Shown here: positions 1-44,345 of the stretch, in pieces
How the letters are laid out: every line of letters begins with the position of its first letter
Numbering within the stretch: position 1 is the first letter of the stretch
IMG/VR virus record: IMGVR_UViG_3300029258_003236
Span: 1 to 44,345 of that record
Reading direction: 5' to 3' (one strand)
Length of the DNA: 44,345 bases
Origin: a virus
Translations under genes and position numbers: made by a program
Notes under the pieces: model-generated
The model's database searches: none
What the model saw: the letters and a program-made list of their open reading frames with translations, nothing else
Told to the model about the DNA's origin: nothing

Positions 1-144
1 ACTACCCCCATGGCCCATACGGACACTGGAAGTGAACACAATAGAAACCAAGTAATATATCTCATTCTAATCCCCCGAGTTATTAGCCCATACACTGTTG
101 CTAAATGATGGCTTGGAGTAGGTACCCTCCCAGAACACGTTTCC
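1..144. repeat. Terminal direct repeat, left copy
   Basis: These 144 bases are identical to 44202-44345, so the window is one full circle plus overlap (unit about 44,201 bp). The repeat covers the last codons of the tailspike gene and the first codons of the next small gene. A coding location fits the ends of a circular or circularly permuted genome better than a dedicated packaging repeat. Confidence 0.95.
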
Positions 145-3100
145 AGTTATATTGTGGTATCCGGAGTCGGAAGCGATGTATAGAGTCTTTTGTCCGGACA
201 TGTCATATGGACTTCCGTTTCCTCCTCTCCAGGTCGAGGCGTCATATTCGAAATTACACCCATGCATGATAAGGCGAGAATAGGTGTCCTCTATTCTAAT
301 TGGGTATTCAGTTACTCCATGAACATAAAAATTGTTCCCCATTAAAGTTAAGTACGAAGATCCGGTAACAGACAGAAGGGCTTCATCGGACCTGGTGACG
401 TAGAACTGGCTATTAGATATAAGGGTAGTAGCCTTATCGCTGGTTTTTATGAGGTCTAAGTAAGGTCCCCCGTTGTCGTTGGACCATTTGAACCTACTGC
501 TACTAATAGTCAGTAGTCCCCCCTCTTGTTCAATCCACTGATGTCTCCGATTGGTCCCAACAACCATTTCCCAATCAGACCCAAGGATTCTTGGTTGCCC
601 ATTGGTAGATGAGTGGGTATCCATTTTCACACTGTTCCTCTCGGTTCGGTAATTTTCCACCACTCCCCAACTACTACTAAACCAAACACCCAGACAGGCC
701 AGGGAGAAAAAATTCTCAATACGCATGTCATCAGCACCCTCCAGATAGATCGAAACAACGGCGTCATCGGGATCCTCTGGCATCGTATCTCCGGCATAGG
801 CTAGATCGTCTCCGCACATAAGGGCATACTGATTATAGTTTACAGCACAGTCTTTTCCCGTTCCTGTGGTGGTAGTCATATCAAAAGAGAAGAAATGTGT
901 ATTGGTGAACCTGCAGGTGTCTAAGATTCGATTGTCACTGTCAGCCGCATAAGTAGTTATTCCGTGCTCAAAAAAGCTACATTCCAACCGGTCTACCCAT
1001 AGACCTCCACAATTCTGATACAAGAATATGCCGTAATTGGCCTTGGATATCCTTACATTAGATATGCGAACTCTATCAACATTAAAAACAGTGATCCCAG
1101 GGGGGTTTTTGGTAACTTGGGATCTGGAGGTAGGACAACTATATTGTTGATAAAAGAGAATCTTCAAGTCTCTAATCTCTACTCCAGAGGCCGTCACATA
1201 AAATACTCCATTCCCGGGACTATCCGCCTTATTTGAGGATCTGGTCCATCCGATACCACTAAATCCAGACGTAGTTTGGATAACGGTCCCAAGACCAGAT
1301 CCCATAATTATTTGCCCTGCATTGTTACACGTTATCTTGGAATTAAAATAGAAAGTCCCATCTTCTAAGTAAACCGGATTTCCAGTGTTAACAGCAGACT
1401 GGACATTGGATACGTCTGTGCTGGCTGATCCGGACGGGGACACGGTCTCCCAATCCCCAAAACCGGAGCTACTTGGCCACGTGGTTCTTAGATCCCCACC
1501 CAAGATTATTCCACTCCCCGCCGTTATATTTCCGGTTGATCTCACGGTCCCACTAACATCCAAGTCGTAGGAGGGAGAGGACGTTCCAATCCCCACATTC
1601 CCGTCCGAATAGTATATATCCGACCCCGAGGGAAGCCAGTATCCCGTAGAAGTGGTGGTGGTGTAGGTCGCGACCCCGGTTCGGACCAGGATCCCGGTAG
1701 ATGAGAAGACCCCATCCAGTTCGGACCCGGATACGGTGTCGTTGGGATCGGTTATATACCCAGCCGAAGCGTGGTTCCCCCAGCCGTAGGCAGTATCCCA
1801 ATGGGACGTGTCGGTTGAGGTGATACTGGCTGCCTCAGATGCCCCAAACACGGGATCGGTTTCAGCCGTTAGATAACCGGCGGAGGCATGGTTCCCCCAC
1901 CCATAGGCGGTATTCCATTCGGAGGATCGGTTCTCTATCCCGTTGGCAAGGGTCTTGGTGTCGGACCCATCCCATGTCGGGATATATCCATCAGTATTGG
2001 ATGACGGGCCGACCACATCCCCGGCCCCGGACGGGGCGGCCCAGGTCCCATCTCCCCGCAAAAATTTGGTGGTTGCCCCGTCCAGCTTGGGCAACAGCCC
2101 GTGTTTGCTTGTGGTGGCGTTGAGGTCGGTGTTGTCGTCCGGGGCTGACAGGTCATCCAGTTTATAGGAGAGGGTAGTGGGGTCCAGCGTCCCGTAAACA
2201 TAGAGGGTCTGGGCGCTCCCGTCCCAGGTAACAGACTGCTCCAGAGTCCCAGCCGTTCCCTGCGCTCCCATGGCGGAGATGGACCAGTCATACACCTCCG
2301 ACCCGCTCCCGGTGGCCGTCGCATTGGAGTAGATCCTGACCCCCTTATCCGAATCGGTGCAATCGGAGTCGATAAAGTATACCTCCGGGTTGGAGTCCGG
2401 ATCGGAGGCCAAGGTGGTGGCAGTTATCACCCCATCGCTATCCACCTCAGCCACGTTGGACCCCCCGGAATCCCGGATAACCAAGGGGTAGGTAGACCCG
2501 TCATCCGTGGTTCCCTTGACCGTCAACCGGCCCACATCCGGAGTCCCATCGAAGTCGGTGTCGTTCACTCCCACGATCCCCGTGGTATAGTAGACGTTAT
2601 CTCCCGTCTGGGACCAGTATCCCGTTTCTCCTGCCCAATTGGCGTCTCCGTAAGCTTTGATGGCCGCTCCATCGGGCAGATTGGACCCGTCCGTTAGTGT
2701 GTCCTCTGCGGTCCGGGTGGCGGCGGACCCAAGACCCAGGGAGGATCGTCCAGTGGCTGCCACTAGGCTATCCGCACCCCCGTCCCACTTCAACCGATCG
2801 ACCCACGCCTCATTCCACTGGAAGGAGTGGCCCCCCAAAGCGATGACGACCCCTCCCACCTCCAGGCCCACATCGGTGAGCTGTAGGCGACGGGCGGCGG
2901 CATCCCCGTCATACATGGTCTCGATGGCGACCCGTCCCCGCTCAGCTCCGGAGCTGACATCCACGGCCTCCACCTCCAGGGTGGCCAGGACTTCGTTGTT
3001 GGCGGCGGCTGTTTCCTGCTCAAATTCCAGACCCAGGCCGATATCGTCTGCTGGGATCCCGGAGGTGGTATGAGAGAGTCGGGCTAAAGGATGAATGGTG

Positions 3101-4179
3101 TCGGTAAGGGCAGAGTCGTATTCGACCTGGAAGAAGCGGTCATGGGTGGAGGTTCCGATGGCGACGTTCCCCGTGGCATAGTTCAGGTCGTCTCCGGCCT
3201 TGGTCCACCATCCTCCACCACCCCAATTTGCTGTTCCGTAGGCGATGATAGCAGCCCCATCGGGGAGGTTGGCCCCATTGGTCAGTGAATCCTCCGCGTC
3301 TCGGGAAGCTGCAGATCCGTAGCCGGAGACGGCGGTATAGGCCGCATCCCAATTGACTATCTTGGCGGCGGTGACCCCGGTGGCGTCTGAGGCGAGGTAG
3401 ACGGGATCCGATTCGGAGGTAAGGTAGCCCGCAGCGGAGTGATCCCCCCAGCCGTAAGCCGTATTCCAGTTATCAGATTGGTTCGCAATTCCCCCGGACA
3501 ATTGGAAGGTGTTCACCCCATCCCATGTCGGGATATAGTCATTGGAGTGGGAGATGGGGGCAAGGACGTCCCCGGACCCCCCACCGGCATTAGCGTCCAC
3601 ATAAGTCTTTATGGCTTTCTCTGTGGGGATAGCCGTGTCTGAATTTCCGGCAAGGGTCCCATCGGTGGAGAATTCATCCACCCGTGCCCCGGCCCCGTCC
3701 AACTGGAGGCCAGTGACCCCAAGGTCGAGAGTGACGCCGCTGTTGGTCTGGAAGCGGATCGACCCCGTCCCGTTGGTGGTTCCCGTGAGGCTGAATCCGG
3801 CATTGTCGGTCTGCTGGAGAAGCACATAGGCTTGGGAGTCGGCGGCGATCTTCAACTGAGCCGATAGATCTGCGGCTGCCCCCAGCCCCAAACGGGACAA
3901 CTGGATGGAGGAGTCGAATGATGGAGCTTCCCCCGAACCCTGGCCGGTCAGGACCGTCCCGAGATCCCCTCCCTGCAGAACCGTGATGACCCCGTGGATA
4001 GATTTGTCCGTGATCCCGGCGGCTCTAACGTTCGACGATAATCCAGTCGAAAGAAGAAGCACTGTCAGCCCCACTATTATACACGTCGAAAGTAGACGTG
4101 GTACGATTGTAGATACTAATCGCCCCGATAGTGGAAGGATCGGCAGTTGTCGGTGTAATGATAACCCTATAGTCTGCAC
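67..4179 (-). CDS. Giant tailspike / tail fibre with beta-helix C-terminus
   Basis: This 1370-codon frame is a structural receptor-binding protein. Residues about 50-900 are low-complexity collar and shaft modules, with repeats such as GYLTSESDPV, NTAYGWGDH and NLPDGAAI...YGDANW. From about residue 915 a parallel beta-helix begins (VYLEDGTFYF, repeated short turns), as in polysaccharide-degrading tailspikes; no catalytic residues are assigned. The start is unresolved. The GTG at 4179 has only a weak upstream GGGGAG and puts 155 nt inside the preceding gene. That N-terminus happens to read like a signal peptide ending VRA-AG. No ATG, GTG or TTG occurs soon after the upstream stop at 4025, so a +1 frameshift from the upstream gene is an alternative. 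The stop is followed after one base by the next gene's ATG (position 65, equal to 44266). Confidence 0.85.
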   Translation of the reverse strand: MQTIGLSLHRQLPILPLSGRLVSTIVPRLLSTCIIVGLTVLLLSTGLSSNVRAAGITDKSIHGVITVLQGGDLGTVLTGQGSGEAPSFDSSIQLSRLGLGAAADLSAQLKIAADSQAYVLLQQTDNAGFSLTGTTNGTGSIRFQTNSGVTLDLGVTGLQLDGAGARVDEFSTDGTLAGNSDTAIPTEKAIKTYVDANAGGGSGDVLAPISHSNDYIPTWDGVNTFQLSGGIANQSDNWNTAYGWGDHSAAGYLTSESDPVYLASDATGVTAAKIVNWDAAYTAVSGYGSAASRDAEDSLTNGANLPDGAAIIAYGTANWGGGGWWTKAGDDLNYATGNVAIGTSTHDRFFQVEYDSALTDTIHPLARLSHTTSGIPADDIGLGLEFEQETAAANNEVLATLEVEAVDVSSGAERGRVAIETMYDGDAAARRLQLTDVGLEVGGVVIALGGHSFQWNEAWVDRLKWDGGADSLVAATGRSSLGLGSAATRTAEDTLTDGSNLPDGAAIKAYGDANWAGETGYWSQTGDNVYYTTGIVGVNDTDFDGTPDVGRLTVKGTTDDGSTYPLVIRDSGGSNVAEVDSDGVITATTLASDPDSNPEVYFIDSDCTDSDKGVRIYSNATATGSGSEVYDWSISAMGAQGTAGTLEQSVTWDGSAQTLYVYGTLDPTTLSYKLDDLSAPDDNTDLNATTSKHGLLPKLDGATTKFLRGDGTWAAPSGAGDVVGPSSNTDGYIPTWDGSDTKTLANGIENRSSEWNTAYGWGNHASAGYLTAETDPVFGASEAASITSTDTSHWDTAYGWGNHASAGYITDPNDTVSGSELDGVFSSTGILVRTGVATYTTTTSTGYWLPSGSDIYYSDGNVGIGTSSPSYDLDVSGTVRSTGNITAGSGIILGGDLRTTWPSSSGFGDWETVSPSGSASTDVSNVQSAVNTGNPVYLEDGTFYFNSKITCNNAGQIIMGSGLGTVIQTTSGFSGIGWTRSSNKADSPGNGVFYVTASGVEIRDLKILFYQQYSCPTSRSQVTKNPPGITVFNVDRVRISNVRISKANYGIFLYQNCGGLWVDRLECSFFEHGITTYAADSDNRILDTCRFTNTHFFSFDMTTTTGTGKDCAVNYNQYALMCGDDLAYAGDTMPEDPDDAVVSIYLEGADDMRIENFFSLACLGVWFSSSWGVVENYRTERNSVKMDTHSSTNGQPRILGSDWEMVVGTNRRHQWIEQEGGLLTISSSRFKWSNDNGGPYLDLIKTSDKATTLISNSQFYVTRSDEALLSVTGSSYLTLMGNNFYVHGVTEYPIRIEDTYSRLIMHGCNFEYDASTWRGGNGSPYDMSGQKTLYIASDSGYHNITGNVFWEGTYSKPSFSNSVWANNSGD

Positions 4180-4432
4180 TGGTTAATGTCTCCCCTATAT
4201 CAATGGTCACCCCGGACGTCGAATTGAACGTCCCGGTTCCCACTCTACCCTTCAAGTAGATGGTATGGTCATCCGAGTCCAAATCCTGCATGTCGGAGTG
4301 GGACCGGTAATCAAGCTGCGTTATCGATCCCTCCTTCTCCACCAGGTCGTTGTTGGTTGGGGCCTGCGCCCCTCCCACCCTCTCAAACAGGTCGCGGAAG
4401 AAATTCTGCCATTCTGTGTTGAGGCTATTCAT
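4025..4432 (-). CDS. Small tail adaptor-like protein
   Basis: 135 aa. The N-terminus (NTEWQNFFRDLFERVGG) is followed by a fibre-type motif, DSDDHTIYLKG (about residues 53-63). A C-terminal beta-rich domain of about 60 residues (STSGVTIDIGETLTSADY ... STFDVYNSGADS) closely resembles the segment inserted in the gp4-like protein at 5840-6844. The start ATG overlaps the stop of the gp10-like gene by 8 nt and has an AGAGGAAG ribosome site. Position and motif suggest a needle or fibre-attachment protein, an inference from synteny with the P22 gp4-gp10-gp26 order. It could form one polypeptide with the following tailspike by frameshift. Confidence 0.7.
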   Translation of the reverse strand: MNSLNTEWQNFFRDLFERVGGAQAPTNNDLVEKEGSITQLDYRSHSDMQDLDSDDHTIYLKGRVGTGTFNSTSGVTIDIGETLTSADYRVIITPTTADPSTIGAISIYNRTTSTFDVYNSGADSASSFDWIIVER

Positions 4433-5837
4433 CTTCCTCTATCTCCGCATAGGCCCCAAGGATCACCCTCTTGACGGCAGCGGACACCTTGAAGCTGAAT
4501 ACCCAATTCCGGCCCTGACCCAACTGCGTCACCCGAGTCCGGTTGTCTATTTCCCCTATCTTTCCCATAGGGACCATGACCTCCGGGGACCAGGTATACC
4601 CCCCATCCTTGGACCAGCTTATCATCCCCTGCGGGTCTATATCCTCATCGTCTCCGGTAATCAGGCCCACTCCCGGCTCGGTAAGCACTTGCAGCTCATT
4701 TACAGTGAATCGATTCTGGGACCGTCGGATCACCGGAGTGGTCCGGGTAGCAATCAGGTCCGTCCCGTCCTCATCATATACGTCGGTCTTCACCTCATAG
4801 ATCTTCCCATTCAGATAATCACCTACCAGGTGCTTACCGTCAAAATAGGCATGGCAGTTGGCCCTCCACCTCGTGTCCACCCCCGCAACCCGAGAGGAGC
4901 GCATATGCCACATTTTGGTTATGGAATCATAGACAAAAGTCTTACCTTCAATGGGCAGGGTGAGGACGACGAAAGCATGTCCTTCCTGCTGATAGGACAG
5001 CATAAGGGCATCCGTGACATCACATTGGGATATCTGGTATTCAATGGGAGTGGTGCTAATTACTGTCGGGGATCGACCTACCATCTGGAAGACTTGGCCC
5101 CTTCCCCTCTTGTCCTGGCCCAGGAAATAGACGGCGTTGTTAACCCGGGTTCGGGCAAAAGGCGAGACCATACCCTGCTCAATGAAGGCCCCATCGATCC
5201 GGGCAAAATTGAACGTGGCCTCCCCCGTGTTGTACCAGATCTCCGTGGACCATTCCCCAAGGATGATTATATCCCGGTTGTCCACTATCAGGCCCCGGAT
5301 ATCGTCCGAATCCCCCCCAGCCGTGGAGAAGGCCAGACCATTCCATTGGGACCCGTCATTGTAGTTGGATCTCCATATCTGACCCGTATGGGGTTTGTTG
5401 ACCAGATAGTATCCATCGGCTTGGATTACGTTTGACCCTCCGGGGAAATCCAGATCCGTTATCTGGGTTAGGGTCCCAGCGTCCAGGTCGTAGACGAAAC
5501 CCGTCTCCCCAAGGACGATCAGGATATCCAGACCATTGGTGGCCATGTCGGCCCGGGCTGCGGTATTCAAGGAGCCTAAGTCCGATTTAGACCCGCTCTT
5601 GGTTACCTGATACAGGCTACCCCCACTAACGGCATAGAGGTAATTTTCCCATACCAGCATATCATGTATGGCCTGATCGGTCTCCAGATCGCAGAAAACC
5701 TCCAATCCAGGGGTTCCATACAAGACAATCTGGTCTTCCCCATATTCCCTGGGGTAGAAGTTGACGCATTCCTGGGCAGAGACCAGGCGGGACTCAGTCT
5801 CATAGGCGGGTCCATTGAAGGGAATCTCCACGCGCAT
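4425..5837 (-). CDS. P22 gp10-like packaged-DNA stabilisation protein
   Basis: 470 aa from the ATG at 5837, chosen because GGGAGG lies just upstream. The start MRVEIPFNGPAYETES and the segment SAQECVNFYPREYGED...LYGTPGL are hallmarks of the phage stabilisation-protein family (P22 gp10 type). The body has repeating beta-propeller-like blades (DMLVWENYLYAVSGG, DILIVLGETGFVYDL, DIIILGEWSTEIWY). In P22, gp10 forms the hub under the portal and gp4 rings and helps retain packaged DNA. It starts right after the gp4-like gene and overlaps the adaptor-like gene downstream, matching P22 order. Confidence 0.88.
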   Translation of the reverse strand: MRVEIPFNGPAYETESRLVSAQECVNFYPREYGEDQIVLYGTPGLEVFCDLETDQAIHDMLVWENYLYAVSGGSLYQVTKSGSKSDLGSLNTAARADMATNGLDILIVLGETGFVYDLDAGTLTQITDLDFPGGSNVIQADGYYLVNKPHTGQIWRSNYNDGSQWNGLAFSTAGGDSDDIRGLIVDNRDIIILGEWSTEIWYNTGEATFNFARIDGAFIEQGMVSPFARTRVNNAVYFLGQDKRGRGQVFQMVGRSPTVISTTPIEYQISQCDVTDALMLSYQQEGHAFVVLTLPIEGKTFVYDSITKMWHMRSSRVAGVDTRWRANCHAYFDGKHLVGDYLNGKIYEVKTDVYDEDGTDLIATRTTPVIRRSQNRFTVNELQVLTEPGVGLITGDDEDIDPQGMISWSKDGGYTWSPEVMVPMGKIGEIDNRTRVTQLGQGRNWVFSFKVSAAVKRVILGAYAEIEEDE

Positions 5838-5839
5838 GA

Positions 5840-6844
5840 TCACCTCCCGGACAGGATGTTATAACCCATTCCACCCCGGAGCATAGATCGAAGGTCCGGA
5901 TTAGCCAGTAAGCGTCGGGGGCGGGCATGGGATGATTTGATTGCCGATTTGGATAGGACCGCAAGGGAGGCCAGAGTGGACCCCGGAGACTTGCCGAAGT
6001 TGGGGCAGATCTCAACGGCCAAGTTGGCAATGATGGCCCGCGAATAGCCGGGATAGAGAGTGACGGATGTGGTAAGATCGGAAAATTGAGTCAGCTCCTT
6101 AACCACCCGAAAATAGATATCAATCCCAGCCGACACGGAAGCACCGGCTACGGCTCCCAAGGCATCGATCACCGTCCAGTCGAAGGTAGTGGAGGTATCG
6201 GCACCCGTGTTATAGACGGTGAATGAGGTGGTGCCCTTGCCGTTCACGCTGATGGCCCCCACCGTGGACGCATCAGTGGAAGTGGGCTGAATGAACACAA
6301 TATAGTCGGACCCGGATAGGGTGGCCCCAATGGAAACGGATACCCCGCTGGGTCCCCCAAATGTCCCGGTCCCGGTGTAGATAGTGGTGTTATTAGCCGA
6401 CAGAATATAGGAGTCGACCAGAGAAAGTGAGGGGATAGGCCATATATACACCCTCCCCTGGGTCTGCTCTGGGCTGTAGGCCACAAGCTCGGGGTCTCCC
6501 TCCGAGAACTTGTTCTTCACTCGGCGGAATGTGTCCAGGGGGAACAGACGAAGATGATAGTCCGTCTCCCCCGAACGGATATAGGTTTCGTCTCGTATCT
6601 CCAGAGGACGGGCAGAGTCGAAATCCCCGCTCGGCCCATATGTATACTCCTGCTGACCTGCCACGAGAGTAAAGGATTCCTCCGTTTCGCACGGGACCAT
6701 AAAGTTTTCCAGGGACCAGGACTCCAGCATGTCGTTAAGTTCGTCCAGAATCTGGTTAGCCTTTCCGGATGGTATAGACTCCCCTGGTGCAATGACCCTG
6801 GCTTTAACCAAGGCCCGCTCGATTATGGAGTTGGCAGTAGGCAT
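5840..6844 (-). CDS. P22 gp4-like head completion protein with inserted beta domain
   Basis: 334 aa. The N-terminus (TANSIIERALVKARVIAPGE...ANQILDELNDMLESWSLENF) and the later RRVKNKFSEGDPELVAY...RVYIWPIPS, together with the C-terminal YPGYSRAIIANLAVEICPNFG, fit the gp4-type tail accessory factor that lines the channel below the portal. Residues about 160-245 are an insertion absent from ordinary gp4 proteins: a beta-rich module (GVSVSIGATLSGSDYIVF, STVGAISVNGKGTTSFTVYN). It is similar to the C-terminal domain of the gene at 4025-4432. The start follows the previous stop directly (TAAATG), with GGAGG upstream. No lysozyme motif was recognised. Confidence 0.82.
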   Translation of the reverse strand: MPTANSIIERALVKARVIAPGESIPSGKANQILDELNDMLESWSLENFMVPCETEESFTLVAGQQEYTYGPSGDFDSARPLEIRDETYIRSGETDYHLRLFPLDTFRRVKNKFSEGDPELVAYSPEQTQGRVYIWPIPSLSLVDSYILSANNTTIYTGTGTFGGPSGVSVSIGATLSGSDYIVFIQPTSTDASTVGAISVNGKGTTSFTVYNTGADTSTTFDWTVIDALGAVAGASVSAGIDIYFRVVKELTQFSDLTTSVTLYPGYSRAIIANLAVEICPNFGKSPGSTLASLAVLSKSAIKSSHARPRRLLANPDLRSMLRGGMGYNILSGR

Positions 6845-7162
6845 TTAGTCCTCCTTGATATACTCGTCCAGCTCCTCTCTGGACTCATAGGCCCTAACCG
6901 CGTCCATCAGCTCAGCCGCTGTCTTCTTGGGACTAAGGCTCAACTTATACCTTGGGTCACGCTCTACGGCCTCAAGGAGATCAGCTTTGGTGCTAAACTT
7001 CCGGCTCGATAATAGCTCTACCTTGGAAATCAACCAGGGGGGTCCAAACCATCCCTCATCCCAGGCGCGATCAACCGCTTCCTGGGTGGTGAACAATTTG
7101 GATTCCCCATCCTGGTTGTAAAGGAAGGTAGGAGCCAATCGGTAATGATTTACCTGGCTCAT
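6845..7162 (-). CDS. Small head-associated protein
   Basis: 105 aa. The segment LFTTQEAVDRAWDEGWFGPPWL resembles small conserved proteins encoded between coat and head-completion genes in P22-like podoviruses. The rest is helical and charged, with a C-terminal LMDAVRAYESREELDEYIKED. CGGAGG precedes the ATG, and the gene abuts the gp4-like gene, so the two are probably co-translated. Its molecular role is unknown. Assignment as a head protein rests on position and that motif. Confidence 0.7.
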   Translation of the reverse strand: MSQVNHYRLAPTFLYNQDGESKLFTTQEAVDRAWDEGWFGPPWLISKVELLSSRKFSTKADLLEAVERDPRYKLSLSPKKTAAELMDAVRAYESREELDEYIKED

Positions 7163-7173
7163 GTTAGCCTCCG

Positions 7174-9318
7174 TTAATTGTTGTCAGCAAAGGACAGCTC
7201 CAACCAGTTAGTGCCATCATAGATAGCAATGAATGTGTCCCCCGTGTTGTCCAGGGTATGGTCTCCACCGCATACTATGTTTCCGGTCCCGTTCTTAACC
7301 ACAACGGATCGACCGGCGTTGTTGGCTACGATGGTGAGAATATCACCTTCGGTTCCGCCGTTAATGGTGTCGAGGTCATCCGAAGCTCCATCTCCTTCCG
7401 TGTCCACGTTGTGGAAGGATTTGGTGGCCGTGATAACTCCCCCCGAAATGGTCAGCTCGGAGTCGGACCCCAAGTTGGCAGTGGCATTGATTACCGTGTC
7501 TCCGTCAAACCGGGAGGCCCCATCCACTTCCAGGGTTCCCTCAACGAACACGTCATCGTCGCCCGGGGTCACATCCGGGGTTGCCCCGGTCCCCACACGG
7601 ACATAGCCGTTGGCGGCATAGAGAGCGGCATCTATACCAGCCGTGCCACCCACATAGATGGCATGCTGCAGGCCGGTCCCATTGGCATCCGTGTCGATAT
7701 GGATTCCGTGGATTTCATTGTCCGCATTCCCGGCATCGTCATCCATCTGGATCTTGAGACCATGGGCAATTTCCCCGGCCCCAGCCAGGTCGGACTCCAC
7801 ATCGAGGTTAATGGCATGGGACGTGTCGGTAGCCGTTCGGTAGTCGATGTCGATGGCCCCGGCGGTCCCGGTATGAGCCGTGGTCGTTGCGTCCACATAA
7901 AGGGCCTTAAACGCTGCCCCCAGGACGGATTCGAACCCAACGTCCAGGGTGTTGGCGGCATAGAAGCCCTTGGTGGTTGCATTGGTTCCGGCGGCATTTT
8001 CAGCAGAGAAGGCATGGATCACCTCAGCCCCGCTGGTGTCATCGTCCACATCCACCTCGATCCCGTAGGCCAAGGTGGCTCCGTCCTCCAGTTGAACCGT
8101 AAGGGATACGGCCTTGCCGGTGTTGGTCGCGGTCTGGAAATCAATATCCAGTGCTCCCCCGGTGGTAGTGGAGGCGGTGGTATTGGAGTCCAACTTCAAA
8201 TACTCGGCGGCTCCGAAGGTGGCCGTGGTGGTTCCGGCCAGGGCAACCGTACTTGCAAACGTAGCTGCCCCATCTACCTGCATGGCCCCGTCGAACTCGG
8301 ACTCTCCTTCACAGTAGAAATCCTCCCCGTCCATGGAGGCCGTACCGGGAGAACCATTTCCAACCCGCAGGTTGCCCGTAAGGACCTGGAGGGCCTGACC
8401 CGCAGCGTTGGGGGTAAAGGTGGTATGAGACCCGTCCGTCTTGACGAACGTTCCGGTCTCATCAGTTGCATCCTTGAGGATGAGGGAGGGGGAATCCGTG
8501 GTCCCATCGTCCAGTGTCACATTGGAGTCGATAATGGAGGTGATGGACAGGGTATCCGTGTTGGCATTACCAATATCCACGTTCCCGAACATCTCCACGA
8601 CATTGTCGGTGGTGACCTTCCCCGTTGAGGTTCCGCCCAGGGTAATCGTTCCTGTCCCCGCAGCGTCGATGGTAAGGTTAACGTTGCCCGAAGAAGCGGA
8701 CACTACAGACGGTTGGTACATGGTTCCGGTCAGAGTGGTGGTACCCGTCACCGACAGGTTGCCCCCGACGGATAGATCATCGGATAGGGCCATTCCCCCC
8801 GCAGCGGTGATATTGACCTTCTCCACCCCGCCGGTCTTGAAGCTCACAAAGTCCGGGTCGGAGTCGGCCAGTTTAAGTTCAAACAGGGTACCGTCCGTCG
8901 GGTTCCCCGTCTTTTGCTCCAGTACCATACCGCTGACATCCCCAAAGGCCCCGGTAAACCACAAAGTCAACATATCATGGTCCGTATCCCCGAAGTCCAT
9001 ATCGGCGTAATAATCGGTAAAGTCTATGGAGCCATTAGCATCCGGATCTCCGATGTCGTCCCAGGCAGTAGATCCGGACGGGATGAGGGCCGAAACGGTC
9101 CCATCATCGGCCTCGAAATAGAGGTTATTGGCTCGACCAAACAACCTCCACCAGCCGGAAGCGGGGTCCCCGCTGGGGTTAGAGGAGAGTTCCGGCCCCA
9201 GGACGTAGTTGTCCGGGGCGGGCTTGAGCTGAATGTCGGAGAACCGATCCTCCAGGCCAGCCCAAGCGGGAGTCGCCATAAAGGCGAGTGCGACAAGGGC
9301 GAAAATAAATCGTTTCAT
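7174..9318 (-). CDS. Signal-peptide fibre-like virion or exported protein
   Basis: 714 aa. It begins with a textbook Sec signal peptide: MKR, then a hydrophobic core (FIFALVALAFMATP), then AWA before GLEDRF. The mature part is a repetitive beta-rich fibre-like chain rich in Gly, Thr, Asp and Ser (GNLSVTGTTTLTGT, ATFGAAEYLKLDSNTT, VTPGDDDVFVEGTLEVDGASRFDGD). Its end, DILTIVANNAGRSVVVKNGTG, is seen in many phage fibre-like proteins. It sits immediately after the coat gene with its own AGGAG site. A signal peptide is odd for a virion component assembled in the cytoplasm. Either it is exported or the peptide is retained. No enzymatic motif was seen. Confidence 0.8.
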   Translation of the reverse strand: MKRFIFALVALAFMATPAWAGLEDRFSDIQLKPAPDNYVLGPELSSNPSGDPASGWWRLFGRANNLYFEADDGTVSALIPSGSTAWDDIGDPDANGSIDFTDYYADMDFGDTDHDMLTLWFTGAFGDVSGMVLEQKTGNPTDGTLFELKLADSDPDFVSFKTGGVEKVNITAAGGMALSDDLSVGGNLSVTGTTTLTGTMYQPSVVSASSGNVNLTIDAAGTGTITLGGTSTGKVTTDNVVEMFGNVDIGNANTDTLSITSIIDSNVTLDDGTTDSPSLILKDATDETGTFVKTDGSHTTFTPNAAGQALQVLTGNLRVGNGSPGTASMDGEDFYCEGESEFDGAMQVDGAATFASTVALAGTTTATFGAAEYLKLDSNTTASTTTGGALDIDFQTATNTGKAVSLTVQLEDGATLAYGIEVDVDDDTSGAEVIHAFSAENAAGTNATTKGFYAANTLDVGFESVLGAAFKALYVDATTTAHTGTAGAIDIDYRTATDTSHAINLDVESDLAGAGEIAHGLKIQMDDDAGNADNEIHGIHIDTDANGTGLQHAIYVGGTAGIDAALYAANGYVRVGTGATPDVTPGDDDVFVEGTLEVDGASRFDGDTVINATANLGSDSELTISGGVITATKSFHNVDTEGDGASDDLDTINGGTEGDILTIVANNAGRSVVVKNGTGNIVCGGDHTLDNTGDTFIAIYDGTNWLELSFADNN

Positions 9319-9348
9319 AGTAATCTCCTATGGCTATGGCCTAAAGGG

Positions 9349-10599
9349 TTAACCGGTAATCCTCACTCCCAATTCCGCTCGGATAGTATCCCAGCCGAAC
9401 AGAATATCCAACCTGGTGATCTCCTTATAGTTGGAGATGTCATAGGCGGTGGCTACAGTGATGGCCATACCCAACTGCGGATCCGAAGCCTGTGCCCACA
9501 TCACGGACTGCCCGGCGGACTTGGGCTTCTCGAACGGCACCATGGTCATGGCAAAACAGTCCGGATGGAAAGCCAAATTCTGCGGATATCCCGTGGCTTC
9601 CGTGCCCACAATGGATACTGCAGCCCCGTTCTGGGGAAGGGTACCCACCGTCTGGTAGGGGAGATTGTCTTCCCCAGCAGCAGAGGAGTAGATGGTGGGG
9701 GAAATGGGAACAGTAGCTTCCCCAGATCCGTTAGAGGTGACGTCGGCAGTGACCACAAACTGGCGCAATTCGCTCCCTTCCCACACGGAACCGGAGACGG
9801 GATTGACGCCGTAGACTGCGGCTATGGTGATAATGTCCCCCTGCTTGAGGACGGCAGTGGAATTGGCCCAGCCGTCAATAGCCAGGGAGGAGGCCCCCTC
9901 AGCCGTGGCCCCATTCATCACCGGCGTGGAGCCGGAGGTATGGGTGCCGGTGGTATGGGTCTGGATGTTCTGATCCATGAAGAAGTCCATCAGAGCAAAG
10001 CGCCCAATGAACCCCTTTCGGATCAGGGTATCAACCATATTCTGCTGGAAGACGCCCTTCAATTCACCGTCGGCCATAGACCAGTGAGCCTTGGGGGAAA
10101 GGACGCAGATCCGGTTTTCACGGGGAACGGCCTCATTGTCCATGCGGGTAGCAGCATCGGCCAGTACCCCAAAAGTTGCGGGGGTGGTCCCAGCAGTACC
10201 CACCAGATTGTAGATGTTCTTATATTCCTCACACCCAAGCTCATCGACCTTATTGGCAAGGGCGATGGTGGCAGGGACGATATATTTTCGGGAGAACCCC
10301 TCAATTTCCAGGGTGAGATCCTTCTCCAGAAAGTCCCAGGCTACGTGTTTGTGTTCATCAACCGTCACGGTCGTGTTTCGCTCATCGATATCGACCAGAT
10401 CAATGGTAGCCCCATCCTTGGTCCGGAATTTGTTGGGGAGCTGGACGCGGACAGAATCTCCACGTTTGTACCCACCAACGGCGGCATTGAACTGGTTGTT
10501 ATATCCCTTATACACGTGACGGCCAAAGGTCAACTGGTTCTGTAAATCGAACAGTGCCCTTTCAGCGATCATTGAATGAGTAAGGAAAGAATCAGACAT
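9349..10599 (-). CDS. Major coat protein, P22 gp5 family
   Basis: 416 aa. The N-terminal half follows the P22 gp5-type HK97-fold coat pattern: SFLTHSMIAERALFDLQNQL, RHVYKGYNN, YKRGDSVRVQLPNKF, DEHKHVAWDFLEKDLTLEI, and IVPATIALANKVDE. The C-terminal half has IYSSAAGEDNLPYQTVG and NLAFHPDCFAMTM followed by YKEITRLDILFGW, both typical of this family. Residues about 225-345 probably form the inserted domain. AGGAG lies upstream of the ATG. The scaffold gene ends 10 nt earlier, giving the canonical portal-scaffold-coat order. Confidence 0.93.
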   Translation of the reverse strand: MSDSFLTHSMIAERALFDLQNQLTFGRHVYKGYNNQFNAAVGGYKRGDSVRVQLPNKFRTKDGATIDLVDIDERNTTVTVDEHKHVAWDFLEKDLTLEIEGFSRKYIVPATIALANKVDELGCEEYKNIYNLVGTAGTTPATFGVLADAATRMDNEAVPRENRICVLSPKAHWSMADGELKGVFQQNMVDTLIRKGFIGRFALMDFFMDQNIQTHTTGTHTSGSTPVMNGATAEGASSLAIDGWANSTAVLKQGDIITIAAVYGVNPVSGSVWEGSELRQFVVTADVTSNGSGEATVPISPTIYSSAAGEDNLPYQTVGTLPQNGAAVSIVGTEATGYPQNLAFHPDCFAMTMVPFEKPKSAGQSVMWAQASDPQLGMAITVATAYDISNYKEITRLDILFGWDTIRAELGVRITG

Positions 10600-10608
10600 G
10601 ATGATCTC

Positions 10609-11388
10609 CTATTTGCCGGGAGGTTGGACCCCCAGGCTCTGCAGACGCTCCCTCTCCCACTTGGCGTGTAGCTCAGCCCTGGACATCTTGGACTCAGGCT
10701 TGGGGGGCGGGTTTCCCCCTCCCCCCACTTTAGCCGGAGGATTCGGAGCGTTGGTTGTCTTTGGGGATTTAGAGGTGATCTTAACCTCTATCTTCCCTAT
10801 TTCCTTGGCTTGGGCCAGAGGAGGAAGGGATGCAATTCGTGAGGCTTCGGACGAGTGTTGACCCAAATAGTACAATATATCCCCCATGTTGTCCCCTACA
10901 GCCGCATCATACATCTCCTGGCTGATCGGAACATTGGGGGAAAGGGCCACGTCATCAAAGTCCTCGTATTTCTCGCGAGATTTGGATAGCGTCTCCTGGA
11001 GTTGGCGTTTGGTCTTCTCCTTCCGTTCCTTCTCCCGTTCGGCTTCCCATTCGCCCCGGACCTCTTCCCGGATCTGTTTGGCTAGAGCAGATATGTACTC
11101 TTCATCCGAGTCAAAATCCACTCGCTTCAATCCGGGCTTCGGTTCTTCGTTCGGCGGGGTCGATCTGGCAGACGATTCGGCTACCCCCCTCCAGTAGGCC
11201 GCTTCCCTCTCGGCATCTCTCCTCTTCCTGGTTAGCTCGTTAATGCGACGGGATACCCCGTCCCCCTTGGGTGGTGTTTCCCCAGTGGGTGTTTCCCCAG
11301 TGGGTGTTTCCCCCGTAGGTGTCCCTGGAGGTGTCTCCTCCCCCGTTCCGACTGTCGCGGTCTCTTCGACCGTATTTTCTGGCTCCAC
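10609..11388 (-). CDS. Capsid scaffolding protein
   Basis: 259 aa from a GTG start with AAAGGAG upstream. The acidic, Pro/Thr-rich N-terminus carries a pentapeptide repeat (TGETP, about residues 25-39). A long charged, probably coiled-coil middle follows (INELTRKRRDAEREAAYWRG, then QIREEVRGEWEAEREKERKE), with a basic C-terminal tail (KWERERLQSLGV). Composition, length and position directly before the coat gene match P22 gp8-type scaffolds, which direct procapsid assembly and leave before DNA packaging. Confidence 0.85.
   Translation of the reverse strand: MEPENTVEETATVGTGEETPPGTPTGETPTGETPTGETPPKGDGVSRRINELTRKRRDAEREAAYWRGVAESSARSTPPNEEPKPGLKRVDFDSDEEYISALAKQIREEVRGEWEAEREKERKEKTKRQLQETLSKSREKYEDFDDVALSPNVPISQEMYDAAVGDNMGDILYYLGQHSSEASRIASLPPLAQAKEIGKIEVKITSKSPKTTNAPNPPAKVGGGGNPPPKPESKMSRAELHAKWERERLQSLGVQPPGK
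11273..11317 (-). repeat. 15-bp tandem repeat in the scaffold gene
   Basis: Three near-perfect 15-bp units (GGTGTTTCCCCAGTG on the plus strand) encode the TGETP repeats of the scaffold N-terminus, and a degenerate fourth unit follows. Slippage here would change the length of the acidic tail in frame. Confidence 0.9.
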
Positions 11389-11418
11389 GGCTTCTCCTTT
11401 CAGCGGCGCAAGGCCGGA

Positions 11419-11604
11419 TTAAATCGCCCGAGACTTCTCGGTACTTTGTTTGCGGTTAACTCCTGTAATTTCCACTTTTCCTTTACGGACTGTGAAGTGG
11501 ACCCGGTTCCCTTGCTGGTCGATCACAGTCCGGGACTTCATAGGTCTCCCGTCAAGGGCAGCCCGGTTTCTAAGCGACTCAATATCTCCATTCCTCAAGG
11601 TCAT
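11419..11604 (-). CDS. Small hypothetical protein between portal and scaffold
   Basis: 61 aa, basic. The start ATG overlaps the portal stop (ATGA) and a GGAGG lies 6 nt upstream, so it is translated by coupling. The sequence includes NRVHFTVRKGKVEITGVNRK, a short predicted beta hairpin. I do not recognise the family. Retention between portal and scaffold suggests a small structural or assembly factor. Confidence 0.65.
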   Translation of the reverse strand: MTLRNGDIESLRNRAALDGRPMKSRTVIDQQGNRVHFTVRKGKVEITGVNRKQSTEKSRAI

Positions 11605-13571
11605 TCCGTACCTCCCTGCTGTCCAAATCCGAGGGCCTGCAGGGCACCAGAGGCTCCAGCTTCGGCCACCCCCTGTTCATGCCCATCCAGTTCCCTTCTT
11701 TGTTCAACAATATCCAGTTTCTTCTTCAAGTTGCCGAGTTCAATGGAATTGGCCTTTAGCCTCTTGATTATCTCGTCGATGGAGGGGGGCTGGGGCTGGG
11801 GAGGACCCTCATCATCGATCCCGGGGGGAAGCAACTTCCGGAGCCGGTTGGCTATCTTCTGCGCCCCGGGCCAGTCCTGGTTCTCGGCTATCAAGTCCAT
11901 GACCAGGGAGGCCGTATCGGGTGCGGTCCGCACGAAGTCCAGCATGGACTCTGCAGCCTCTACCCGCTGGGTAGTGAAGGACGGGCCAGTGGTGACCACT
12001 ATCTTATATCTCCCCATGGACAGGTCGTTTACCAACACGTTCTCCCCGCTCTCGTCATCGAACACCTCCTGGTTGACGGAGACCATCTTCTCCCTTTCCA
12101 TCTCGTCCATGATCAGGACCTGCCTCTCCGTGTCATATATCTTGGGGATGAGATCCACTAGGATGTCCCCACAAAATTTCACACCCCGGCGAAGGTTGTC
12201 GTGGTAGATGAAGTTGGCCACATCCCCCTCTCGCTGTCTGGCCAAGATGGCCCGGCCCGATACCTCATTGGACTGTGCCCCCAAACTGGCATCGAATAGG
12301 GAGGTGGTAGCCTTGATCTCGTCGTTAGCCAAGTTGGATTCCGTCATCTCCCCTATGGCGGTCTGGGTTACCACGTTCCTCTCTGGTGCTCCCACCCCAG
12401 ATACTGCCTTGTAGAGAAGGTAGGGAAGGTTGGTTCGGCCCACAGAGGACCACTCCTCCTCGTGTCCCTCAATCTGTCTCTCCTCCATGATGTAGGGAGC
12501 CTTGGGGGCCAGGGCAACCGTCTCTGTGGCGGCGGTCCGGAAATAGTTATACATCCTCTGGGGATCCTTGGCGAACCGGATCAGTCCCCGGATGAACACC
12601 TCATCGTCAACTACTATCTCCTTACCAAGCACCCGGACGATCGGGATGTAGCGACCCGGCCAGTCCGTCCTGGATATTACCTTGTCTCCCCCGATTAGAT
12701 ACTGAACCACTTTGTGGGTCTTCACATCTCGGGTCCGGGTAACGGTGGGGACCTCCTTGGCGTCTGGATCCCCGGCGGCAATCTCCTGCAGCTCATCTAC
12801 TATCTTATCCCACTGGTCGAGATCCACGGTGCGACCATCGGACAGGAGGCCGAGGCGTTTAGTTACTGGCTCCTTGGTCCAGTATTCGGCCACCTGGACC
12901 ATGTCCTCCTCGATCCACAATTGGCTGCCGTTCGACATTTCCGCAGAGAAGGGAGACGCCTCCACCCCATATCGGGCCTTCATCTCCTTCCGGGAGATCT
13001 TCTCCACTATGAAGACGAATCGGGCGTCCCTCCCGTCCGGTTCCTGGGTCTGATTGTCGAAATAGACGGATAGGGGGTTCCGGATTCTGCGGATGTATAT
13101 CTCCTGCTCAAAAGTGGAATCCCCCGCATACTCAGAGTCGATGCGGAAATATCCGAATCCGTTATTAACCGACCCCTCCAGGGCAGTCTGATACGCAATA
13201 TCGGAGTCGGAAACCACCTCAATATTGCGGATCATCCCCTGAATGGTCTGGGCCACCTGCTCAGTGGATCCCCCACCGGACGGCCTCACCTTGATGGAGG
13301 TCTTGTTGAGGCGGGCATCGTTTATCACCTGGTCAACAAAGGAGGGCAGCTTGTTGACCGTAAGGCAGGGTCTCTCCGTCAGCTCCCTATTCCGGACTAT
13401 GCTCCCAGGCCAATGGTCCTTACCTGCTAGCATCCTCAGGTCTTCCCGGGCTTCGTCCCTGTTGGCAGCTTCGAAGGAATCTACCGTCTGGAAGCGGGAA
13501 TGGGCCTCATCTATGATCGCGTCATCCCCCTTGAGGTCCGGATTGCGGGTGTCTACTATCGTCTTATCCAT
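11601..13571 (-). CDS. Portal protein, P22 gp1 family
   Basis: 656 aa from the ATG at 13571, which overlaps the preceding gene's stop by 8 nt. Family features include DSFEAANRDEAREDLRMLAG near the N-terminus, LTERPCLTVNKLPSFVDQVIND, NNGFGYFRIDSEY, DPQRMYNYFRTAATE, KAPYIM, SNEVSGRAILARQREGDVA and RYKIVVTTGPSFTTQR. It would form the dodecameric channel for DNA packaging and ejection. The C-terminus (about residues 590-656) is helical and Gln-rich, possibly the barrel. It is followed by the small gene and the scaffold, as expected. Confidence 0.95.
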   Translation of the reverse strand: MDKTIVDTRNPDLKGDDAIIDEAHSRFQTVDSFEAANRDEAREDLRMLAGKDHWPGSIVRNRELTERPCLTVNKLPSFVDQVINDARLNKTSIKVRPSGGGSTEQVAQTIQGMIRNIEVVSDSDIAYQTALEGSVNNGFGYFRIDSEYAGDSTFEQEIYIRRIRNPLSVYFDNQTQEPDGRDARFVFIVEKISRKEMKARYGVEASPFSAEMSNGSQLWIEEDMVQVAEYWTKEPVTKRLGLLSDGRTVDLDQWDKIVDELQEIAAGDPDAKEVPTVTRTRDVKTHKVVQYLIGGDKVISRTDWPGRYIPIVRVLGKEIVVDDEVFIRGLIRFAKDPQRMYNYFRTAATETVALAPKAPYIMEERQIEGHEEEWSSVGRTNLPYLLYKAVSGVGAPERNVVTQTAIGEMTESNLANDEIKATTSLFDASLGAQSNEVSGRAILARQREGDVANFIYHDNLRRGVKFCGDILVDLIPKIYDTERQVLIMDEMEREKMVSVNQEVFDDESGENVLVNDLSMGRYKIVVTTGPSFTTQRVEAAESMLDFVRTAPDTASLVMDLIAENQDWPGAQKIANRLRKLLPPGIDDEGPPQPQPPSIDEIIKRLKANSIELGNLKKKLDIVEQRRELDGHEQGVAEAGASGALQALGFGQQGGTE

Positions 13572-13737
13572 CCTTAACCCCACGTGATAAATAGCCGACC
13601 AGCCCTCCCCCAATGGCGCTTACTACCTCTTTGGCCCCGGCCTCCATGAACACCATCGCCCCATAGGCAATAGCGGCCAGGACCACAATGGTCAGCTCTT
13701 CGGACAGGTCTGTGGTCCACCACGGTTTCTTGTCCAT
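13564..13737 (-). CDS. Small membrane protein, holin candidate
   Basis: 57 aa. A polar N-terminus (MDKKPWWTTDLSEE) is followed by two short hydrophobic stretches (LTIVVLAAIAYGAMVFM; VVSAIGGGLVGYL) and a positively charged end (SRGVKDG). It begins at the TAATG junction with the preceding gene and overlaps the portal start. Length, two hydrophobic segments, charge distribution and closeness to the endopeptidase fit a small holin. No family match is claimed. Confidence 0.65.
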   Translation of the reverse strand: MDKKPWWTTDLSEELTIVVLAAIAYGAMVFMEAGAKEVVSAIGGGLVGYLSRGVKDG

Positions 13738-14006
13738 TACTCCTCCTCACTCGGAAACAGTACCCCGCAAATGGCGTCCACCATCTGGGAGATGAACGGC
13801 TCCAGTTTGATCCAGGTTTCCTGTTGACCTCCAGTGGACAACGAGATGATGGCCATCACGACGGATTTAACCCCCGACATAACCATCTCTTTCTTCTGTT
13901 CACCGGATTCGGGGACATCATCAAATAGTTTCTCGGCTATGACGATGAGATTTGTGACCAGGGGTAAAATTCTTGCAACCAGCAGAAAATAACTTAGTGC
14001 TCCCAT
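13737..14006 (-). CDS. Small membrane-associated lysis-region protein
   Basis: 89 aa. The N-terminal hydrophobic segment (YFLLVARILPLVTNLIVIAE) is followed by an acidic linker, a second moderately hydrophobic helix (SGVKSVVMAIISL) and a third (FISQMVDAICGVLF). GGAGG lies upstream, and its stop overlaps the next start (TAATG). Similar Leu/Ile-rich short proteins with the pattern LP...IEK..P..G..K are common near phage lysis genes. It could be a holin, an antiholin, or something unrelated to lysis. Confidence 0.6.
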   Translation of the reverse strand: MGALSYFLLVARILPLVTNLIVIAEKLFDDVPESGEQKKEMVMSGVKSVVMAIISLSTGGQQETWIKLEPFISQMVDAICGVLFPSEEE

Positions 14007-14015
14007 TTTGTCCTC

Positions 14016-14375
14016 CTATTCGCCGTTGTGTTTCTCCATTTTTCTCAAAAGGTCCTTTATATCCCTCATGTCCTTGGACATCCCCTTTTGGGACTCCCGG
14101 ATCTCTCGGACGTCCCGTTTTATATATTTTAGGTTCTCCTCCGTCTTCAACACGCGCTCCTTTACCGCAGAATGATCAGACTTGGAAGCAAACCGAAGGA
14201 AATCCGACTCCTGGCCGGACCAGACCTTTATTCCGGTAACCATTAAGGGAATCCCGATGGCGGTAATGCCTCCCCAGAGGAAAAGTTTAGATTTGAGAAG
14301 ATCCTTTTTGGAAACCTTCTCATTCAAACAAAGAAGCATACTCTCGTGACATTTGGGGTGGTCGCAGTCAGTCAT
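14016..14375 (-). CDS. Membrane-anchored coiled-coil protein of the lysis region
   Basis: 119 aa from the ATG at 14375, just after the endopeptidase stop. The N-terminus has a possible metal-binding CDHPKCHE motif. One transmembrane segment follows (about residues 35-55, FLWGGITAIGIPLMVTGIKV), then an amphipathic charged helix to the C-terminus with heptad-like spacing (ENLKYIKRDVREIRESQKG). The layout suggests a membrane-tethered coiled coil, possibly spanin-like or a holin accessory. I do not recognise the family with certainty. Confidence 0.65.
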   Translation of the reverse strand: MTDCDHPKCHESMLLCLNEKVSKKDLLKSKLFLWGGITAIGIPLMVTGIKVWSGQESDFLRFASKSDHSAVKERVLKTEENLKYIKRDVREIRESQKGMSKDMRDIKDLLRKMEKHNGE

Positions 14376-14379
14376 GGCC

Positions 14380-14688
14380 TCATCCGTTATACTGCATGTG
14401 AATATGGACTTTTTCCTTTTCGTACCCAACAAAATACAGACTCCCAAGGGTCTTCCAGATCCGGTCGGCCCAGACACGTGGATCCCCGGGGAAATCCCGG
14501 GTCCGGATGTCAAAGGCCAGACCCAGATAGTGTTTGGAAGTATGTTTGTGGATCCCGTCGCATCCGGAGGTGATCGTCACCTCATAGTCCAAGGGGGCCA
14601 CCAACTGCGCCACCCAGACCATACGGGTAACTTCCGGCAGAAGAAAACTGGACTCGTGAATCATTACTCCCGGTTTAATCCGAATCAT
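14380..14688 (-). CDS. M15-type peptidoglycan endopeptidase (endolysin)
   Basis: 102 aa. The sequence SKHYLGLAFDI (H53, D60) followed by VHIHMQY (H95, H97) is the zinc-site pattern of M15-like D-Ala-D-Ala or L-Ala-D-Glu peptidases found in phage endolysins. The length is typical of single-domain M15 enzymes. No signal peptide is visible, so it would need a holin, and candidate membrane genes lie directly downstream. The start overlaps the previous stop (ATGA) with GAGG upstream. The predicted role is cutting the peptide stem of the cell wall at lysis. Confidence 0.8.
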   Translation of the reverse strand: MIRIKPGVMIHESSFLLPEVTRMVWVAQLVAPLDYEVTITSGCDGIHKHTSKHYLGLAFDIRTRDFPGDPRVWADRIWKTLGSLYFVGYEKEKVHIHMQYNG

Positions 14689-14975
14689 ACCATCCTCGGC
14701 AAAGATAAAATGTTAGTTCTCCAGGATTCCGGCTCCCATACACTACCGGCCCCCATATATTGGGCCTCTTCCAAATCCGCCGTCACCACGTTATTGAGAA
14801 GTTCAACCGTGGTTAAACCACTTCCAGCGGAGTAAGAAGCGGAATAGACAGTGGAATAAACCGATCCCCCGGGTACCAGAGTCAACTTTACCTTCTGGCC
14901 AGACTCAAAGACGTCAGTCTGATCCCCGGAGATCGTGAAGGTGGTGGAATCGACATATGTTGCGGTCAGTCCCAT
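14685..14975 (-). CDS. Small beta-rich structural protein
   Basis: 96 aa from the ATG that overlaps the preceding stop (TAATG). It is beta-rich (LTATYVDSTTFTISGDQ, KVKLTLVPGGSVYSTV, LTTVELLNNVVT), has no signal peptide, and is Gly/Ser/Thr-rich. The pattern resembles small head-decoration or fibre-base proteins of other phages, but I recognise no named family. It lies between a signal-peptide FN3 protein and the endopeptidase. Confidence 0.6.
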   Translation of the reverse strand: MGLTATYVDSTTFTISGDQTDVFESGQKVKLTLVPGGSVYSTVYSASYSAGSGLTTVELLNNVVTADLEEAQYMGAGSVWEPESWRTNILSLPRMV

Positions 14976-15298
14976 TATTCCACGCCTACCCCCGTCGGAT
15001 GGTTTGGAGGTTGCCACGGGGCGCAGTACCAGGCTCCAGCTTCATACCTAATGGCCTCGGCGGAACTGTTATAGGCACTAACGCGGAATAGGACTAATCC
15101 AGAGTCGGGGACCCCCGTGTAGGTATATTCGGTTACATCCCCAACGTCTACCCCGGAATCCCAGGTCTGTCCCCCATCCGTGCTGGTATAGATCCGATAC
15201 CCTGTTGCATTGTCCGAAGGATCCCAGGAGAGGGAAACATCTGCAGCCCAGACCGGAGAGGTAATAAGAGCAAATAAAATAGCCAGTATCAGTCTCAT
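14975..15298 (-). CDS. Signal-peptide fibronectin type III protein
   Basis: 107 aa from the ATG at 15298 (GGAGG upstream). The Sec signal peptide is MRLILAILFALITSPVWA with cleavage before ADVSLS. The mature part is a single fibronectin type III domain: VSLSWDPSDNATGYRIYTS, a central strand, then TYTGVPDSGLVLFRVSAYN. FN3 domains are common carbohydrate- or surface-adhesion add-ons of phage virions. Here the domain is predicted to be exported. It follows another signal-peptide gene, and its stop overlaps the next start. Confidence 0.78.
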   Translation of the reverse strand: MRLILAILFALITSPVWAADVSLSWDPSDNATGYRIYTSTDGGQTWDSGVDVGDVTEYTYTGVPDSGLVLFRVSAYNSSAEAIRYEAGAWYCAPWQPPNHPTGVGVE

Positions 15299-15312
15299 TT
15301 GGGTTCCTCCCC

Positions 15313-17010
15313 TTAAAACGTACAGGGTATCAATTTCCACTTATACCCAAGATCTGGATCTGTATCCACAGTTGACCAATCTACATCAATCATGGCCTTG
15401 GCAATGGTGCTGTTTAGCTTTGCACCGCTTGTTTGTTTCTGTGCTTCCATCGCCCTTGTAGACGTTTCCAAGTAGTCGCCATTTTCAATATTTCCGTTGG
15501 TATCGGTGACTCGAATCTTGAACAAGCCAACCTGAGCAATTAGATAAACTGGGTCTGTATCCTTTCCGAAACTCATCCCCTTTGCATCATCGGACATTTT
15601 GCCTAACATCACCCCATAGACGCTTTTATCCGATGCCGTGGTTGTTGTGTCCACATAGACGAAATATTCTTTGTTGGGTTTCAATTTGGAAACGGTTTTT
15701 TCGAGATAAAAACCATCATCCTTTTTTATATATCCCGGTTTGATAGTATAAAATTGCCGTGTTTTCGGATGAAAATAAACCCCGTCCTTTAGCCGTTTTT
15801 TGTGGACGGTCTTAGTTCCATATGTATAGGTAATGGCCTCTTTCTCCTCGCTTGTTTCGGAGTCGAATGAATAGGTGGATTCCTGAGAAAGGATATTGTC
15901 CTTGTCCTCAACTTCCACATTCACGATTTCAACCGCATCCGCTTTGTCAATAATGTTTACAGCATCAAGCGGCTTTACTTTGGTATATTTCTGTTTCGAC
16001 ACTGAGCACGGAATTATCTCTCCGGTTGAAACGACGACTGCACCAACAGGTAGCTCCGATTGACCTTCCTGTAGCTGAGTGTAATGGCTGCCGACAAATG
16101 CGTTATACGACGTTGTGTTACCGGCTATGGAAACATTACCTTCAACCGTGTCTGCCGATTCAAAATCCACAATGACACCATCCCCTGACCTGTTGACGGC
16201 AAGTGGATTGCCGGGTGCTGTCGTCCCGATGCCGACGTTGCCGGAGGTATTGTTTACAGCGATTGTTGTTCCGATAGTGCTGTGGTATAATTTTGCAATA
16301 CCTCCATCTGCATACCACCCCCATTTGTCATTTATGTCAGTAGGATAATTTGCTCGGTCTGTGAATGTAACTGAGGCTGCTACCCCAGTTGAGTAAACAG
16401 TTCCAGCAACATCCAACATCGCCACCGGACTCGCCGTCCCGATGCCGACTCGATTATTATCCCCCTCATACACAAACCCACCGCTATCAATGTTGAAGTC
16501 ATCCCCCGAGTCTGAGCCAAGGGTCACGGCAATCGCACCACCGGAATCAGAGGATATGCTGTCGAGGGCTATGTTGCCGACGTTGGTGATGTTAGCGTCA
16601 CCAGCATCGAACCCATCCGCTGTCATGGACCCCGTGGATGTCAGATCCGTTCCATCCGTGGAGAGGGGGGAATCCTCAAACCCACCGGCTCCGGAGGCCA
16701 TGCTGGGAATATTACCATCCGTGACGTCGGTCAAGTCCACGGTCCCGAAGCTCCCGTCCCCCGTGGTGCTCAGCGTCTCATTACCGAACGAAATGGCCCC
16801 GCTGGTGTCGGTGATCGACCCGCTATTGATCGTCAAATTCCCAGCCGATACGGCCCCACTGGCATCCAGACTGGTCCCCGTGGCCACTCCGATATCCGGA
16901 GTAGTGAAGGTCCCCCCAACCACCTCCACCCCGTTGACGGTGAGGGTCGCCCCAGCCGCAACGGGAAGCAAAGTAATCAGTAAACCGAAGAGTATGGCTA
17001 ATCGTTTCAT
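15313..17010 (-). CDS. Signal-peptide fibre protein with AT-rich C-terminal domain
   Basis: 565 aa from the ATG at 17010, preferred over 17022 because GGAGG lies 5 nt upstream. The Sec signal peptide MKRLAILFGLLITLLPVAAGA precedes TLTVNG. Residues about 25-200 are fibre repeats (NLTINSGSI, ITNVGNIAL, GIGTASPVAMLDVAGTVYSTG). The last 280 residues are a distinct domain (FVGSHYTQLQEGQSELPVGA ... GLFKIRVTDTNGNIENGDYLETS) that resembles the C-terminal chaperone-like domains of tail fibres; this match is tentative. DNA of that domain (about 15313-16430) is visibly AT-richer than its neighbours, a sign of module transfer. Confidence 0.75.
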   Translation of the reverse strand: MKRLAILFGLLITLLPVAAGATLTVNGVEVVGGTFTTPDIGVATGTSLDASGAVSAGNLTINSGSITDTSGAISFGNETLSTTGDGSFGTVDLTDVTDGNIPSMASGAGGFEDSPLSTDGTDLTSTGSMTADGFDAGDANITNVGNIALDSISSDSGGAIAVTLGSDSGDDFNIDSGGFVYEGDNNRVGIGTASPVAMLDVAGTVYSTGVAASVTFTDRANYPTDINDKWGWYADGGIAKLYHSTIGTTIAVNNTSGNVGIGTTAPGNPLAVNRSGDGVIVDFESADTVEGNVSIAGNTTSYNAFVGSHYTQLQEGQSELPVGAVVVSTGEIIPCSVSKQKYTKVKPLDAVNIIDKADAVEIVNVEVEDKDNILSQESTYSFDSETSEEKEAITYTYGTKTVHKKRLKDGVYFHPKTRQFYTIKPGYIKKDDGFYLEKTVSKLKPNKEYFVYVDTTTTASDKSVYGVMLGKMSDDAKGMSFGKDTDPVYLIAQVGLFKIRVTDTNGNIENGDYLETSTRAMEAQKQTSGAKLNSTIAKAMIDVDWSTVDTDPDLGYKWKLIPCTF

Positions 17011-17021
17011 CTTGGCCTCCA

Positions 17022-17453
17022 TTATCTAAGTTTGTAGGTTACGGCGAGGCCATAGGTGCGACCGGACCCGTTGGTCCAGGCAAAGTCCAGGGCCGAACCG
17101 GCGGGGAAGATGGCCTCCCCCGGGTTATATTGGACCAAGACGTCTGTGGCCGTGGTCATGTCCTGAGTGAGCCAGACCGTGTCATATTCCGCCCCCCGGA
17201 CTGAATCGTGGGTGACAGTCAGATCATTTGCTCCCCCAGCAGCAGATAGGTGAAGTTCAATAGACACCAGCTCCATGACCTTCACCCCCTGAGTGGGAAT
17301 GGTAAGGGAGGCGGAGATGTCGGATGAGCCGGTCACATAGAAGTGGCGGATGGCCTGGACTGTGGGAATACCACTGGATATCTGAACATCGGCGGCCTGT
17401 GCTCCAGCCACGGTCATAAGGACGAACAGCAGTGCAATAAGCAGACGTTTCAT
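17022..17453 (-). CDS. Signal-peptide structural-like protein
   Basis: 143 aa. The Sec signal peptide MKRLLIALLFVLMTVAGAQA precedes ADVQIS. The mature 123 residues are beta-rich (IRHFYVTGSSDISASLTIP, VKVMELVSIELHLSAAGG, LVQYNPGEAIFPAGSALDFAW) and end in YGLAVTYKLR, like a small single-domain surface protein. The start overlaps the previous gene's stop (ATGA). Phages often have such a protein near the terminase without a known role. The signal peptide is the distinctive feature. Confidence 0.72.
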   Translation of the reverse strand: MKRLLIALLFVLMTVAGAQAADVQISSGIPTVQAIRHFYVTGSSDISASLTIPTQGVKVMELVSIELHLSAAGGANDLTVTHDSVRGAEYDTVWLTQDMTTATDVLVQYNPGEAIFPAGSALDFAWTNGSGRTYGLAVTYKLR

Positions 17454-17575
17454 TTTTTCCCTCCGTGTTTCTTGGCTCTGTAGGCCGCATAGGCCCGCTC
17501 AGCAGATGCCTTGGATTTATATTTAGCCTTCCCGTTTCCTATCTTCCAGTATTTGCCTACTTTTCGAACTGGCAT
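17450..17575 (-). CDS. 41-aa basic small phage protein
   Basis: Translation gives MPVRKVGKYWKIGNGK, then AKYKSKASAERAYAAYR and a lysine-rich end. This matches the well-known pattern of small phage proteins that begin MPV+KV, carry a W/Y-GK motif, and continue K.KA.AE+...A. Their function is unknown. The ATG lies 3 nt after the terL stop and the stop overlaps the next start (ATGA). It lies between terL and the first signal-peptide protein. Confidence 0.75.
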   Translation of the reverse strand: MPVRKVGKYWKIGNGKAKYKSKASAERAYAAYRAKKHGGKK

Positions 17576-17577
17576 CG

Positions 17578-19008
17578 TTAGGCTCCTAACCACCCGTGGG
17601 TTCCAGTGGCCCGCATAGGGGGCAAGTAGGAACTAGACCGTCGGGGCCTCTGGGTGATCCGATACCCCTCTCCGGCTCCCACCATCCCGTATTCTGCAGC
17701 CTCACAGACGTGGGACCACCAGTTCTTATCCGGTTTATCGTGATATTTCTCATCCCCCACCACCTGCATCCGTTTGTAGATGAATTTGGAGGAGAGACCT
17801 TTGCGGAGAGCCTTGCAGCTTGGGTCAATGATGAGACCCGGTTCCCCATCGATCATTCGGGATAGGGGAGCAGCCAGAGCCTCTCGGCGGAGGGTGGGGT
17901 CCTGGGATGGGGCGGGCTGAATGTTGAAGCCAAGGGCCTCCAGAATTTGGAGGGGGGTGGAGGAGTCCACCTGGTTTCTCTGGACTCCGGCGGGATCCCC
18001 GAACATCTCGATTTGGAATCCGTCCAGTTCGGAGAGAATATAGGGTAATAGTTCCAGTTCCCCGAAGCGTTTGACCCCAATGTCCTCCGTCGCTATCTCG
18101 TGGAATAGACGCCACTGGCCGTTGGCGGCCTGCTGGAAGAAGGCGGCAGCGGGGGTGAGGCCGAAGTCCAGTCCCACTACGGTCCGAAGTCGGGGATCGG
18201 GGACTATGGTGGAGGGGGCGCAGTGGGTGGCATCGGCATACTCGGGGTGGACCCTCTTCCCCTCCTCTACATATCCAAATTGGTTGCAATAATAAACCCG
18301 AACATACGATTCCGCTTTCCCCGCTAACCTCTTGAGGTAGTAGTCATGGCCCCCGTTGAGATTGCGTATATTCTCGGCCTTGGGGTTGGGGACGAAAGAT
18401 CCGCGAAATTCCTTGAGTGCTCCGGGCTGGGTGAAGAACTCCCAACCTTCGGGGGGATTGGCCTCCAATTCGAACCACCAGTGGTCCTCATCGGGGGCAT
18501 TGGTATCCATGAACACCCCGCCCCAGGTGCAACCCTCGTCCATGCGGGAGGGGTACTGCTCAACTCGGTCTCCCAGGGTATCGATGACGGCCTTGGGCAC
18601 CTCCCGTGCCTCATTCACCCACCCTCCGGTCACTTCCATGGATAGGAGCTTCGCAATATCGTCGGGCCGGTCCAGGGCGCGGAACATGACCTCGCAGTGG
18701 ATATCGTTGAATTGGAGAAGATGGACCATGGAGCGGCGATTGACCTTGCCGAAGACATCTTCGGGGAACCACATCAGCCAAGTCTTGAGGGTAGTGTCCT
18801 CCAGCTCCCGATAGGTGTTGCGGATTACCGCCCAGCGGGTGCGGCGGACTCCGGATTGGGAAGGGGCCTGGCGTCGGGCGCGGTTGATAATCTCGATACA
18901 CATGGCCGTGGACTTTCCGCTACGGACGGGACCCCGCAGTCCCCGGTAGAAGGCATCGGACTTGTGAAGTTGGGAGGGCGTTGGCTCCGCTATATAGTGG
19001 ATCTTCAT
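17578..19008 (-). CDS. terL: Terminase large subunit
   Basis: 476 aa. The ATPase domain has Walker A GPVRSGKST (26-34) and Walker B-like MEVTGGWVNEAREV (125-138). The RNase H-fold nuclease shows VVGLDFGLTP (D282), the MFGDPAG segment (D339), and a late acidic/His region (NWWSHVCEAAEYGM). It is the packaging motor and cuts DNA into the portal. GGAGAG lies upstream, and the start overlaps the sulfotransferase-like stop. The missing canonical DE pair in Walker B (NEA instead) is seen in several phage terminases. Confidence 0.95.
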   Translation of the reverse strand: MKIHYIAEPTPSQLHKSDAFYRGLRGPVRSGKSTAMCIEIINRARRQAPSQSGVRRTRWAVIRNTYRELEDTTLKTWLMWFPEDVFGKVNRRSMVHLLQFNDIHCEVMFRALDRPDDIAKLLSMEVTGGWVNEAREVPKAVIDTLGDRVEQYPSRMDEGCTWGGVFMDTNAPDEDHWWFELEANPPEGWEFFTQPGALKEFRGSFVPNPKAENIRNLNGGHDYYLKRLAGKAESYVRVYYCNQFGYVEEGKRVHPEYADATHCAPSTIVPDPRLRTVVGLDFGLTPAAAFFQQAANGQWRLFHEIATEDIGVKRFGELELLPYILSELDGFQIEMFGDPAGVQRNQVDSSTPLQILEALGFNIQPAPSQDPTLRREALAAPLSRMIDGEPGLIIDPSCKALRKGLSSKFIYKRMQVVGDEKYHDKPDKNWWSHVCEAAEYGMVGAGEGYRITQRPRRSSSYLPPMRATGTHGWLGA

Positions 19009-19529
19009 CGGCTCTCCAATTCTCCAAATTTGAAGAATCCGGGCCGGGGGTCCCGGCGGACCACGGGATCGGAGTCTATCGGTCTACCCACAAATCTGGA
19101 CACCCTCTTGGCCTGTTTGGGGGGGTTGTCCAGTAATGAGTTGAAGGAGACGGTCAACACCTTCTTTCCCATAACTTTGAAGACTCTGGGGATCTTGTAG
19201 TTTACTTCCTTGATGAATGCGGGAGAATGGAAGCGTCCGGCCATGAGGGCCTGGGAGGCGGCCTGCTGTCGGGGAGCGCGGGTCATCCATATCACACGAC
19301 AGTCCAGGTCCACGGGTATGTGCATAACTAAAGGGAAAAGGATCTTAACAGCCCCCTGCAGGTCGAGAAGCCACTGGTTGTCCTCTGCCAGGTTGTTGAG
19401 CTTCTCCATTTCGTAGCTTCGGGGTTCATCGGCAAGGGTCGACACCCCGCTCACATCCAGCATCCTCATCATGAGACTGGTTCCGGACCGGGGCTGTCCC
19501 GAAACTACGATAAGTTTGGGGTCACCCAT
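19005..19529 (-). CDS. Sulfotransferase-like P-loop protein
   Basis: 174 aa from the second ATG at 19529, best spaced from GGAGG. LIVVSGQPRSGTSLMMRML (7-24) is the 5'-phosphosulfate-binding loop of sulfotransferases, and CRVIWMTRAPRQQAASQ (77-93, R84 and S92) matches the 3'-phosphate-binding motif. The C-terminal VLTVSFNSLLDNPPKQAKRV...FVGRPID also follows the family. It would transfer sulfate from PAPS to a hydroxyl or amine acceptor, but the acceptor is unknown. It is short for the family (usually 250-300 aa), so a minimal domain. Overlaps at both ends place it firmly inside the terminase operon. Confidence 0.82.
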   Translation of the reverse strand: MGDPKLIVVSGQPRSGTSLMMRMLDVSGVSTLADEPRSYEMEKLNNLAEDNQWLLDLQGAVKILFPLVMHIPVDLDCRVIWMTRAPRQQAASQALMAGRFHSPAFIKEVNYKIPRVFKVMGKKVLTVSFNSLLDNPPKQAKRVSRFVGRPIDSDPVVRRDPRPGFFKFGELESR

Positions 19530-19920
19530 CATCCCCTCCAATATCGAAGACCATGGTAACTTTCTTGTTCCCGAAGTCCAACTTGGCCTGGGGATTGAAT
19601 TTCTTTTTGTAGGCTTTGAGCAGAAACATGAGGAGATTGTCGGAATATTTGCGGACCTGCCCCACCTCTTCCCCCTGGTGGTATACCGGCTCCAGTACCC
19701 CCTCAACTGCCCGTCGGCGGGCCTCTTCTTCCACCATATCGTATCCCGCGTCCAGTGCCTCACGGATCTTTTGGTCGAAGTCTTCATCCTTCTTCCGCGC
19801 CCGATACAAATTGGAGTGGTGGACTCCCATCAGCCTGCAGACTGCAGTGACATTCGGGAGAACCACGAGCATCTCCAGGAATTGCTCTTTGAATTCGGCG
19901 GTAATCTTCGATTCTGCCAT
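19522..19920 (-). CDS. terS: Terminase small subunit
   Basis: 132 aa from the ATG at 19920, chosen for its GAGAGGAT ribosome site. The N-terminal helix-turn-helix (VLPNVTAVCRLMGVHHSNLYRARKKD, about residues 21-46) would bind the packaging site. The helical middle (REALDAGYDMVEEEARRRAVEG) fits an oligomerisation region. The segment SDNLLMFLLKAYKKKFNPQ is frequent in TerS proteins of this type. It is the first gene of the late arm and faces the repeat-rich control region. Confidence 0.88.
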   Translation of the reverse strand: MAESKITAEFKEQFLEMLVVLPNVTAVCRLMGVHHSNLYRARKKDEDFDQKIREALDAGYDMVEEEARRRAVEGVLEPVYHQGEEVGQVRKYSDNLLMFLLKAYKKKFNPQAKLDFGNKKVTMVFDIGGDDG

Positions 19921-19981
19921 ATATCCTCTCATTATGGAGGGGGTGGGGAGTGGCGGCGTCCCCCCACCCCGTGGTGCGGAA

Positions 19982-20010
19982 AAGACGACAAAAAGGAGGA
20001 AATGTCGTCT
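19982..20010. promoter_or_regulatory. Hairpin upstream of terS
   Basis: The inverted repeat AGACGACA / TGTCGTCT has a 12-nt loop. In the minus-strand transcript leader the loop reads TTTCCTCCTTTT, which could pair with GGAGG ribosome sites. On the plus strand the same loop presents AAGGAGG just before an ATG. The role is unproven. Confidence 0.45.
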
Positions 20011-20235
20011 GGGTTGAGCTTAATGGGATCACGGGTGGAGGGGACCCGTCAACTCATTGTTTCCCGAACCCCCCTGTCCCCCGGCCCGTGGCCCACGTCT
20101 CGCATGCGGGTAGTGTTGTGTGCGGGACAATATGCAGGGGTCGGCTCCCCGTGGAAATCGAGAATGGCATAGACTATACCCTATAGGGTCGAAGGTTCGC
20201 CACAGTCCCCCCTCCCCTGGCCAGTGGGACCCAGT

Positions 20236-20416
20236 TTTGGCACGACCCTTGCAGTTGCAACTAACGTGCCAAAGCTGTGTGGCACGAGTCTTGCAGGGTG
20301 CAACTAACGTGCCACGAACCAGAGCGACCTTGGCACGGGTCTTGCAGTTGCAACTGGCGTGCCAAACCCTAGCAGCTCGGCTGGCACGAGGCTTGCAGGG
20401 TGCAAGAGGCGTGCCA
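20236..20416. repeat. Palindrome family 1: four GGCACG...CGTGCC dyads
   Basis: Four dyads of 35-38 bp occur at 20236-20273, 20279-20315, 20330-20365 and 20382-20416. Each has outer arms TGGCACG/CGTGCCA and an inner pair CTTGCA...TGCAA around a 2-3 nt centre. Half-elements recur at 20518-20535 (right half) and 20731-20747 (left half). Spacing is 43-52 bp. The nested symmetry suits cooperative binding of a dimeric protein or strong RNA/DNA hairpins. Confidence 0.9.
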
Positions 20417-20486
20417 CCGCGGCTTCCTACCTGCCAGACTTCACCCCACCTGCAGTTACCAGCCAGTCAACACCGTTAACCTTGAC

Positions 20487-20644
20487 GTTGGTTAAAGCTG
20501 ACCAGTGCTCTGCCCACTTGCAAGAAACGTGCCAAGTCCAACGGGTTGTGGTTTTAGGGAAGAAGACCACAAGCCGTTGTGGTGGGGGTCCAGGGGTGAG
20601 GTGGCCGTTGGTTAAAGCTGACCAGCGTTGGTTAAAGCTGACCA
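20487..20644. repeat. Palindrome family 2: GTTGGTTAAAGCTGACCA, three copies
   Basis: Identical 18-bp copies lie at 20487-20504, 20607-20624 and 20627-20644, the last two adjacent. Each has TTGGT/ACCA arms around TAAAGCTG. The last copy extends to CGTTGGT...ACCAACG. They are interleaved with the other families. Confidence 0.9.
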
Positions 20645-20720
20645 ACGACCCCCGAGAGGCCGGAACACGAAGACCACAAGCCGTTGTGGTTCAGACACGG
20701 AGTACACAAGCCGTTGTGGT
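20566..20720. repeat. Palindrome family 3: ACCACAAGCCGTTGTGGT, three copies
   Basis: The 18-bp palindrome (arms ACCACAA/TTGTGGT, centre GCCG) is exact at 20566-20583 and 20673-20690. A variant with one changed left arm lies at 20703-20720. A half-site GGGTTGTGGT precedes the first copy. Its outer arms ACCAC/GTGGT are shared with the elements at 21254-21291. Confidence 0.9.
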
Positions 20721-20822
20721 CTTACCGCTGTGGCACGGGGCTTGCAACGTTGGAGGGTAGGTGTCCGTTCGGGACACTGGGGCGCGACCCCCGAGGTCGC
20801 AGTTAAACAAGGAGGGGTGGAC

Positions 20823-21161
20823 GTGGAACACGAGACTACGGTAAGGCTGAGAGTGGAGAGCGACGAGCGGGACGAGCGGGAAGTCGAAGCTGCAGTCCTG
20901 GCTGACTACGAGCGGAACAAGGTAGGGGAGACCCCCGAGGGTGACGCCGTTTGGTTGGTGGAAGCGAAACCGGCCAGGTGCCTGGTTGTGCTGCTGGAGT
21001 CCAGACCCCACCAGACCGCCGAGGACAGCACGACCGTGCTGGGGTCCTACTGGAACCCCAGGGAAGCTCAACGAGCCTTGGAAGCTGAACGACAACGACA
21101 CCTGGACTCGGGGTCTGACTGTCAGGTGTGGACCGTGGAGGTTCCGCTTCCTGGCGTGTAG
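20823..21161 (+). CDS. First rightward gene, unknown small acidic protein
   Basis: 112 aa from the GTG at 20823, chosen because AAGGAGG lies 7 nt upstream after the long repeat region. The sequence is acidic and helical (VESDERDEREVEAAVLADYE), with LVVLLESRPHQ, a central YWNPREAQRALEAERQRHL helix and a C-terminal VWTVEVPL strand. I do not recognise a family. As first gene after the control region it may be expressed early. Confidence 0.65.
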   Translation: MEHETTVRLRVESDERDEREVEAAVLADYERNKVGETPEGDAVWLVEAKPARCLVVLLESRPHQTAEDSTTVLGSYWNPREAQRALEAERQRHLDSGSDCQVWTVEVPLPGV

Positions 21162-21253
21162 TAGGACGACCGTGGGGTCTGGGGTCCGGGGGTCTCCCCT
21201 GGTCCCCAGCTTCCCGGGGGTCAGGATCGCTCCAACGAGAGGGCACGAAACCG

Positions 21254-21291
21254 CCACCACAGGTGGTCAATTTTCCACCACAGGTGGTCAA
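21254..21291. repeat. Palindrome family 4: CCACCACAGGTGGTCAA, two copies
   Basis: Exact 17-bp copies lie at 21254-21270 and 21275-21291, centre to centre 21 bp (about two helical turns), 24 bp before the ATG at 21315. The ACCAC/GTGGT arms match family 3. Spacing and position suggest an operator pair or leader hairpins controlling the downstream gene. Confidence 0.85.
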
Positions 21292-21314
21292 CCACCAACA
21301 AAGGAGGACGAACG

Positions 21315-21875
21315 ATGAGACTGGACAAACGATGGAAGGACGTGGGCGTGAGCCACGGAACGATGAGAGAGGAAGACCTAATCCCGAGTTTCCTGTCTGT
21401 GCTGGAGGCGGAAGCTGGGAATATGGACCCCAGCATGCGTCAACGAGTCGCGGACATCCGGAAAGCTGCCGACTGGCTGCTGGATGAGCAGGAGTGGGAT
21501 GAGGAAGACCAGGAGACCGCCACGGATCTCACCCACGAGCTGTTTGATTTTCTGGATGAGATCGCTCCGGAGGGGTGCTGTTTCGGATCCCACGAGGGTG
21601 ACGGATCCGACTATGGCTTTTGGTCGATCCCCGAGGAGGAAGAGGACGAGATCGAGGTCATAGGCAATGGGCACTGGAGATACCTGGACCCTGATGGGTT
21701 CTTCACCTACCGGGGATCCCAATACCGATTGGACGACTTTATGGCACCAGCCTCAGCAGCACCAACCGTGATCCAGGAGCACGACGGTTATCAGCCAGAC
21801 TCCTTTTTTTCCGGGATCCTGATCGACCTACACCCGGAGGGTGACGCTGTGCGGGTGTGGACCTACATCTCTTGA
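21315..21875 (+). CDS. Conserved acidic phage protein of unknown function
   Basis: 186 aa, strongly acidic. AAGGAGGACGAACG precedes the ATG. The sequence includes ELFDFLDEIAPEGCCFGSHE followed by GDGSDYGFWSIPEEEEDE and HWRYLDPDGFFTYRGSQYRLDDF. The pattern of a helix, an APxGxxFGxHxGDGxDxGFW block and a small beta tail recurs in phage and plasmid proteins of unknown function. The acidic surface could mimic DNA, which is speculative. It is preceded by the family-4 palindromes and followed by a conserved hairpin. Confidence 0.75.
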   Translation: MRLDKRWKDVGVSHGTMREEDLIPSFLSVLEAEAGNMDPSMRQRVADIRKAADWLLDEQEWDEEDQETATDLTHELFDFLDEIAPEGCCFGSHEGDGSDYGFWSIPEEEEDEIEVIGNGHWRYLDPDGFFTYRGSQYRLDDFMAPASAAPTVIQEHDGYQPDSFFSGILIDLHPEGDAVRVWTYIS

Positions 21876-21886
21876 CGGCTTGACCA

Positions 21887-21917
21887 GGACCCTTCGCTTC
21901 ACGACAGGGGAGGGTCC
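21887..21917 (+). terminator. Intercistronic hairpin A
   Basis: Stem GGACCCT/AGGGTCC with a 17-nt loop, 12 nt after the stop at 21875. There is no U-run, so it is more likely a processing or attenuation element than a strong terminator. The flanks TTGACCAGG and CGAGCCA also flank the hairpin at 22717-22746. Confidence 0.5.
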
Positions 21918-21965
21918 GAGCCAGTCCATCAGGACCGGACAACACCAAACCAAGGAGGACGAACC

Positions 21966-22709
21966 ATGACACCAGAAGAGAGGCGGATAGCGATCAACGC
22001 GAGTAAGGAGAGAGTGGACCGGGACACGGTGATGGCGGTCCCAGCACCGGATCCCACGAAGACTTGGAACCCTGTCCCGCATGGCGACGTGCTGAGGGCT
22101 TTAGACGAGACTGCCACCCGAATGGGCATCGCGATCCGGGAAGAGAGCTATACGCTCACGAACCAGGGTCGCAATCTCTTCGGGACTTGGACCCTGGATA
22201 TGCCGATAGGGAATACCAGCTTTGTCCAACTCGGATTCCGCAATTCCTTGATGAAGACTTTCGCGGTAGGGATATGCGCAGGGACCATGGTCATCGCATG
22301 CTCCAACCTCATGTTCAAGGGTGAGTTTATGGAATTCCGGAAGCATACCAGCGGACTGAACATGGACGTGCTGCTGGAGAAAGCCGATTCCGCTCTCATG
22401 CAGATGGTCACGCAGTCCCATGCCTTGAGTGACTGGCAGGAAGGTCTCCGGACCATCGAGCTTCCCGAACCAGGATTCAAGGAGCTGACCTACGACGCCA
22501 TGGATCGAGGACTCCTGGCTCCCAACCGCTTCAAGGCTTTCCAGGAAGCCCACAAGGCCGAGGTCGAGATGAGCGGTAGCCGGACCCTGTACGAATTCCA
22601 TGGAGCGGCCACCAGGCTCATGAGATCCGTCAACCTGTTCACCATTTCAACCCGGACCCAGATGCTCCAGGGTCTCTGCGACGACTACCAGGATCGCCTG
22701 GCTGCTTAG
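21966..22709 (+). CDS. DUF932-type phage/plasmid protein
   Basis: 247 aa. The block WNPVPHGDVLRALDETATRM, the LTNQGRNLFGTWTLDMP segment, LGFRNSLMKTFAVGICAGTM and SNLMFKGEFMEFRKHT are the signature of the DUF932 (phage/plasmid-like) family, complete in length here. The biochemical function is unknown; members are frequent in phage early regions and plasmids. The ribosome site AAGGAGGACGAACC is nearly identical to that of the preceding gene. It is followed by intercistronic hairpin B. Confidence 0.85.
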   Translation: MTPEERRIAINASKERVDRDTVMAVPAPDPTKTWNPVPHGDVLRALDETATRMGIAIREESYTLTNQGRNLFGTWTLDMPIGNTSFVQLGFRNSLMKTFAVGICAGTMVIACSNLMFKGEFMEFRKHTSGLNMDVLLEKADSALMQMVTQSHALSDWQEGLRTIELPEPGFKELTYDAMDRGLLAPNRFKAFQEAHKAEVEMSGSRTLYEFHGAATRLMRSVNLFTISTRTQMLQGLCDDYQDRLAA

Positions 22710-22716
22710 TTGACCA

Positions 22717-22746
22717 GGGTCTCCCTTCGGGGATGGAGGGAGATCC
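22717..22746 (+). terminator. Intercistronic hairpin B
   Basis: Stem GGGTCTCCCT/AGGGAGATCC (one G-U pair) with a 10-nt loop directly after the DUF932 gene. It has no U-run. It shares the TTGACCAGG and CGAGCCA flanks with hairpin A, indicating a repeated element. Confidence 0.5.
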
Positions 22747-22820
22747 GAGCCAATTAACCAGTTGGAGAGAGGAGGTGAAACCAGTCAACCGTCAACCACC
22801 AACCATAGGAGGGTAGCACC

Positions 22821-23003
22821 ATGTTAAACGTGACGACCGAAACCAAAGGGAAGAAGCTCATCATCACCGTGGACACCAGCGAGGAGCACGGGCTCAGCAA
22901 ATCCGGGAAGACGAAGATCATCGCTAGCACCCGAGGGAACGTGGACGTTGGTGACGGGGTCTTTGTCGGACTCAACGTGTACCGGTATGCTGACCCCAAG
23001 TAA
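22821..23003 (+). CDS. Small conserved phage protein
   Basis: 60 aa, beta-rich: KLIITVDTSEEHGLSKSGKT then KIIASTRGNVDVGDGVFVGLNVYR. The pattern L-T-I-x-V-D-x-S...SKSGKT..IASTxG recurs in short proteins of many phages, with no known function. TAGGAGGGTAGCACC precedes the ATG. It is the shortest of the well-conserved early genes here and is followed by a GC-rich hairpin. Confidence 0.75.
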   Translation: MLNVTTETKGKKLIITVDTSEEHGLSKSGKTKIIASTRGNVDVGDGVFVGLNVYRYADPK

Positions 23004-23016
23004 CCCCAAACCCGAA

Positions 23017-23041
23017 GCCCCCGGCCTTCATGCGCGGGGGC
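23017..23041 (+). terminator. Intercistronic hairpin C
   Basis: GC-only stem GCCCCCG/CGGGGGC with an 11-nt loop, 14 nt after the stop at 23003, without a U-run. Its sequence is unrelated to hairpins A and B but its position is equivalent. Confidence 0.5.
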
Positions 23042-23060
23042 GCGATCAAGGAGGAGACCT

Positions 23061-23231
23061 ATGGCCACCAAGTGCAGGTGCAAGCATGGTCTGATCAAGG
23101 AGCACTGTGCCCTTTGCAACCCGGACCCGAAGCGGAAGCCCCGGCGGTATAGCGGAACGACCAGAGGTGTCGGTCGGATGAGGGCAGACTGCAGACCCAT
23201 GATGATCTGGGCACAACCGTTGACCCCTTGA
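23061..23231 (+). CDS. Small Cys-rich zinc-ribbon-like protein
   Basis: 56 aa. GGAGGAGACCT precedes the ATG. The N-terminus MATKCRCKHGLIKEHCALCN has paired CxC and CxxC knuckles plus two His, a likely zinc site. The rest is basic (PKRKPRRYSGTTRGVGRMR). It may be a small nucleic-acid-binding or host-takeover protein; no family is recognised. Its last codons overlap the -35 element of the promoter at 23228. Confidence 0.6.
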   Translation: MATKCRCKHGLIKEHCALCNPDPKRKPRRYSGTTRGVGRMRADCRPMMIWAQPLTP

Positions 23232-23256
23232 CAAGCACCACCCGAGGTGCTATGCT
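23228..23256 (+). promoter_or_regulatory. Sigma-70 promoter with operator in spacer
   Basis: TTGACA (23228-23233), a 17-bp spacer, then TATGCT (23251-23256). A palindrome AGCACC-ACCCGA-GGTGCT (23234-23251) fills the spacer and touches the -10 box, an arrangement typical of repressible phage promoters. It drives the gene at 23327 and probably its downstream partners to the terminator at 24840. Confidence 0.75.
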
Positions 23257-23326
23257 GAACGGATTACAGGCGGCGGCCTTACGAGGCGGCCATTCACCCA
23301 CCACCATCAAATCGAGGAGGAGAACC

Positions 23327-24007
23327 ATGAACAGCACGATCCGGACGAGTGTACCCAAGGCCAAGGAAGTGAAGACGCTGAACGCCATCAACACCAAACA
23401 CCTAAAGACCAAGGTCAACCTGGAGATCCGCACAGACGGGGATACGCAACCGGCAGCGGATTGGATCGCGGATCTGGCCGAGGACATCAAGGCACTGGAC
23501 GCCGGTAACCAGCCGCTGTCCAAGCTGGAATGGTCCGTGGAGGGGGCACCGGCCATAGGCCGACTCGTCAACCGATCCGTCAATGCCCTGGCCAAGATCG
23601 GTCTGGAGCTGTCCACCCTGGAGTGGGAAGACGGCAGCGGGGTGGTCACGGTTGGAGGGGATCTGGGATACGGATCCAACCTTCCTCACCTGGCCGAGCT
23701 TCTTTTTCGCATGGCCGACCGTGCAAGCTCCAAAATGGGGCATACCCACCATCCCCTCACCACCTACGACCTGAAACAGGCCATCGGACTGGTCTACGAC
23801 CTCCGACAGGGGAACGGTAAGGACCTGGACGAATGGTTTGGGGTGAGGGAATTGACCATCCTGGAGGAGACCAAGGCGGCCAAGGCCAAGGCGGCCAAAG
23901 CGGCCAAAGCGGCCAAGGGGAAGAAGGCGGACCCTACCAAACCGAAGTCCAAACCCAAACCGAAAGCGGAGGGGGAGGCCGCGAACCTGACCGATCTGGC
24001 CGAATGA
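23327..24007 (+). CDS. Conserved phage protein with Lys/Ala-rich tail
   Basis: 226 aa from the ATG at 23327 (GAGGAGG upstream), downstream of the sigma-70 promoter. The N-terminal half is a mixed alpha/beta domain (INTKHLKTKVNLEIRTD, then ADWIADLAEDIKALDAG). The centre has RLVNRSVNALAKIGLELSTL. The tail (about residues 185-216) is a K-A-A-K repeat followed by a PKSKPKPK stretch, resembling histone-like DNA-binding tails. No enzyme motif was seen. It overlaps the next gene (ATGA). Confidence 0.65.
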   Translation: MNSTIRTSVPKAKEVKTLNAINTKHLKTKVNLEIRTDGDTQPAADWIADLAEDIKALDAGNQPLSKLEWSVEGAPAIGRLVNRSVNALAKIGLELSTLEWEDGSGVVTVGGDLGYGSNLPHLAELLFRMADRASSKMGHTHHPLTTYDLKQAIGLVYDLRQGNGKDLDEWFGVRELTILEETKAAKAKAAKAAKAAKGKKADPTKPKSKPKPKAEGEAANLTDLAE

Positions 24008-24423
24008 TCGAGTGTTCCCCCATGTCGGCACGACTGACACCGGGGGCTTGCCAGATCAACTGCCGGATAGCGGAGGAAACCCGTCAAGCCCTGGAGTCCG
24101 GGGAGGAGACCCTGTTCACCCTCCCCGACTACAGGGTCAACCGGATGCTGGTCTGCAGCTCCTGTCCCCGGTCCACCATGCGGGACGCGTCGACCAGCGC
24201 GATCTTCCGACAGGGAATGGCTCAATTGATCGACAAGATAGACAGTTACAACGAGTGGGGACCCGATCCCGAACTTTCCCGGCTCCACTCCCAGGAGCGG
24301 GAACGGAAATGGAGAGAGGACAACGCGGAGCTGATCCGTCAACGCGGACAGCAGCGGCGACTAAACGACAGAATCCACAGACTAAGGAGGGAATATGGAC
24401 GCGAAGACCAGGAAGACGATTGA
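24004..24423 (+). CDS. Small Cys-containing protein
   Basis: 139 aa starting at the ATGA overlap. Cysteines are spaced as two knuckles: ACQINC (about residues 17-22) and CSSC (about 51-54), separated by a short helix-strand (TRQALESGEETLFTLPDYRV). This is compatible with a treble-clef zinc site. The C-terminal half is highly charged and helical (ERERKWREDNAELIRQRGQQ). The function is unknown; a nucleic-acid-binding or adaptor role would fit. Confidence 0.6.
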   Translation: MIECSPMSARLTPGACQINCRIAEETRQALESGEETLFTLPDYRVNRMLVCSSCPRSTMRDASTSAIFRQGMAQLIDKIDSYNEWGPDPELSRLHSQERERKWREDNAELIRQRGQQRRLNDRIHRLRREYGREDQEDD

Positions 24424-24721
24424 GGGGGCCATTCGGACTAGGGCAAAGGCCAAAGCCCTGGAGGCCGAGGCCAAACAGCTAAAGGCGGAGTCGAACGATA
24501 TCCTTCTCCCCCTGATGACGGCACATGAACTGAAAGATTACACCATCAAGGGCTTGGGCAAGGCCACAGTCAAGACCAGTAAGGGGTCCAATGTCAACAT
24601 CCCCAAGCTCCGGGAGAACATGCTGCTGGCCGGGATCGCCATCGAGGACGTGGACCAGATCCTGGAGGACAGCAGCACCTCATGGTCCCGGGAATATGTT
24701 GAATTCCGGGAGGAGAGATGA
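24395..24721 (+). CDS. Small coiled-coil phage protein
   Basis: 108 aa. AAGGAGGGAAT precedes the ATG, which overlaps the preceding gene by 29 nt. The N-terminal helix (AIRTRAKAKALEAEAKQLKA) is a likely coiled coil. A short beta segment (DYTIKGLGKATVKTSKGSNV) and a helical end (LRENMLLAGIAIEDVDQILE) follow. Similar short proteins occur near phage replication genes. No function is known. Confidence 0.65.
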   Translation: MDAKTRKTIEGAIRTRAKAKALEAEAKQLKAESNDILLPLMTAHELKDYTIKGLGKATVKTSKGSNVNIPKLRENMLLAGIAIEDVDQILEDSSTSWSREYVEFREER

Positions 24722-24822
24722 TCCTGGCGGTAGGAGCAATTGTGGCCTTCGTCCTATGGGACGACCACCCATGGTTCGCATTCATCACCCTGGTGGCGTC
24801 CCTGGCCATCCACCTCACTTGA
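24718..24822 (+). CDS. 34-aa membrane peptide
   Basis: It starts at the ATGA overlap with the preceding gene. Translation is MILAVGAIVAFVLWDDHPW then FAFITLVASLAIHLT: two short hydrophobic segments around a polar DDHPW turn, a possible membrane hairpin. It is the last gene of the unit, immediately before the terminator. Small size keeps confidence moderate. Confidence 0.5.
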   Translation: MILAVGAIVAFVLWDDHPWFAFITLVASLAIHLT

Positions 24823-24839
24823 CCCCCAGCCCAAAACCA

Positions 24840-24882
24840 CGAAAGGCCGGTCCCCCACGGGATGCGGCCTTTCGCTTGTTCA
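24840..24882. terminator. Bidirectional intrinsic terminator
   Basis: A perfect 10-bp stem, CGAAAGGCCG (24840-24849) and CGGCCTTTCG (24865-24874), is followed by CTTGTT on the plus strand. On the minus strand the stem is followed by GGTTTTGG. It lies between the convergent plus-strand unit (ends 24822) and the minus-strand purZ unit (ends 24907), where it can stop both. Confidence 0.8.
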
Positions 24883-24906
24883 GACCCTCAACGGGTGCGG
24901 GACACC

Positions 24907-25227
24907 CTACGGAGAGCTTTCCCCACCCATCTCCTCAAACAGGCCCTCCAGGAGGATCAAGTAGTTGATCAGGTCTCCCACCTTTTCCTTCACCAGGTCG
25001 CGGTCCGAATGGTCCAGGCGACCCTCCACCAGGTCAACCACGGATACCAGGTGCTTGGCGGCCATTCCCCACAGAGCGCGGGGGGCAGAGGTCCTTCCCA
25101 TAAGGGCAGCCAGACGGAAGTTGTGGAACCGGTCGGAGGGTGTGGCATACTCGGACCCCTTGGCGGACAGGACCCTCCGGATGAGGGTTATGCGGCTTTC
25201 AACTATAGCATCGAAGTTATTGGACAT
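24907..25227 (-). CDS. NTP-pyrophosphohydrolase/DUF1599-like protein, MazZ candidate
   Basis: 106 aa, all-helical, from the ATG at 25227, overlapping the purZ stop by 11 nt. It reads VLSAKGSEYATPSDRFHNFRLAA, then GMAAKHLVSVVDLVEG, then VKEKVGDLINYLILLEGLFE. The K-x-x-E-Y, KH..S..D and E-K-x-x-D-L-I-N-Y-L elements are those of DUF1599 (nucleotide-modification-associated) proteins, with an acidic helix like all-alpha MazG-type pyrophosphohydrolases. In aminoadenine phages MazZ converts (d)GTP to dGMP, the PurZ substrate. Coupling to purZ makes that the leading guess; catalytic residues are not proven. Confidence 0.7.
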   Translation of the reverse strand: MSNNFDAIVESRITLIRRVLSAKGSEYATPSDRFHNFRLAALMGRTSAPRALWGMAAKHLVSVVDLVEGRLDHSDRDLVKEKVGDLINYLILLEGLFEEMGGESSP

Positions 25228-26296
25228 CCTCAATTACCTCCACCATCCACTGGTTCTCTGGTCCCGTCCCTACCAGGTCCACCGGGACTCCCCCAAAGTC
25301 CTCCACCTTCCGGATGAACTGGATCACGGGGTCCGTTAGCCGGTGGGATCGGTAAACGGACCAGTCCAGGTAGTTGGCGAATTGGAGACAGATGGACGTG
25401 GGGGCGCAGATTCGGACGAACAGCTCATATCGCTCCCACGAGAAGGTGAACACCCTCCGGGGCAGCTTGGTGGTCGTGGTGATCTCCCCGAAGTCCGAGA
25501 TGGGACCGGGGTATCCGCAGATCCGGGCCACGGTGGTCCAGTCTATCTCCTCCGCATCAGCATAGGGTCCACTGGTTCCGGTCCGGTTGTTGACCCGAAT
25601 GGGAAAGGGTCGGATGACCCCGAAGATGGACCCCACGGAGGAGGGAGGAACCCCGGCTTCGGCCATCGCCATGGACGGATTGATCATCTTGGACGTGCAA
25701 TAGCGGGGATGAATCCCGTGCTCCAGGTCGAGATCGAATCCCTGGGTCATTTCGCACAGGACGAGGCTGTCCTCCCCCAAGTGGGTCTGGATCATCACCG
25801 AAACGGGAAAGGTGGATATCATCCCGTGCAGCTCCGGCTTATCCTTTGCTAACTGGATGGTCCCATCCCGCCTCATCTTTTCCCTACGGCATGCCCCGAT
25901 CCCCTGGAGGGTGGACCCGATGTCGCTCATCCCCTCCCCCTTCTCCCTGCTGATATGGTCTTCCCCGATGACCGCAGCCCGGGGGTCGATATAGATCCGG
26001 TTTGGGCTTATCCCCAGGGCCACTATCTCCTCCCGAAGGATCCGAGGGTTAATCACACTGGCAGCGGTCAGCAGGATGTCGGCGGAGCACATAACTGCTC
26101 CGATGGGCAGGTGATAGCTGACCATCTTGGCCCCGCCATCCATCACCACCGTGTGCCCAGCATTTGGTGACGCGGTCATCACCAGAACATCCGGCTGGAA
26201 CCGCTGACACAACCACCCGGACAGCTTTCCCTTGGCTTCCGACCCGGCTTGGCCTCCCACGATCACGTTGAACTTTCCTCTCGGCATCTTGATCAT
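25217..26296 (-). CDS. purZ: PurZ, phage adenylosuccinate-synthetase homologue for 2-aminoadenine
   Basis: 359 aa, shorter than bacterial PurA (about 430). The P-loop-like start GGQAGSEAKGK (14-24) has Ser19 where PurA has its catalytic Asp (GDEGKGK), the change that marks PurZ. NAGHT (45-49), GSTLQGIG (127-134), HGIHPRYCTSKMINP and RVNNRTGTSGPY follow the PurA/PurZ plan. PurZ joins aspartate to dGMP to give dSMP, which host PurB and kinases turn into dZTP. The ATG has AAAGGAGG upstream. It heads a short minus-strand unit with the MazZ candidate, embedded among plus-strand genes. A divergent PurA acting on IMP is the alternative, but Ser19 and phage context argue for PurZ. Confidence 0.9.
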   Translation of the reverse strand: MIKMPRGKFNVIVGGQAGSEAKGKLSGWLCQRFQPDVLVMTASPNAGHTVVMDGGAKMVSYHLPIGAVMCSADILLTAASVINPRILREEIVALGISPNRIYIDPRAAVIGEDHISREKGEGMSDIGSTLQGIGACRREKMRRDGTIQLAKDKPELHGMISTFPVSVMIQTHLGEDSLVLCEMTQGFDLDLEHGIHPRYCTSKMINPSMAMAEAGVPPSSVGSIFGVIRPFPIRVNNRTGTSGPYADAEEIDWTTVARICGYPGPISDFGEITTTTKLPRRVFTFSWERYELFVRICAPTSICLQFANYLDWSVYRSHRLTDPVIQFIRKVEDFGGVPVDLVGTGPENQWMVEVIEDVQ

Positions 26297-26312
26297 ACCA
26301 TACCTCCTTTAG

Positions 26313-26639
26313 TTAAGGGTTAAGGGTTTGCAGAATCTCATCGACGGATTTCCTCATCCGATACTGGCGCTTCTGCTGGTCGGTGAGATCGGAATAGCAT
26401 CGTTGGTGCGGCTGGAGACGGTCAACTGAAAAAAGGGGATCGTCCCCCTGGAGACGCCGGAGGATCGACTCGCGACGGCGGTTCAACCTCCTCCGGTCAT
26501 TCCGATACGGAGGGGATTCCCATGGGGCGGTCCGGTCCAACTCCTGGTCGATCAGGTGAAGTTGCAGCCGGAGATCGCCCCGGGATTCCCGCATCTCATG
26601 TCGTGCCCGCTCCGTCATTCTTGTCTCTGGATCATCCAT
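26313..26639 (-). CDS. Charged hypothetical protein upstream of purZ
   Basis: 108 aa from the ATG at 26639. No clear ribosome site is visible and nearby ATGs at 26618 and 26597 are alternatives. It is very rich in Arg, Asp and Glu and helical (RARHEMRESRGDLRLQLHLI, then RNDRRRLNRRRESILRRLQG), with a C-terminal TDQQKRQYRMRKSVDEIL. I do not recognise it. It is the promoter-proximal gene of the purZ unit and faces the XRE regulator across about 170 bp. Confidence 0.55.
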   Translation of the reverse strand: MDDPETRMTERARHEMRESRGDLRLQLHLIDQELDRTAPWESPPYRNDRRRLNRRRESILRRLQGDDPLFSVDRLQPHQRCYSDLTDQQKRQYRMRKSVDEILQTLNP

Positions 26640-26662
26640 TGAGGGTGTGCGTTCTTGCGTTG

Positions 26663-26684
26663 GTGCGCCAGTGCGCCAGTGCGC
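26663..26684. repeat. GTGCGCCA tandem repeat in divergent intergenic region
   Basis: Two exact 8-bp units and a partial third (GTGCGC) lie 24 bp before the 26639 start, in the 26640-26811 intergenic region. They could be a direct-repeat operator for the adjacent XRE regulator. Confidence 0.6.
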
Positions 26685-26750
26685 TCCTCCCCGTCTCCCA
26701 TTGCCCACTACACACAGTTTAACAGCCGGGGGGACGCGCGGGAAGCCCCC

Positions 26751-26779
26751 TTGCGTCGCCGCGTTCGGGGTGATATGAT
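26751..26779 (+). promoter_or_regulatory. Extended -10 sigma-70 promoter for the regulator/replication operon
   Basis: TTGCGT (26751-26756), a 17-bp spacer, then TATGAT (26774-26779) with an upstream TG (TGATATGAT). It lies 33 bp before the ATG of the XRE gene. GTTCGG occurs on each side of the -10 box (26763 and 26784), a possible operator pair. Confidence 0.7.
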
Positions 26780-26811
26780 TTGTGTTCGGAGCAACCAGCG
26801 AGGAGGACGAG

Positions 26812-27051
26812 ATGGAGAAATTTGAGATAACGATCAGGGACAAGGATGACAAGCCGGTGGAGGTGATCGTCAACGTCACCCGACTGGCAAGGCAGACGGG
26901 ATATTCAGTCTCTCATATCAGCCGGGTGATGAGAAGGGAGACACAGCCATCGGTGGAGTGCCTGGTGGCCCTGGCTTCGGCCTTGGGGCTATCAATTGAC
27001 AAGCTCCATACCATGATTAAAGAGAGGGAGATCCGTGTTGCGGATAGTTGA
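26812..27051 (+). CDS. XRE-family transcriptional regulator
   Basis: 79 aa from the ATG at 26812 (GAGGAGGACGAG upstream). Residues 1-20 form a short beta segment. Residues about 22-66 are a Cro/CI-type helix-turn-helix: LARQTGYSVSHISRVMRRET, then PSVECLVALASALGLSIDKL. It would bind DNA as a dimer and is the natural candidate for controlling the divergent 26640-26811 region. No C-terminal peptidase domain is present, so it is not a LexA/CI-type cleavable repressor. The next gene starts inside its 3' end. Confidence 0.85.
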   Translation: MEKFEITIRDKDDKPVEVIVNVTRLARQTGYSVSHISRVMRRETQPSVECLVALASALGLSIDKLHTMIKEREIRVADS

Positions 27052-27547
27052 GAAGGGCGAAGGCCCCAACCCGGACGAATTCCGGATTCCCGCATCGGAC
27101 ACCAAGGGCCATTCAGCCCGCCTATGGTTTCGTGCCATCCCGGCAATGGCGAGGCAAATGGAACAGGTAGTCCAATCCAAGGCTTTCCCCTACCGGACCA
27201 AGGGTGATCTCCTCCGCCATGCGCTTCACCGGCACATGTCGTGGCTGGGGAGACAGGACGACATCACTTCGGTCTCGGGCCAGGTGGACGTCATTTTGGA
27301 GATCATGAGGGATGAGGAGGCCAATAACGACTTCCAGGCGGTGTTCTCCCGTCTGGGGGAACGGGTCACCCAGCACCTCACCCGGGGGTCCACCCGGGAG
27401 GCCCAGAGGTTGATATTGACCGTCAAGCGGCACATAGACCGGATGCCCGAGGGTTTCTGGAAGGACCGGTATAAGGAGGAACTGATGGATCGATATGGTG
27501 AGCTGGCTAATGGAGGAACCAGGGCGAACCTGGGTGATATGAAATGA
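27035..27547 (+). CDS. Conserved phage protein upstream of the helicase
   Basis: 170 aa from a GTG at 27035 with GGGAG upstream. The N-terminal region (SARLWFRAIPAMARQMEQVV, then FPYRTKGDLLRHALHRHMSWL) resembles a ribbon-helix-helix-like DNA-binding segment found in similar phage proteins. The C-terminal two thirds are helical and charged. It overlaps the helicase start (ATGA), suggesting linked expression and a replication role. The exact function is unknown. Confidence 0.65.
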   Translation: MLRIVEKGEGPNPDEFRIPASDTKGHSARLWFRAIPAMARQMEQVVQSKAFPYRTKGDLLRHALHRHMSWLGRQDDITSVSGQVDVILEIMRDEEANNDFQAVFSRLGERVTQHLTRGSTREAQRLILTVKRHIDRMPEGFWKDRYKEELMDRYGELANGGTRANLGDMK

Positions 27548-29085
27548 GTTTACCCCCACCGGCGGCATTCGGTCTTCCCCCCAAATTCAGCGAGTGGAGG
27601 GAGCACCAAGCGGAGGCGTGTGAGTCCATCGCGGGGGCTGATGCCCGTTTCCTCCTCCTGGTCTGTCCGACAGGCTTTGGGAAGTCCGTGGTATATATGT
27701 CCGCTGCCCGCCTCCTCATGGGCCGAACCGTGGTCCTCACCTCCACCAAGGGGCTGCAGAGTCAGTTGATGGCCGACTTCGGGGGAGAGGATGTGGTGGA
27801 CATTCGGGGACGGGGGAACTATCCCTGTCGCCTCAACACCAAGGTCTCATGTGACAGCGGGATGTGCAGCTTCGGGGTAAAATGCAGCCTCAAATCCGAA
27901 GGGGGATGTTTTTATTACGACCAGTTAAGAAGGGCGATGAGGGCCAAGGTGGTGGTCACCAATTATGCCTATTGGATGGCGCAGAATGAATACAGCTCCG
28001 GTCTGGGGGAGTTTCAGCTTCTGGTATTGGACGAGGCCCACTCGGCCCCGGACCACCTGATCGACCATATCTCGGTCCGCTTCTCAAAGAAGAACAAGCT
28101 GGAATCCCGCCTCCTCCGGCTTAATGGCTCCCTGCCCAACGATGCCCGGACTTGGTCCGATTGGGCACTGGAGCGGTTGGTGGAAGTGGAGGAGGAAATG
28201 GGGGACGCCAAGGCCCTCCGGAAAGAGAAGAAATTTGTGGCCTTGAAGCGGCTGTCCAAGAAGCTGGAGCGGATACAGGAGATAGACGGACGCTGGGTGT
28301 GGGAGGATAACCCCGACGCCGTCACCCTAAGCCCCCTGTGGCCCGCCCCCTTCGCCGAATCCCACCTGTTTTTGGGAGTCCCCCAGGTGGTCCTGACCTC
28401 CGCCACGGTTGTCCCCAAGACCGCATCTCTCCTGGGCGTCAACGGGGGCTTGAAGGTCAGGGAATACCCCCACTCGTTCCCGGTCGAACACAGGCCGCTC
28501 ATCCACGTCCCCACGGTCCGGATGAATTACCGGATCGGGGAGGCCGAGAATCGCCAGTGGGTCACCCGAGTGGACCAGGTGATCCGAGACCGGCTGGACC
28601 GGAAGGGGATAATTCACACGGTATCCTATGCCCGACGGGATCTGATCCTGCAGCGATCCAAATACCGGGAGTATATGGTCAGCCATGGCCGAAGAGACAC
28701 GGAATCCGTGGTTCGCAGCTTCAAGAGGATGGAGGCCCCGGCGATCCTGGTCTCCCCCTCTATGGCGACCGGCTGGGACTTCCCAGAGGGTGAGTGCAGA
28801 TGGCAGATAATCGTCAAGCTTCCTTACCCCGACACTCGTGGGGTAATAATCAAGGCGAGATCAAAGGCGGATCGTGACTTCACGGCCTATTTGGTCATGC
28901 AGCAGTTAATCCAAGCAACCGGAAGGGGGGTGAGATCAAAGGAGGATTGGTGTGAGACGTTTGTGACGGATAACAACATCACGTGGTTCCTGGTGCGGAA
29001 TGAGCATCTGACGGTCGAGTGGTTTAAGGGGGCCTATCGACTGAATAAAACCATCCCCAAGCCTATTGGAGGTAGTTATGGCTAA
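27544..29085 (+). CDS. Rad3/DinG-type superfamily 2 DNA helicase
   Basis: 513 aa. Walker A is PTGFGKS (42-48) and the DEAH box is VLDEAHSAP (161-169). Between them lie cysteines 95, 103, 108, 114 and 122 in the place of the Fe-S cluster of XPD/DinG helicases, ending in the family-typical GGCFYYDQ. C-terminal motifs include LVSPSMATGWDFPEG and LIQATGRGVRS (motif VI, arginine finger). It would unwind DNA 5'-3' in replication or recombination. It is shorter than host DinG (about 700 aa), as in other phage versions. Confidence 0.88.
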   Translation: MSLPPPAAFGLPPKFSEWREHQAEACESIAGADARFLLLVCPTGFGKSVVYMSAARLLMGRTVVLTSTKGLQSQLMADFGGEDVVDIRGRGNYPCRLNTKVSCDSGMCSFGVKCSLKSEGGCFYYDQLRRAMRAKVVVTNYAYWMAQNEYSSGLGEFQLLVLDEAHSAPDHLIDHISVRFSKKNKLESRLLRLNGSLPNDARTWSDWALERLVEVEEEMGDAKALRKEKKFVALKRLSKKLERIQEIDGRWVWEDNPDAVTLSPLWPAPFAESHLFLGVPQVVLTSATVVPKTASLLGVNGGLKVREYPHSFPVEHRPLIHVPTVRMNYRIGEAENRQWVTRVDQVIRDRLDRKGIIHTVSYARRDLILQRSKYREYMVSHGRRDTESVVRSFKRMEAPAILVSPSMATGWDFPEGECRWQIIVKLPYPDTRGVIIKARSKADRDFTAYLVMQQLIQATGRGVRSKEDWCETFVTDNNITWFLVRNEHLTVEWFKGAYRLNKTIPKPIGGSYG

Positions 29086-29857
29086 AGAAGCAGCAAGTTT
29101 AAACCCGGAAGATTTTGTGGAAGGTGGAGGACTGATCGACGACGTTGACGTGGTTCTCAAGGAGCTGAGCTTTGAGATGTTTGATTACCAGGGTTCAGCC
29201 CCCGAGACCCCCAGCCTAAAGGTGTTGATGGATGTGGACGGAGACGAGATGGACCAGTATTACAGCATGGGATCCCCCAAGGACTGGATGCCGTCGGATG
29301 ACGGGAAGCAGTTGATTGCGGTGGGTACCGCCTCCGGAATTCGGATGTCGAGCAACGGTGGGATATTCCTCAAGTCGCTGATTGACGCGGGATTCCCGAC
29401 GGAGCGGCTGGGGACCGACATCAGCGTGGTGAATGGGACCGAGGCCCACGTGATCCGGGTCCCGGCCCCCAAGCGTTCCGGGATCAAACAGACGGCCAAG
29501 CAGAAGGAGCGGGAAGAGAAATACGGACCCGCCACCATCCTGGTCGTTGGTGAGATCCTCACCCTCCCCGGCGAGTCCAAGGCTAAGGGAAAGGCCAAGG
29601 GAAAGGCCAAACCCGCAGCGGGGAAAGGCAAACCGAAACCCAAGACCTCCGGAGACGTGGAGGAGAAAACCACAGAGGCCCTGGTCAGCATTCTGGCCGA
29701 GGTGGGAACCTTGACTAAGAAGGAGATCCCCGGACATTTGTTCAAGACCCTCAAGGACGACCCGGACCGGAACGAAGCCATCAAGATCGCCTTTGATGAT
29801 GAGTTCCTGGGGAACGGACCGTGGGAATATGACGACGGGACGTTGATCGCCGGTTAA
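29078..29857 (+). CDS. Putative ssDNA-binding protein
   Basis: 259 aa from the ATG at 29078 (GGAGGTAGTT upstream), overlapping the helicase end. A beta-rich N-terminal domain (about residues 1-155: ELSFEMFDYQGSAPETPSLK, IAVGTASGIRMSSNGGIFLK, ILVVGEILTL) is followed by a Lys/Ala/Gly-rich linker (about 165-195) and an acidic helical C-terminus. Phages with this gene order usually have an SSB-like or accessory replication protein here; that function is inferred. The acidic tail is consistent with an SSB partner-binding tail. Confidence 0.6.
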   Translation: MAKEAASLNPEDFVEGGGLIDDVDVVLKELSFEMFDYQGSAPETPSLKVLMDVDGDEMDQYYSMGSPKDWMPSDDGKQLIAVGTASGIRMSSNGGIFLKSLIDAGFPTERLGTDISVVNGTEAHVIRVPAPKRSGIKQTAKQKEREEKYGPATILVVGEILTLPGESKAKGKAKGKAKPAAGKGKPKPKTSGDVEEKTTEALVSILAEVGTLTKKEIPGHLFKTLKDDPDRNEAIKIAFDDEFLGNGPWEYDDGTLIAG

Positions 29858-29885
29858 CCTCAACCCGAGATTAAGGAGACAGACA

Positions 29886-30143
29886 ATGATAAAGGTTATT
29901 ATGACAATAGCAATCGCCACGGTCCTCCTGGCCTCACCCATGGTGGTCATGGCCGACTATAAGGCCGATGTGAAGAAGGCCGTCGACCAGGAGCTGATCA
30001 ACTTCTACGAACAGGAGAAGGGAAACAAGGTGACGGAATACTCCATTCGTGGACTGATCGGACGACTGACGGCCATTATGGACCGGTTCGTTATCAAGGA
30101 GGTGCCCCCGGCTCCCGAACCGCCCAAGGCTGAGACCAATTGA
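29886..30143 (+). CDS. Small signal-peptide protein in the replication operon
   Basis: 85 aa. The signal peptide MIKVIMTIAIATVLLASPMVVMA precedes DYKADV. The mature 62 residues are helical (VKKAVDQELINFYEQEKGNK) and end in a Pro-rich tail (EVPPAPEPPKAE). It is the only signal-peptide protein in the rightward arm. It would be periplasmic, possibly for superinfection exclusion or envelope modification, which is a guess. AAGGAGACAGAC precedes the ATG. Confidence 0.65.
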   Translation: MIKVIMTIAIATVLLASPMVVMADYKADVKKAVDQELINFYEQEKGNKVTEYSIRGLIGRLTAIMDRFVIKEVPPAPEPPKAETN

Positions 30144-30349
30144 GTGAAACAAGCATGTGGTTATTTTGTCCCAAGGATGTAAGCTATTCCCGAGTCTGGG
30201 GCCAGTGGGTAGACAATTCCGTGGGACCTAATAAACACATCCTCACCTGCCTCTTTGCCGGTTGCACCTGCGACCGGCTGGAGGAAAGGCTGGCGGCCTT
30301 ATGGGGAGAAGAGGATGGAGCTGGAGATACAGGACGAAAAGTGGCCTAA
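30140..30349 (+). CDS. Small Cys-containing protein
   Basis: 69 aa from a TTG start coupled to the previous stop (TTGA). The internal ATG at 30155 is an alternative start. Cysteines in LFCPKD and CLFAGCTC may bind metal. The end overlaps the nuclease start. The family is not recognised. Confidence 0.5.
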   Translation: MSETSMWLFCPKDVSYSRVWGQWVDNSVGPNKHILTCLFAGCTCDRLEERLAALWGEEDGAGDTGRKVA

Positions 30350-30884
30350 GACGATGTTTGAGGATGAGGAGCCGAGAGCGGAAGGAATCCACTTGGGGGA
30401 AGTGATATCCCACGTGGCCAACCGCTCCGGCTTCGGATATCGGGGGGACGGGTTCACCGATATGGAATTGACCGCCGAAATTGGCCTCCTGTGGGAAAGG
30501 GCCTTAAGCCAGATCATGAGGGACAAGTACGCCGTCCGTCCGCCGCAGATAAACGTGGATGGGATATGGATGTCCCCCGACGGGATCGCCCCTGACCCCC
30601 AGGGGGAGGTTCCCCTGGTGGTGGAGGAGTATAAGGCCACGTGGAAATCGGTCCGAACCCCACCAACCGACAATTTCAACTATATGGCCCAGGTAAAGTC
30701 CTACTGCCGGGCCTGGGACACGAGGGTGGCAGTGATGCGAATTTTTCACATTATGGGAGACTATAAGGGATCCGGACCCATCTATCGTGTGGCCCGAATC
30801 GTTTTCACCCAAAAGGAGCTGGATGACAACTGGCGCATGATCTTGGGGGGACTGGAGAACCTGATTGGGGGGGATGGAACATGA
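30315..30884 (+). CDS. RecB/Cas4-like PD-(D/E)XK nuclease
   Basis: 189 aa from the ATG at 30315. Motif I-like GLLWERAL (E61) is followed by VDGIWMSPDGI (D82 or D89) and VVEEYKATW (E105-x-K107), then NYMAQVKSYCRAW, the Q-x3-Y helix typical of RecB/Cas4-type exonucleases. This order matches phage exonucleases paired with annealing proteins. It would degrade one strand at DNA ends to feed recombination. The Sak4-like ATPase two genes downstream supports that role. No Fe-S cysteine cluster is visible. Confidence 0.8.
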   Translation: MELEIQDEKWPKTMFEDEEPRAEGIHLGEVISHVANRSGFGYRGDGFTDMELTAEIGLLWERALSQIMRDKYAVRPPQINVDGIWMSPDGIAPDPQGEVPLVVEEYKATWKSVRTPPTDNFNYMAQVKSYCRAWDTRVAVMRIFHIMGDYKGSGPIYRVARIVFTQKELDDNWRMILGGLENLIGGDGT

Positions 30885-31132
30885 CCAAAGACATTGGAGT
30901 GGTTTATTTGTGCCGAAGGTGTATTCAGGACAGGAACATTGGATTGAAGCAAACCGACCTCACCGTTCCCCCGGGGTCCGCTTGTCTCCTGTGTCTGAGG
31001 GAAGAGGATCTGGTCCAGTGCGTGGCGTCCATGGCCAACCCATATCTTAGATCCGAATGGGTTACCCAGTCCTCCCCCGAGGGGCAGCCATGGTGGTTAA
31101 CCGGATCGTTGAAAGACGAAAGGAGAGGATAA
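30881..31132 (+). CDS. Small zinc-finger-like protein
   Basis: 83 aa starting at an ATGA overlap with the nuclease stop. Two cysteine pairs, CRRC (11-14) and CLLC (35-38), about 20 residues apart suggest a zinc ribbon. The C-terminus (QSSPEGQPWWLTGSLKDERR) is polar. Its place between the nuclease and the Sak4-like ATPase hints at an accessory role in recombination. No family is recognised. Confidence 0.6.
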   Translation: MTKDIGVVYLCRRCIQDRNIGLKQTDLTVPPGSACLLCLREEDLVQCVASMANPYLRSEWVTQSSPEGQPWWLTGSLKDERRG

Positions 31133-31840
31133 ATGGCGGCATCGGATAAGAAATATGGATTCATCCCGGCCTCCGATCTGGAGGGATCGGATCGGATCAT
31201 ACTGTCGATCTCCGGAATGGACAAACAGGGGAAGACGCATTTTGCGCTCACCGCCCCTGGCCCCCTGGCCCTCTTCTCCACGGACATAGGGGAAGAGGGT
31301 GTGGTGGAGAAGTTTGGGGATAAAGATATCCAGTTGCTCCGGCTGGAGCACGTGGATGAAGATGACCCCACAACGGAGGCCGAGGGCGAATTCGACCGGT
31401 TCAAGGAAGCCTATTACTATGCCCTGAAAGGGAAGAGGTTTCGAACCCTGGTGATAGACACGGCCACGGAGATCTGGGAGCTTCTCCGCCTGGCCCGGTT
31501 TGGTCGCCTCACCCAGGTCATGCCCTACCAATATGGGCCGGTCAACAAGGAATACCGGGAGCTGATCCGGGACGCGTACAAACAGGATAAGAATATCGTG
31601 CTTATCCACAAGATGAAACCCAAATACGTGAATGACAAGCGGACCGGGGAATATGAGCGGTCCGGCTTCGGGGACACCGGATTCCTGGTCCAGGTGAACG
31701 CCGAGATCTACCGGGATGAGGATGGAGACTTCGTCCTGTGGGTGCAGAATTGCCGAAAGAATCCGGATCTGGCCGGAGAGGAGCTGGTCGGACCCATGTG
31801 TTCGTTCGATTTCCTAAGCTCAATGGCCAATGGGGGTTGA
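31133..31840 (+). CDS. Sak4-like recombination ATPase (AAA_24)
   Basis: 235 aa. Walker A is GMDKQGKTHF (28-37) and the Walker B-like strand is RTLVIDTATEIWEL (about 103-116). The block ALFSTDIGEEGVVEKF and later LIHKMKPKY and GFGDTGFLVQVNAEIY follow the RecA-core Sak4/AAA_24 single-strand-annealing family of phages. It would promote annealing or strand exchange with the ssDNA-binding protein and nuclease in this operon. AGGAGAGG precedes the ATG. Confidence 0.83.
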   Translation: MAASDKKYGFIPASDLEGSDRIILSISGMDKQGKTHFALTAPGPLALFSTDIGEEGVVEKFGDKDIQLLRLEHVDEDDPTTEAEGEFDRFKEAYYYALKGKRFRTLVIDTATEIWELLRLARFGRLTQVMPYQYGPVNKEYRELIRDAYKQDKNIVLIHKMKPKYVNDKRTGEYERSGFGDTGFLVQVNAEIYRDEDGDFVLWVQNCRKNPDLAGEELVGPMCSFDFLSSMANGG

Positions 31841-31841
31841 T

Positions 31842-32024
31842 ATGGAGATTGAATATCTGGAGATAGATTACGACGAGATCGTGGCCGAGAGCGAGATGGC
31901 CATATGTCTCCGGTTGGATGGCGAAACGGAACAGTGGATCCCCAAGTCCGTGATGAGCTGCTATCCCAGCGACGGGGTAGCGGATGTGGCCGCCTGGTTC
32001 GCGGAACGGGAGGGCCTCATATGA
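31842..32024 (+). CDS. Small acidic hypothetical protein
   Basis: 60 aa from the ATG at 31842, overlapping the XPF-like start (ATGA). It is acidic (MEIEYLEIDYDEIVAESEMA), with ICLRLDGETEQWIPKSVM resembling short phage proteins next to recombination genes. The function is unknown. Confidence 0.6.
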   Translation: MEIEYLEIDYDEIVAESEMAICLRLDGETEQWIPKSVMSCYPSDGVADVAAWFAEREGLI

Positions 32025-32749
32025 TCCTGGTCGATGACCGCACTGGATCCGCCGAGATCGCCCCCTTCCTGTCATCCCCCAACGTCGTCTGTCGCCTCCC
32101 CTTTGCCGACTTTGCCTGGTCCGGATTCGGCCCGACCGGTCCCGTGGATGTTGGGGTCGAGCGCAAGTCTCTTCTCGATCTCCTCCAGTCCATGTCTTCC
32201 GGTCGCCTCTCCGGGCACCAGCTTGTCGGCCTGACCCAACACTATGATTGGGTGTTCCTCCTGGTCGAAGGAGTCTGGCGTGCCGATCGACGAAATGGTA
32301 TGCTGATGCGTGTGGGGGCGAAGGGGAAGTGGATCCCGGCAGCCCAAGGGTCCCGCCGGTTCATGGCCCGGGACGTCTGGGCCTTTTTCCATTCTCTATC
32401 CATCATCTGCGGTCTGCAGGTGGTCACAACCGGTTCGCGGTGGGAAACTGCCAGGTGGCTGGACGCCTCCCATGGGTGGTGGTCCAAGGGGTGGGAGAAG
32501 CACAAATCCCATCTCCAGTTTCACCGACAGGAGAGGTTCGCCCACCTCACCAAACCCTCTCTGGCTACCCGCGTCTGGTCTCAATTTGAGGGAATCGGGT
32601 GGGATAAGGCCCGGAAGCTGGCAGCCCACTTCCCGTCTATGGATTCTATAATGGCGGCTACCAGAGAGGAGCTGGAGGAGGTCGAGGGTATTGGACCCAA
32701 GATGGCCGAGTCCATCATCAATCAAAGGAGGCAATATGCGGATAGTTAA
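32021..32749 (+). CDS. XPF/ERCC4 structure-specific nuclease with HhH domain
   Basis: 242 aa from the ATGA overlap at 32021. The N-terminal nuclease domain has ILVDDRTGS (D5/D6), then VDVGVERKSLLDLLQSMSSG (42-61), the ERK-x3-D-L motif of ERCC4 nucleases, and the usual GRLSGHQLVGL follow-on. The C-terminus (about 190-240) has tandem helix-hairpin-helix motifs (FEGIGWDKARKLAAHF; VEGIGPKMAESI). It would cut branched DNA at replication or recombination forks and could replace a classical Holliday-junction resolvase. Confidence 0.88.
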   Translation: MILVDDRTGSAEIAPFLSSPNVVCRLPFADFAWSGFGPTGPVDVGVERKSLLDLLQSMSSGRLSGHQLVGLTQHYDWVFLLVEGVWRADRRNGMLMRVGAKGKWIPAAQGSRRFMARDVWAFFHSLSIICGLQVVTTGSRWETARWLDASHGWWSKGWEKHKSHLQFHRQERFAHLTKPSLATRVWSQFEGIGWDKARKLAAHFPSMDSIMAATREELEEVEGIGPKMAESIINQRRQYADS

Positions 32750-32972
32750 GTGGTTAATCGCCGCTGTCTGGATGGCGGTGCTGGTCATGATCACCCTGGT
32801 GGCCATTGAAACCAAATACCAGGTCATGGACTGGAAGGAGTGGATGGAGGCCAGACAGGACAGAGTGGAGAGGGCCGTGGCCCCCAGCATCAACATCACC
32901 GGAAACCCGACAATCTATAATGGTGGCGGAGAGGTCATCATCCTGGAGGAGAAAAATGTCGCCCGCAGATGA
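32736..32972 (+). CDS. Small single-pass membrane protein
   Basis: 78 aa. AAAGGAGGCAAT precedes the ATG at 32736 inside the nuclease 3' end. One transmembrane helix (VKWLIAAVWMAVLVMITLVA, residues 3-22) is followed by an amphipathic helix (MDWKEWMEARQDRVERAV) and an Asn/Gly tail (SINITGNPTIYNGGG). Orientation and role are unknown. It overlaps the next gene by 17 nt. Confidence 0.6.
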   Translation: MRIVKWLIAAVWMAVLVMITLVAIETKYQVMDWKEWMEARQDRVERAVAPSINITGNPTIYNGGGEVIILEEKNVARR

Positions 32973-33300
32973 ACACCGAAACATACTCTACATATGCGGC
33001 CCATATCGGGCCTCCACCGTCCACGGGATGAAGCGGAACATCAGGCTGGCCGAGAAGGCCATGGAGTGGGCTTGGGTCCATGGCTGGACTCCCCTCTGTC
33101 CCCATACCAATTCCGCTTTTATCGACGGTCTCGTCCCGGACCGCGTCATCCTGGCCGGATATTGCAAGTTGCTTCTCCGTTGCGACGCCGTCCTGCTCCT
33201 CCGGGGATACGAGGAGTCCGAGGGTGCTGTGGCCGAACTGTCCCTGGCCGAGGAGCGAAACATCACCATCCTCCCCTGGGTATACCATGAAGAAATGTGA
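32956..33300 (+). CDS. DUF4406 / nucleoside deoxyribosyltransferase-like protein
   Basis: 114 aa from the ATG at 32956. The sequence ILYICGPYRASTVHGMKRNI, AEKAMEWAWVHGWTPLCPHT, LLLRCDAVLLLRGYEESEGA and VAELSLAEERNI is the DUF4406 pattern, related to nucleoside 2-deoxyribosyltransferases (GPY start, SxGAxxE). It could act on modified nucleosides in dZTP metabolism, which is an inference from its position before the polymerase and the presence of purZ. It overlaps the polymerase start by 14 nt. Confidence 0.8.
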   Translation: MSPADEHRNILYICGPYRASTVHGMKRNIRLAEKAMEWAWVHGWTPLCPHTNSAFIDGLVPDRVILAGYCKLLLRCDAVLLLRGYEESEGAVAELSLAEERNITILPWVYHEEM

Positions 33301-35914
33301 CCTCTGCCCCACCCTGGCCGAAGCCCGCCGCGTCTGTTGGCCCGAGGTCCTCCAGTCCGACCCCACCCGGGACCCCCAGATCCTTGTGGTCGCCGAGTCC
33401 CCTGGGATAGAGGAGGACAGGGCCGGTCGCCCCCTCATTGGGGCAAGTGGGGAAGAGTGTCGCCATATGCTGCTGGTCAACGGTCTCTTCAACCGGGGAG
33501 TCCGGCTGGCCAATGTGGTCTGGTGCCATCCCCCCGGCAACCGGGATCCCCACCCCGCAGAGGTCAGCACGTGCACCGAGACCCATCTCCTCCCCCTCAT
33601 CCAACAGATGAAGCCCCAATGGGTAATCAGCATGGGGGCCGTCTCCACCCGCTTCTTTCTCGGGGATGCCAATATGGAAATGGATCACGGCATCCCCAGA
33701 CCCGTCACCGTGGGCAACCACGAATTCACCCTCATCCCCAGCTATCATCCCGCCGCCGGTCTCCACAGCCCGGAGACCATGATCCTCTTCCACCGGGACA
33801 TCCAGGTTGCCGCCGCCGTCATCCGGGGGGATCTTCCCTCCGTCCCCCCGGTCGATGGTTTTGACGGCAACGAATATTATGAGATCATCGACTCCCCCGG
33901 AATGGTGGAGACCATCATCTGGGATTCCCCGGTGGTCGCCGTCGACACCGAGTGGGCCAAGGGACAGCCGTGGGGCCTCAGCTTCTCCGTAGCTCCGGGA
34001 GCCTCATTCGTCGTCCATGCGGCCTCAGGCCCGGCCTTGGCTGCTCTCGGATCTCTCTTAGCCTACGGGCACCCTACGGCGGGGTCCCCTCCACCCACGA
34101 CCGTGATTCACAACGCGGCATACGACATCCCGGTGCTGGCCCAGATGGGTGTCCATCCCGCCCGGATCGCGGACACGATGGTGATGGCCTACCTGCTCCA
34201 GGATGAACCGCAGGGGCTAAAGCCGCTGGCCGCACGACACTGTGGGATGAAGATGGACGCCTATGGGGATATGGTGGGGGAGGCGACGAGGGCAAAGGCG
34301 ATTCAATATCTGGAGATGGTGGCCGGGATAGAATGGCCGGATCCCAAGCCCGTGCTGGAGTGGGCCAAGGGTGAGCCGAAGGTGAGGCAGCCGCAGAATA
34401 TTAGGAGGAAAGTGAAGAGGGTGTTGGCGGATGTGGAGGAAGGGGAGCCGGTGGACCCATACCACCGATGGTTGAAGATGGATGGGAGAGGGGAAGTGGA
34501 GGCGGAGCTGTGGCCGCTGGTGGAGGCGGAACTGGATGAGATCGACCAGGAGGCGGCGACCCACTACTCGGCACGGGATGCGGACGCGACGATACGGGTA
34601 TACCCCATCCTTTGGGGAAGGATTCAGGCGATGGGGTTGGAGGAGACGTTCTGGCGTGATATGAGGGCGATGCCCATGGTGGTGGATATGATGGGGAAGG
34701 GGATGCCGATAGACCACCAGGCGTTTGGGAGATTGAGCCAATACCTGCAGGATCGGATGGATGAGGTGCAGCGGGAGATTGAGGCGTTGGTGGGGGAGCA
34801 TCTGGACGGGAAAGCGGCAAATCCGGCAAGCTACCCGCAGATGTCTACCCTGATCTATGACCGGCTCCGGCTGCACGAGGCCGGGGGGCGGTTCAAGAGC
34901 AAGAAGGGGGCAAAGGAAAAGTCAACGGCCAATGACATACTGATGCGGTATATTGGGATACACCCGGTGGTCCAGAAGATAATCGATTGGAGGGAATACC
35001 AGAAACTAAAGACGGCCTACGCGGACTCGATACCCCAGATGGCAGAGGGAGACAGGATTCATACTACCCTCCGGTTGACGCGGACGACGACGGGGAGGTT
35101 AAGCTCATCATCCCCTAATCTGATGGCCCAGCCCCAACGGTCGGCTGAGGGACGGAAGGTGAGGGACTGCTATCTGGCCCCTCCGGGATGGGTGTTCCTG
35201 TCCGGGGACTATAGTCAGGTGGAGATGAGGGTGGCCGCAAGTGAGGCGGAGGATGAGCAGATGATGTCCATCTTCTGGCAGGGGGAGGACATACACAGCC
35301 AAACCGCCTCCCGAATGTTCGGTGTCCCCGTCCCCCAACTGGACGAGATGAAGCATCGATATCCGGCGAAACGAGTGGGCTTTGGGATTCTCAACCTGAT
35401 AACGGCGGAAGGACTGCAGAGGGAACTGGCCGTGGGAGGGGCGGATCAATGGACCGTGGCCGACTGCCAGGAGATGATCCGGGCCTGGTTTGACGTCTAT
35501 CCCGGGGTAGCGGCCTACATGAAGGCTTCGGGGGAACACGCGAAACGGAAAGGTTATGTGCGAGACTGCTGGGGGCGAGTCCGCTGGATACCCGGAATCC
35601 GCAGCCCAAACCGGTGGACCCGGATAGAAGCGGAGAGACAAGCGGGGAATGCGCCGATTCAGATGGGGGCGCAGGGGGTGATAAAGGAGGCTATGGGGCG
35701 ACTGGTTCCGTTCTACAGGGAAAGGGAAGACGTGTGGCCCCTGATCCAAATCCATGATGATATAGTATGGGAGGTGCGGGCCGAGTCCATAGGTGAGGTG
35801 AAGCCCCGGATCAAGAAAATAATGGAGGGGGCGGCATCCAGGGGATTCATGGTGCCGCTGGAGGTGGACTTCAAGTGGGGACCCCGATGGGGGTCGATGG
35901 GAAAGGAGACGTGA
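33287..35914 (+). CDS. UDG (family 4)-DNA polymerase A fusion
   Basis: 875 aa from the ATG at 33287; upstream in-frame codons belong to the preceding gene. Residues 1-185 are a family-4 uracil-DNA-glycosylase domain: C4, C7, C80 and C96 as Fe-S ligands, AESPGIEED (36-44) and the HPAA motif (154-157). Residues about 210-445 are a 3'-5' exonuclease (D220-T-E222, HNAAYD 275-280, Y427/D431). The polymerase domain has motif A SGDYSQVEMR (639-648), motif B RYPAKRVGFG (691-700) and motif C IHDDIVWE (822-829), where HDE is usual. It is the replicative polymerase and may be a DpoZ-like enzyme suited to 2-aminoadenine. UDG-PolA fusions are known in SPO1-type phages. Confidence 0.93.
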   Translation: MKKCDLCPTLAEARRVCWPEVLQSDPTRDPQILVVAESPGIEEDRAGRPLIGASGEECRHMLLVNGLFNRGVRLANVVWCHPPGNRDPHPAEVSTCTETHLLPLIQQMKPQWVISMGAVSTRFFLGDANMEMDHGIPRPVTVGNHEFTLIPSYHPAAGLHSPETMILFHRDIQVAAAVIRGDLPSVPPVDGFDGNEYYEIIDSPGMVETIIWDSPVVAVDTEWAKGQPWGLSFSVAPGASFVVHAASGPALAALGSLLAYGHPTAGSPPPTTVIHNAAYDIPVLAQMGVHPARIADTMVMAYLLQDEPQGLKPLAARHCGMKMDAYGDMVGEATRAKAIQYLEMVAGIEWPDPKPVLEWAKGEPKVRQPQNIRRKVKRVLADVEEGEPVDPYHRWLKMDGRGEVEAELWPLVEAELDEIDQEAATHYSARDADATIRVYPILWGRIQAMGLEETFWRDMRAMPMVVDMMGKGMPIDHQAFGRLSQYLQDRMDEVQREIEALVGEHLDGKAANPASYPQMSTLIYDRLRLHEAGGRFKSKKGAKEKSTANDILMRYIGIHPVVQKIIDWREYQKLKTAYADSIPQMAEGDRIHTTLRLTRTTTGRLSSSSPNLMAQPQRSAEGRKVRDCYLAPPGWVFLSGDYSQVEMRVAASEAEDEQMMSIFWQGEDIHSQTASRMFGVPVPQLDEMKHRYPAKRVGFGILNLITAEGLQRELAVGGADQWTVADCQEMIRAWFDVYPGVAAYMKASGEHAKRKGYVRDCWGRVRWIPGIRSPNRWTRIEAERQAGNAPIQMGAQGVIKEAMGRLVPFYREREDVWPLIQIHDDIVWEVRAESIGEVKPRIKKIMEGAASRGFMVPLEVDFKWGPRWGSMGKET

Positions 35915-36066
35915 TGTTCTGGATTGGATTTGCGGTGGGGCTGTGTGTTGGGCTGGTGGTCAGCGGAGTGTGCTATTCCTCATCCAGGGCCGACCTGGAA
36001 ACTGAGCTGCTGGAGACCCAGGCGAAGTTGAGGCGCACACTCCGAGGGGAATTACCGAATCGCTAA
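35914..36066 (+). CDS. Small membrane protein, last gene of the rightward arm
   Basis: 50 aa starting at the TGATG junction with the polymerase stop. One transmembrane segment (MFWIGFAVGLCVGLVVSGV) is followed by a charged helix (DLETELLETQAKLRRTLRG). Its last 15 nt overlap the 3' end of the convergent fibre gene at 36052. No terminator is visible in the overlap. Confidence 0.6.
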   Translation: MFWIGFAVGLCVGLVVSGVCYSSSRADLETELLETQAKLRRTLRGELPNR

Positions 36067-37104
36067 ATAGAAGACATAAGCGGTTCCCGTCTTTGCCCCC
36101 GCCTTGGCCCATGTGATGGTGAACCCGTCGGACCCCATGGCCGACACATAGCCGGTGGCATACACCCCACCCCCTTCATCAAGGTAGATGGATTTGGTTA
36201 GGTTGGACGTGTAGCAGTTGGCATTGTTGTTATGGTCGTCGCTGATGCAATAGTGATTGGTCCCGTTGTCCAGTCCGATGCTCATTTCCCCGGTGGCTGC
36301 TCCGATCTGGGTAAAAAGCAACATAATGGCGGGGGAGAATCCCACTCCCGTGGTGGCAACGGCTCCCGTGGTGGAGGTGTCATGGGAAACATAGCCGATC
36401 TTCAATCCGGACCCCCAGGCCGGGGCCGTCCCCCCCGCATTCATGAAAAGCTTTTGATCAGCAGACCCCTTTGCCAGTCTGGCCAGGGTGTTGGCGGCAC
36501 TGGCATACAGGAGATCACCGGCGGCTGTGAGGACAGATTGGGGGGAAGCGGCCCACTCCGGAGCTGAGACCCCGCTGTTGGTCTGCAGGACTTGCCGGGC
36601 AGTACCGATCCCGAGACGGGCGAGGACGTTGGCAGCCGAGGCGATGAGAAGGTCGCCTTGGGTGGTCAGGGTCCCCGCCGACCCAGCTCCCCACTCCGGA
36701 GCTGTGGCCCCGCTATTCATCCGGAGAACCTGGCGGGCGGTCCCCTTGGCCAGACGAGTGAGACTGTCCGCCCCATCGGCATAGAGGAGATCCCCGGAGG
36801 CGTCTACCAAAGCCGGGATTTCCCCTCCGGGAGCATCGATCCCGTCCATGGACCAGAGGACCACGTCATTCTCATCTTTCAACACAAATTTATAGGCCCC
36901 ATCGTCAGCGTCTATCCAAACGGAGCACTCCCCATTGGAGTCGAGGATGATGGGGTTAGTGTTGGGGGTGGCCTTATACCAGTTGGTATAGGTGGTCTTG
37001 GGGGTGGAGCTGTTGTGCGCATAGGTGTACAGCTTCCCCCCGGCTACCGGATTCCCGTCTTCGTCTATGGCGATGAACCGTGCATTTGGCATAAAGGTGA
37101 TCAT
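36052..37104 (-). CDS. Short tail fibre / receptor-binding protein
   Basis: 350 aa. The N-terminal MPNARFIAIDEDGNPVAGGK followed by LYTYAHNSSTPKTTYTNW and NTNPIILDSNGECSVWI is the conserved virion-attachment domain of podoviral tail appendages. The shaft has three repeats of the type GDLLYASAANTLARLAKG with a QVLQTNSGVSAPEW spacer. The C-terminal 120 residues form a separate beta domain (LKIGYVSHDTSTT...AYVFYLAIR) likely to contact the receptor. It is the last gene of the late arm. Confidence 0.85.
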   Translation of the reverse strand: MITFMPNARFIAIDEDGNPVAGGKLYTYAHNSSTPKTTYTNWYKATPNTNPIILDSNGECSVWIDADDGAYKFVLKDENDVVLWSMDGIDAPGGEIPALVDASGDLLYADGADSLTRLAKGTARQVLRMNSGATAPEWGAGSAGTLTTQGDLLIASAANVLARLGIGTARQVLQTNSGVSAPEWAASPQSVLTAAGDLLYASAANTLARLAKGSADQKLFMNAGGTAPAWGSGLKIGYVSHDTSTTGAVATTGVGFSPAIMLLFTQIGAATGEMSIGLDNGTNHYCISDDHNNNANCYTSNLTKSIYLDEGGGVYATGYVSAMGSDGFTITWAKAGAKTGTAYVFYLAIR

Positions 37105-39632
37105 TGGCTTTTCTCCTGGTCTTGGGTTATATCATGGGCGGCCCTGGTTAATCGGGCCAGGATACCCCCCGCCGCTTCGGCACTGGCGGGAAGGGTGAGG
37201 CCCTCCGTAAGGAATCGGGACGTGGAGGGGCGTAGGAGGAGCTTACTAAGGACAGCGGGGCCGAAGACGATGGTGGCGGCTGGGATCTCCAACTTCCCGG
37301 TGACGATGGCCCCCATGGCCCCGGCCTGGGTCAACTGGATGAGGACGCGACCCGCACCCTCCGACTGAGCCTCCTGGGCGATCTGGGCAGCACGTCCAAA
37401 GGTCTTTAGGGAGTGGATCTGGGCTGGGGTCAGGGTCTCCCTCATCATCTCCATTCCGAAGCTGTTTGGCTTCCCTGAGATGTTGTTGAGGATACGCTTG
37501 CCCACTATCTGGCCGTTGACGTCTGTGGACTTGGAGAGAAGATGCTGGACGAAGAACTGGCGCATACTGTTCCATTCCGGGCTGGACTCGCCCAAAGCCC
37601 GCTTAACTGATCGGACCCGGCTGACCTGCCCCGGCTTGAAGATGGAGGGAGCGATCATCTCCGCCCCCACCCCGTTGTCCGAGGCCAGTTTGATAAGGCG
37701 TCGGATCATGGTGTTATTGAACCTCTCCTGGCCCTCCTTGTAGAAGCGGTTGGCTATTCTCCATGCCTCCAGGGGTCCCGCGTCGGTGAAGGTCCATTCA
37801 TCTACTCCGCCCTTAGTTGCTTTGTCCTTCACCCTCCCTACATACTGCCCGTTTATCATCCATCCCCTATCGGATTCCCGGATTTTGGAGAAATCAACCT
37901 CCCCTGGAATTTGTTGGGCCACGTCAAAATGAGGAGCACCCCACTCGCCGGTATATATCTCCCCGTTATATCGGACGGCGGGGATGGCCCTTCCGGCATC
38001 TTTTCCCATAAACCCGGATTCCATGGTCTCGGCTTTGGGCATCTGGAATCTCATCCCACCTTCCGGCTTGGGGAGGTCTTTCAGTCCGGATTCAATGGCC
38101 GAGTCCACGAGGCTGATCAGCTTCTTCGCTTTCCCGATGGCCGGGGCCTTCTTGTTGATCACCTGGAATTCGTTGACGCGGCTAATCAGCCGAGACCGGA
38201 GATCCTTCGCGGCTTCGAAGCTGATGGTATCGGGGAGGTCCATAACTGCAGCCATGAGGTCATCCCCCGCGTTCTTCGCCTCAATCCCCCCGAGGTCTTC
38301 TGCTATCTTGCGCGGGTGCTTGGCAAAGGACTTGAGGGAATCGGTGGAGATCTGGACCCCTTTCTCGATAGTAGGTAAAGTGGAGGTGACTCCCTCTGCC
38401 CCCACTTTCTCTATCATACTCGGGTTGGTGATTACCAGTTCAACTCCCTCATACCCATCGGTTTCTACATTCTTTAGTAGGACGGAGTCGTATCCTTTAT
38501 CCCGTAAGGCTATCACGGCGTCATCAATAACCGAGTGGTAATCCAACATCTGCTCAACAAATTCCTCTTCCGATGTTCCGGCCAGATCAAATATCTCTTT
38601 GGATTCCGCGTCGAGGATTTTGAGCTTTCCAAGGTCGTTCACCTTATAAGCCTGGACGGGGACATCGTGGATTCCGGAATAGAAGTCGGCATAGTCTTCG
38701 GTAAAAGCAAAGAATGATCCACCCTCCCTTACCTCCCCCGCCCTGTAGATTATTCCGTTCCACGGCTTCTCCAACTCATCTTCCACCACGTCGGATACCC
38801 GCTTGAATACAGCTTGGTTTGCCCCCTTGCTATATCTATCCAAGGCTCTTCCCACGTTGTTATACAGAATCTCAGAAGCTTTGGCGTGGGTATCCCGGCT
38901 CCGTTCGATGGAAGCAACAAACAGATTTCCGAGGTCAGTGGGGTCGGTCCGCTCTCCGAACTCATCTATCAGGCTATCCGCGAATTCGTCGAAAAACTGC
39001 CCCCTTGCCGTCTTATATTTGGAGATGGTGCTACCCCCTATGATGCTGGATTCGGATATGTTCCCGATCAGATCAAGAGCGCGGGATTCGGTGGCTTCAT
39101 GGGGGAGAAGAACCACGGGCTTGATCTGCCCCTTGAACATCTCCACTACGTCCTCAGCCCCCTCCACCATGCGGTTCTTGTAGGGTGCGAGGACCTTCCG
39201 GAAACCCTTCGCGGCCAAGCCCCCTATGGTTTCCCATGCTCCCTCCTCCAGGCCCGCTTTGGCTATCCGTTTGGCCGCGTCCATCGAGGTCGCCGGGGCA
39301 TCTGGAGACCCAACGATGTGCTGACCTATTTGCCTATACGCCTCCCCCGCTCCGGCCCCAAGGGCCACGGCTCCGGCCATGGGGATAAGTCCTGCTCCGG
39401 CCCCCGCTGCGGCAAGGCCCCCCACCACTCCGCCCCCCACTTGGGGTATGGCCTCCAACATTCGGTCCTTAAGGGTGGGATCCGGTTCGGCTTCGGGCGG
39501 AGGGGTGTTGGTTCCCGTTGCGGTCTTCTGCGTGGCCAGGTGCTGGGCCACCACCCGATCAATGACCTCATCGTCCGTTCCGTCCGGAAACTGCAGTTTG
39601 GTCCCGTCCGGAAGCTGAGCTTCTAATGTCAT
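37101..39632 (-). CDS. Large internal (ejection) protein with ADP-ribosyltransferase-like domain
   Basis: 843 aa. The N-terminus LEAQLPDGTKLQFPDGTDDE and EVIDRVVAQHL is typical of phage internal/DNA-injection proteins. It is followed by Gly/Ala-rich membrane-active helices (about 65-100). Residues about 293-410 resemble an ADP-ribosyltransferase/polyvalent ART domain: IIYRAG (R297), SFFAFTEDYADFYS (306-319), KGYDSVLLK (379-387) and EGVELVITNPSMI (395-407). A later block (PAVRYNGEIYTGEWGAPHFD then DRGWMINGQYVGR) resembles another polyvalent-protein module. It would enter the host with the DNA. Enzymatic activity is not proven. Confidence 0.78.
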   Translation of the reverse strand: MTLEAQLPDGTKLQFPDGTDDEVIDRVVAQHLATQKTATGTNTPPPEAEPDPTLKDRMLEAIPQVGGGVVGGLAAAGAGAGLIPMAGAVALGAGAGEAYRQIGQHIVGSPDAPATSMDAAKRIAKAGLEEGAWETIGGLAAKGFRKVLAPYKNRMVEGAEDVVEMFKGQIKPVVLLPHEATESRALDLIGNISESSIIGGSTISKYKTARGQFFDEFADSLIDEFGERTDPTDLGNLFVASIERSRDTHAKASEILYNNVGRALDRYSKGANQAVFKRVSDVVEDELEKPWNGIIYRAGEVREGGSFFAFTEDYADFYSGIHDVPVQAYKVNDLGKLKILDAESKEIFDLAGTSEEEFVEQMLDYHSVIDDAVIALRDKGYDSVLLKNVETDGYEGVELVITNPSMIEKVGAEGVTSTLPTIEKGVQISTDSLKSFAKHPRKIAEDLGGIEAKNAGDDLMAAVMDLPDTISFEAAKDLRSRLISRVNEFQVINKKAPAIGKAKKLISLVDSAIESGLKDLPKPEGGMRFQMPKAETMESGFMGKDAGRAIPAVRYNGEIYTGEWGAPHFDVAQQIPGEVDFSKIRESDRGWMINGQYVGRVKDKATKGGVDEWTFTDAGPLEAWRIANRFYKEGQERFNNTMIRRLIKLASDNGVGAEMIAPSIFKPGQVSRVRSVKRALGESSPEWNSMRQFFVQHLLSKSTDVNGQIVGKRILNNISGKPNSFGMEMMRETLTPAQIHSLKTFGRAAQIAQEAQSEGAGRVLIQLTQAGAMGAIVTGKLEIPAATIVFGPAVLSKLLLRPSTSRFLTEGLTLPASAEAAGGILARLTRAAHDITQDQEKSQ

Positions 39633-40669
39633 GGCGTCACCCTGTTTCCTTCGCTGTCATATATGATCACCCTGTTGGGAGAAGGGTAGCTGGGAGCAAT
39701 ATATCCGGATTGGGACATAGTGCTCTGCCTCACCTGTATGCTCCGCTTGATGGCGTTGGCCAGAGAGTCCAGGCGGGCAAGGAATACCTCATCCGGCAGC
39801 CCGAGGGTAGGTACCAGCTTCTGCATCCGCTTATATTCCTGCTCGTTGATCTGCGCCCCGGACCTGAGTCTGAGCAGGGTATCCCCGATATCCTTCACAA
39901 TCTGGCGAAACACCGACTCCTTCTTGTCGGCCCCCACCCCGGTAAGCTCCTTCAATCCACCCTTCACCGAATCGAGACGACCAACAAAGGCGGGGTCATA
40001 TTTGGTCTGGATTCGCTCCAGTTGGCTCTGGAACTCCATCAGCTTGTTCAGGGATTCCCTCTCTCCGCTGGGAGCAGCCCCCGGCATGTTGACCGTTACC
40101 CCGCTCCCCTGGACCTTCTCATATCCGGGGGGAATCTCACTCCCCGGGGTCACATAAATTTGGTCCCCCGTCTCCCGGTTGCGGAACACGTCCGGCTCAA
40201 ATCCTTTCTGGGGGGCAAAGGAGGTGGTTCCCAACTCTTGGCCTCCCCGAAAGATGGTGGTCCCCGGCCCGAATCCCTTTAGCTCCGTCTCCTTCGCTTT
40301 TAGCTTGTCCCTCTCAACCTGGGTCCGCAGGGTGTTCTGGATGACCTTTATGGATTTGGGGTCGTAGGCGGGCAGCAGAGCGTCGACCCCCGGAGCTTTC
40401 TCTGGATATCGGGCCTTGAGCAGTTGTTTCGCGATGTTCAGCTCCTGCTGGGATGACACAGACCCGAGAAGGTTGAGGGCGAACTCATATGCCTCAATCC
40501 GCTGCTCCCGGGTGGCTTTCACCTTCTCCAGATCCAACTTGTCAGTTTTATACCTTAGCTGGTTAGCTGCGAGGTCGTTCCTCTCAGAGGCAATATCAAG
40601 CCCCCGCTCCCTTTGGGAAAGACCGATGGCCTGGGCTGCAAAGTTGGGAGTTTCGATTTGCATTGGCAT
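39629..40669 (-). CDS. Internal virion / DNA ejection protein
   Basis: 346 aa. The N-terminal helix (ETPNFAAQAIGLSQRERGLD, then ERNDLAANQLRYKTDKLDLE) is followed by helical segments and a Gly-rich middle (FGPGTTIFRGGQELG, VYVTPGSEIPPGYEKVQG-like turn). The C-terminal half is long amphipathic helices (LNKLMEFQSQLERIQTKYD, IGDTLLRLRSGAQINEQEYK). The pattern fits internal proteins of P22/T7-like podoviruses. Its place between two other internal proteins supports this. GGGAGG precedes the ATG. Confidence 0.75.
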   Translation of the reverse strand: MPMQIETPNFAAQAIGLSQRERGLDIASERNDLAANQLRYKTDKLDLEKVKATREQRIEAYEFALNLLGSVSSQQELNIAKQLLKARYPEKAPGVDALLPAYDPKSIKVIQNTLRTQVERDKLKAKETELKGFGPGTTIFRGGQELGTTSFAPQKGFEPDVFRNRETGDQIYVTPGSEIPPGYEKVQGSGVTVNMPGAAPSGERESLNKLMEFQSQLERIQTKYDPAFVGRLDSVKGGLKELTGVGADKKESVFRQIVKDIGDTLLRLRSGAQINEQEYKRMQKLVPTLGLPDEVFLARLDSLANAIKRSIQVRQSTMSQSGYIAPSYPSPNRVIIYDSEGNRVTP

Positions 40670-40671
40670 GA

Positions 40672-41412
40672 TTAATCCTCCCCTTTGAATAGTTCGGCTC
40701 CGGAGACCTTATAGGCTCCCAGGAGTCCAAGTTGGCCCAGAACACTATTGAGGATGTTGGCCTGGTTGATGGACCCCTGGGCCGAAGCAGACCCCTGGCC
40801 GGTTATTGAGGACGCCACGGACGGGACCAGGCTGCTGGTGATCTCCCCGGATCCGGTGGCCCCGGACACCCGGAGGTTAGCCTTGGACTGGCCCCTTCCC
40901 TGCTGAATATTGGCCTTGTTGGTGATGGCCCCCGTCTCGATGTTAACGAGGGGGGTTAATCTCTCCAGTTCCCGATCCAGAGCCTCTGCAGCGTAATTTT
41001 GCCCATATTCGGTCGCTGCCAGTAGGCTGGGACCCGAGACCCCTCCCCCGGAGGACTTGCTGTATGCGGCCTGGAGGGCGTCGACTCCCTGGTTGTACAT
41101 ATACTGAGTGGACGGTCGCTCCATGACAGCCGACGGGTCCTGCAGAAGCTTCATATAGGAATCCAGTGCGCCCAGATCGGTGAGGGGGTCCAGTTCGGCC
41201 AAGGCCATATTGAATCCCTCATCCAGGTCTATCAGCCCCGCGTCGACGGCTTCGGAGATGTCGCGCCTTATGGACTTGAGATACTCAAGCTGCATCCGTT
41301 CCGAGGACGAATAGGCTTCGGCCTGTGCTTCCGCAGCGTCTGCGGCCATAACGCTGGAGGCTATGCCCCCAACAACTGCTGCTCCTCCGATGATAACTGC
41401 TGCCCAAGACAT
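40672..41412 (-). CDS. P22 gp7-like DNA transfer protein
   Basis: 246 aa. The start MSWAAVIIGGAAVVGGIASS is the hydrophobic N-terminus typical of gp7-type DNA-transfer/ejection proteins. It is followed by Ala-rich and amphipathic helices (AEAQAEAYSSSERMQLEYLK), a Gln/Ser/Gly-rich C-terminus and a small final domain (LNSVLGQLGLLGAYKVSG). GGAAGGAG precedes the ATG. It is the first of three ejection-protein genes, matching the P22 order gp7-gp20-gp16. Confidence 0.8.
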   Translation of the reverse strand: MSWAAVIIGGAAVVGGIASSVMAADAAEAQAEAYSSSERMQLEYLKSIRRDISEAVDAGLIDLDEGFNMALAELDPLTDLGALDSYMKLLQDPSAVMERPSTQYMYNQGVDALQAAYSKSSGGGVSGPSLLAATEYGQNYAAEALDRELERLTPLVNIETGAITNKANIQQGRGQSKANLRVSGATGSGEITSSLVPSVASSITGQGSASAQGSINQANILNSVLGQLGLLGAYKVSGAELFKGED

Positions 41413-41864
41413 AGTCTTTCTCCTTCCTGGTGGTTTAGCTGATTATAGTCCTCTTCCGTTATTATAAATTCCTCTTCGATTCGGTCCAAGTCCCTTTCGT
41501 CTGTGGGATGGACGTTGACGAAGACCGTATCTTCATGGGCATATCCCATCTTCTTGGTCATGGGGGGAGAGGTGAATATGGCTGGGGGACGAAGGTGGAT
41601 CACCCCCTGCTCCGGCCCCATATATACCGACAGGTGGCCCAGCATCACCATATTCATAGTCTCGTGCCGGTGCCTCTTCCCTATGATCAGGCGTCCCGCC
41701 GGAATGAACAGCTTCCGGACATATATGCCGGGGGAGAAGAAATGCTCCACCCGGTCCTGCTCCATGGGGAGGCCGGACCCCTTGATCCAGTCCTCCAAAT
41801 CGGCGAGACTAGTAGGTGAATATTGGGGTCTTGACTGCCCCACTGGTGTAGCCATAGAGTCCAT
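41361..41864 (-). CDS. Cupin-like protein in the tail/ejection region
   Basis: 167 aa from the ATG at 41864 (GAGGAG 4 nt upstream), inside the 3' end of the tailspike gene. The core RLIIGKRHRHETMNMVMLGH (58-77) has the H-x-H-x-n-E cupin metal pattern (H65, H67, E68), with later H110 and H119. The acidic C-terminus (EEEFIITEEDYNQ) is helical. Similar cupin-like proteins sit beside tail genes in other podoviruses, but whether this one is an assembly factor or an enzyme is unknown. It also overlaps the next gene by 52 nt. Confidence 0.7.
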   Translation of the reverse strand: MDSMATPVGQSRPQYSPTSLADLEDWIKGSGLPMEQDRVEHFFSPGIYVRKLFIPAGRLIIGKRHRHETMNMVMLGHLSVYMGPEQGVIHLRPPAIFTSPPMTKKMGYAHEDTVFVNVHPTDERDLDRIEEEFIITEEDYNQLNHQEGERLCLGQQLSSEEQQLLGA

Positions 41865-44070
41865 CTGGCTCCTCAATTATAGAGTAGGTTGGGTTGGTTG
41901 AATAGGAATTGGTAGTGGTCCCCCCATAGTTTATTCCCCGCATTTGGATATGACTATAGGATCCGGCGAAATTTGCAGCAGTCAGCACATTCGCGTCGAA
42001 CTGGCACCCGGTGATGCTAATTCGGGAACGATAGCTGGCGGTCCCCCCAAAATAGCATCCGGTCCCAAAGGAGTCGTTGCACCCAAAGTGGACTGTGCTG
42101 ATTACGATATCGCCCAGGTTGGCAGTATTGGCCCCACCCCAATAAAGTCCCGTGTTATAGGCTACGCAATTGATGTCGGTGTATATGTTCCCGGTCCCCG
42201 AGGCATAGGATGAGTGGAAAAGAAACTGATTGGCATTCCCCCCGATGGTGGAGAATTCGTTCCAGTCGAATCGCATCCCACTTCCCCCTGCCCCATCGCT
42301 CTTCGTGACCTTTATCCCGGCATACAGGTTAATGAATCTCAATTCGTGGAACTTCCAGTGGGAGAAGTGGTTATTGCTCGATCCGTAAATATATATTCCA
42401 TGGTTGCTGGAATAGGAGGCATTTCCGGCACCCTGGAAGGCCAGGCTGGTGATCTCCCCAAAGTACATGCTCCCCGAGTTTGTATTGAAAGATAAGATGG
42501 ACGAATTGGCCGAGGTTTTGATAATAGTGGAGGTTTCCGAGTCTCCCCTTATAGCCTTATAGCTTCCAGTAATGGAGATAGCCGAGGACACGATGTAAGT
42601 GCCAGATGGAAAATAGAGGACTTCAAAGTTGCTAAGGGCGTTGGCTGCGTTCTGAATGGCGGTGGTGTCGTCCGTCACTCCGTCTCCCGTGGCCCCGTAA
42701 TCCTTCACGTTAACCACGTTCATAGTGGACCCGCTCCCGCTTCCCAAAGTTGTACCATTCCAGTACAAATCGCCGGACAGGGAGTATAGACGATTGGTGG
42801 GGTCAACGGGAGCAGTGGTATCGGATAGGTGCACTCTCCCGTTCACATTTAAGACTTCGTTCATGGTAGTAGTCCCTACCCCAAAATTCCCGGAACTATC
42901 CATCTTCATTCGGGTGGACCCCCCACCCTCAAACACAATGTCATCGCCTGATATATAGATATCCTGATAAGATGGCCCTCCCCTATCATAGGAAAGAAGA
43001 TAGCCCGCATCCAGCACCCCATTGTCCACATAGGTCATCTCCAGACCTTTCCCAGAAGCGGCTCCCGTGGCGCTGTTTGCCAGGGACCTTATTCGTCCGT
43101 CAACATCGGCCTGATATTGGGGGGAGGTGGTCCCCATTCCAACATTCCCCGAGTTATAATAGATATCTGATCCGCTAAGGGTCCAATTGCCCGATACCCC
43201 AGGACCCCAATTGGCATCCCCATAGGAAATAATGGCTGCGCCGTCCGGAAGGTTGGCCCCCGAAGTCATCGTGTCTTCCGCGTTCCGCTGCGCTGCAGTC
43301 CCGAGGCCCAGGCTCACCCGCCCCGCTGAGGAATTCAGTCCCGTGTCGCCCCCGTCCCATTTCATCCGATCCGTATAGGCTGTGTTCCAGTTGCTGCTGT
43401 TGTCCGTTATGGATGTATCCCATGCGGAGCCGGTGGAGACGGCGATCCCAGCTCCCGGGTAGGTCATGGTGGCGGTTGGATTCCCCCACTCATACCCGGT
43501 CCCCAGGCTGTTCACCTTGAGGAACTCCCCCGCCGACCCGATAGCGATCTCCCCCATGGAACTGGCATTGGCGATATAAGGGATAGGTAGATTCCCCGTA
43601 TTCCAGAAGGTCTTCCCGGTTCCCCCAGCGGTCAGACCGATCCACGCTTGGCCCTGGAATAGGTTGGCGTCTATCCTTCCTCCAGACCCATACTCCAGCC
43701 TACTCCCGGACCCAACCGTCATGGTGGCCGTGGTGTTGGTCCCGGAGGTGATGGAGTCGAAGGACGGGGTGGTCCAGTTGGACTCCCCATAGGTGATGAT
43801 GGCGGCGGAATCCGGAAGAGCATCGGCGGTCGTCAAGTCGTCGGCTGCAGCCCGGGAGGCGGCGGAACCGAGGGTGATTCCCCCAAGAATATAAGATTGA
43901 ATATCCGAGGCCGATATGCTTCGGGAGGCCGACTGAGACGTGTCCGACACTTCGAAGAGGTCCGAATCGGCCAGGTCCGTGAGAGTGGTAAGATCCGGTA
44001 TGGTCTTATCCGCTGCCCAACACGGGGTCGCAAGTAACACTAATCCAATAATCCAACTAATCAGTTTCAT
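41809..44070 (-). CDS. Signal-peptide tailspike with pectate-lyase-like beta-helix
   Basis: 753 aa from the ATG at 44070 (AGGAGGATAT upstream). The Sec signal peptide MKLISWIIGLVLLATPCWA precedes ADKTIPD. Residues about 25-445 are modules shared with the giant tailspike (SISASDIQSYILGGITLGSA; NLPDGAAIISYGDANW; GIGTTSPQY-like turns). From about residue 450 a pectate_lyase_3-type beta-helix follows: NVKDYGATGDGVTDDTTAIQ, VLYFPSGTYIVSSAISITG, then many short turns. It probably recognises or degrades a surface glycan. The signal peptide is unexpected for a virion protein. Confidence 0.85.
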   Translation of the reverse strand: MKLISWIIGLVLLATPCWAADKTIPDLTTLTDLADSDLFEVSDTSQSASRSISASDIQSYILGGITLGSAASRAAADDLTTADALPDSAAIITYGESNWTTPSFDSITSGTNTTATMTVGSGSRLEYGSGGRIDANLFQGQAWIGLTAGGTGKTFWNTGNLPIPYIANASSMGEIAIGSAGEFLKVNSLGTGYEWGNPTATMTYPGAGIAVSTGSAWDTSITDNSSNWNTAYTDRMKWDGGDTGLNSSAGRVSLGLGTAAQRNAEDTMTSGANLPDGAAIISYGDANWGPGVSGNWTLSGSDIYYNSGNVGMGTTSPQYQADVDGRIRSLANSATGAASGKGLEMTYVDNGVLDAGYLLSYDRGGPSYQDIYISGDDIVFEGGGSTRMKMDSSGNFGVGTTTMNEVLNVNGRVHLSDTTAPVDPTNRLYSLSGDLYWNGTTLGSGSGSTMNVVNVKDYGATGDGVTDDTTAIQNAANALSNFEVLYFPSGTYIVSSAISITGSYKAIRGDSETSTIIKTSANSSILSFNTNSGSMYFGEITSLAFQGAGNASYSSNHGIYIYGSSNNHFSHWKFHELRFINLYAGIKVTKSDGAGGSGMRFDWNEFSTIGGNANQFLFHSSYASGTGNIYTDINCVAYNTGLYWGGANTANLGDIVISTVHFGCNDSFGTGCYFGGTASYRSRISITGCQFDANVLTAANFAGSYSHIQMRGINYGGTTTNSYSTNPTYSIIEEPDGLYGYTSGAVKTPIFTY

Positions 44071-44266
44071 ATATCCTCCTATCTCCACTCTCGGTAACTC
44101 GGTAATCTCCGTCGCTGGTTATTCGGTAAAAGGTGTCGGATGGGGCCAGGTCCGGATCTCCTATAGCTGCACCGTGATCCATCCCGGACCCGTCCGTGAA
44201 CACTACCCCCATGGCCCATACGGACACTGGAAGTGAACACAATAGAAACCAAGTAATATATCTCAT
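44057..44266 (-). CDS. Small signal-peptide protein
   Basis: 69 aa from the ATG at 44266 (position 65 in the left repeat copy), one base after the giant tailspike stop. The Sec signal peptide MRYITWFLLCSLPVSVWA precedes MGVVF. The mature 51 residues (FTDGSGMDHGAAIGDPDLAP, then beta strands YRITSDGDYRVTESGDRRIY) form a compact beta unit with a YRVTESG...RRIYE repeat. It overlaps the next tailspike's start. It could be a secreted partner or assembly aid of the two tailspikes; the role is unknown. Confidence 0.7.
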   Translation of the reverse strand: MRYITWFLLCSLPVSVWAMGVVFTDGSGMDHGAAIGDPDLAPSDTFYRITSDGDYRVTESGDRRIYETD

Positions 44267-44345
44267 TCTAATCCCCCGAGTTATTAGCCCATACACTGTT
44301 GCTAAATGATGGCTTGGAGTAGGTACCCTCCCAGAACACGTTTCC
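44202..44345. repeat. Terminal direct repeat, right copy
   Basis: Identical to positions 1-144; see the left copy. It shows that the tailspike at 67-4179 and the small gene at 44057-44266 are adjacent in the circular genome. Confidence 0.95.

Follow-up and report, generated by a model that had tools for sequence, protein, structure and literature searches.

The window, by which we mean the whole 44,345 bp stretch of viral DNA analysed here, encodes fibre-like proteins that start with signal peptides (SPs) of a type predicted to be cleaved. The best explanation, to which we give a probability of about one half, is that such proteins are exported through the Sec pathway, cleaved by signal peptidase (SPase), folded in the periplasm and docked on virions at or after lysis. 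For each of two unrelated virion-docking modules there are forms with an SP and forms that lack it, and the mature start of the SP-bearing form coincides with the start of the SP-less form. In both module families the SP stands at the start of the module, and thus it appears to be a prefix on the natural N-terminus of virion-docking modules. The sequences themselves show the SPs, their conservation, the identical mature start and that the tailspike module is homologous to a head-binding domain of solved structure.

Under this model, the phage group would use the host Sec pathway to export part of its own virion surface. The long fibres attached to the capsid (the 7174-9318 family), and in relatives also tailspikes, would be made with a cleavable SP joined to the natural N-terminus of a virion-docking module. 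The cut by SPase I would leave the same mature N-terminus at which SP-less versions start, and the SP-less Met-Gly versions presumably lose the Met. The fibres would then fold and trimerise in the periplasm, away from the capsids maturing in the cytoplasm, and would dock when the membranes fail at lysis. In its broadest form the proposal falls somewhat short of an even chance: a tailed dsDNA phage lineage may complete its particles outside the cytoplasm, with Sec-exported capsid fibres and tailspikes that SPase I trims to a fixed N-terminus and that join the virions in the periplasm or the lysate, and virion assembly would therefore span two compartments. Some points weigh against the model. 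The window's own tailspike has no SP, and therefore even this clade does not use SP routing throughout. Exported fibres would also need to meet capsids before dilution.

The window, a complete viral contig, carries a terminal direct repeat of 144 bp. By homology and its gp1/gp8/gp5/gp4/gp10-type gene order, it is a complete, uncultured P22-like podovirus; the P22-like module makes up the late genes, all on the minus strand (Table 1). A profile of the clade's coats matched the gene 5 protein in the PDB (E 5e-9). The cultured cousins have Vibrio, Shewanella and Xanthomonas as hosts, and their coats are about 34-36% identical to that of the window. Coat and post-coat queries found no prophage or bacterial homologues in genome contigs that would point to a host.

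Table 1. Structural and SP-bearing genes of the window (^, predicted SP cleavage site).
Position	Strand	Feature	SP^mature start	Match or support
67..4179	-	1370-aa tail-fibre-like protein		phrog_9729 tail fiber, E 3e-19
4425-5843	-	gp10-like		
5840-6844	-	gp4-like		
6845..7162	-	Small conserved structural protein		Synteny with VvAW1
7174..9318	-	Capsid-adjacent fibre: SP (1-20), mature GLEDRFSDIQL, fibre shaft, C-terminal beta domain	MKRFIFALVALAFMATPAWA^GLEDRFS	
9349..10599	-	Major coat protein, P22 gp5-like, no SP		phrog_283, E 2e-75
10609-11388	-	Scaffold		
11601-13613	-	Portal		
14975..15298	-	Secreted fn3-like domain protein	MRLILAILFALITSPVWA^ADVS	SP call; weak fn3 / F5_F8 matches below cut-off
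15313..17010	-	Fibre-like SP protein, TerL-portal cassette	MKRLAILFGLLITLLPVAAGA^TLTV	SP-bearing counterpart in L005 (5823-6572), same position
17022..17453	-	Small SP protein, conserved mature ADVQISSG...	MKRLLIALLFVLMTVAGAQA^ADVQ	L005 homologue with its own SP, 50% identity
17578-19008	-	TerL		
29886..30143	+	Small SP protein, early arm, not a fibre	MIKVIMTIAIATVLLASPMVVMA^DYKA	SP call
36052..37104	-	Tail fibre/spike, head-binding domain at very N-terminus, no SP		
37101-41412	-	Ejection-type proteins		
41809..44070	-	SP and pectate-lyase-fold tailspike-like protein	MKLISWIIGLVLLATPCWA^ADKT	PF12708, E 8e-18; PHROG tail spike/tail protein profiles
44057..44266	-	Small SP protein overlapping start of 41809-44070; mature part a 51-residue stub	MRYITWFLLCSLPVSVWA^MGVV	SP call

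Several other features of the window were seen. A gene directly upstream of TerL (19005-19787, minus strand) has a Sulfotransferase-family domain (PF13469, E 1e-7). Short direct repeats (TTGGCACG...CGTGCCAAA, CGTTGGTTAAAGCTGACCAG, ACAAGCCGTTGTGGT) cluster at 20237-20720, between the divergent arms, and are a candidate origin or regulatory region. A PurZ-like adenylosuccinate synthetase is encoded at 25217-26296 (minus strand; phrog_1211 E 2e-59; NCBIfam PurZ 185 bits, under the cut-off of 300) and contains GGQAGSEAKGK, in which Ser replaces the Asp of PurA. A PolA with a UDG-like N-terminal domain and a weak DpoZ match is encoded at 33080-35914 (plus strand). Together, these two genes point to a possible diaminopurine (Z) genome; no DatZ or MazZ was found among the few ORFs searched.

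An earlier note on this DNA had listed seven proteins as starting with Sec SPs; inspection and a rule-based predictor agree that all seven SPs are real and of the Sec/SPase I type. The predictor is our own rule set, which looks for a positive n-region, an uncharged h-region and an A-x-A-like site. All seven ORFs are present where they had been placed, with positive n-regions, hydrophobic h-regions, A-x-A-like c-regions and start codons preceded by a Shine-Dalgarno (SD) sequence, which is clear in six of the seven and weak only at 44057-44266. The same rules called SPs in 0/158 core structural genes of the clade loci, 0/91 core structural genes in 11 contigs, 9/389 other genes and 0.7% of shuffled N-termini. 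Given these results with core genes and shuffled sequences, chance hydrophobic ORFs were rejected as the source of the calls, and the conservation of the SP pattern across genomes is, in our judgement, stronger evidence than the predictor score. The set was also said to be fibre-like and late, which is wrong for 29886-30143. That all of its members are virion proteins is a premise that may not hold for 14975-15298, 44057-44266 and 29886-30143.

The capsid-adjacent fibre gene lies directly 3' of the coat gene. A survey of relatives, which the earlier note had proposed as a check on SP conservation, found an SP in 19/19 distinct long post-coat homologues of 216-869 aa (18 from IMG/VR plus the window). 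The relatives came from IMG/VR scans, and their coats are mostly 58-77% identical, some being more distant. The predictor accepted 16 of 19 database entries; L020, L023 and L026 were accepted by eye. Directly behind the SP comes a conserved mature start, G[LIMFV]xDRxSxIxL, and identity within the family is 53% in the mature part versus 22% in the SP part. Cleavage is predicted at A^G in 18 of the 19 long forms, the exception being TGG^AMDRFS in L023. Four short homologues of 121-155 aa (L027, L032, L035 and L102, of which L102 may be frame-shifted or truncated) have no SP and start M-G[LI]xDRxS, with the Met immediately before the conserved Gly. Mis-called starts were rejected as a source of these forms, since an SD of their own precedes them and no SP is encoded in frame upstream of the Met. 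On a coat tree, in which some forks are weak, the four fall in four separate places among the SP-bearing rows. Thus, SP and shaft have been gained or lost repeatedly with the mature start kept. No SP gene follows the coat in the cultured cousins VvAW1, PBR31 and X14 or in the environmental genome ctNMl277. The counterpart of 6845-7162 directly follows the coat in the cultured cousins; in the window the SP-bearing fibre is inserted before it. Among the near-identical relatives L031-L034 (coat tree distance about 0.002), L032 has a post-coat gene and L034 has repeat-rich sequence instead, an accessory gene having recently been lost.

In the AF2 model of a short form, residues 1-25 are a disordered N-terminal arm, followed by a beta-sandwich (pLDDT 80). 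The best structural matches of the beta-sandwich are virion spikes and fibre connectors, including CBA120 TSP4 (Z 10.6) and T4 gp9 (Z 8.5). It also matches the capsid spike of Pseudomonas phage Pa223 (9ny6_C) over 98 residues (rmsd 3.4) at Z 8.0, a score also within reach of unrelated models. By sequence, a profile of the short-form family retrieved no solved relative, and PDB matches of the post-coat N-terminal domain (PknD, FemX) were weak and judged to be chance. Gene position and fold suggest that GxxDRxSxIxL has a capsid-docking role, and the capsid would then be the partner of this family. In many other contigs, a portal-(scaffold)-425-aa gene block is followed by a short SP-less protein that has the same C-terminal domain, and gene order suggests that the 425-aa gene of that block is the coat. 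Elsewhere, the domain occurs in a few SP-bearing proteins (L060, L091 and apparently L095/L096). Proteins of ~123 aa with a single conserved beta domain are encoded after a ~425-aa gene, behind portal and scaffold, in many IMG/VR contigs (L054-L098; e.g., 7923-8291 in L063) and also occur in the large-phage contigs L057, L070 and L101. They look like a widespread, unnamed capsid decoration family.

The second module is the head-binding domain of the tailspike at 36052-37104. Compared with the solved tailspike domain 7eeq, the family profile scored E 1.4e-12 and the window member alone E 0.006; SP-bearing relatives taken singly reached E 2e-8 (G004) and 4e-7. Five related contigs have an SP in front of this domain, called by the predictor in G004 and G005, at a laxer cut-off in G001 and G011, and by eye in G002, where the SP ends in TMAC and could be a weak lipobox. 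An SP also precedes it in another phage (L302), which has a TTG start and no matching coat on the contig. The domain begins at the encoded N-terminus in the window and not in these six SP-bearing contigs. In G005, the PDB tail spike match begins at residue 21, the SP cleavage site, and is aligned to chain residue 2. The docking domain of the SP-bearing spikes is conserved and their distal parts are divergent, which would fit receptor-binding proteins. Among the 111 classified IMG/VR loci of the last scans, 108 have no SP before the domain, the three exceptions being SP-bearing contigs already named; nor is there one in the 15 cultured or deposited records examined. No SP was called in an earlier set of 79 IMG/VR loci, of which a handful of rows were in the wrong frame.

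The SP proteins at 15313-17010 and 17022-17453 have SP-bearing counterparts in the same TerL-portal interval of L005; an AF2 model of the latter, built from two sequences, was unusable (pLDDT 43). An SP-less counterpart of the N-terminal module of 41809-44070 was not detected in phages or in the fetched loci. The protein at 67-4179, absent from the earlier list, has a GTG start with GGGGAG and hydrophobic residues at about 30-45, followed by ...SSNVRA^AG. It probably carries an extended SP and would be the eighth SP protein; we say only probably because the predictor rejects such a long n-region. SP-bearing genes of fibre size lie between gp4 and gp10 in the more distant L047 and L049/G011, and therefore the SP habit reaches beyond the clade.

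Two options had been offered for the SP-bearing proteins, decoration of the host surface and pick-up by the virion at or after lysis. Pick-up is the better supported, with docking modules kept at the mature N-terminus and SP-less versions elsewhere; pure host-surface decoration leaves the conserved docking modules unexplained. The SP-bearing proteins could also act more generally on the infected cell, with exported fibres occupying or altering receptors or the envelope. Such action could be superinfection exclusion or could keep progeny from sticking to debris, and known phage SP proteins of tail-fibre regions, e.g., lambda Lom, do act on the host (PMC12309495), as do other phage envelope proteins. 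The SP trio between TerL and portal adjoins lysis-type genes, which also fits. We nevertheless consider action on the infected cell unlikely, if worth keeping in mind. It does not predict conserved docking modules, yet the tailspike head-binding domain, known for virion binding, is conserved and intact after the SP. Furthermore, SP-less homologues are ordinary structural genes in position, and Pfam and inspection of the SPs found no lipobox or membrane-barrel family match in the SP proteins of the window.

It is more doubtful still that the SPs, though real, were captured together with fibre modules from secreted bacterial adhesins like the MAT (mosaic adhesive trimer) proteins and are tolerated, with part of the protein escaping export and assembling in the cytoplasm. 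Bacteria do secrete SP-bearing, phage-fibre-like proteins (Bdellovibrio MAT, PMC10769870; WceF, PMC7949094), but scanning 84,980 genomes of bacteria and archaea revealed no relative of the docking module. The SP sequences vary freely, yet their make-up and exact cleavage position are kept in nearly all 19 homologues, and this requires continuing selection. Least probable, and by our estimate very much so, is that the hydrophobic segment stays uncleaved and anchors fibres or maturing capsids in the inner membrane while they assemble. In favour of this, the SPs of L004, L040 and L026 are long or have a weak -3 position, but A-x-A sites at a fixed place and the conserved mature start in SP-less forms favour removal.

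The textbook view is that the virions of tailed phages assemble wholly in the cytoplasm. If receptor-binding fibres instead pass through the periplasm, the last assembly step would take place at lysis. Fibres could then possibly come from neighbouring cells as well, giving progeny of one genome with the spikes of another phage. The annotation of such spikes would be affected, as they are easily mistaken for bacterial secreted proteins, and so would their expression in the laboratory. Pairs of SP-bearing and SP-less homologues with one mature start make the idea directly testable.

Virion proteins with cleaved Sec SPs are familiar from the filamentous phages, whose coat proteins pIII and pVIII are of this kind and whose virions assemble in the inner membrane with extrusion; here, in contrast, the phage is a tailed dsDNA phage. 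The head-binding domain of short-tailed phage tailspikes (PDB 7eeq, 9vyg/9vyh) is matched significantly by the SP-bearing relatives right behind the SP, whereas in SP-less members the domain lies at the N-terminus or close to it. Capsid spikes (e.g., Pa223 9ny6, Z 8.0), head fibres and capsid decoration proteins share the gene position beside the coat and perhaps a similar beta-sandwich, but in other phages the short proteins that carry this domain almost all lack an SP. The lambda Lom gene lies between tail spike and fibre genes, and its product enters the host membrane (PMC12309495). Lom and similar envelope proteins are phage-encoded, Sec-exported and near tail genes, as here, but Lom is a membrane barrel without a virion-docking module. 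In the open-access papers searched, no report of SP-bearing tailspikes in tailed phages was found. The nearest earlier idea is that of the bacterial MAT proteins. The Bdellovibrio MAT superfamily has a conserved, beta-rich domain of ~130 aa after the SP (PMC10769870); one MAT subfamily ends in an S74 chaperone/protease domain, for which there was no Pfam match in the window fibres. By description, the MAT proteins share with the fibres studied here an SP and a phage-fibre-like trimeric adhesin design, but they are encoded by the bacterium for its own surface, whereas here the genes are phage late genes.

What the first reader, a model, noticed from the sequence alone, without database searches (positions are those of the whole stretch)
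24907..26296. PurZ with a linked NTP-pyrophosphohydrolase-like gene: probable 2-aminoadenine (Z) genome in a P22-like podovirus
Seen: a 359-aa adenylosuccinate-synthetase homologue with Ser in place of the catalytic Asp (GSEAKGK, Ser19), overlapping a small all-helical DUF1599/MazG-like gene, in a genome with a family-A polymerase. Known: PurZ, MazZ and a PolA-type DpoZ form the aminoadenine pathway in phages such as phiVC8 and S-2L relatives, mostly siphoviruses. Inferred: this phage replaces A with Z. A P22-like podovirus with this pathway would widen its known range.
Basis: partly seen in the sequence, partly recalled or inferred. Interest (0 to 1): 0.85.

Follow-up and report, generated by a model that had tools for sequence, protein, structure and literature searches.

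The report
Third lineage of viral aminoadenine genes
This uncultured virus carries an enzyme that very probably makes the building block 2-aminoadenine, used by some viruses instead of adenine in their DNA, and it belongs to a previously unrecognised third branch of such viruses that pairs the enzyme with a different, unusually built DNA polymerase.

Summary
The 359-aa ORF (25217-26296, -) is a real PurZ-type enzyme. It has Ser19 and most of the other published PurZ-specific pocket residues, and it folds like PurZ/short PurA. It is not a member of either described PurZ clade. It falls in a 100/100-supported lineage of 21 sequences, nearly all uncultured viral contigs. That lineage is separate from PurZ and PurZ0 and scores far below NCBI's PurZ cut-off (164-190 against 300 bits). 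The lineage has its own kit. Every one of 13 records tested has a family-A polymerase with an N-terminal uracil-DNA-glycosylase domain, in a clade separate from DpoZ-1 and DpoZ-2. At the Tyr766 position (E. coli Pol I) these polymerases have Asn; both known DpoZ groups have lost this Tyr too. Most relatives have a dATP/dGTP diphosphohydrolase gene (PF18909) just downstream of purZ. The window instead has an overlapping 106-108-aa all-helical gene of unknown function. That gene fails tests for DUF1599, MazZ-1, MazZ-2 and DUF5664, so its role as dNTP hydrolase is only inferred. No DatZ-like or dUTPase (DutZ-like) gene was found. Z-DNA is therefore likely but undemonstrated, and replacement of adenine may be partial. 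Podoviral Z phages are already known (phiVC8), so that part is not new.

The parts
25217..26296 (-). purZ-like gene, 359 aa: predicted succino-2-amino-deoxyadenylate synthetase (dGMP + Asp + ATP)
   Evidence: PF00709 4.8e-32; phrog_1211 1.8e-59; Ser19, Thr273, Asn308, Phe306, Ser128 and the PurZ-type insertion; tree; AF2 pLDDT 88.6, best matches P. horikoshii PurA and S-2L/phiVC8 PurZ
24907..25227 (-). overlapping downstream gene, 106 aa from the ATG (108 aa from the TTG at 25233); phrog_6802, function unknown; proposed dNTP-hydrolase substitute for DUF5664
   Evidence: overlap of 11 nt with purZ; phrog_6802 3.6e-30; all-helical model; invariant K25, Y29, K60, H61, D67, E83, K84, D87, N90, Y91
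26313..26879 (-). ORF just upstream of purZ, 188 aa; C-terminal half resembles ORFs upstream of purZ in relatives, function unknown
   Evidence: 45% identity over 83 aa to the ORF upstream of purZ in L005; a similar ORF seen in L004
33080..35914 (+). DNA polymerase family A with N-terminal uracil-DNA-glycosylase domain; homology starts near residue 70, so the true start may be the ATG at 33287
   Evidence: PF00476 8.9e-93, PF03167 7.2e-18, PF01612 7.9e-13; clade polymerases align from residue 71-73; separate from DpoZ-1/2
33371..33772 (+). UDG domain (family-4 like) inside the polymerase gene
   Evidence: PF03167 residues 98-231, placed at 33371-33772
27544..29085 (+). DinG/DEAD-type helicase, conserved in many clade members
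   Evidence: phrog_2488 1.5e-79; 58-68% identity in most relatives whose stretch holds it, 39-40% in L036 and L037
31133..31840 (+). Sak4-like AAA ATPase, conserved in the clade
   Evidence: phrog_124 4.8e-11; present in most clade loci
31904..32749 (+). ERCC4/XPF-type nuclease with HhH motifs, conserved in the clade
   Evidence: PF02732 1.1e-9; present in most clade loci
11601..13613 (-). P22-like portal
   Evidence: PF16510 3.9e-170; over the cut-off in 7 of 13 clade records
9349..10599 (-). major head protein
   Evidence: phrog_283 2.2e-75
4425..5843 (-). head closure Hc3 (podoviral connector)
   Evidence: phrog_578 8.4e-113
17578..19008 (-). terminase large subunit
   Evidence: phrog_2 8.5e-19

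Best explanation
The ORF is a PurZ-type enzyme of a third, previously unseparated lineage. It most likely condenses dGMP with aspartate, using ATP (or dATP), to N6-succino-2-amino-dAMP; host enzymes then make dZTP. A UDG-fused family-A polymerase that evolved apart from both known DpoZ groups then builds DNA in which 2-aminoadenine replaces adenine, wholly or in part. In most relatives a DUF5664 dATP/dGTP diphosphohydrolase next to purZ supplies dGMP and lowers dATP. In this virus an overlapping all-helical gene sits in that place and may do the same job. Shown here: homology, clade, residues, gene linkage, polymerase architecture. Inferred: substrate, Z in the DNA, polymerase preference, role of the small gene.
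For: Ser replaces the PurA catalytic Asp in 21/21 clade members; Thr273 (Gly in PurA) 21/21; Asn308 as in 9 of 10 PurZ (Asp in PurA and PurZ0), which predicts ATP over GTP; Phe306 stacking residue kept; Arg of PurA (E. coli R304 by gene numbering) replaced; PurZ-type insertion after Val235 present (read against PMC8342488). Clade 100/100; PurZ + clade + Bacillus phage vB_BpsS-140 100/98, apart from PurA, PurZ0 and cellular Ser/Gly homologues. PF18909 genes directly or within about 1 kb downstream of purZ in 21 relatives; PF18909 proteins hydrolyse dATP and dGTP in Z phages (PMC12884076). UDG domain in 13/13 records, in a polymerase-length open frame in 12 of them and in a frame cut by the contig end in one. 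Asn at the E. coli Tyr766 position in 15/15 clade polymerases; Phe in DpoZ-1/2; Tyr kept in two UDG-polymerases from phages not among the PurZ hits. PurZ fold.
Against: NCBI's PurZ model scores the clade at 164-190 bits, below its cut-off of 300, and about as high as the archaeal short PurA model. No DatZ-type or dUTPase family match in any of 13 records (DmtZ was not searched for). Ser at the catalytic position also occurs in cellular homologues of unknown role, so Ser alone does not prove Z synthesis. The fold does not separate PurA from PurZ. No direct chemistry; the polymerase is not a recognised DpoZ.
Confidence: 0.76

Rival explanations
1. Partial-Z or pool-shifting system: PurZ makes dZTP, but without DatZ and with a polymerase that does not discriminate, virion DNA holds a mixture of A and Z.
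For: No DatZ-like or dUTPase gene; window lacks DUF5664 too; polymerase outside DpoZ-1/2. Transplanted S-2L genes changed only about a quarter of plasmid adenines (PMC8342488).
Against: The polymerase clade has its own departure at the Tyr766 position, as known DpoZ groups do, which hints at adaptation to Z; 21 relatives have a dATP/dGTP hydrolase gene.
Confidence: 0.25
2. Ser-type adenylosuccinate-synthetase homologue with another substrate (not dGMP), serving nucleotide signalling, salvage or counter-defence, with normal DNA.
For: Cellular homologues with Ser or Gly exist in Dehalococcoidia genomes, two fused to a P-loop kinase-like domain; vB_BpsS-140 carries a lone Ser-type gene.
Against: The cellular homologues lack Asn308 and fall outside the PurZ-plus-clade group; the clade's linkage to dNTP hydrolases and to an unusual polymerase fits DNA precursor synthesis.
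Confidence: 0.13
3. Ordinary viral PurA making adenylosuccinate from IMP to boost adenine supply.
For: Scores similar to the archaeal short PurA model; the best structural match is P. horikoshii PurA.
Against: Catalytic Asp lost in 21/21, Gly-to-Thr and Asp-to-Asn changes, tree placement.
Confidence: 0.04
4. The small overlapping gene is an unrelated hitch-hiker and has no part in nucleotide metabolism.
For: Its family is widespread (423 viral loci) and no PurZ lies within 4 kb in 80 of them; no match to MazZ-1, MazZ-2 or DUF5664; none of 12 other clade records has it.
Against: It occupies the slot of DUF5664 and overlaps purZ by 11 nt; four-helix model with invariant acidic residues; weak fold matches include several all-alpha NTP-pyrophosphatases.
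Confidence: 0.4

Closest known systems
PurZ of phiVC8 / S-2L (with MazZ, DatZ; DpoZ in all but S-2L)
   Same: Ser at the catalytic position, Thr at the loop tip, Asn/Gln at the ATP-base position, insertion after the conserved Val, neighbour genes for dNTP hydrolysis, podoviral phage in the case of phiVC8
   Different: 33-34% identity only; GSEAKG instead of GSTGKG motif; Gln305 for Asn; different neighbour gene; polymerase of another clade with a UDG domain; no DatZ
PurZ0 of Wayne/Ghobes-type actinophages (with DutZ, DmtZ, DUF5664, DpoZ-1)
   Same: GSEAKG motif; DUF5664 gene in the Wayne type (PMC12884076) and in most relatives of this clade
   Different: Separate 100/100 clade; Asn308 where PurZ0 has Asp; no dUTPase (DutZ) family match in 13 records
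Bacillus phage vB_BpsS-140 'purA' (AZS49241)
   Same: Ser-type homologue, 37% identity over 97%, the best match among 50,697 phage records
   Different: Outside the clade; sits by different genes (RecA, adenylate kinase, dUTPase)
UDG-containing DNA polymerase I of Pseudomonas phage PaBG, and of PMBT14 and isolate ctfzr933
   Same: Uracil-DNA-glycosylase domain joined to family-A polymerase
   Different: PMBT14 and ctfzr933 polymerases fall in another clade and keep Tyr at the Tyr766 position; neither phage was listed among the PurZ hits; PaBG known to me here only from PMC7412058
Archaeal-type short PurA (P. horikoshii, 5k7x/2d7u)
   Same: Short form, same fold, about 30% identity
   Different: Catalytic Asp, Gly and Asp at the three diagnostic positions

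Membership tests
PurZ (NCBIfam NF038379, covering PurZ and PurZ0) | Score over the curated cut-off of 300 bits | tested here: not met
   184.6 bits; relatives 163.8-190.5, against phiVC8 397 and Ghobes 346
PurZ | Ser in place of the PurA catalytic Asp | tested here: met
   Ser19, 21/21 clade members
PurZ | Thr (S-2L T273), Gln/Asn (S-2L Q308), insertion after the conserved Val | tested here: met
   T273, N308, insertion NNRTGTSGPY (against PMC8342488)
PurZ | Lies within the PurZ or PurZ0 clade | tested here: not met
   Separate clade 100/100; PurZ 98/96, PurZ0 100/100 without it; on the PurZ side 100/98
PurZ | dGMP + Asp + ATP activity | not testable with these tools
   Needs the purified enzyme
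MazZ-1 / MazZ-2 / DUF550 | Sequence or profile similarity of the linked gene | tested here: not met
   hhalign probability 0.06% and 0.5%; no DUF550 or MazG Pfam match
DUF1599 | Pfam model match of the linked gene | tested here: not met
   No match at E<=10; none in 49 members at E<=0.1
DUF5664 (PF18909) | Pfam match in the window | tested here: not met
   0 matches in the window, 9 of 13 records overall
DatZ (YfbR-like) / DutZ (dUTPase) | Gene present in the genome | tested here: not met
   0 of 13 records for PF12917 and for PF00692; no DatZ tblastn match in the window or clade loci
DmtZ (NDT-like) | Gene present in the genome | not tested
   No DmtZ reference or model was run against the window or the relatives
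DpoZ-1 / DpoZ-2 | Over NCBI cut-off, or inside the clade | tested here: not met
   106 bits (cut-off 500) and 69.5 bits (cut-off 350); separate clade 100/100
P22-like podovirus | P22-type portal and podoviral connector | tested here: met
   PF16510 3.9e-170, phrog_578
Virus with Z-DNA | 2-aminoadenine in virion DNA | not testable with these tools
   Uncultured; needs mass spectrometry or nanopore signal

The most novel reading that the evidence does not exclude
A third, independently assembled Z-DNA system: a separate PurZ lineage with its own Z-adapted family-A polymerase carrying a uracil-DNA glycosylase, spread over several virion types in uncultured viruses, and in this virus with a new dNTP hydrolase family (phrog_6802) in place of DUF5664.
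Probability: 0.35. Interest if true: 0.8.

Novelty: new variant of a known kind. Interest (0 to 1): 0.62.

Why it matters
The most recent survey found in the library (PMC12884076, 2026) recognises two PurZ groups, each with its own polymerase. A third lineage with a third polymerase type would make the evolution of an adenine-free genome testable by comparison: which polymerase change is needed, and which pool-cleaning enzymes are optional. It would also show that NCBI's current PurZ model misses a whole branch, so such viruses are under-counted. The small overlapping gene would give a function to an unknown viral family with hundreds of members.

Tried and rejected
Ordinary PurA: rejected on residues and tree. 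Linked gene as MazZ, DUF550, DUF1599 or DUF5664: no support. Fold search of the small protein: no significant match, best E 1.2. Close relatives of the small protein by single-sequence scan: none; the alignment scan gave 423, none of the 80 kept with PurZ nearby. Host by tRNA: none found. Host by class search: one clade member sits on an 11-kb contig binned with a Dehalococcoidia genome, but no other of 197 genomes of that class has one, so the host stays open. UDG-polymerase fusion as a novelty: rejected, already reported for PaBG and present in PMBT14 and ctfzr933. Podovirus as a novelty: rejected. First tree with phage phiKT1024 PurA had a very long branch; rebuilt without it. A PADLOC scan failed for a coordinate error and was not repeated. 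DmtZ was not searched for.

Full report
Observation. The window is a whole IMG/VR virus record of 44,345 bases. The ORF at 25217-26296 (-) is a 359-aa adenylosuccinate-synthetase homologue (PF00709 4.8e-32; PHROG 1211, 2-aminooxy adenylosuccinate synthetase, 1.8e-59). The closest solved proteins by sequence are phiVC8 PurZ (2e-35) and archaeal PurA (3e-34). The motif is GSEAKGK with Ser19. A strong ribosome-binding site precedes the ATG, and the next gene starts inside purZ (ATG at 25227, 11-nt overlap). The portal is P22-type and the connector podoviral.

Residues. I mapped the published S-2L PurZ contacts (PMC8342488) onto an alignment. Ser replaces the PurA catalytic Asp in all 21 clade members. 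Thr273 replaces the PurA Gly. Asn308 stands where PurA and PurZ0 have Asp and where nine of ten PurZ have Asn (S-2L has Gln); by the published structure this favours adenine over guanine as the energy donor base. Phe306, the base-stacking residue, is kept. The PurZ insertion after the conserved Val is present. At one position the clade differs from all groups: Gln305 for Asn (PurZ) or Thr/Ser (PurA, PurZ0). The AF2 model is confident (pLDDT 88.6) and matches P. horikoshii PurA and the PurZ structures about equally, so the fold alone does not decide between them.

Phylogeny. Scans found six close relatives with the single sequence and 27 loci with an alignment, plus one on an 11-kb contig binned with a Dehalococcoidia genome. 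A maximum-likelihood tree of 46 sequences puts the window in a clade of 21 with 100/100 support. PurZ is 98/96 and PurZ0 100/100 without it; PurZ, the clade and Bacillus phage vB_BpsS-140 join at 100/98 (similar without the cellular homologues). NCBI's PurZ model gives this clade 164-190 bits against a cut-off of 300, while phiVC8 has 397 and Ghobes (PurZ0) 346. So the clade lies on the PurZ side but outside what has been described. Caveat: the archaeal Ser/Gly sequences of PMC12884076 were not available; the cellular Ser and Gly sequences from Dehalococcoidia genomes stand in for them and fall outside.

Neighbour gene. In 21 relatives a dATP/dGTP diphosphohydrolase gene (PF18909, DUF5664) lies directly or within about 1 kb downstream of purZ. 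PF18909 proteins from Z phages convert dATP and dGTP to the monophosphates (PMC12884076), which supplies dGMP and lowers dATP. Nine of 13 whole records have it; the window and the records of L036 and L037 lack it, and the record of L043 ends in purZ. The window alone of these 13 has the small gene instead. That protein belongs to phrog_6802, a family with at least 423 viral loci and no PurZ within 4 kb in the 80 kept. It is a four-helix protein in a confident model with invariant Lys, His, Asp and Glu residues. No profile comparison or Pfam match ties it to MazZ, DUF550, DUF1599 or DUF5664, and fold matches are not significant, though several of the weak ones are all-alpha NTP-pyrophosphatases. 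A dNTP-hydrolase role is therefore an inference from position, not a result.

Polymerase. The family-A polymerase at 33080-35914 joins a uracil-DNA-glycosylase domain, an exonuclease and a polymerase domain. A UDG domain is found in all 13 records: in 12 in an open frame of polymerase length, in one (L027's record) in a frame cut short. Its clade is 100/100 and separate from DpoZ-1 and DpoZ-2, and it fails both NCBI DpoZ models. At the E. coli Tyr766 position the clade has Asn in 15 of 15. DpoZ-1 and DpoZ-2 have Phe there, while UDG-polymerases of PMBT14 and ctfzr933, which were not listed among the PurZ hits, keep Tyr. Loss of this Tyr is noted as a departure in phiVC8 DpoZ (PMC8599892). This is correlation, not proof, of Z adaptation. 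The UDG fusion itself is not new (PaBG, PMC7412058).

What is missing. No DatZ-type HD protein or dUTPase-type protein is found in any of 13 records, and DatZ of known phages has no tblastn match in the window or clade loci. DmtZ was not searched for. The records may be fragments; none is rated complete. So dATP removal is unexplained in the window, and partial replacement remains possible.

Range. phiVC8 and ZP6 are podoviruses (PMC8342488, PMC8515928), so a podovirus with PurZ is not new. P22-type portals are over the cut-off in 7 of 13 clade records; several records of 42 to 64 kb show none, so the purZ module is likely carried by more than one virion type.

Verdict. The PurZ reading is well supported; the MazG label is not; a Z genome is likely but unproven. 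The real news is a third lineage with its own polymerase.

Noticed in passing
L008:7992-9548: The PurZ homologue is interrupted by a 154-aa intein-like insert at the Cys of the YCTSK motif (weak Intein_splicing and HINT matches).
   Followed up: partly
L159 (record of L041): The UDG-polymerase of this record has an intein-like insert in polymerase motif A (FDYC...HN/SQIEM).
   Followed up: no
L041:9424-9957: An MT-A70 adenine methyltransferase gene lies between purZ and DUF5664, odd in a virus expected to lack adenine.
   Followed up: no
L064, L065 (Dehalococcoidia genomes): Cellular PurZ-like proteins with Ser at the catalytic position, fused to an N-terminal P-loop kinase-like domain; L062 and L063 are unfused versions with Gly.
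   Followed up: partly
L009:11956-13077: Bacillus phage vB_BpsS-140 has a lone Ser-type homologue on its own branch, in a genome with adenylate kinase and dUTPase genes.
   Followed up: no
window 19005-19787 (-): ORF next to the terminase with sulfotransferase-like matches.
   Followed up: no
L007:3701-4474: The DUF5664 gene is fused to a DUF7768 domain; L038 carries a similar longer protein.
   Followed up: no
L036 and L037 records: Clade members with purZ and UDG-polymerase but neither DUF5664 nor the window's small gene; what replaces them is unknown.
   Followed up: no
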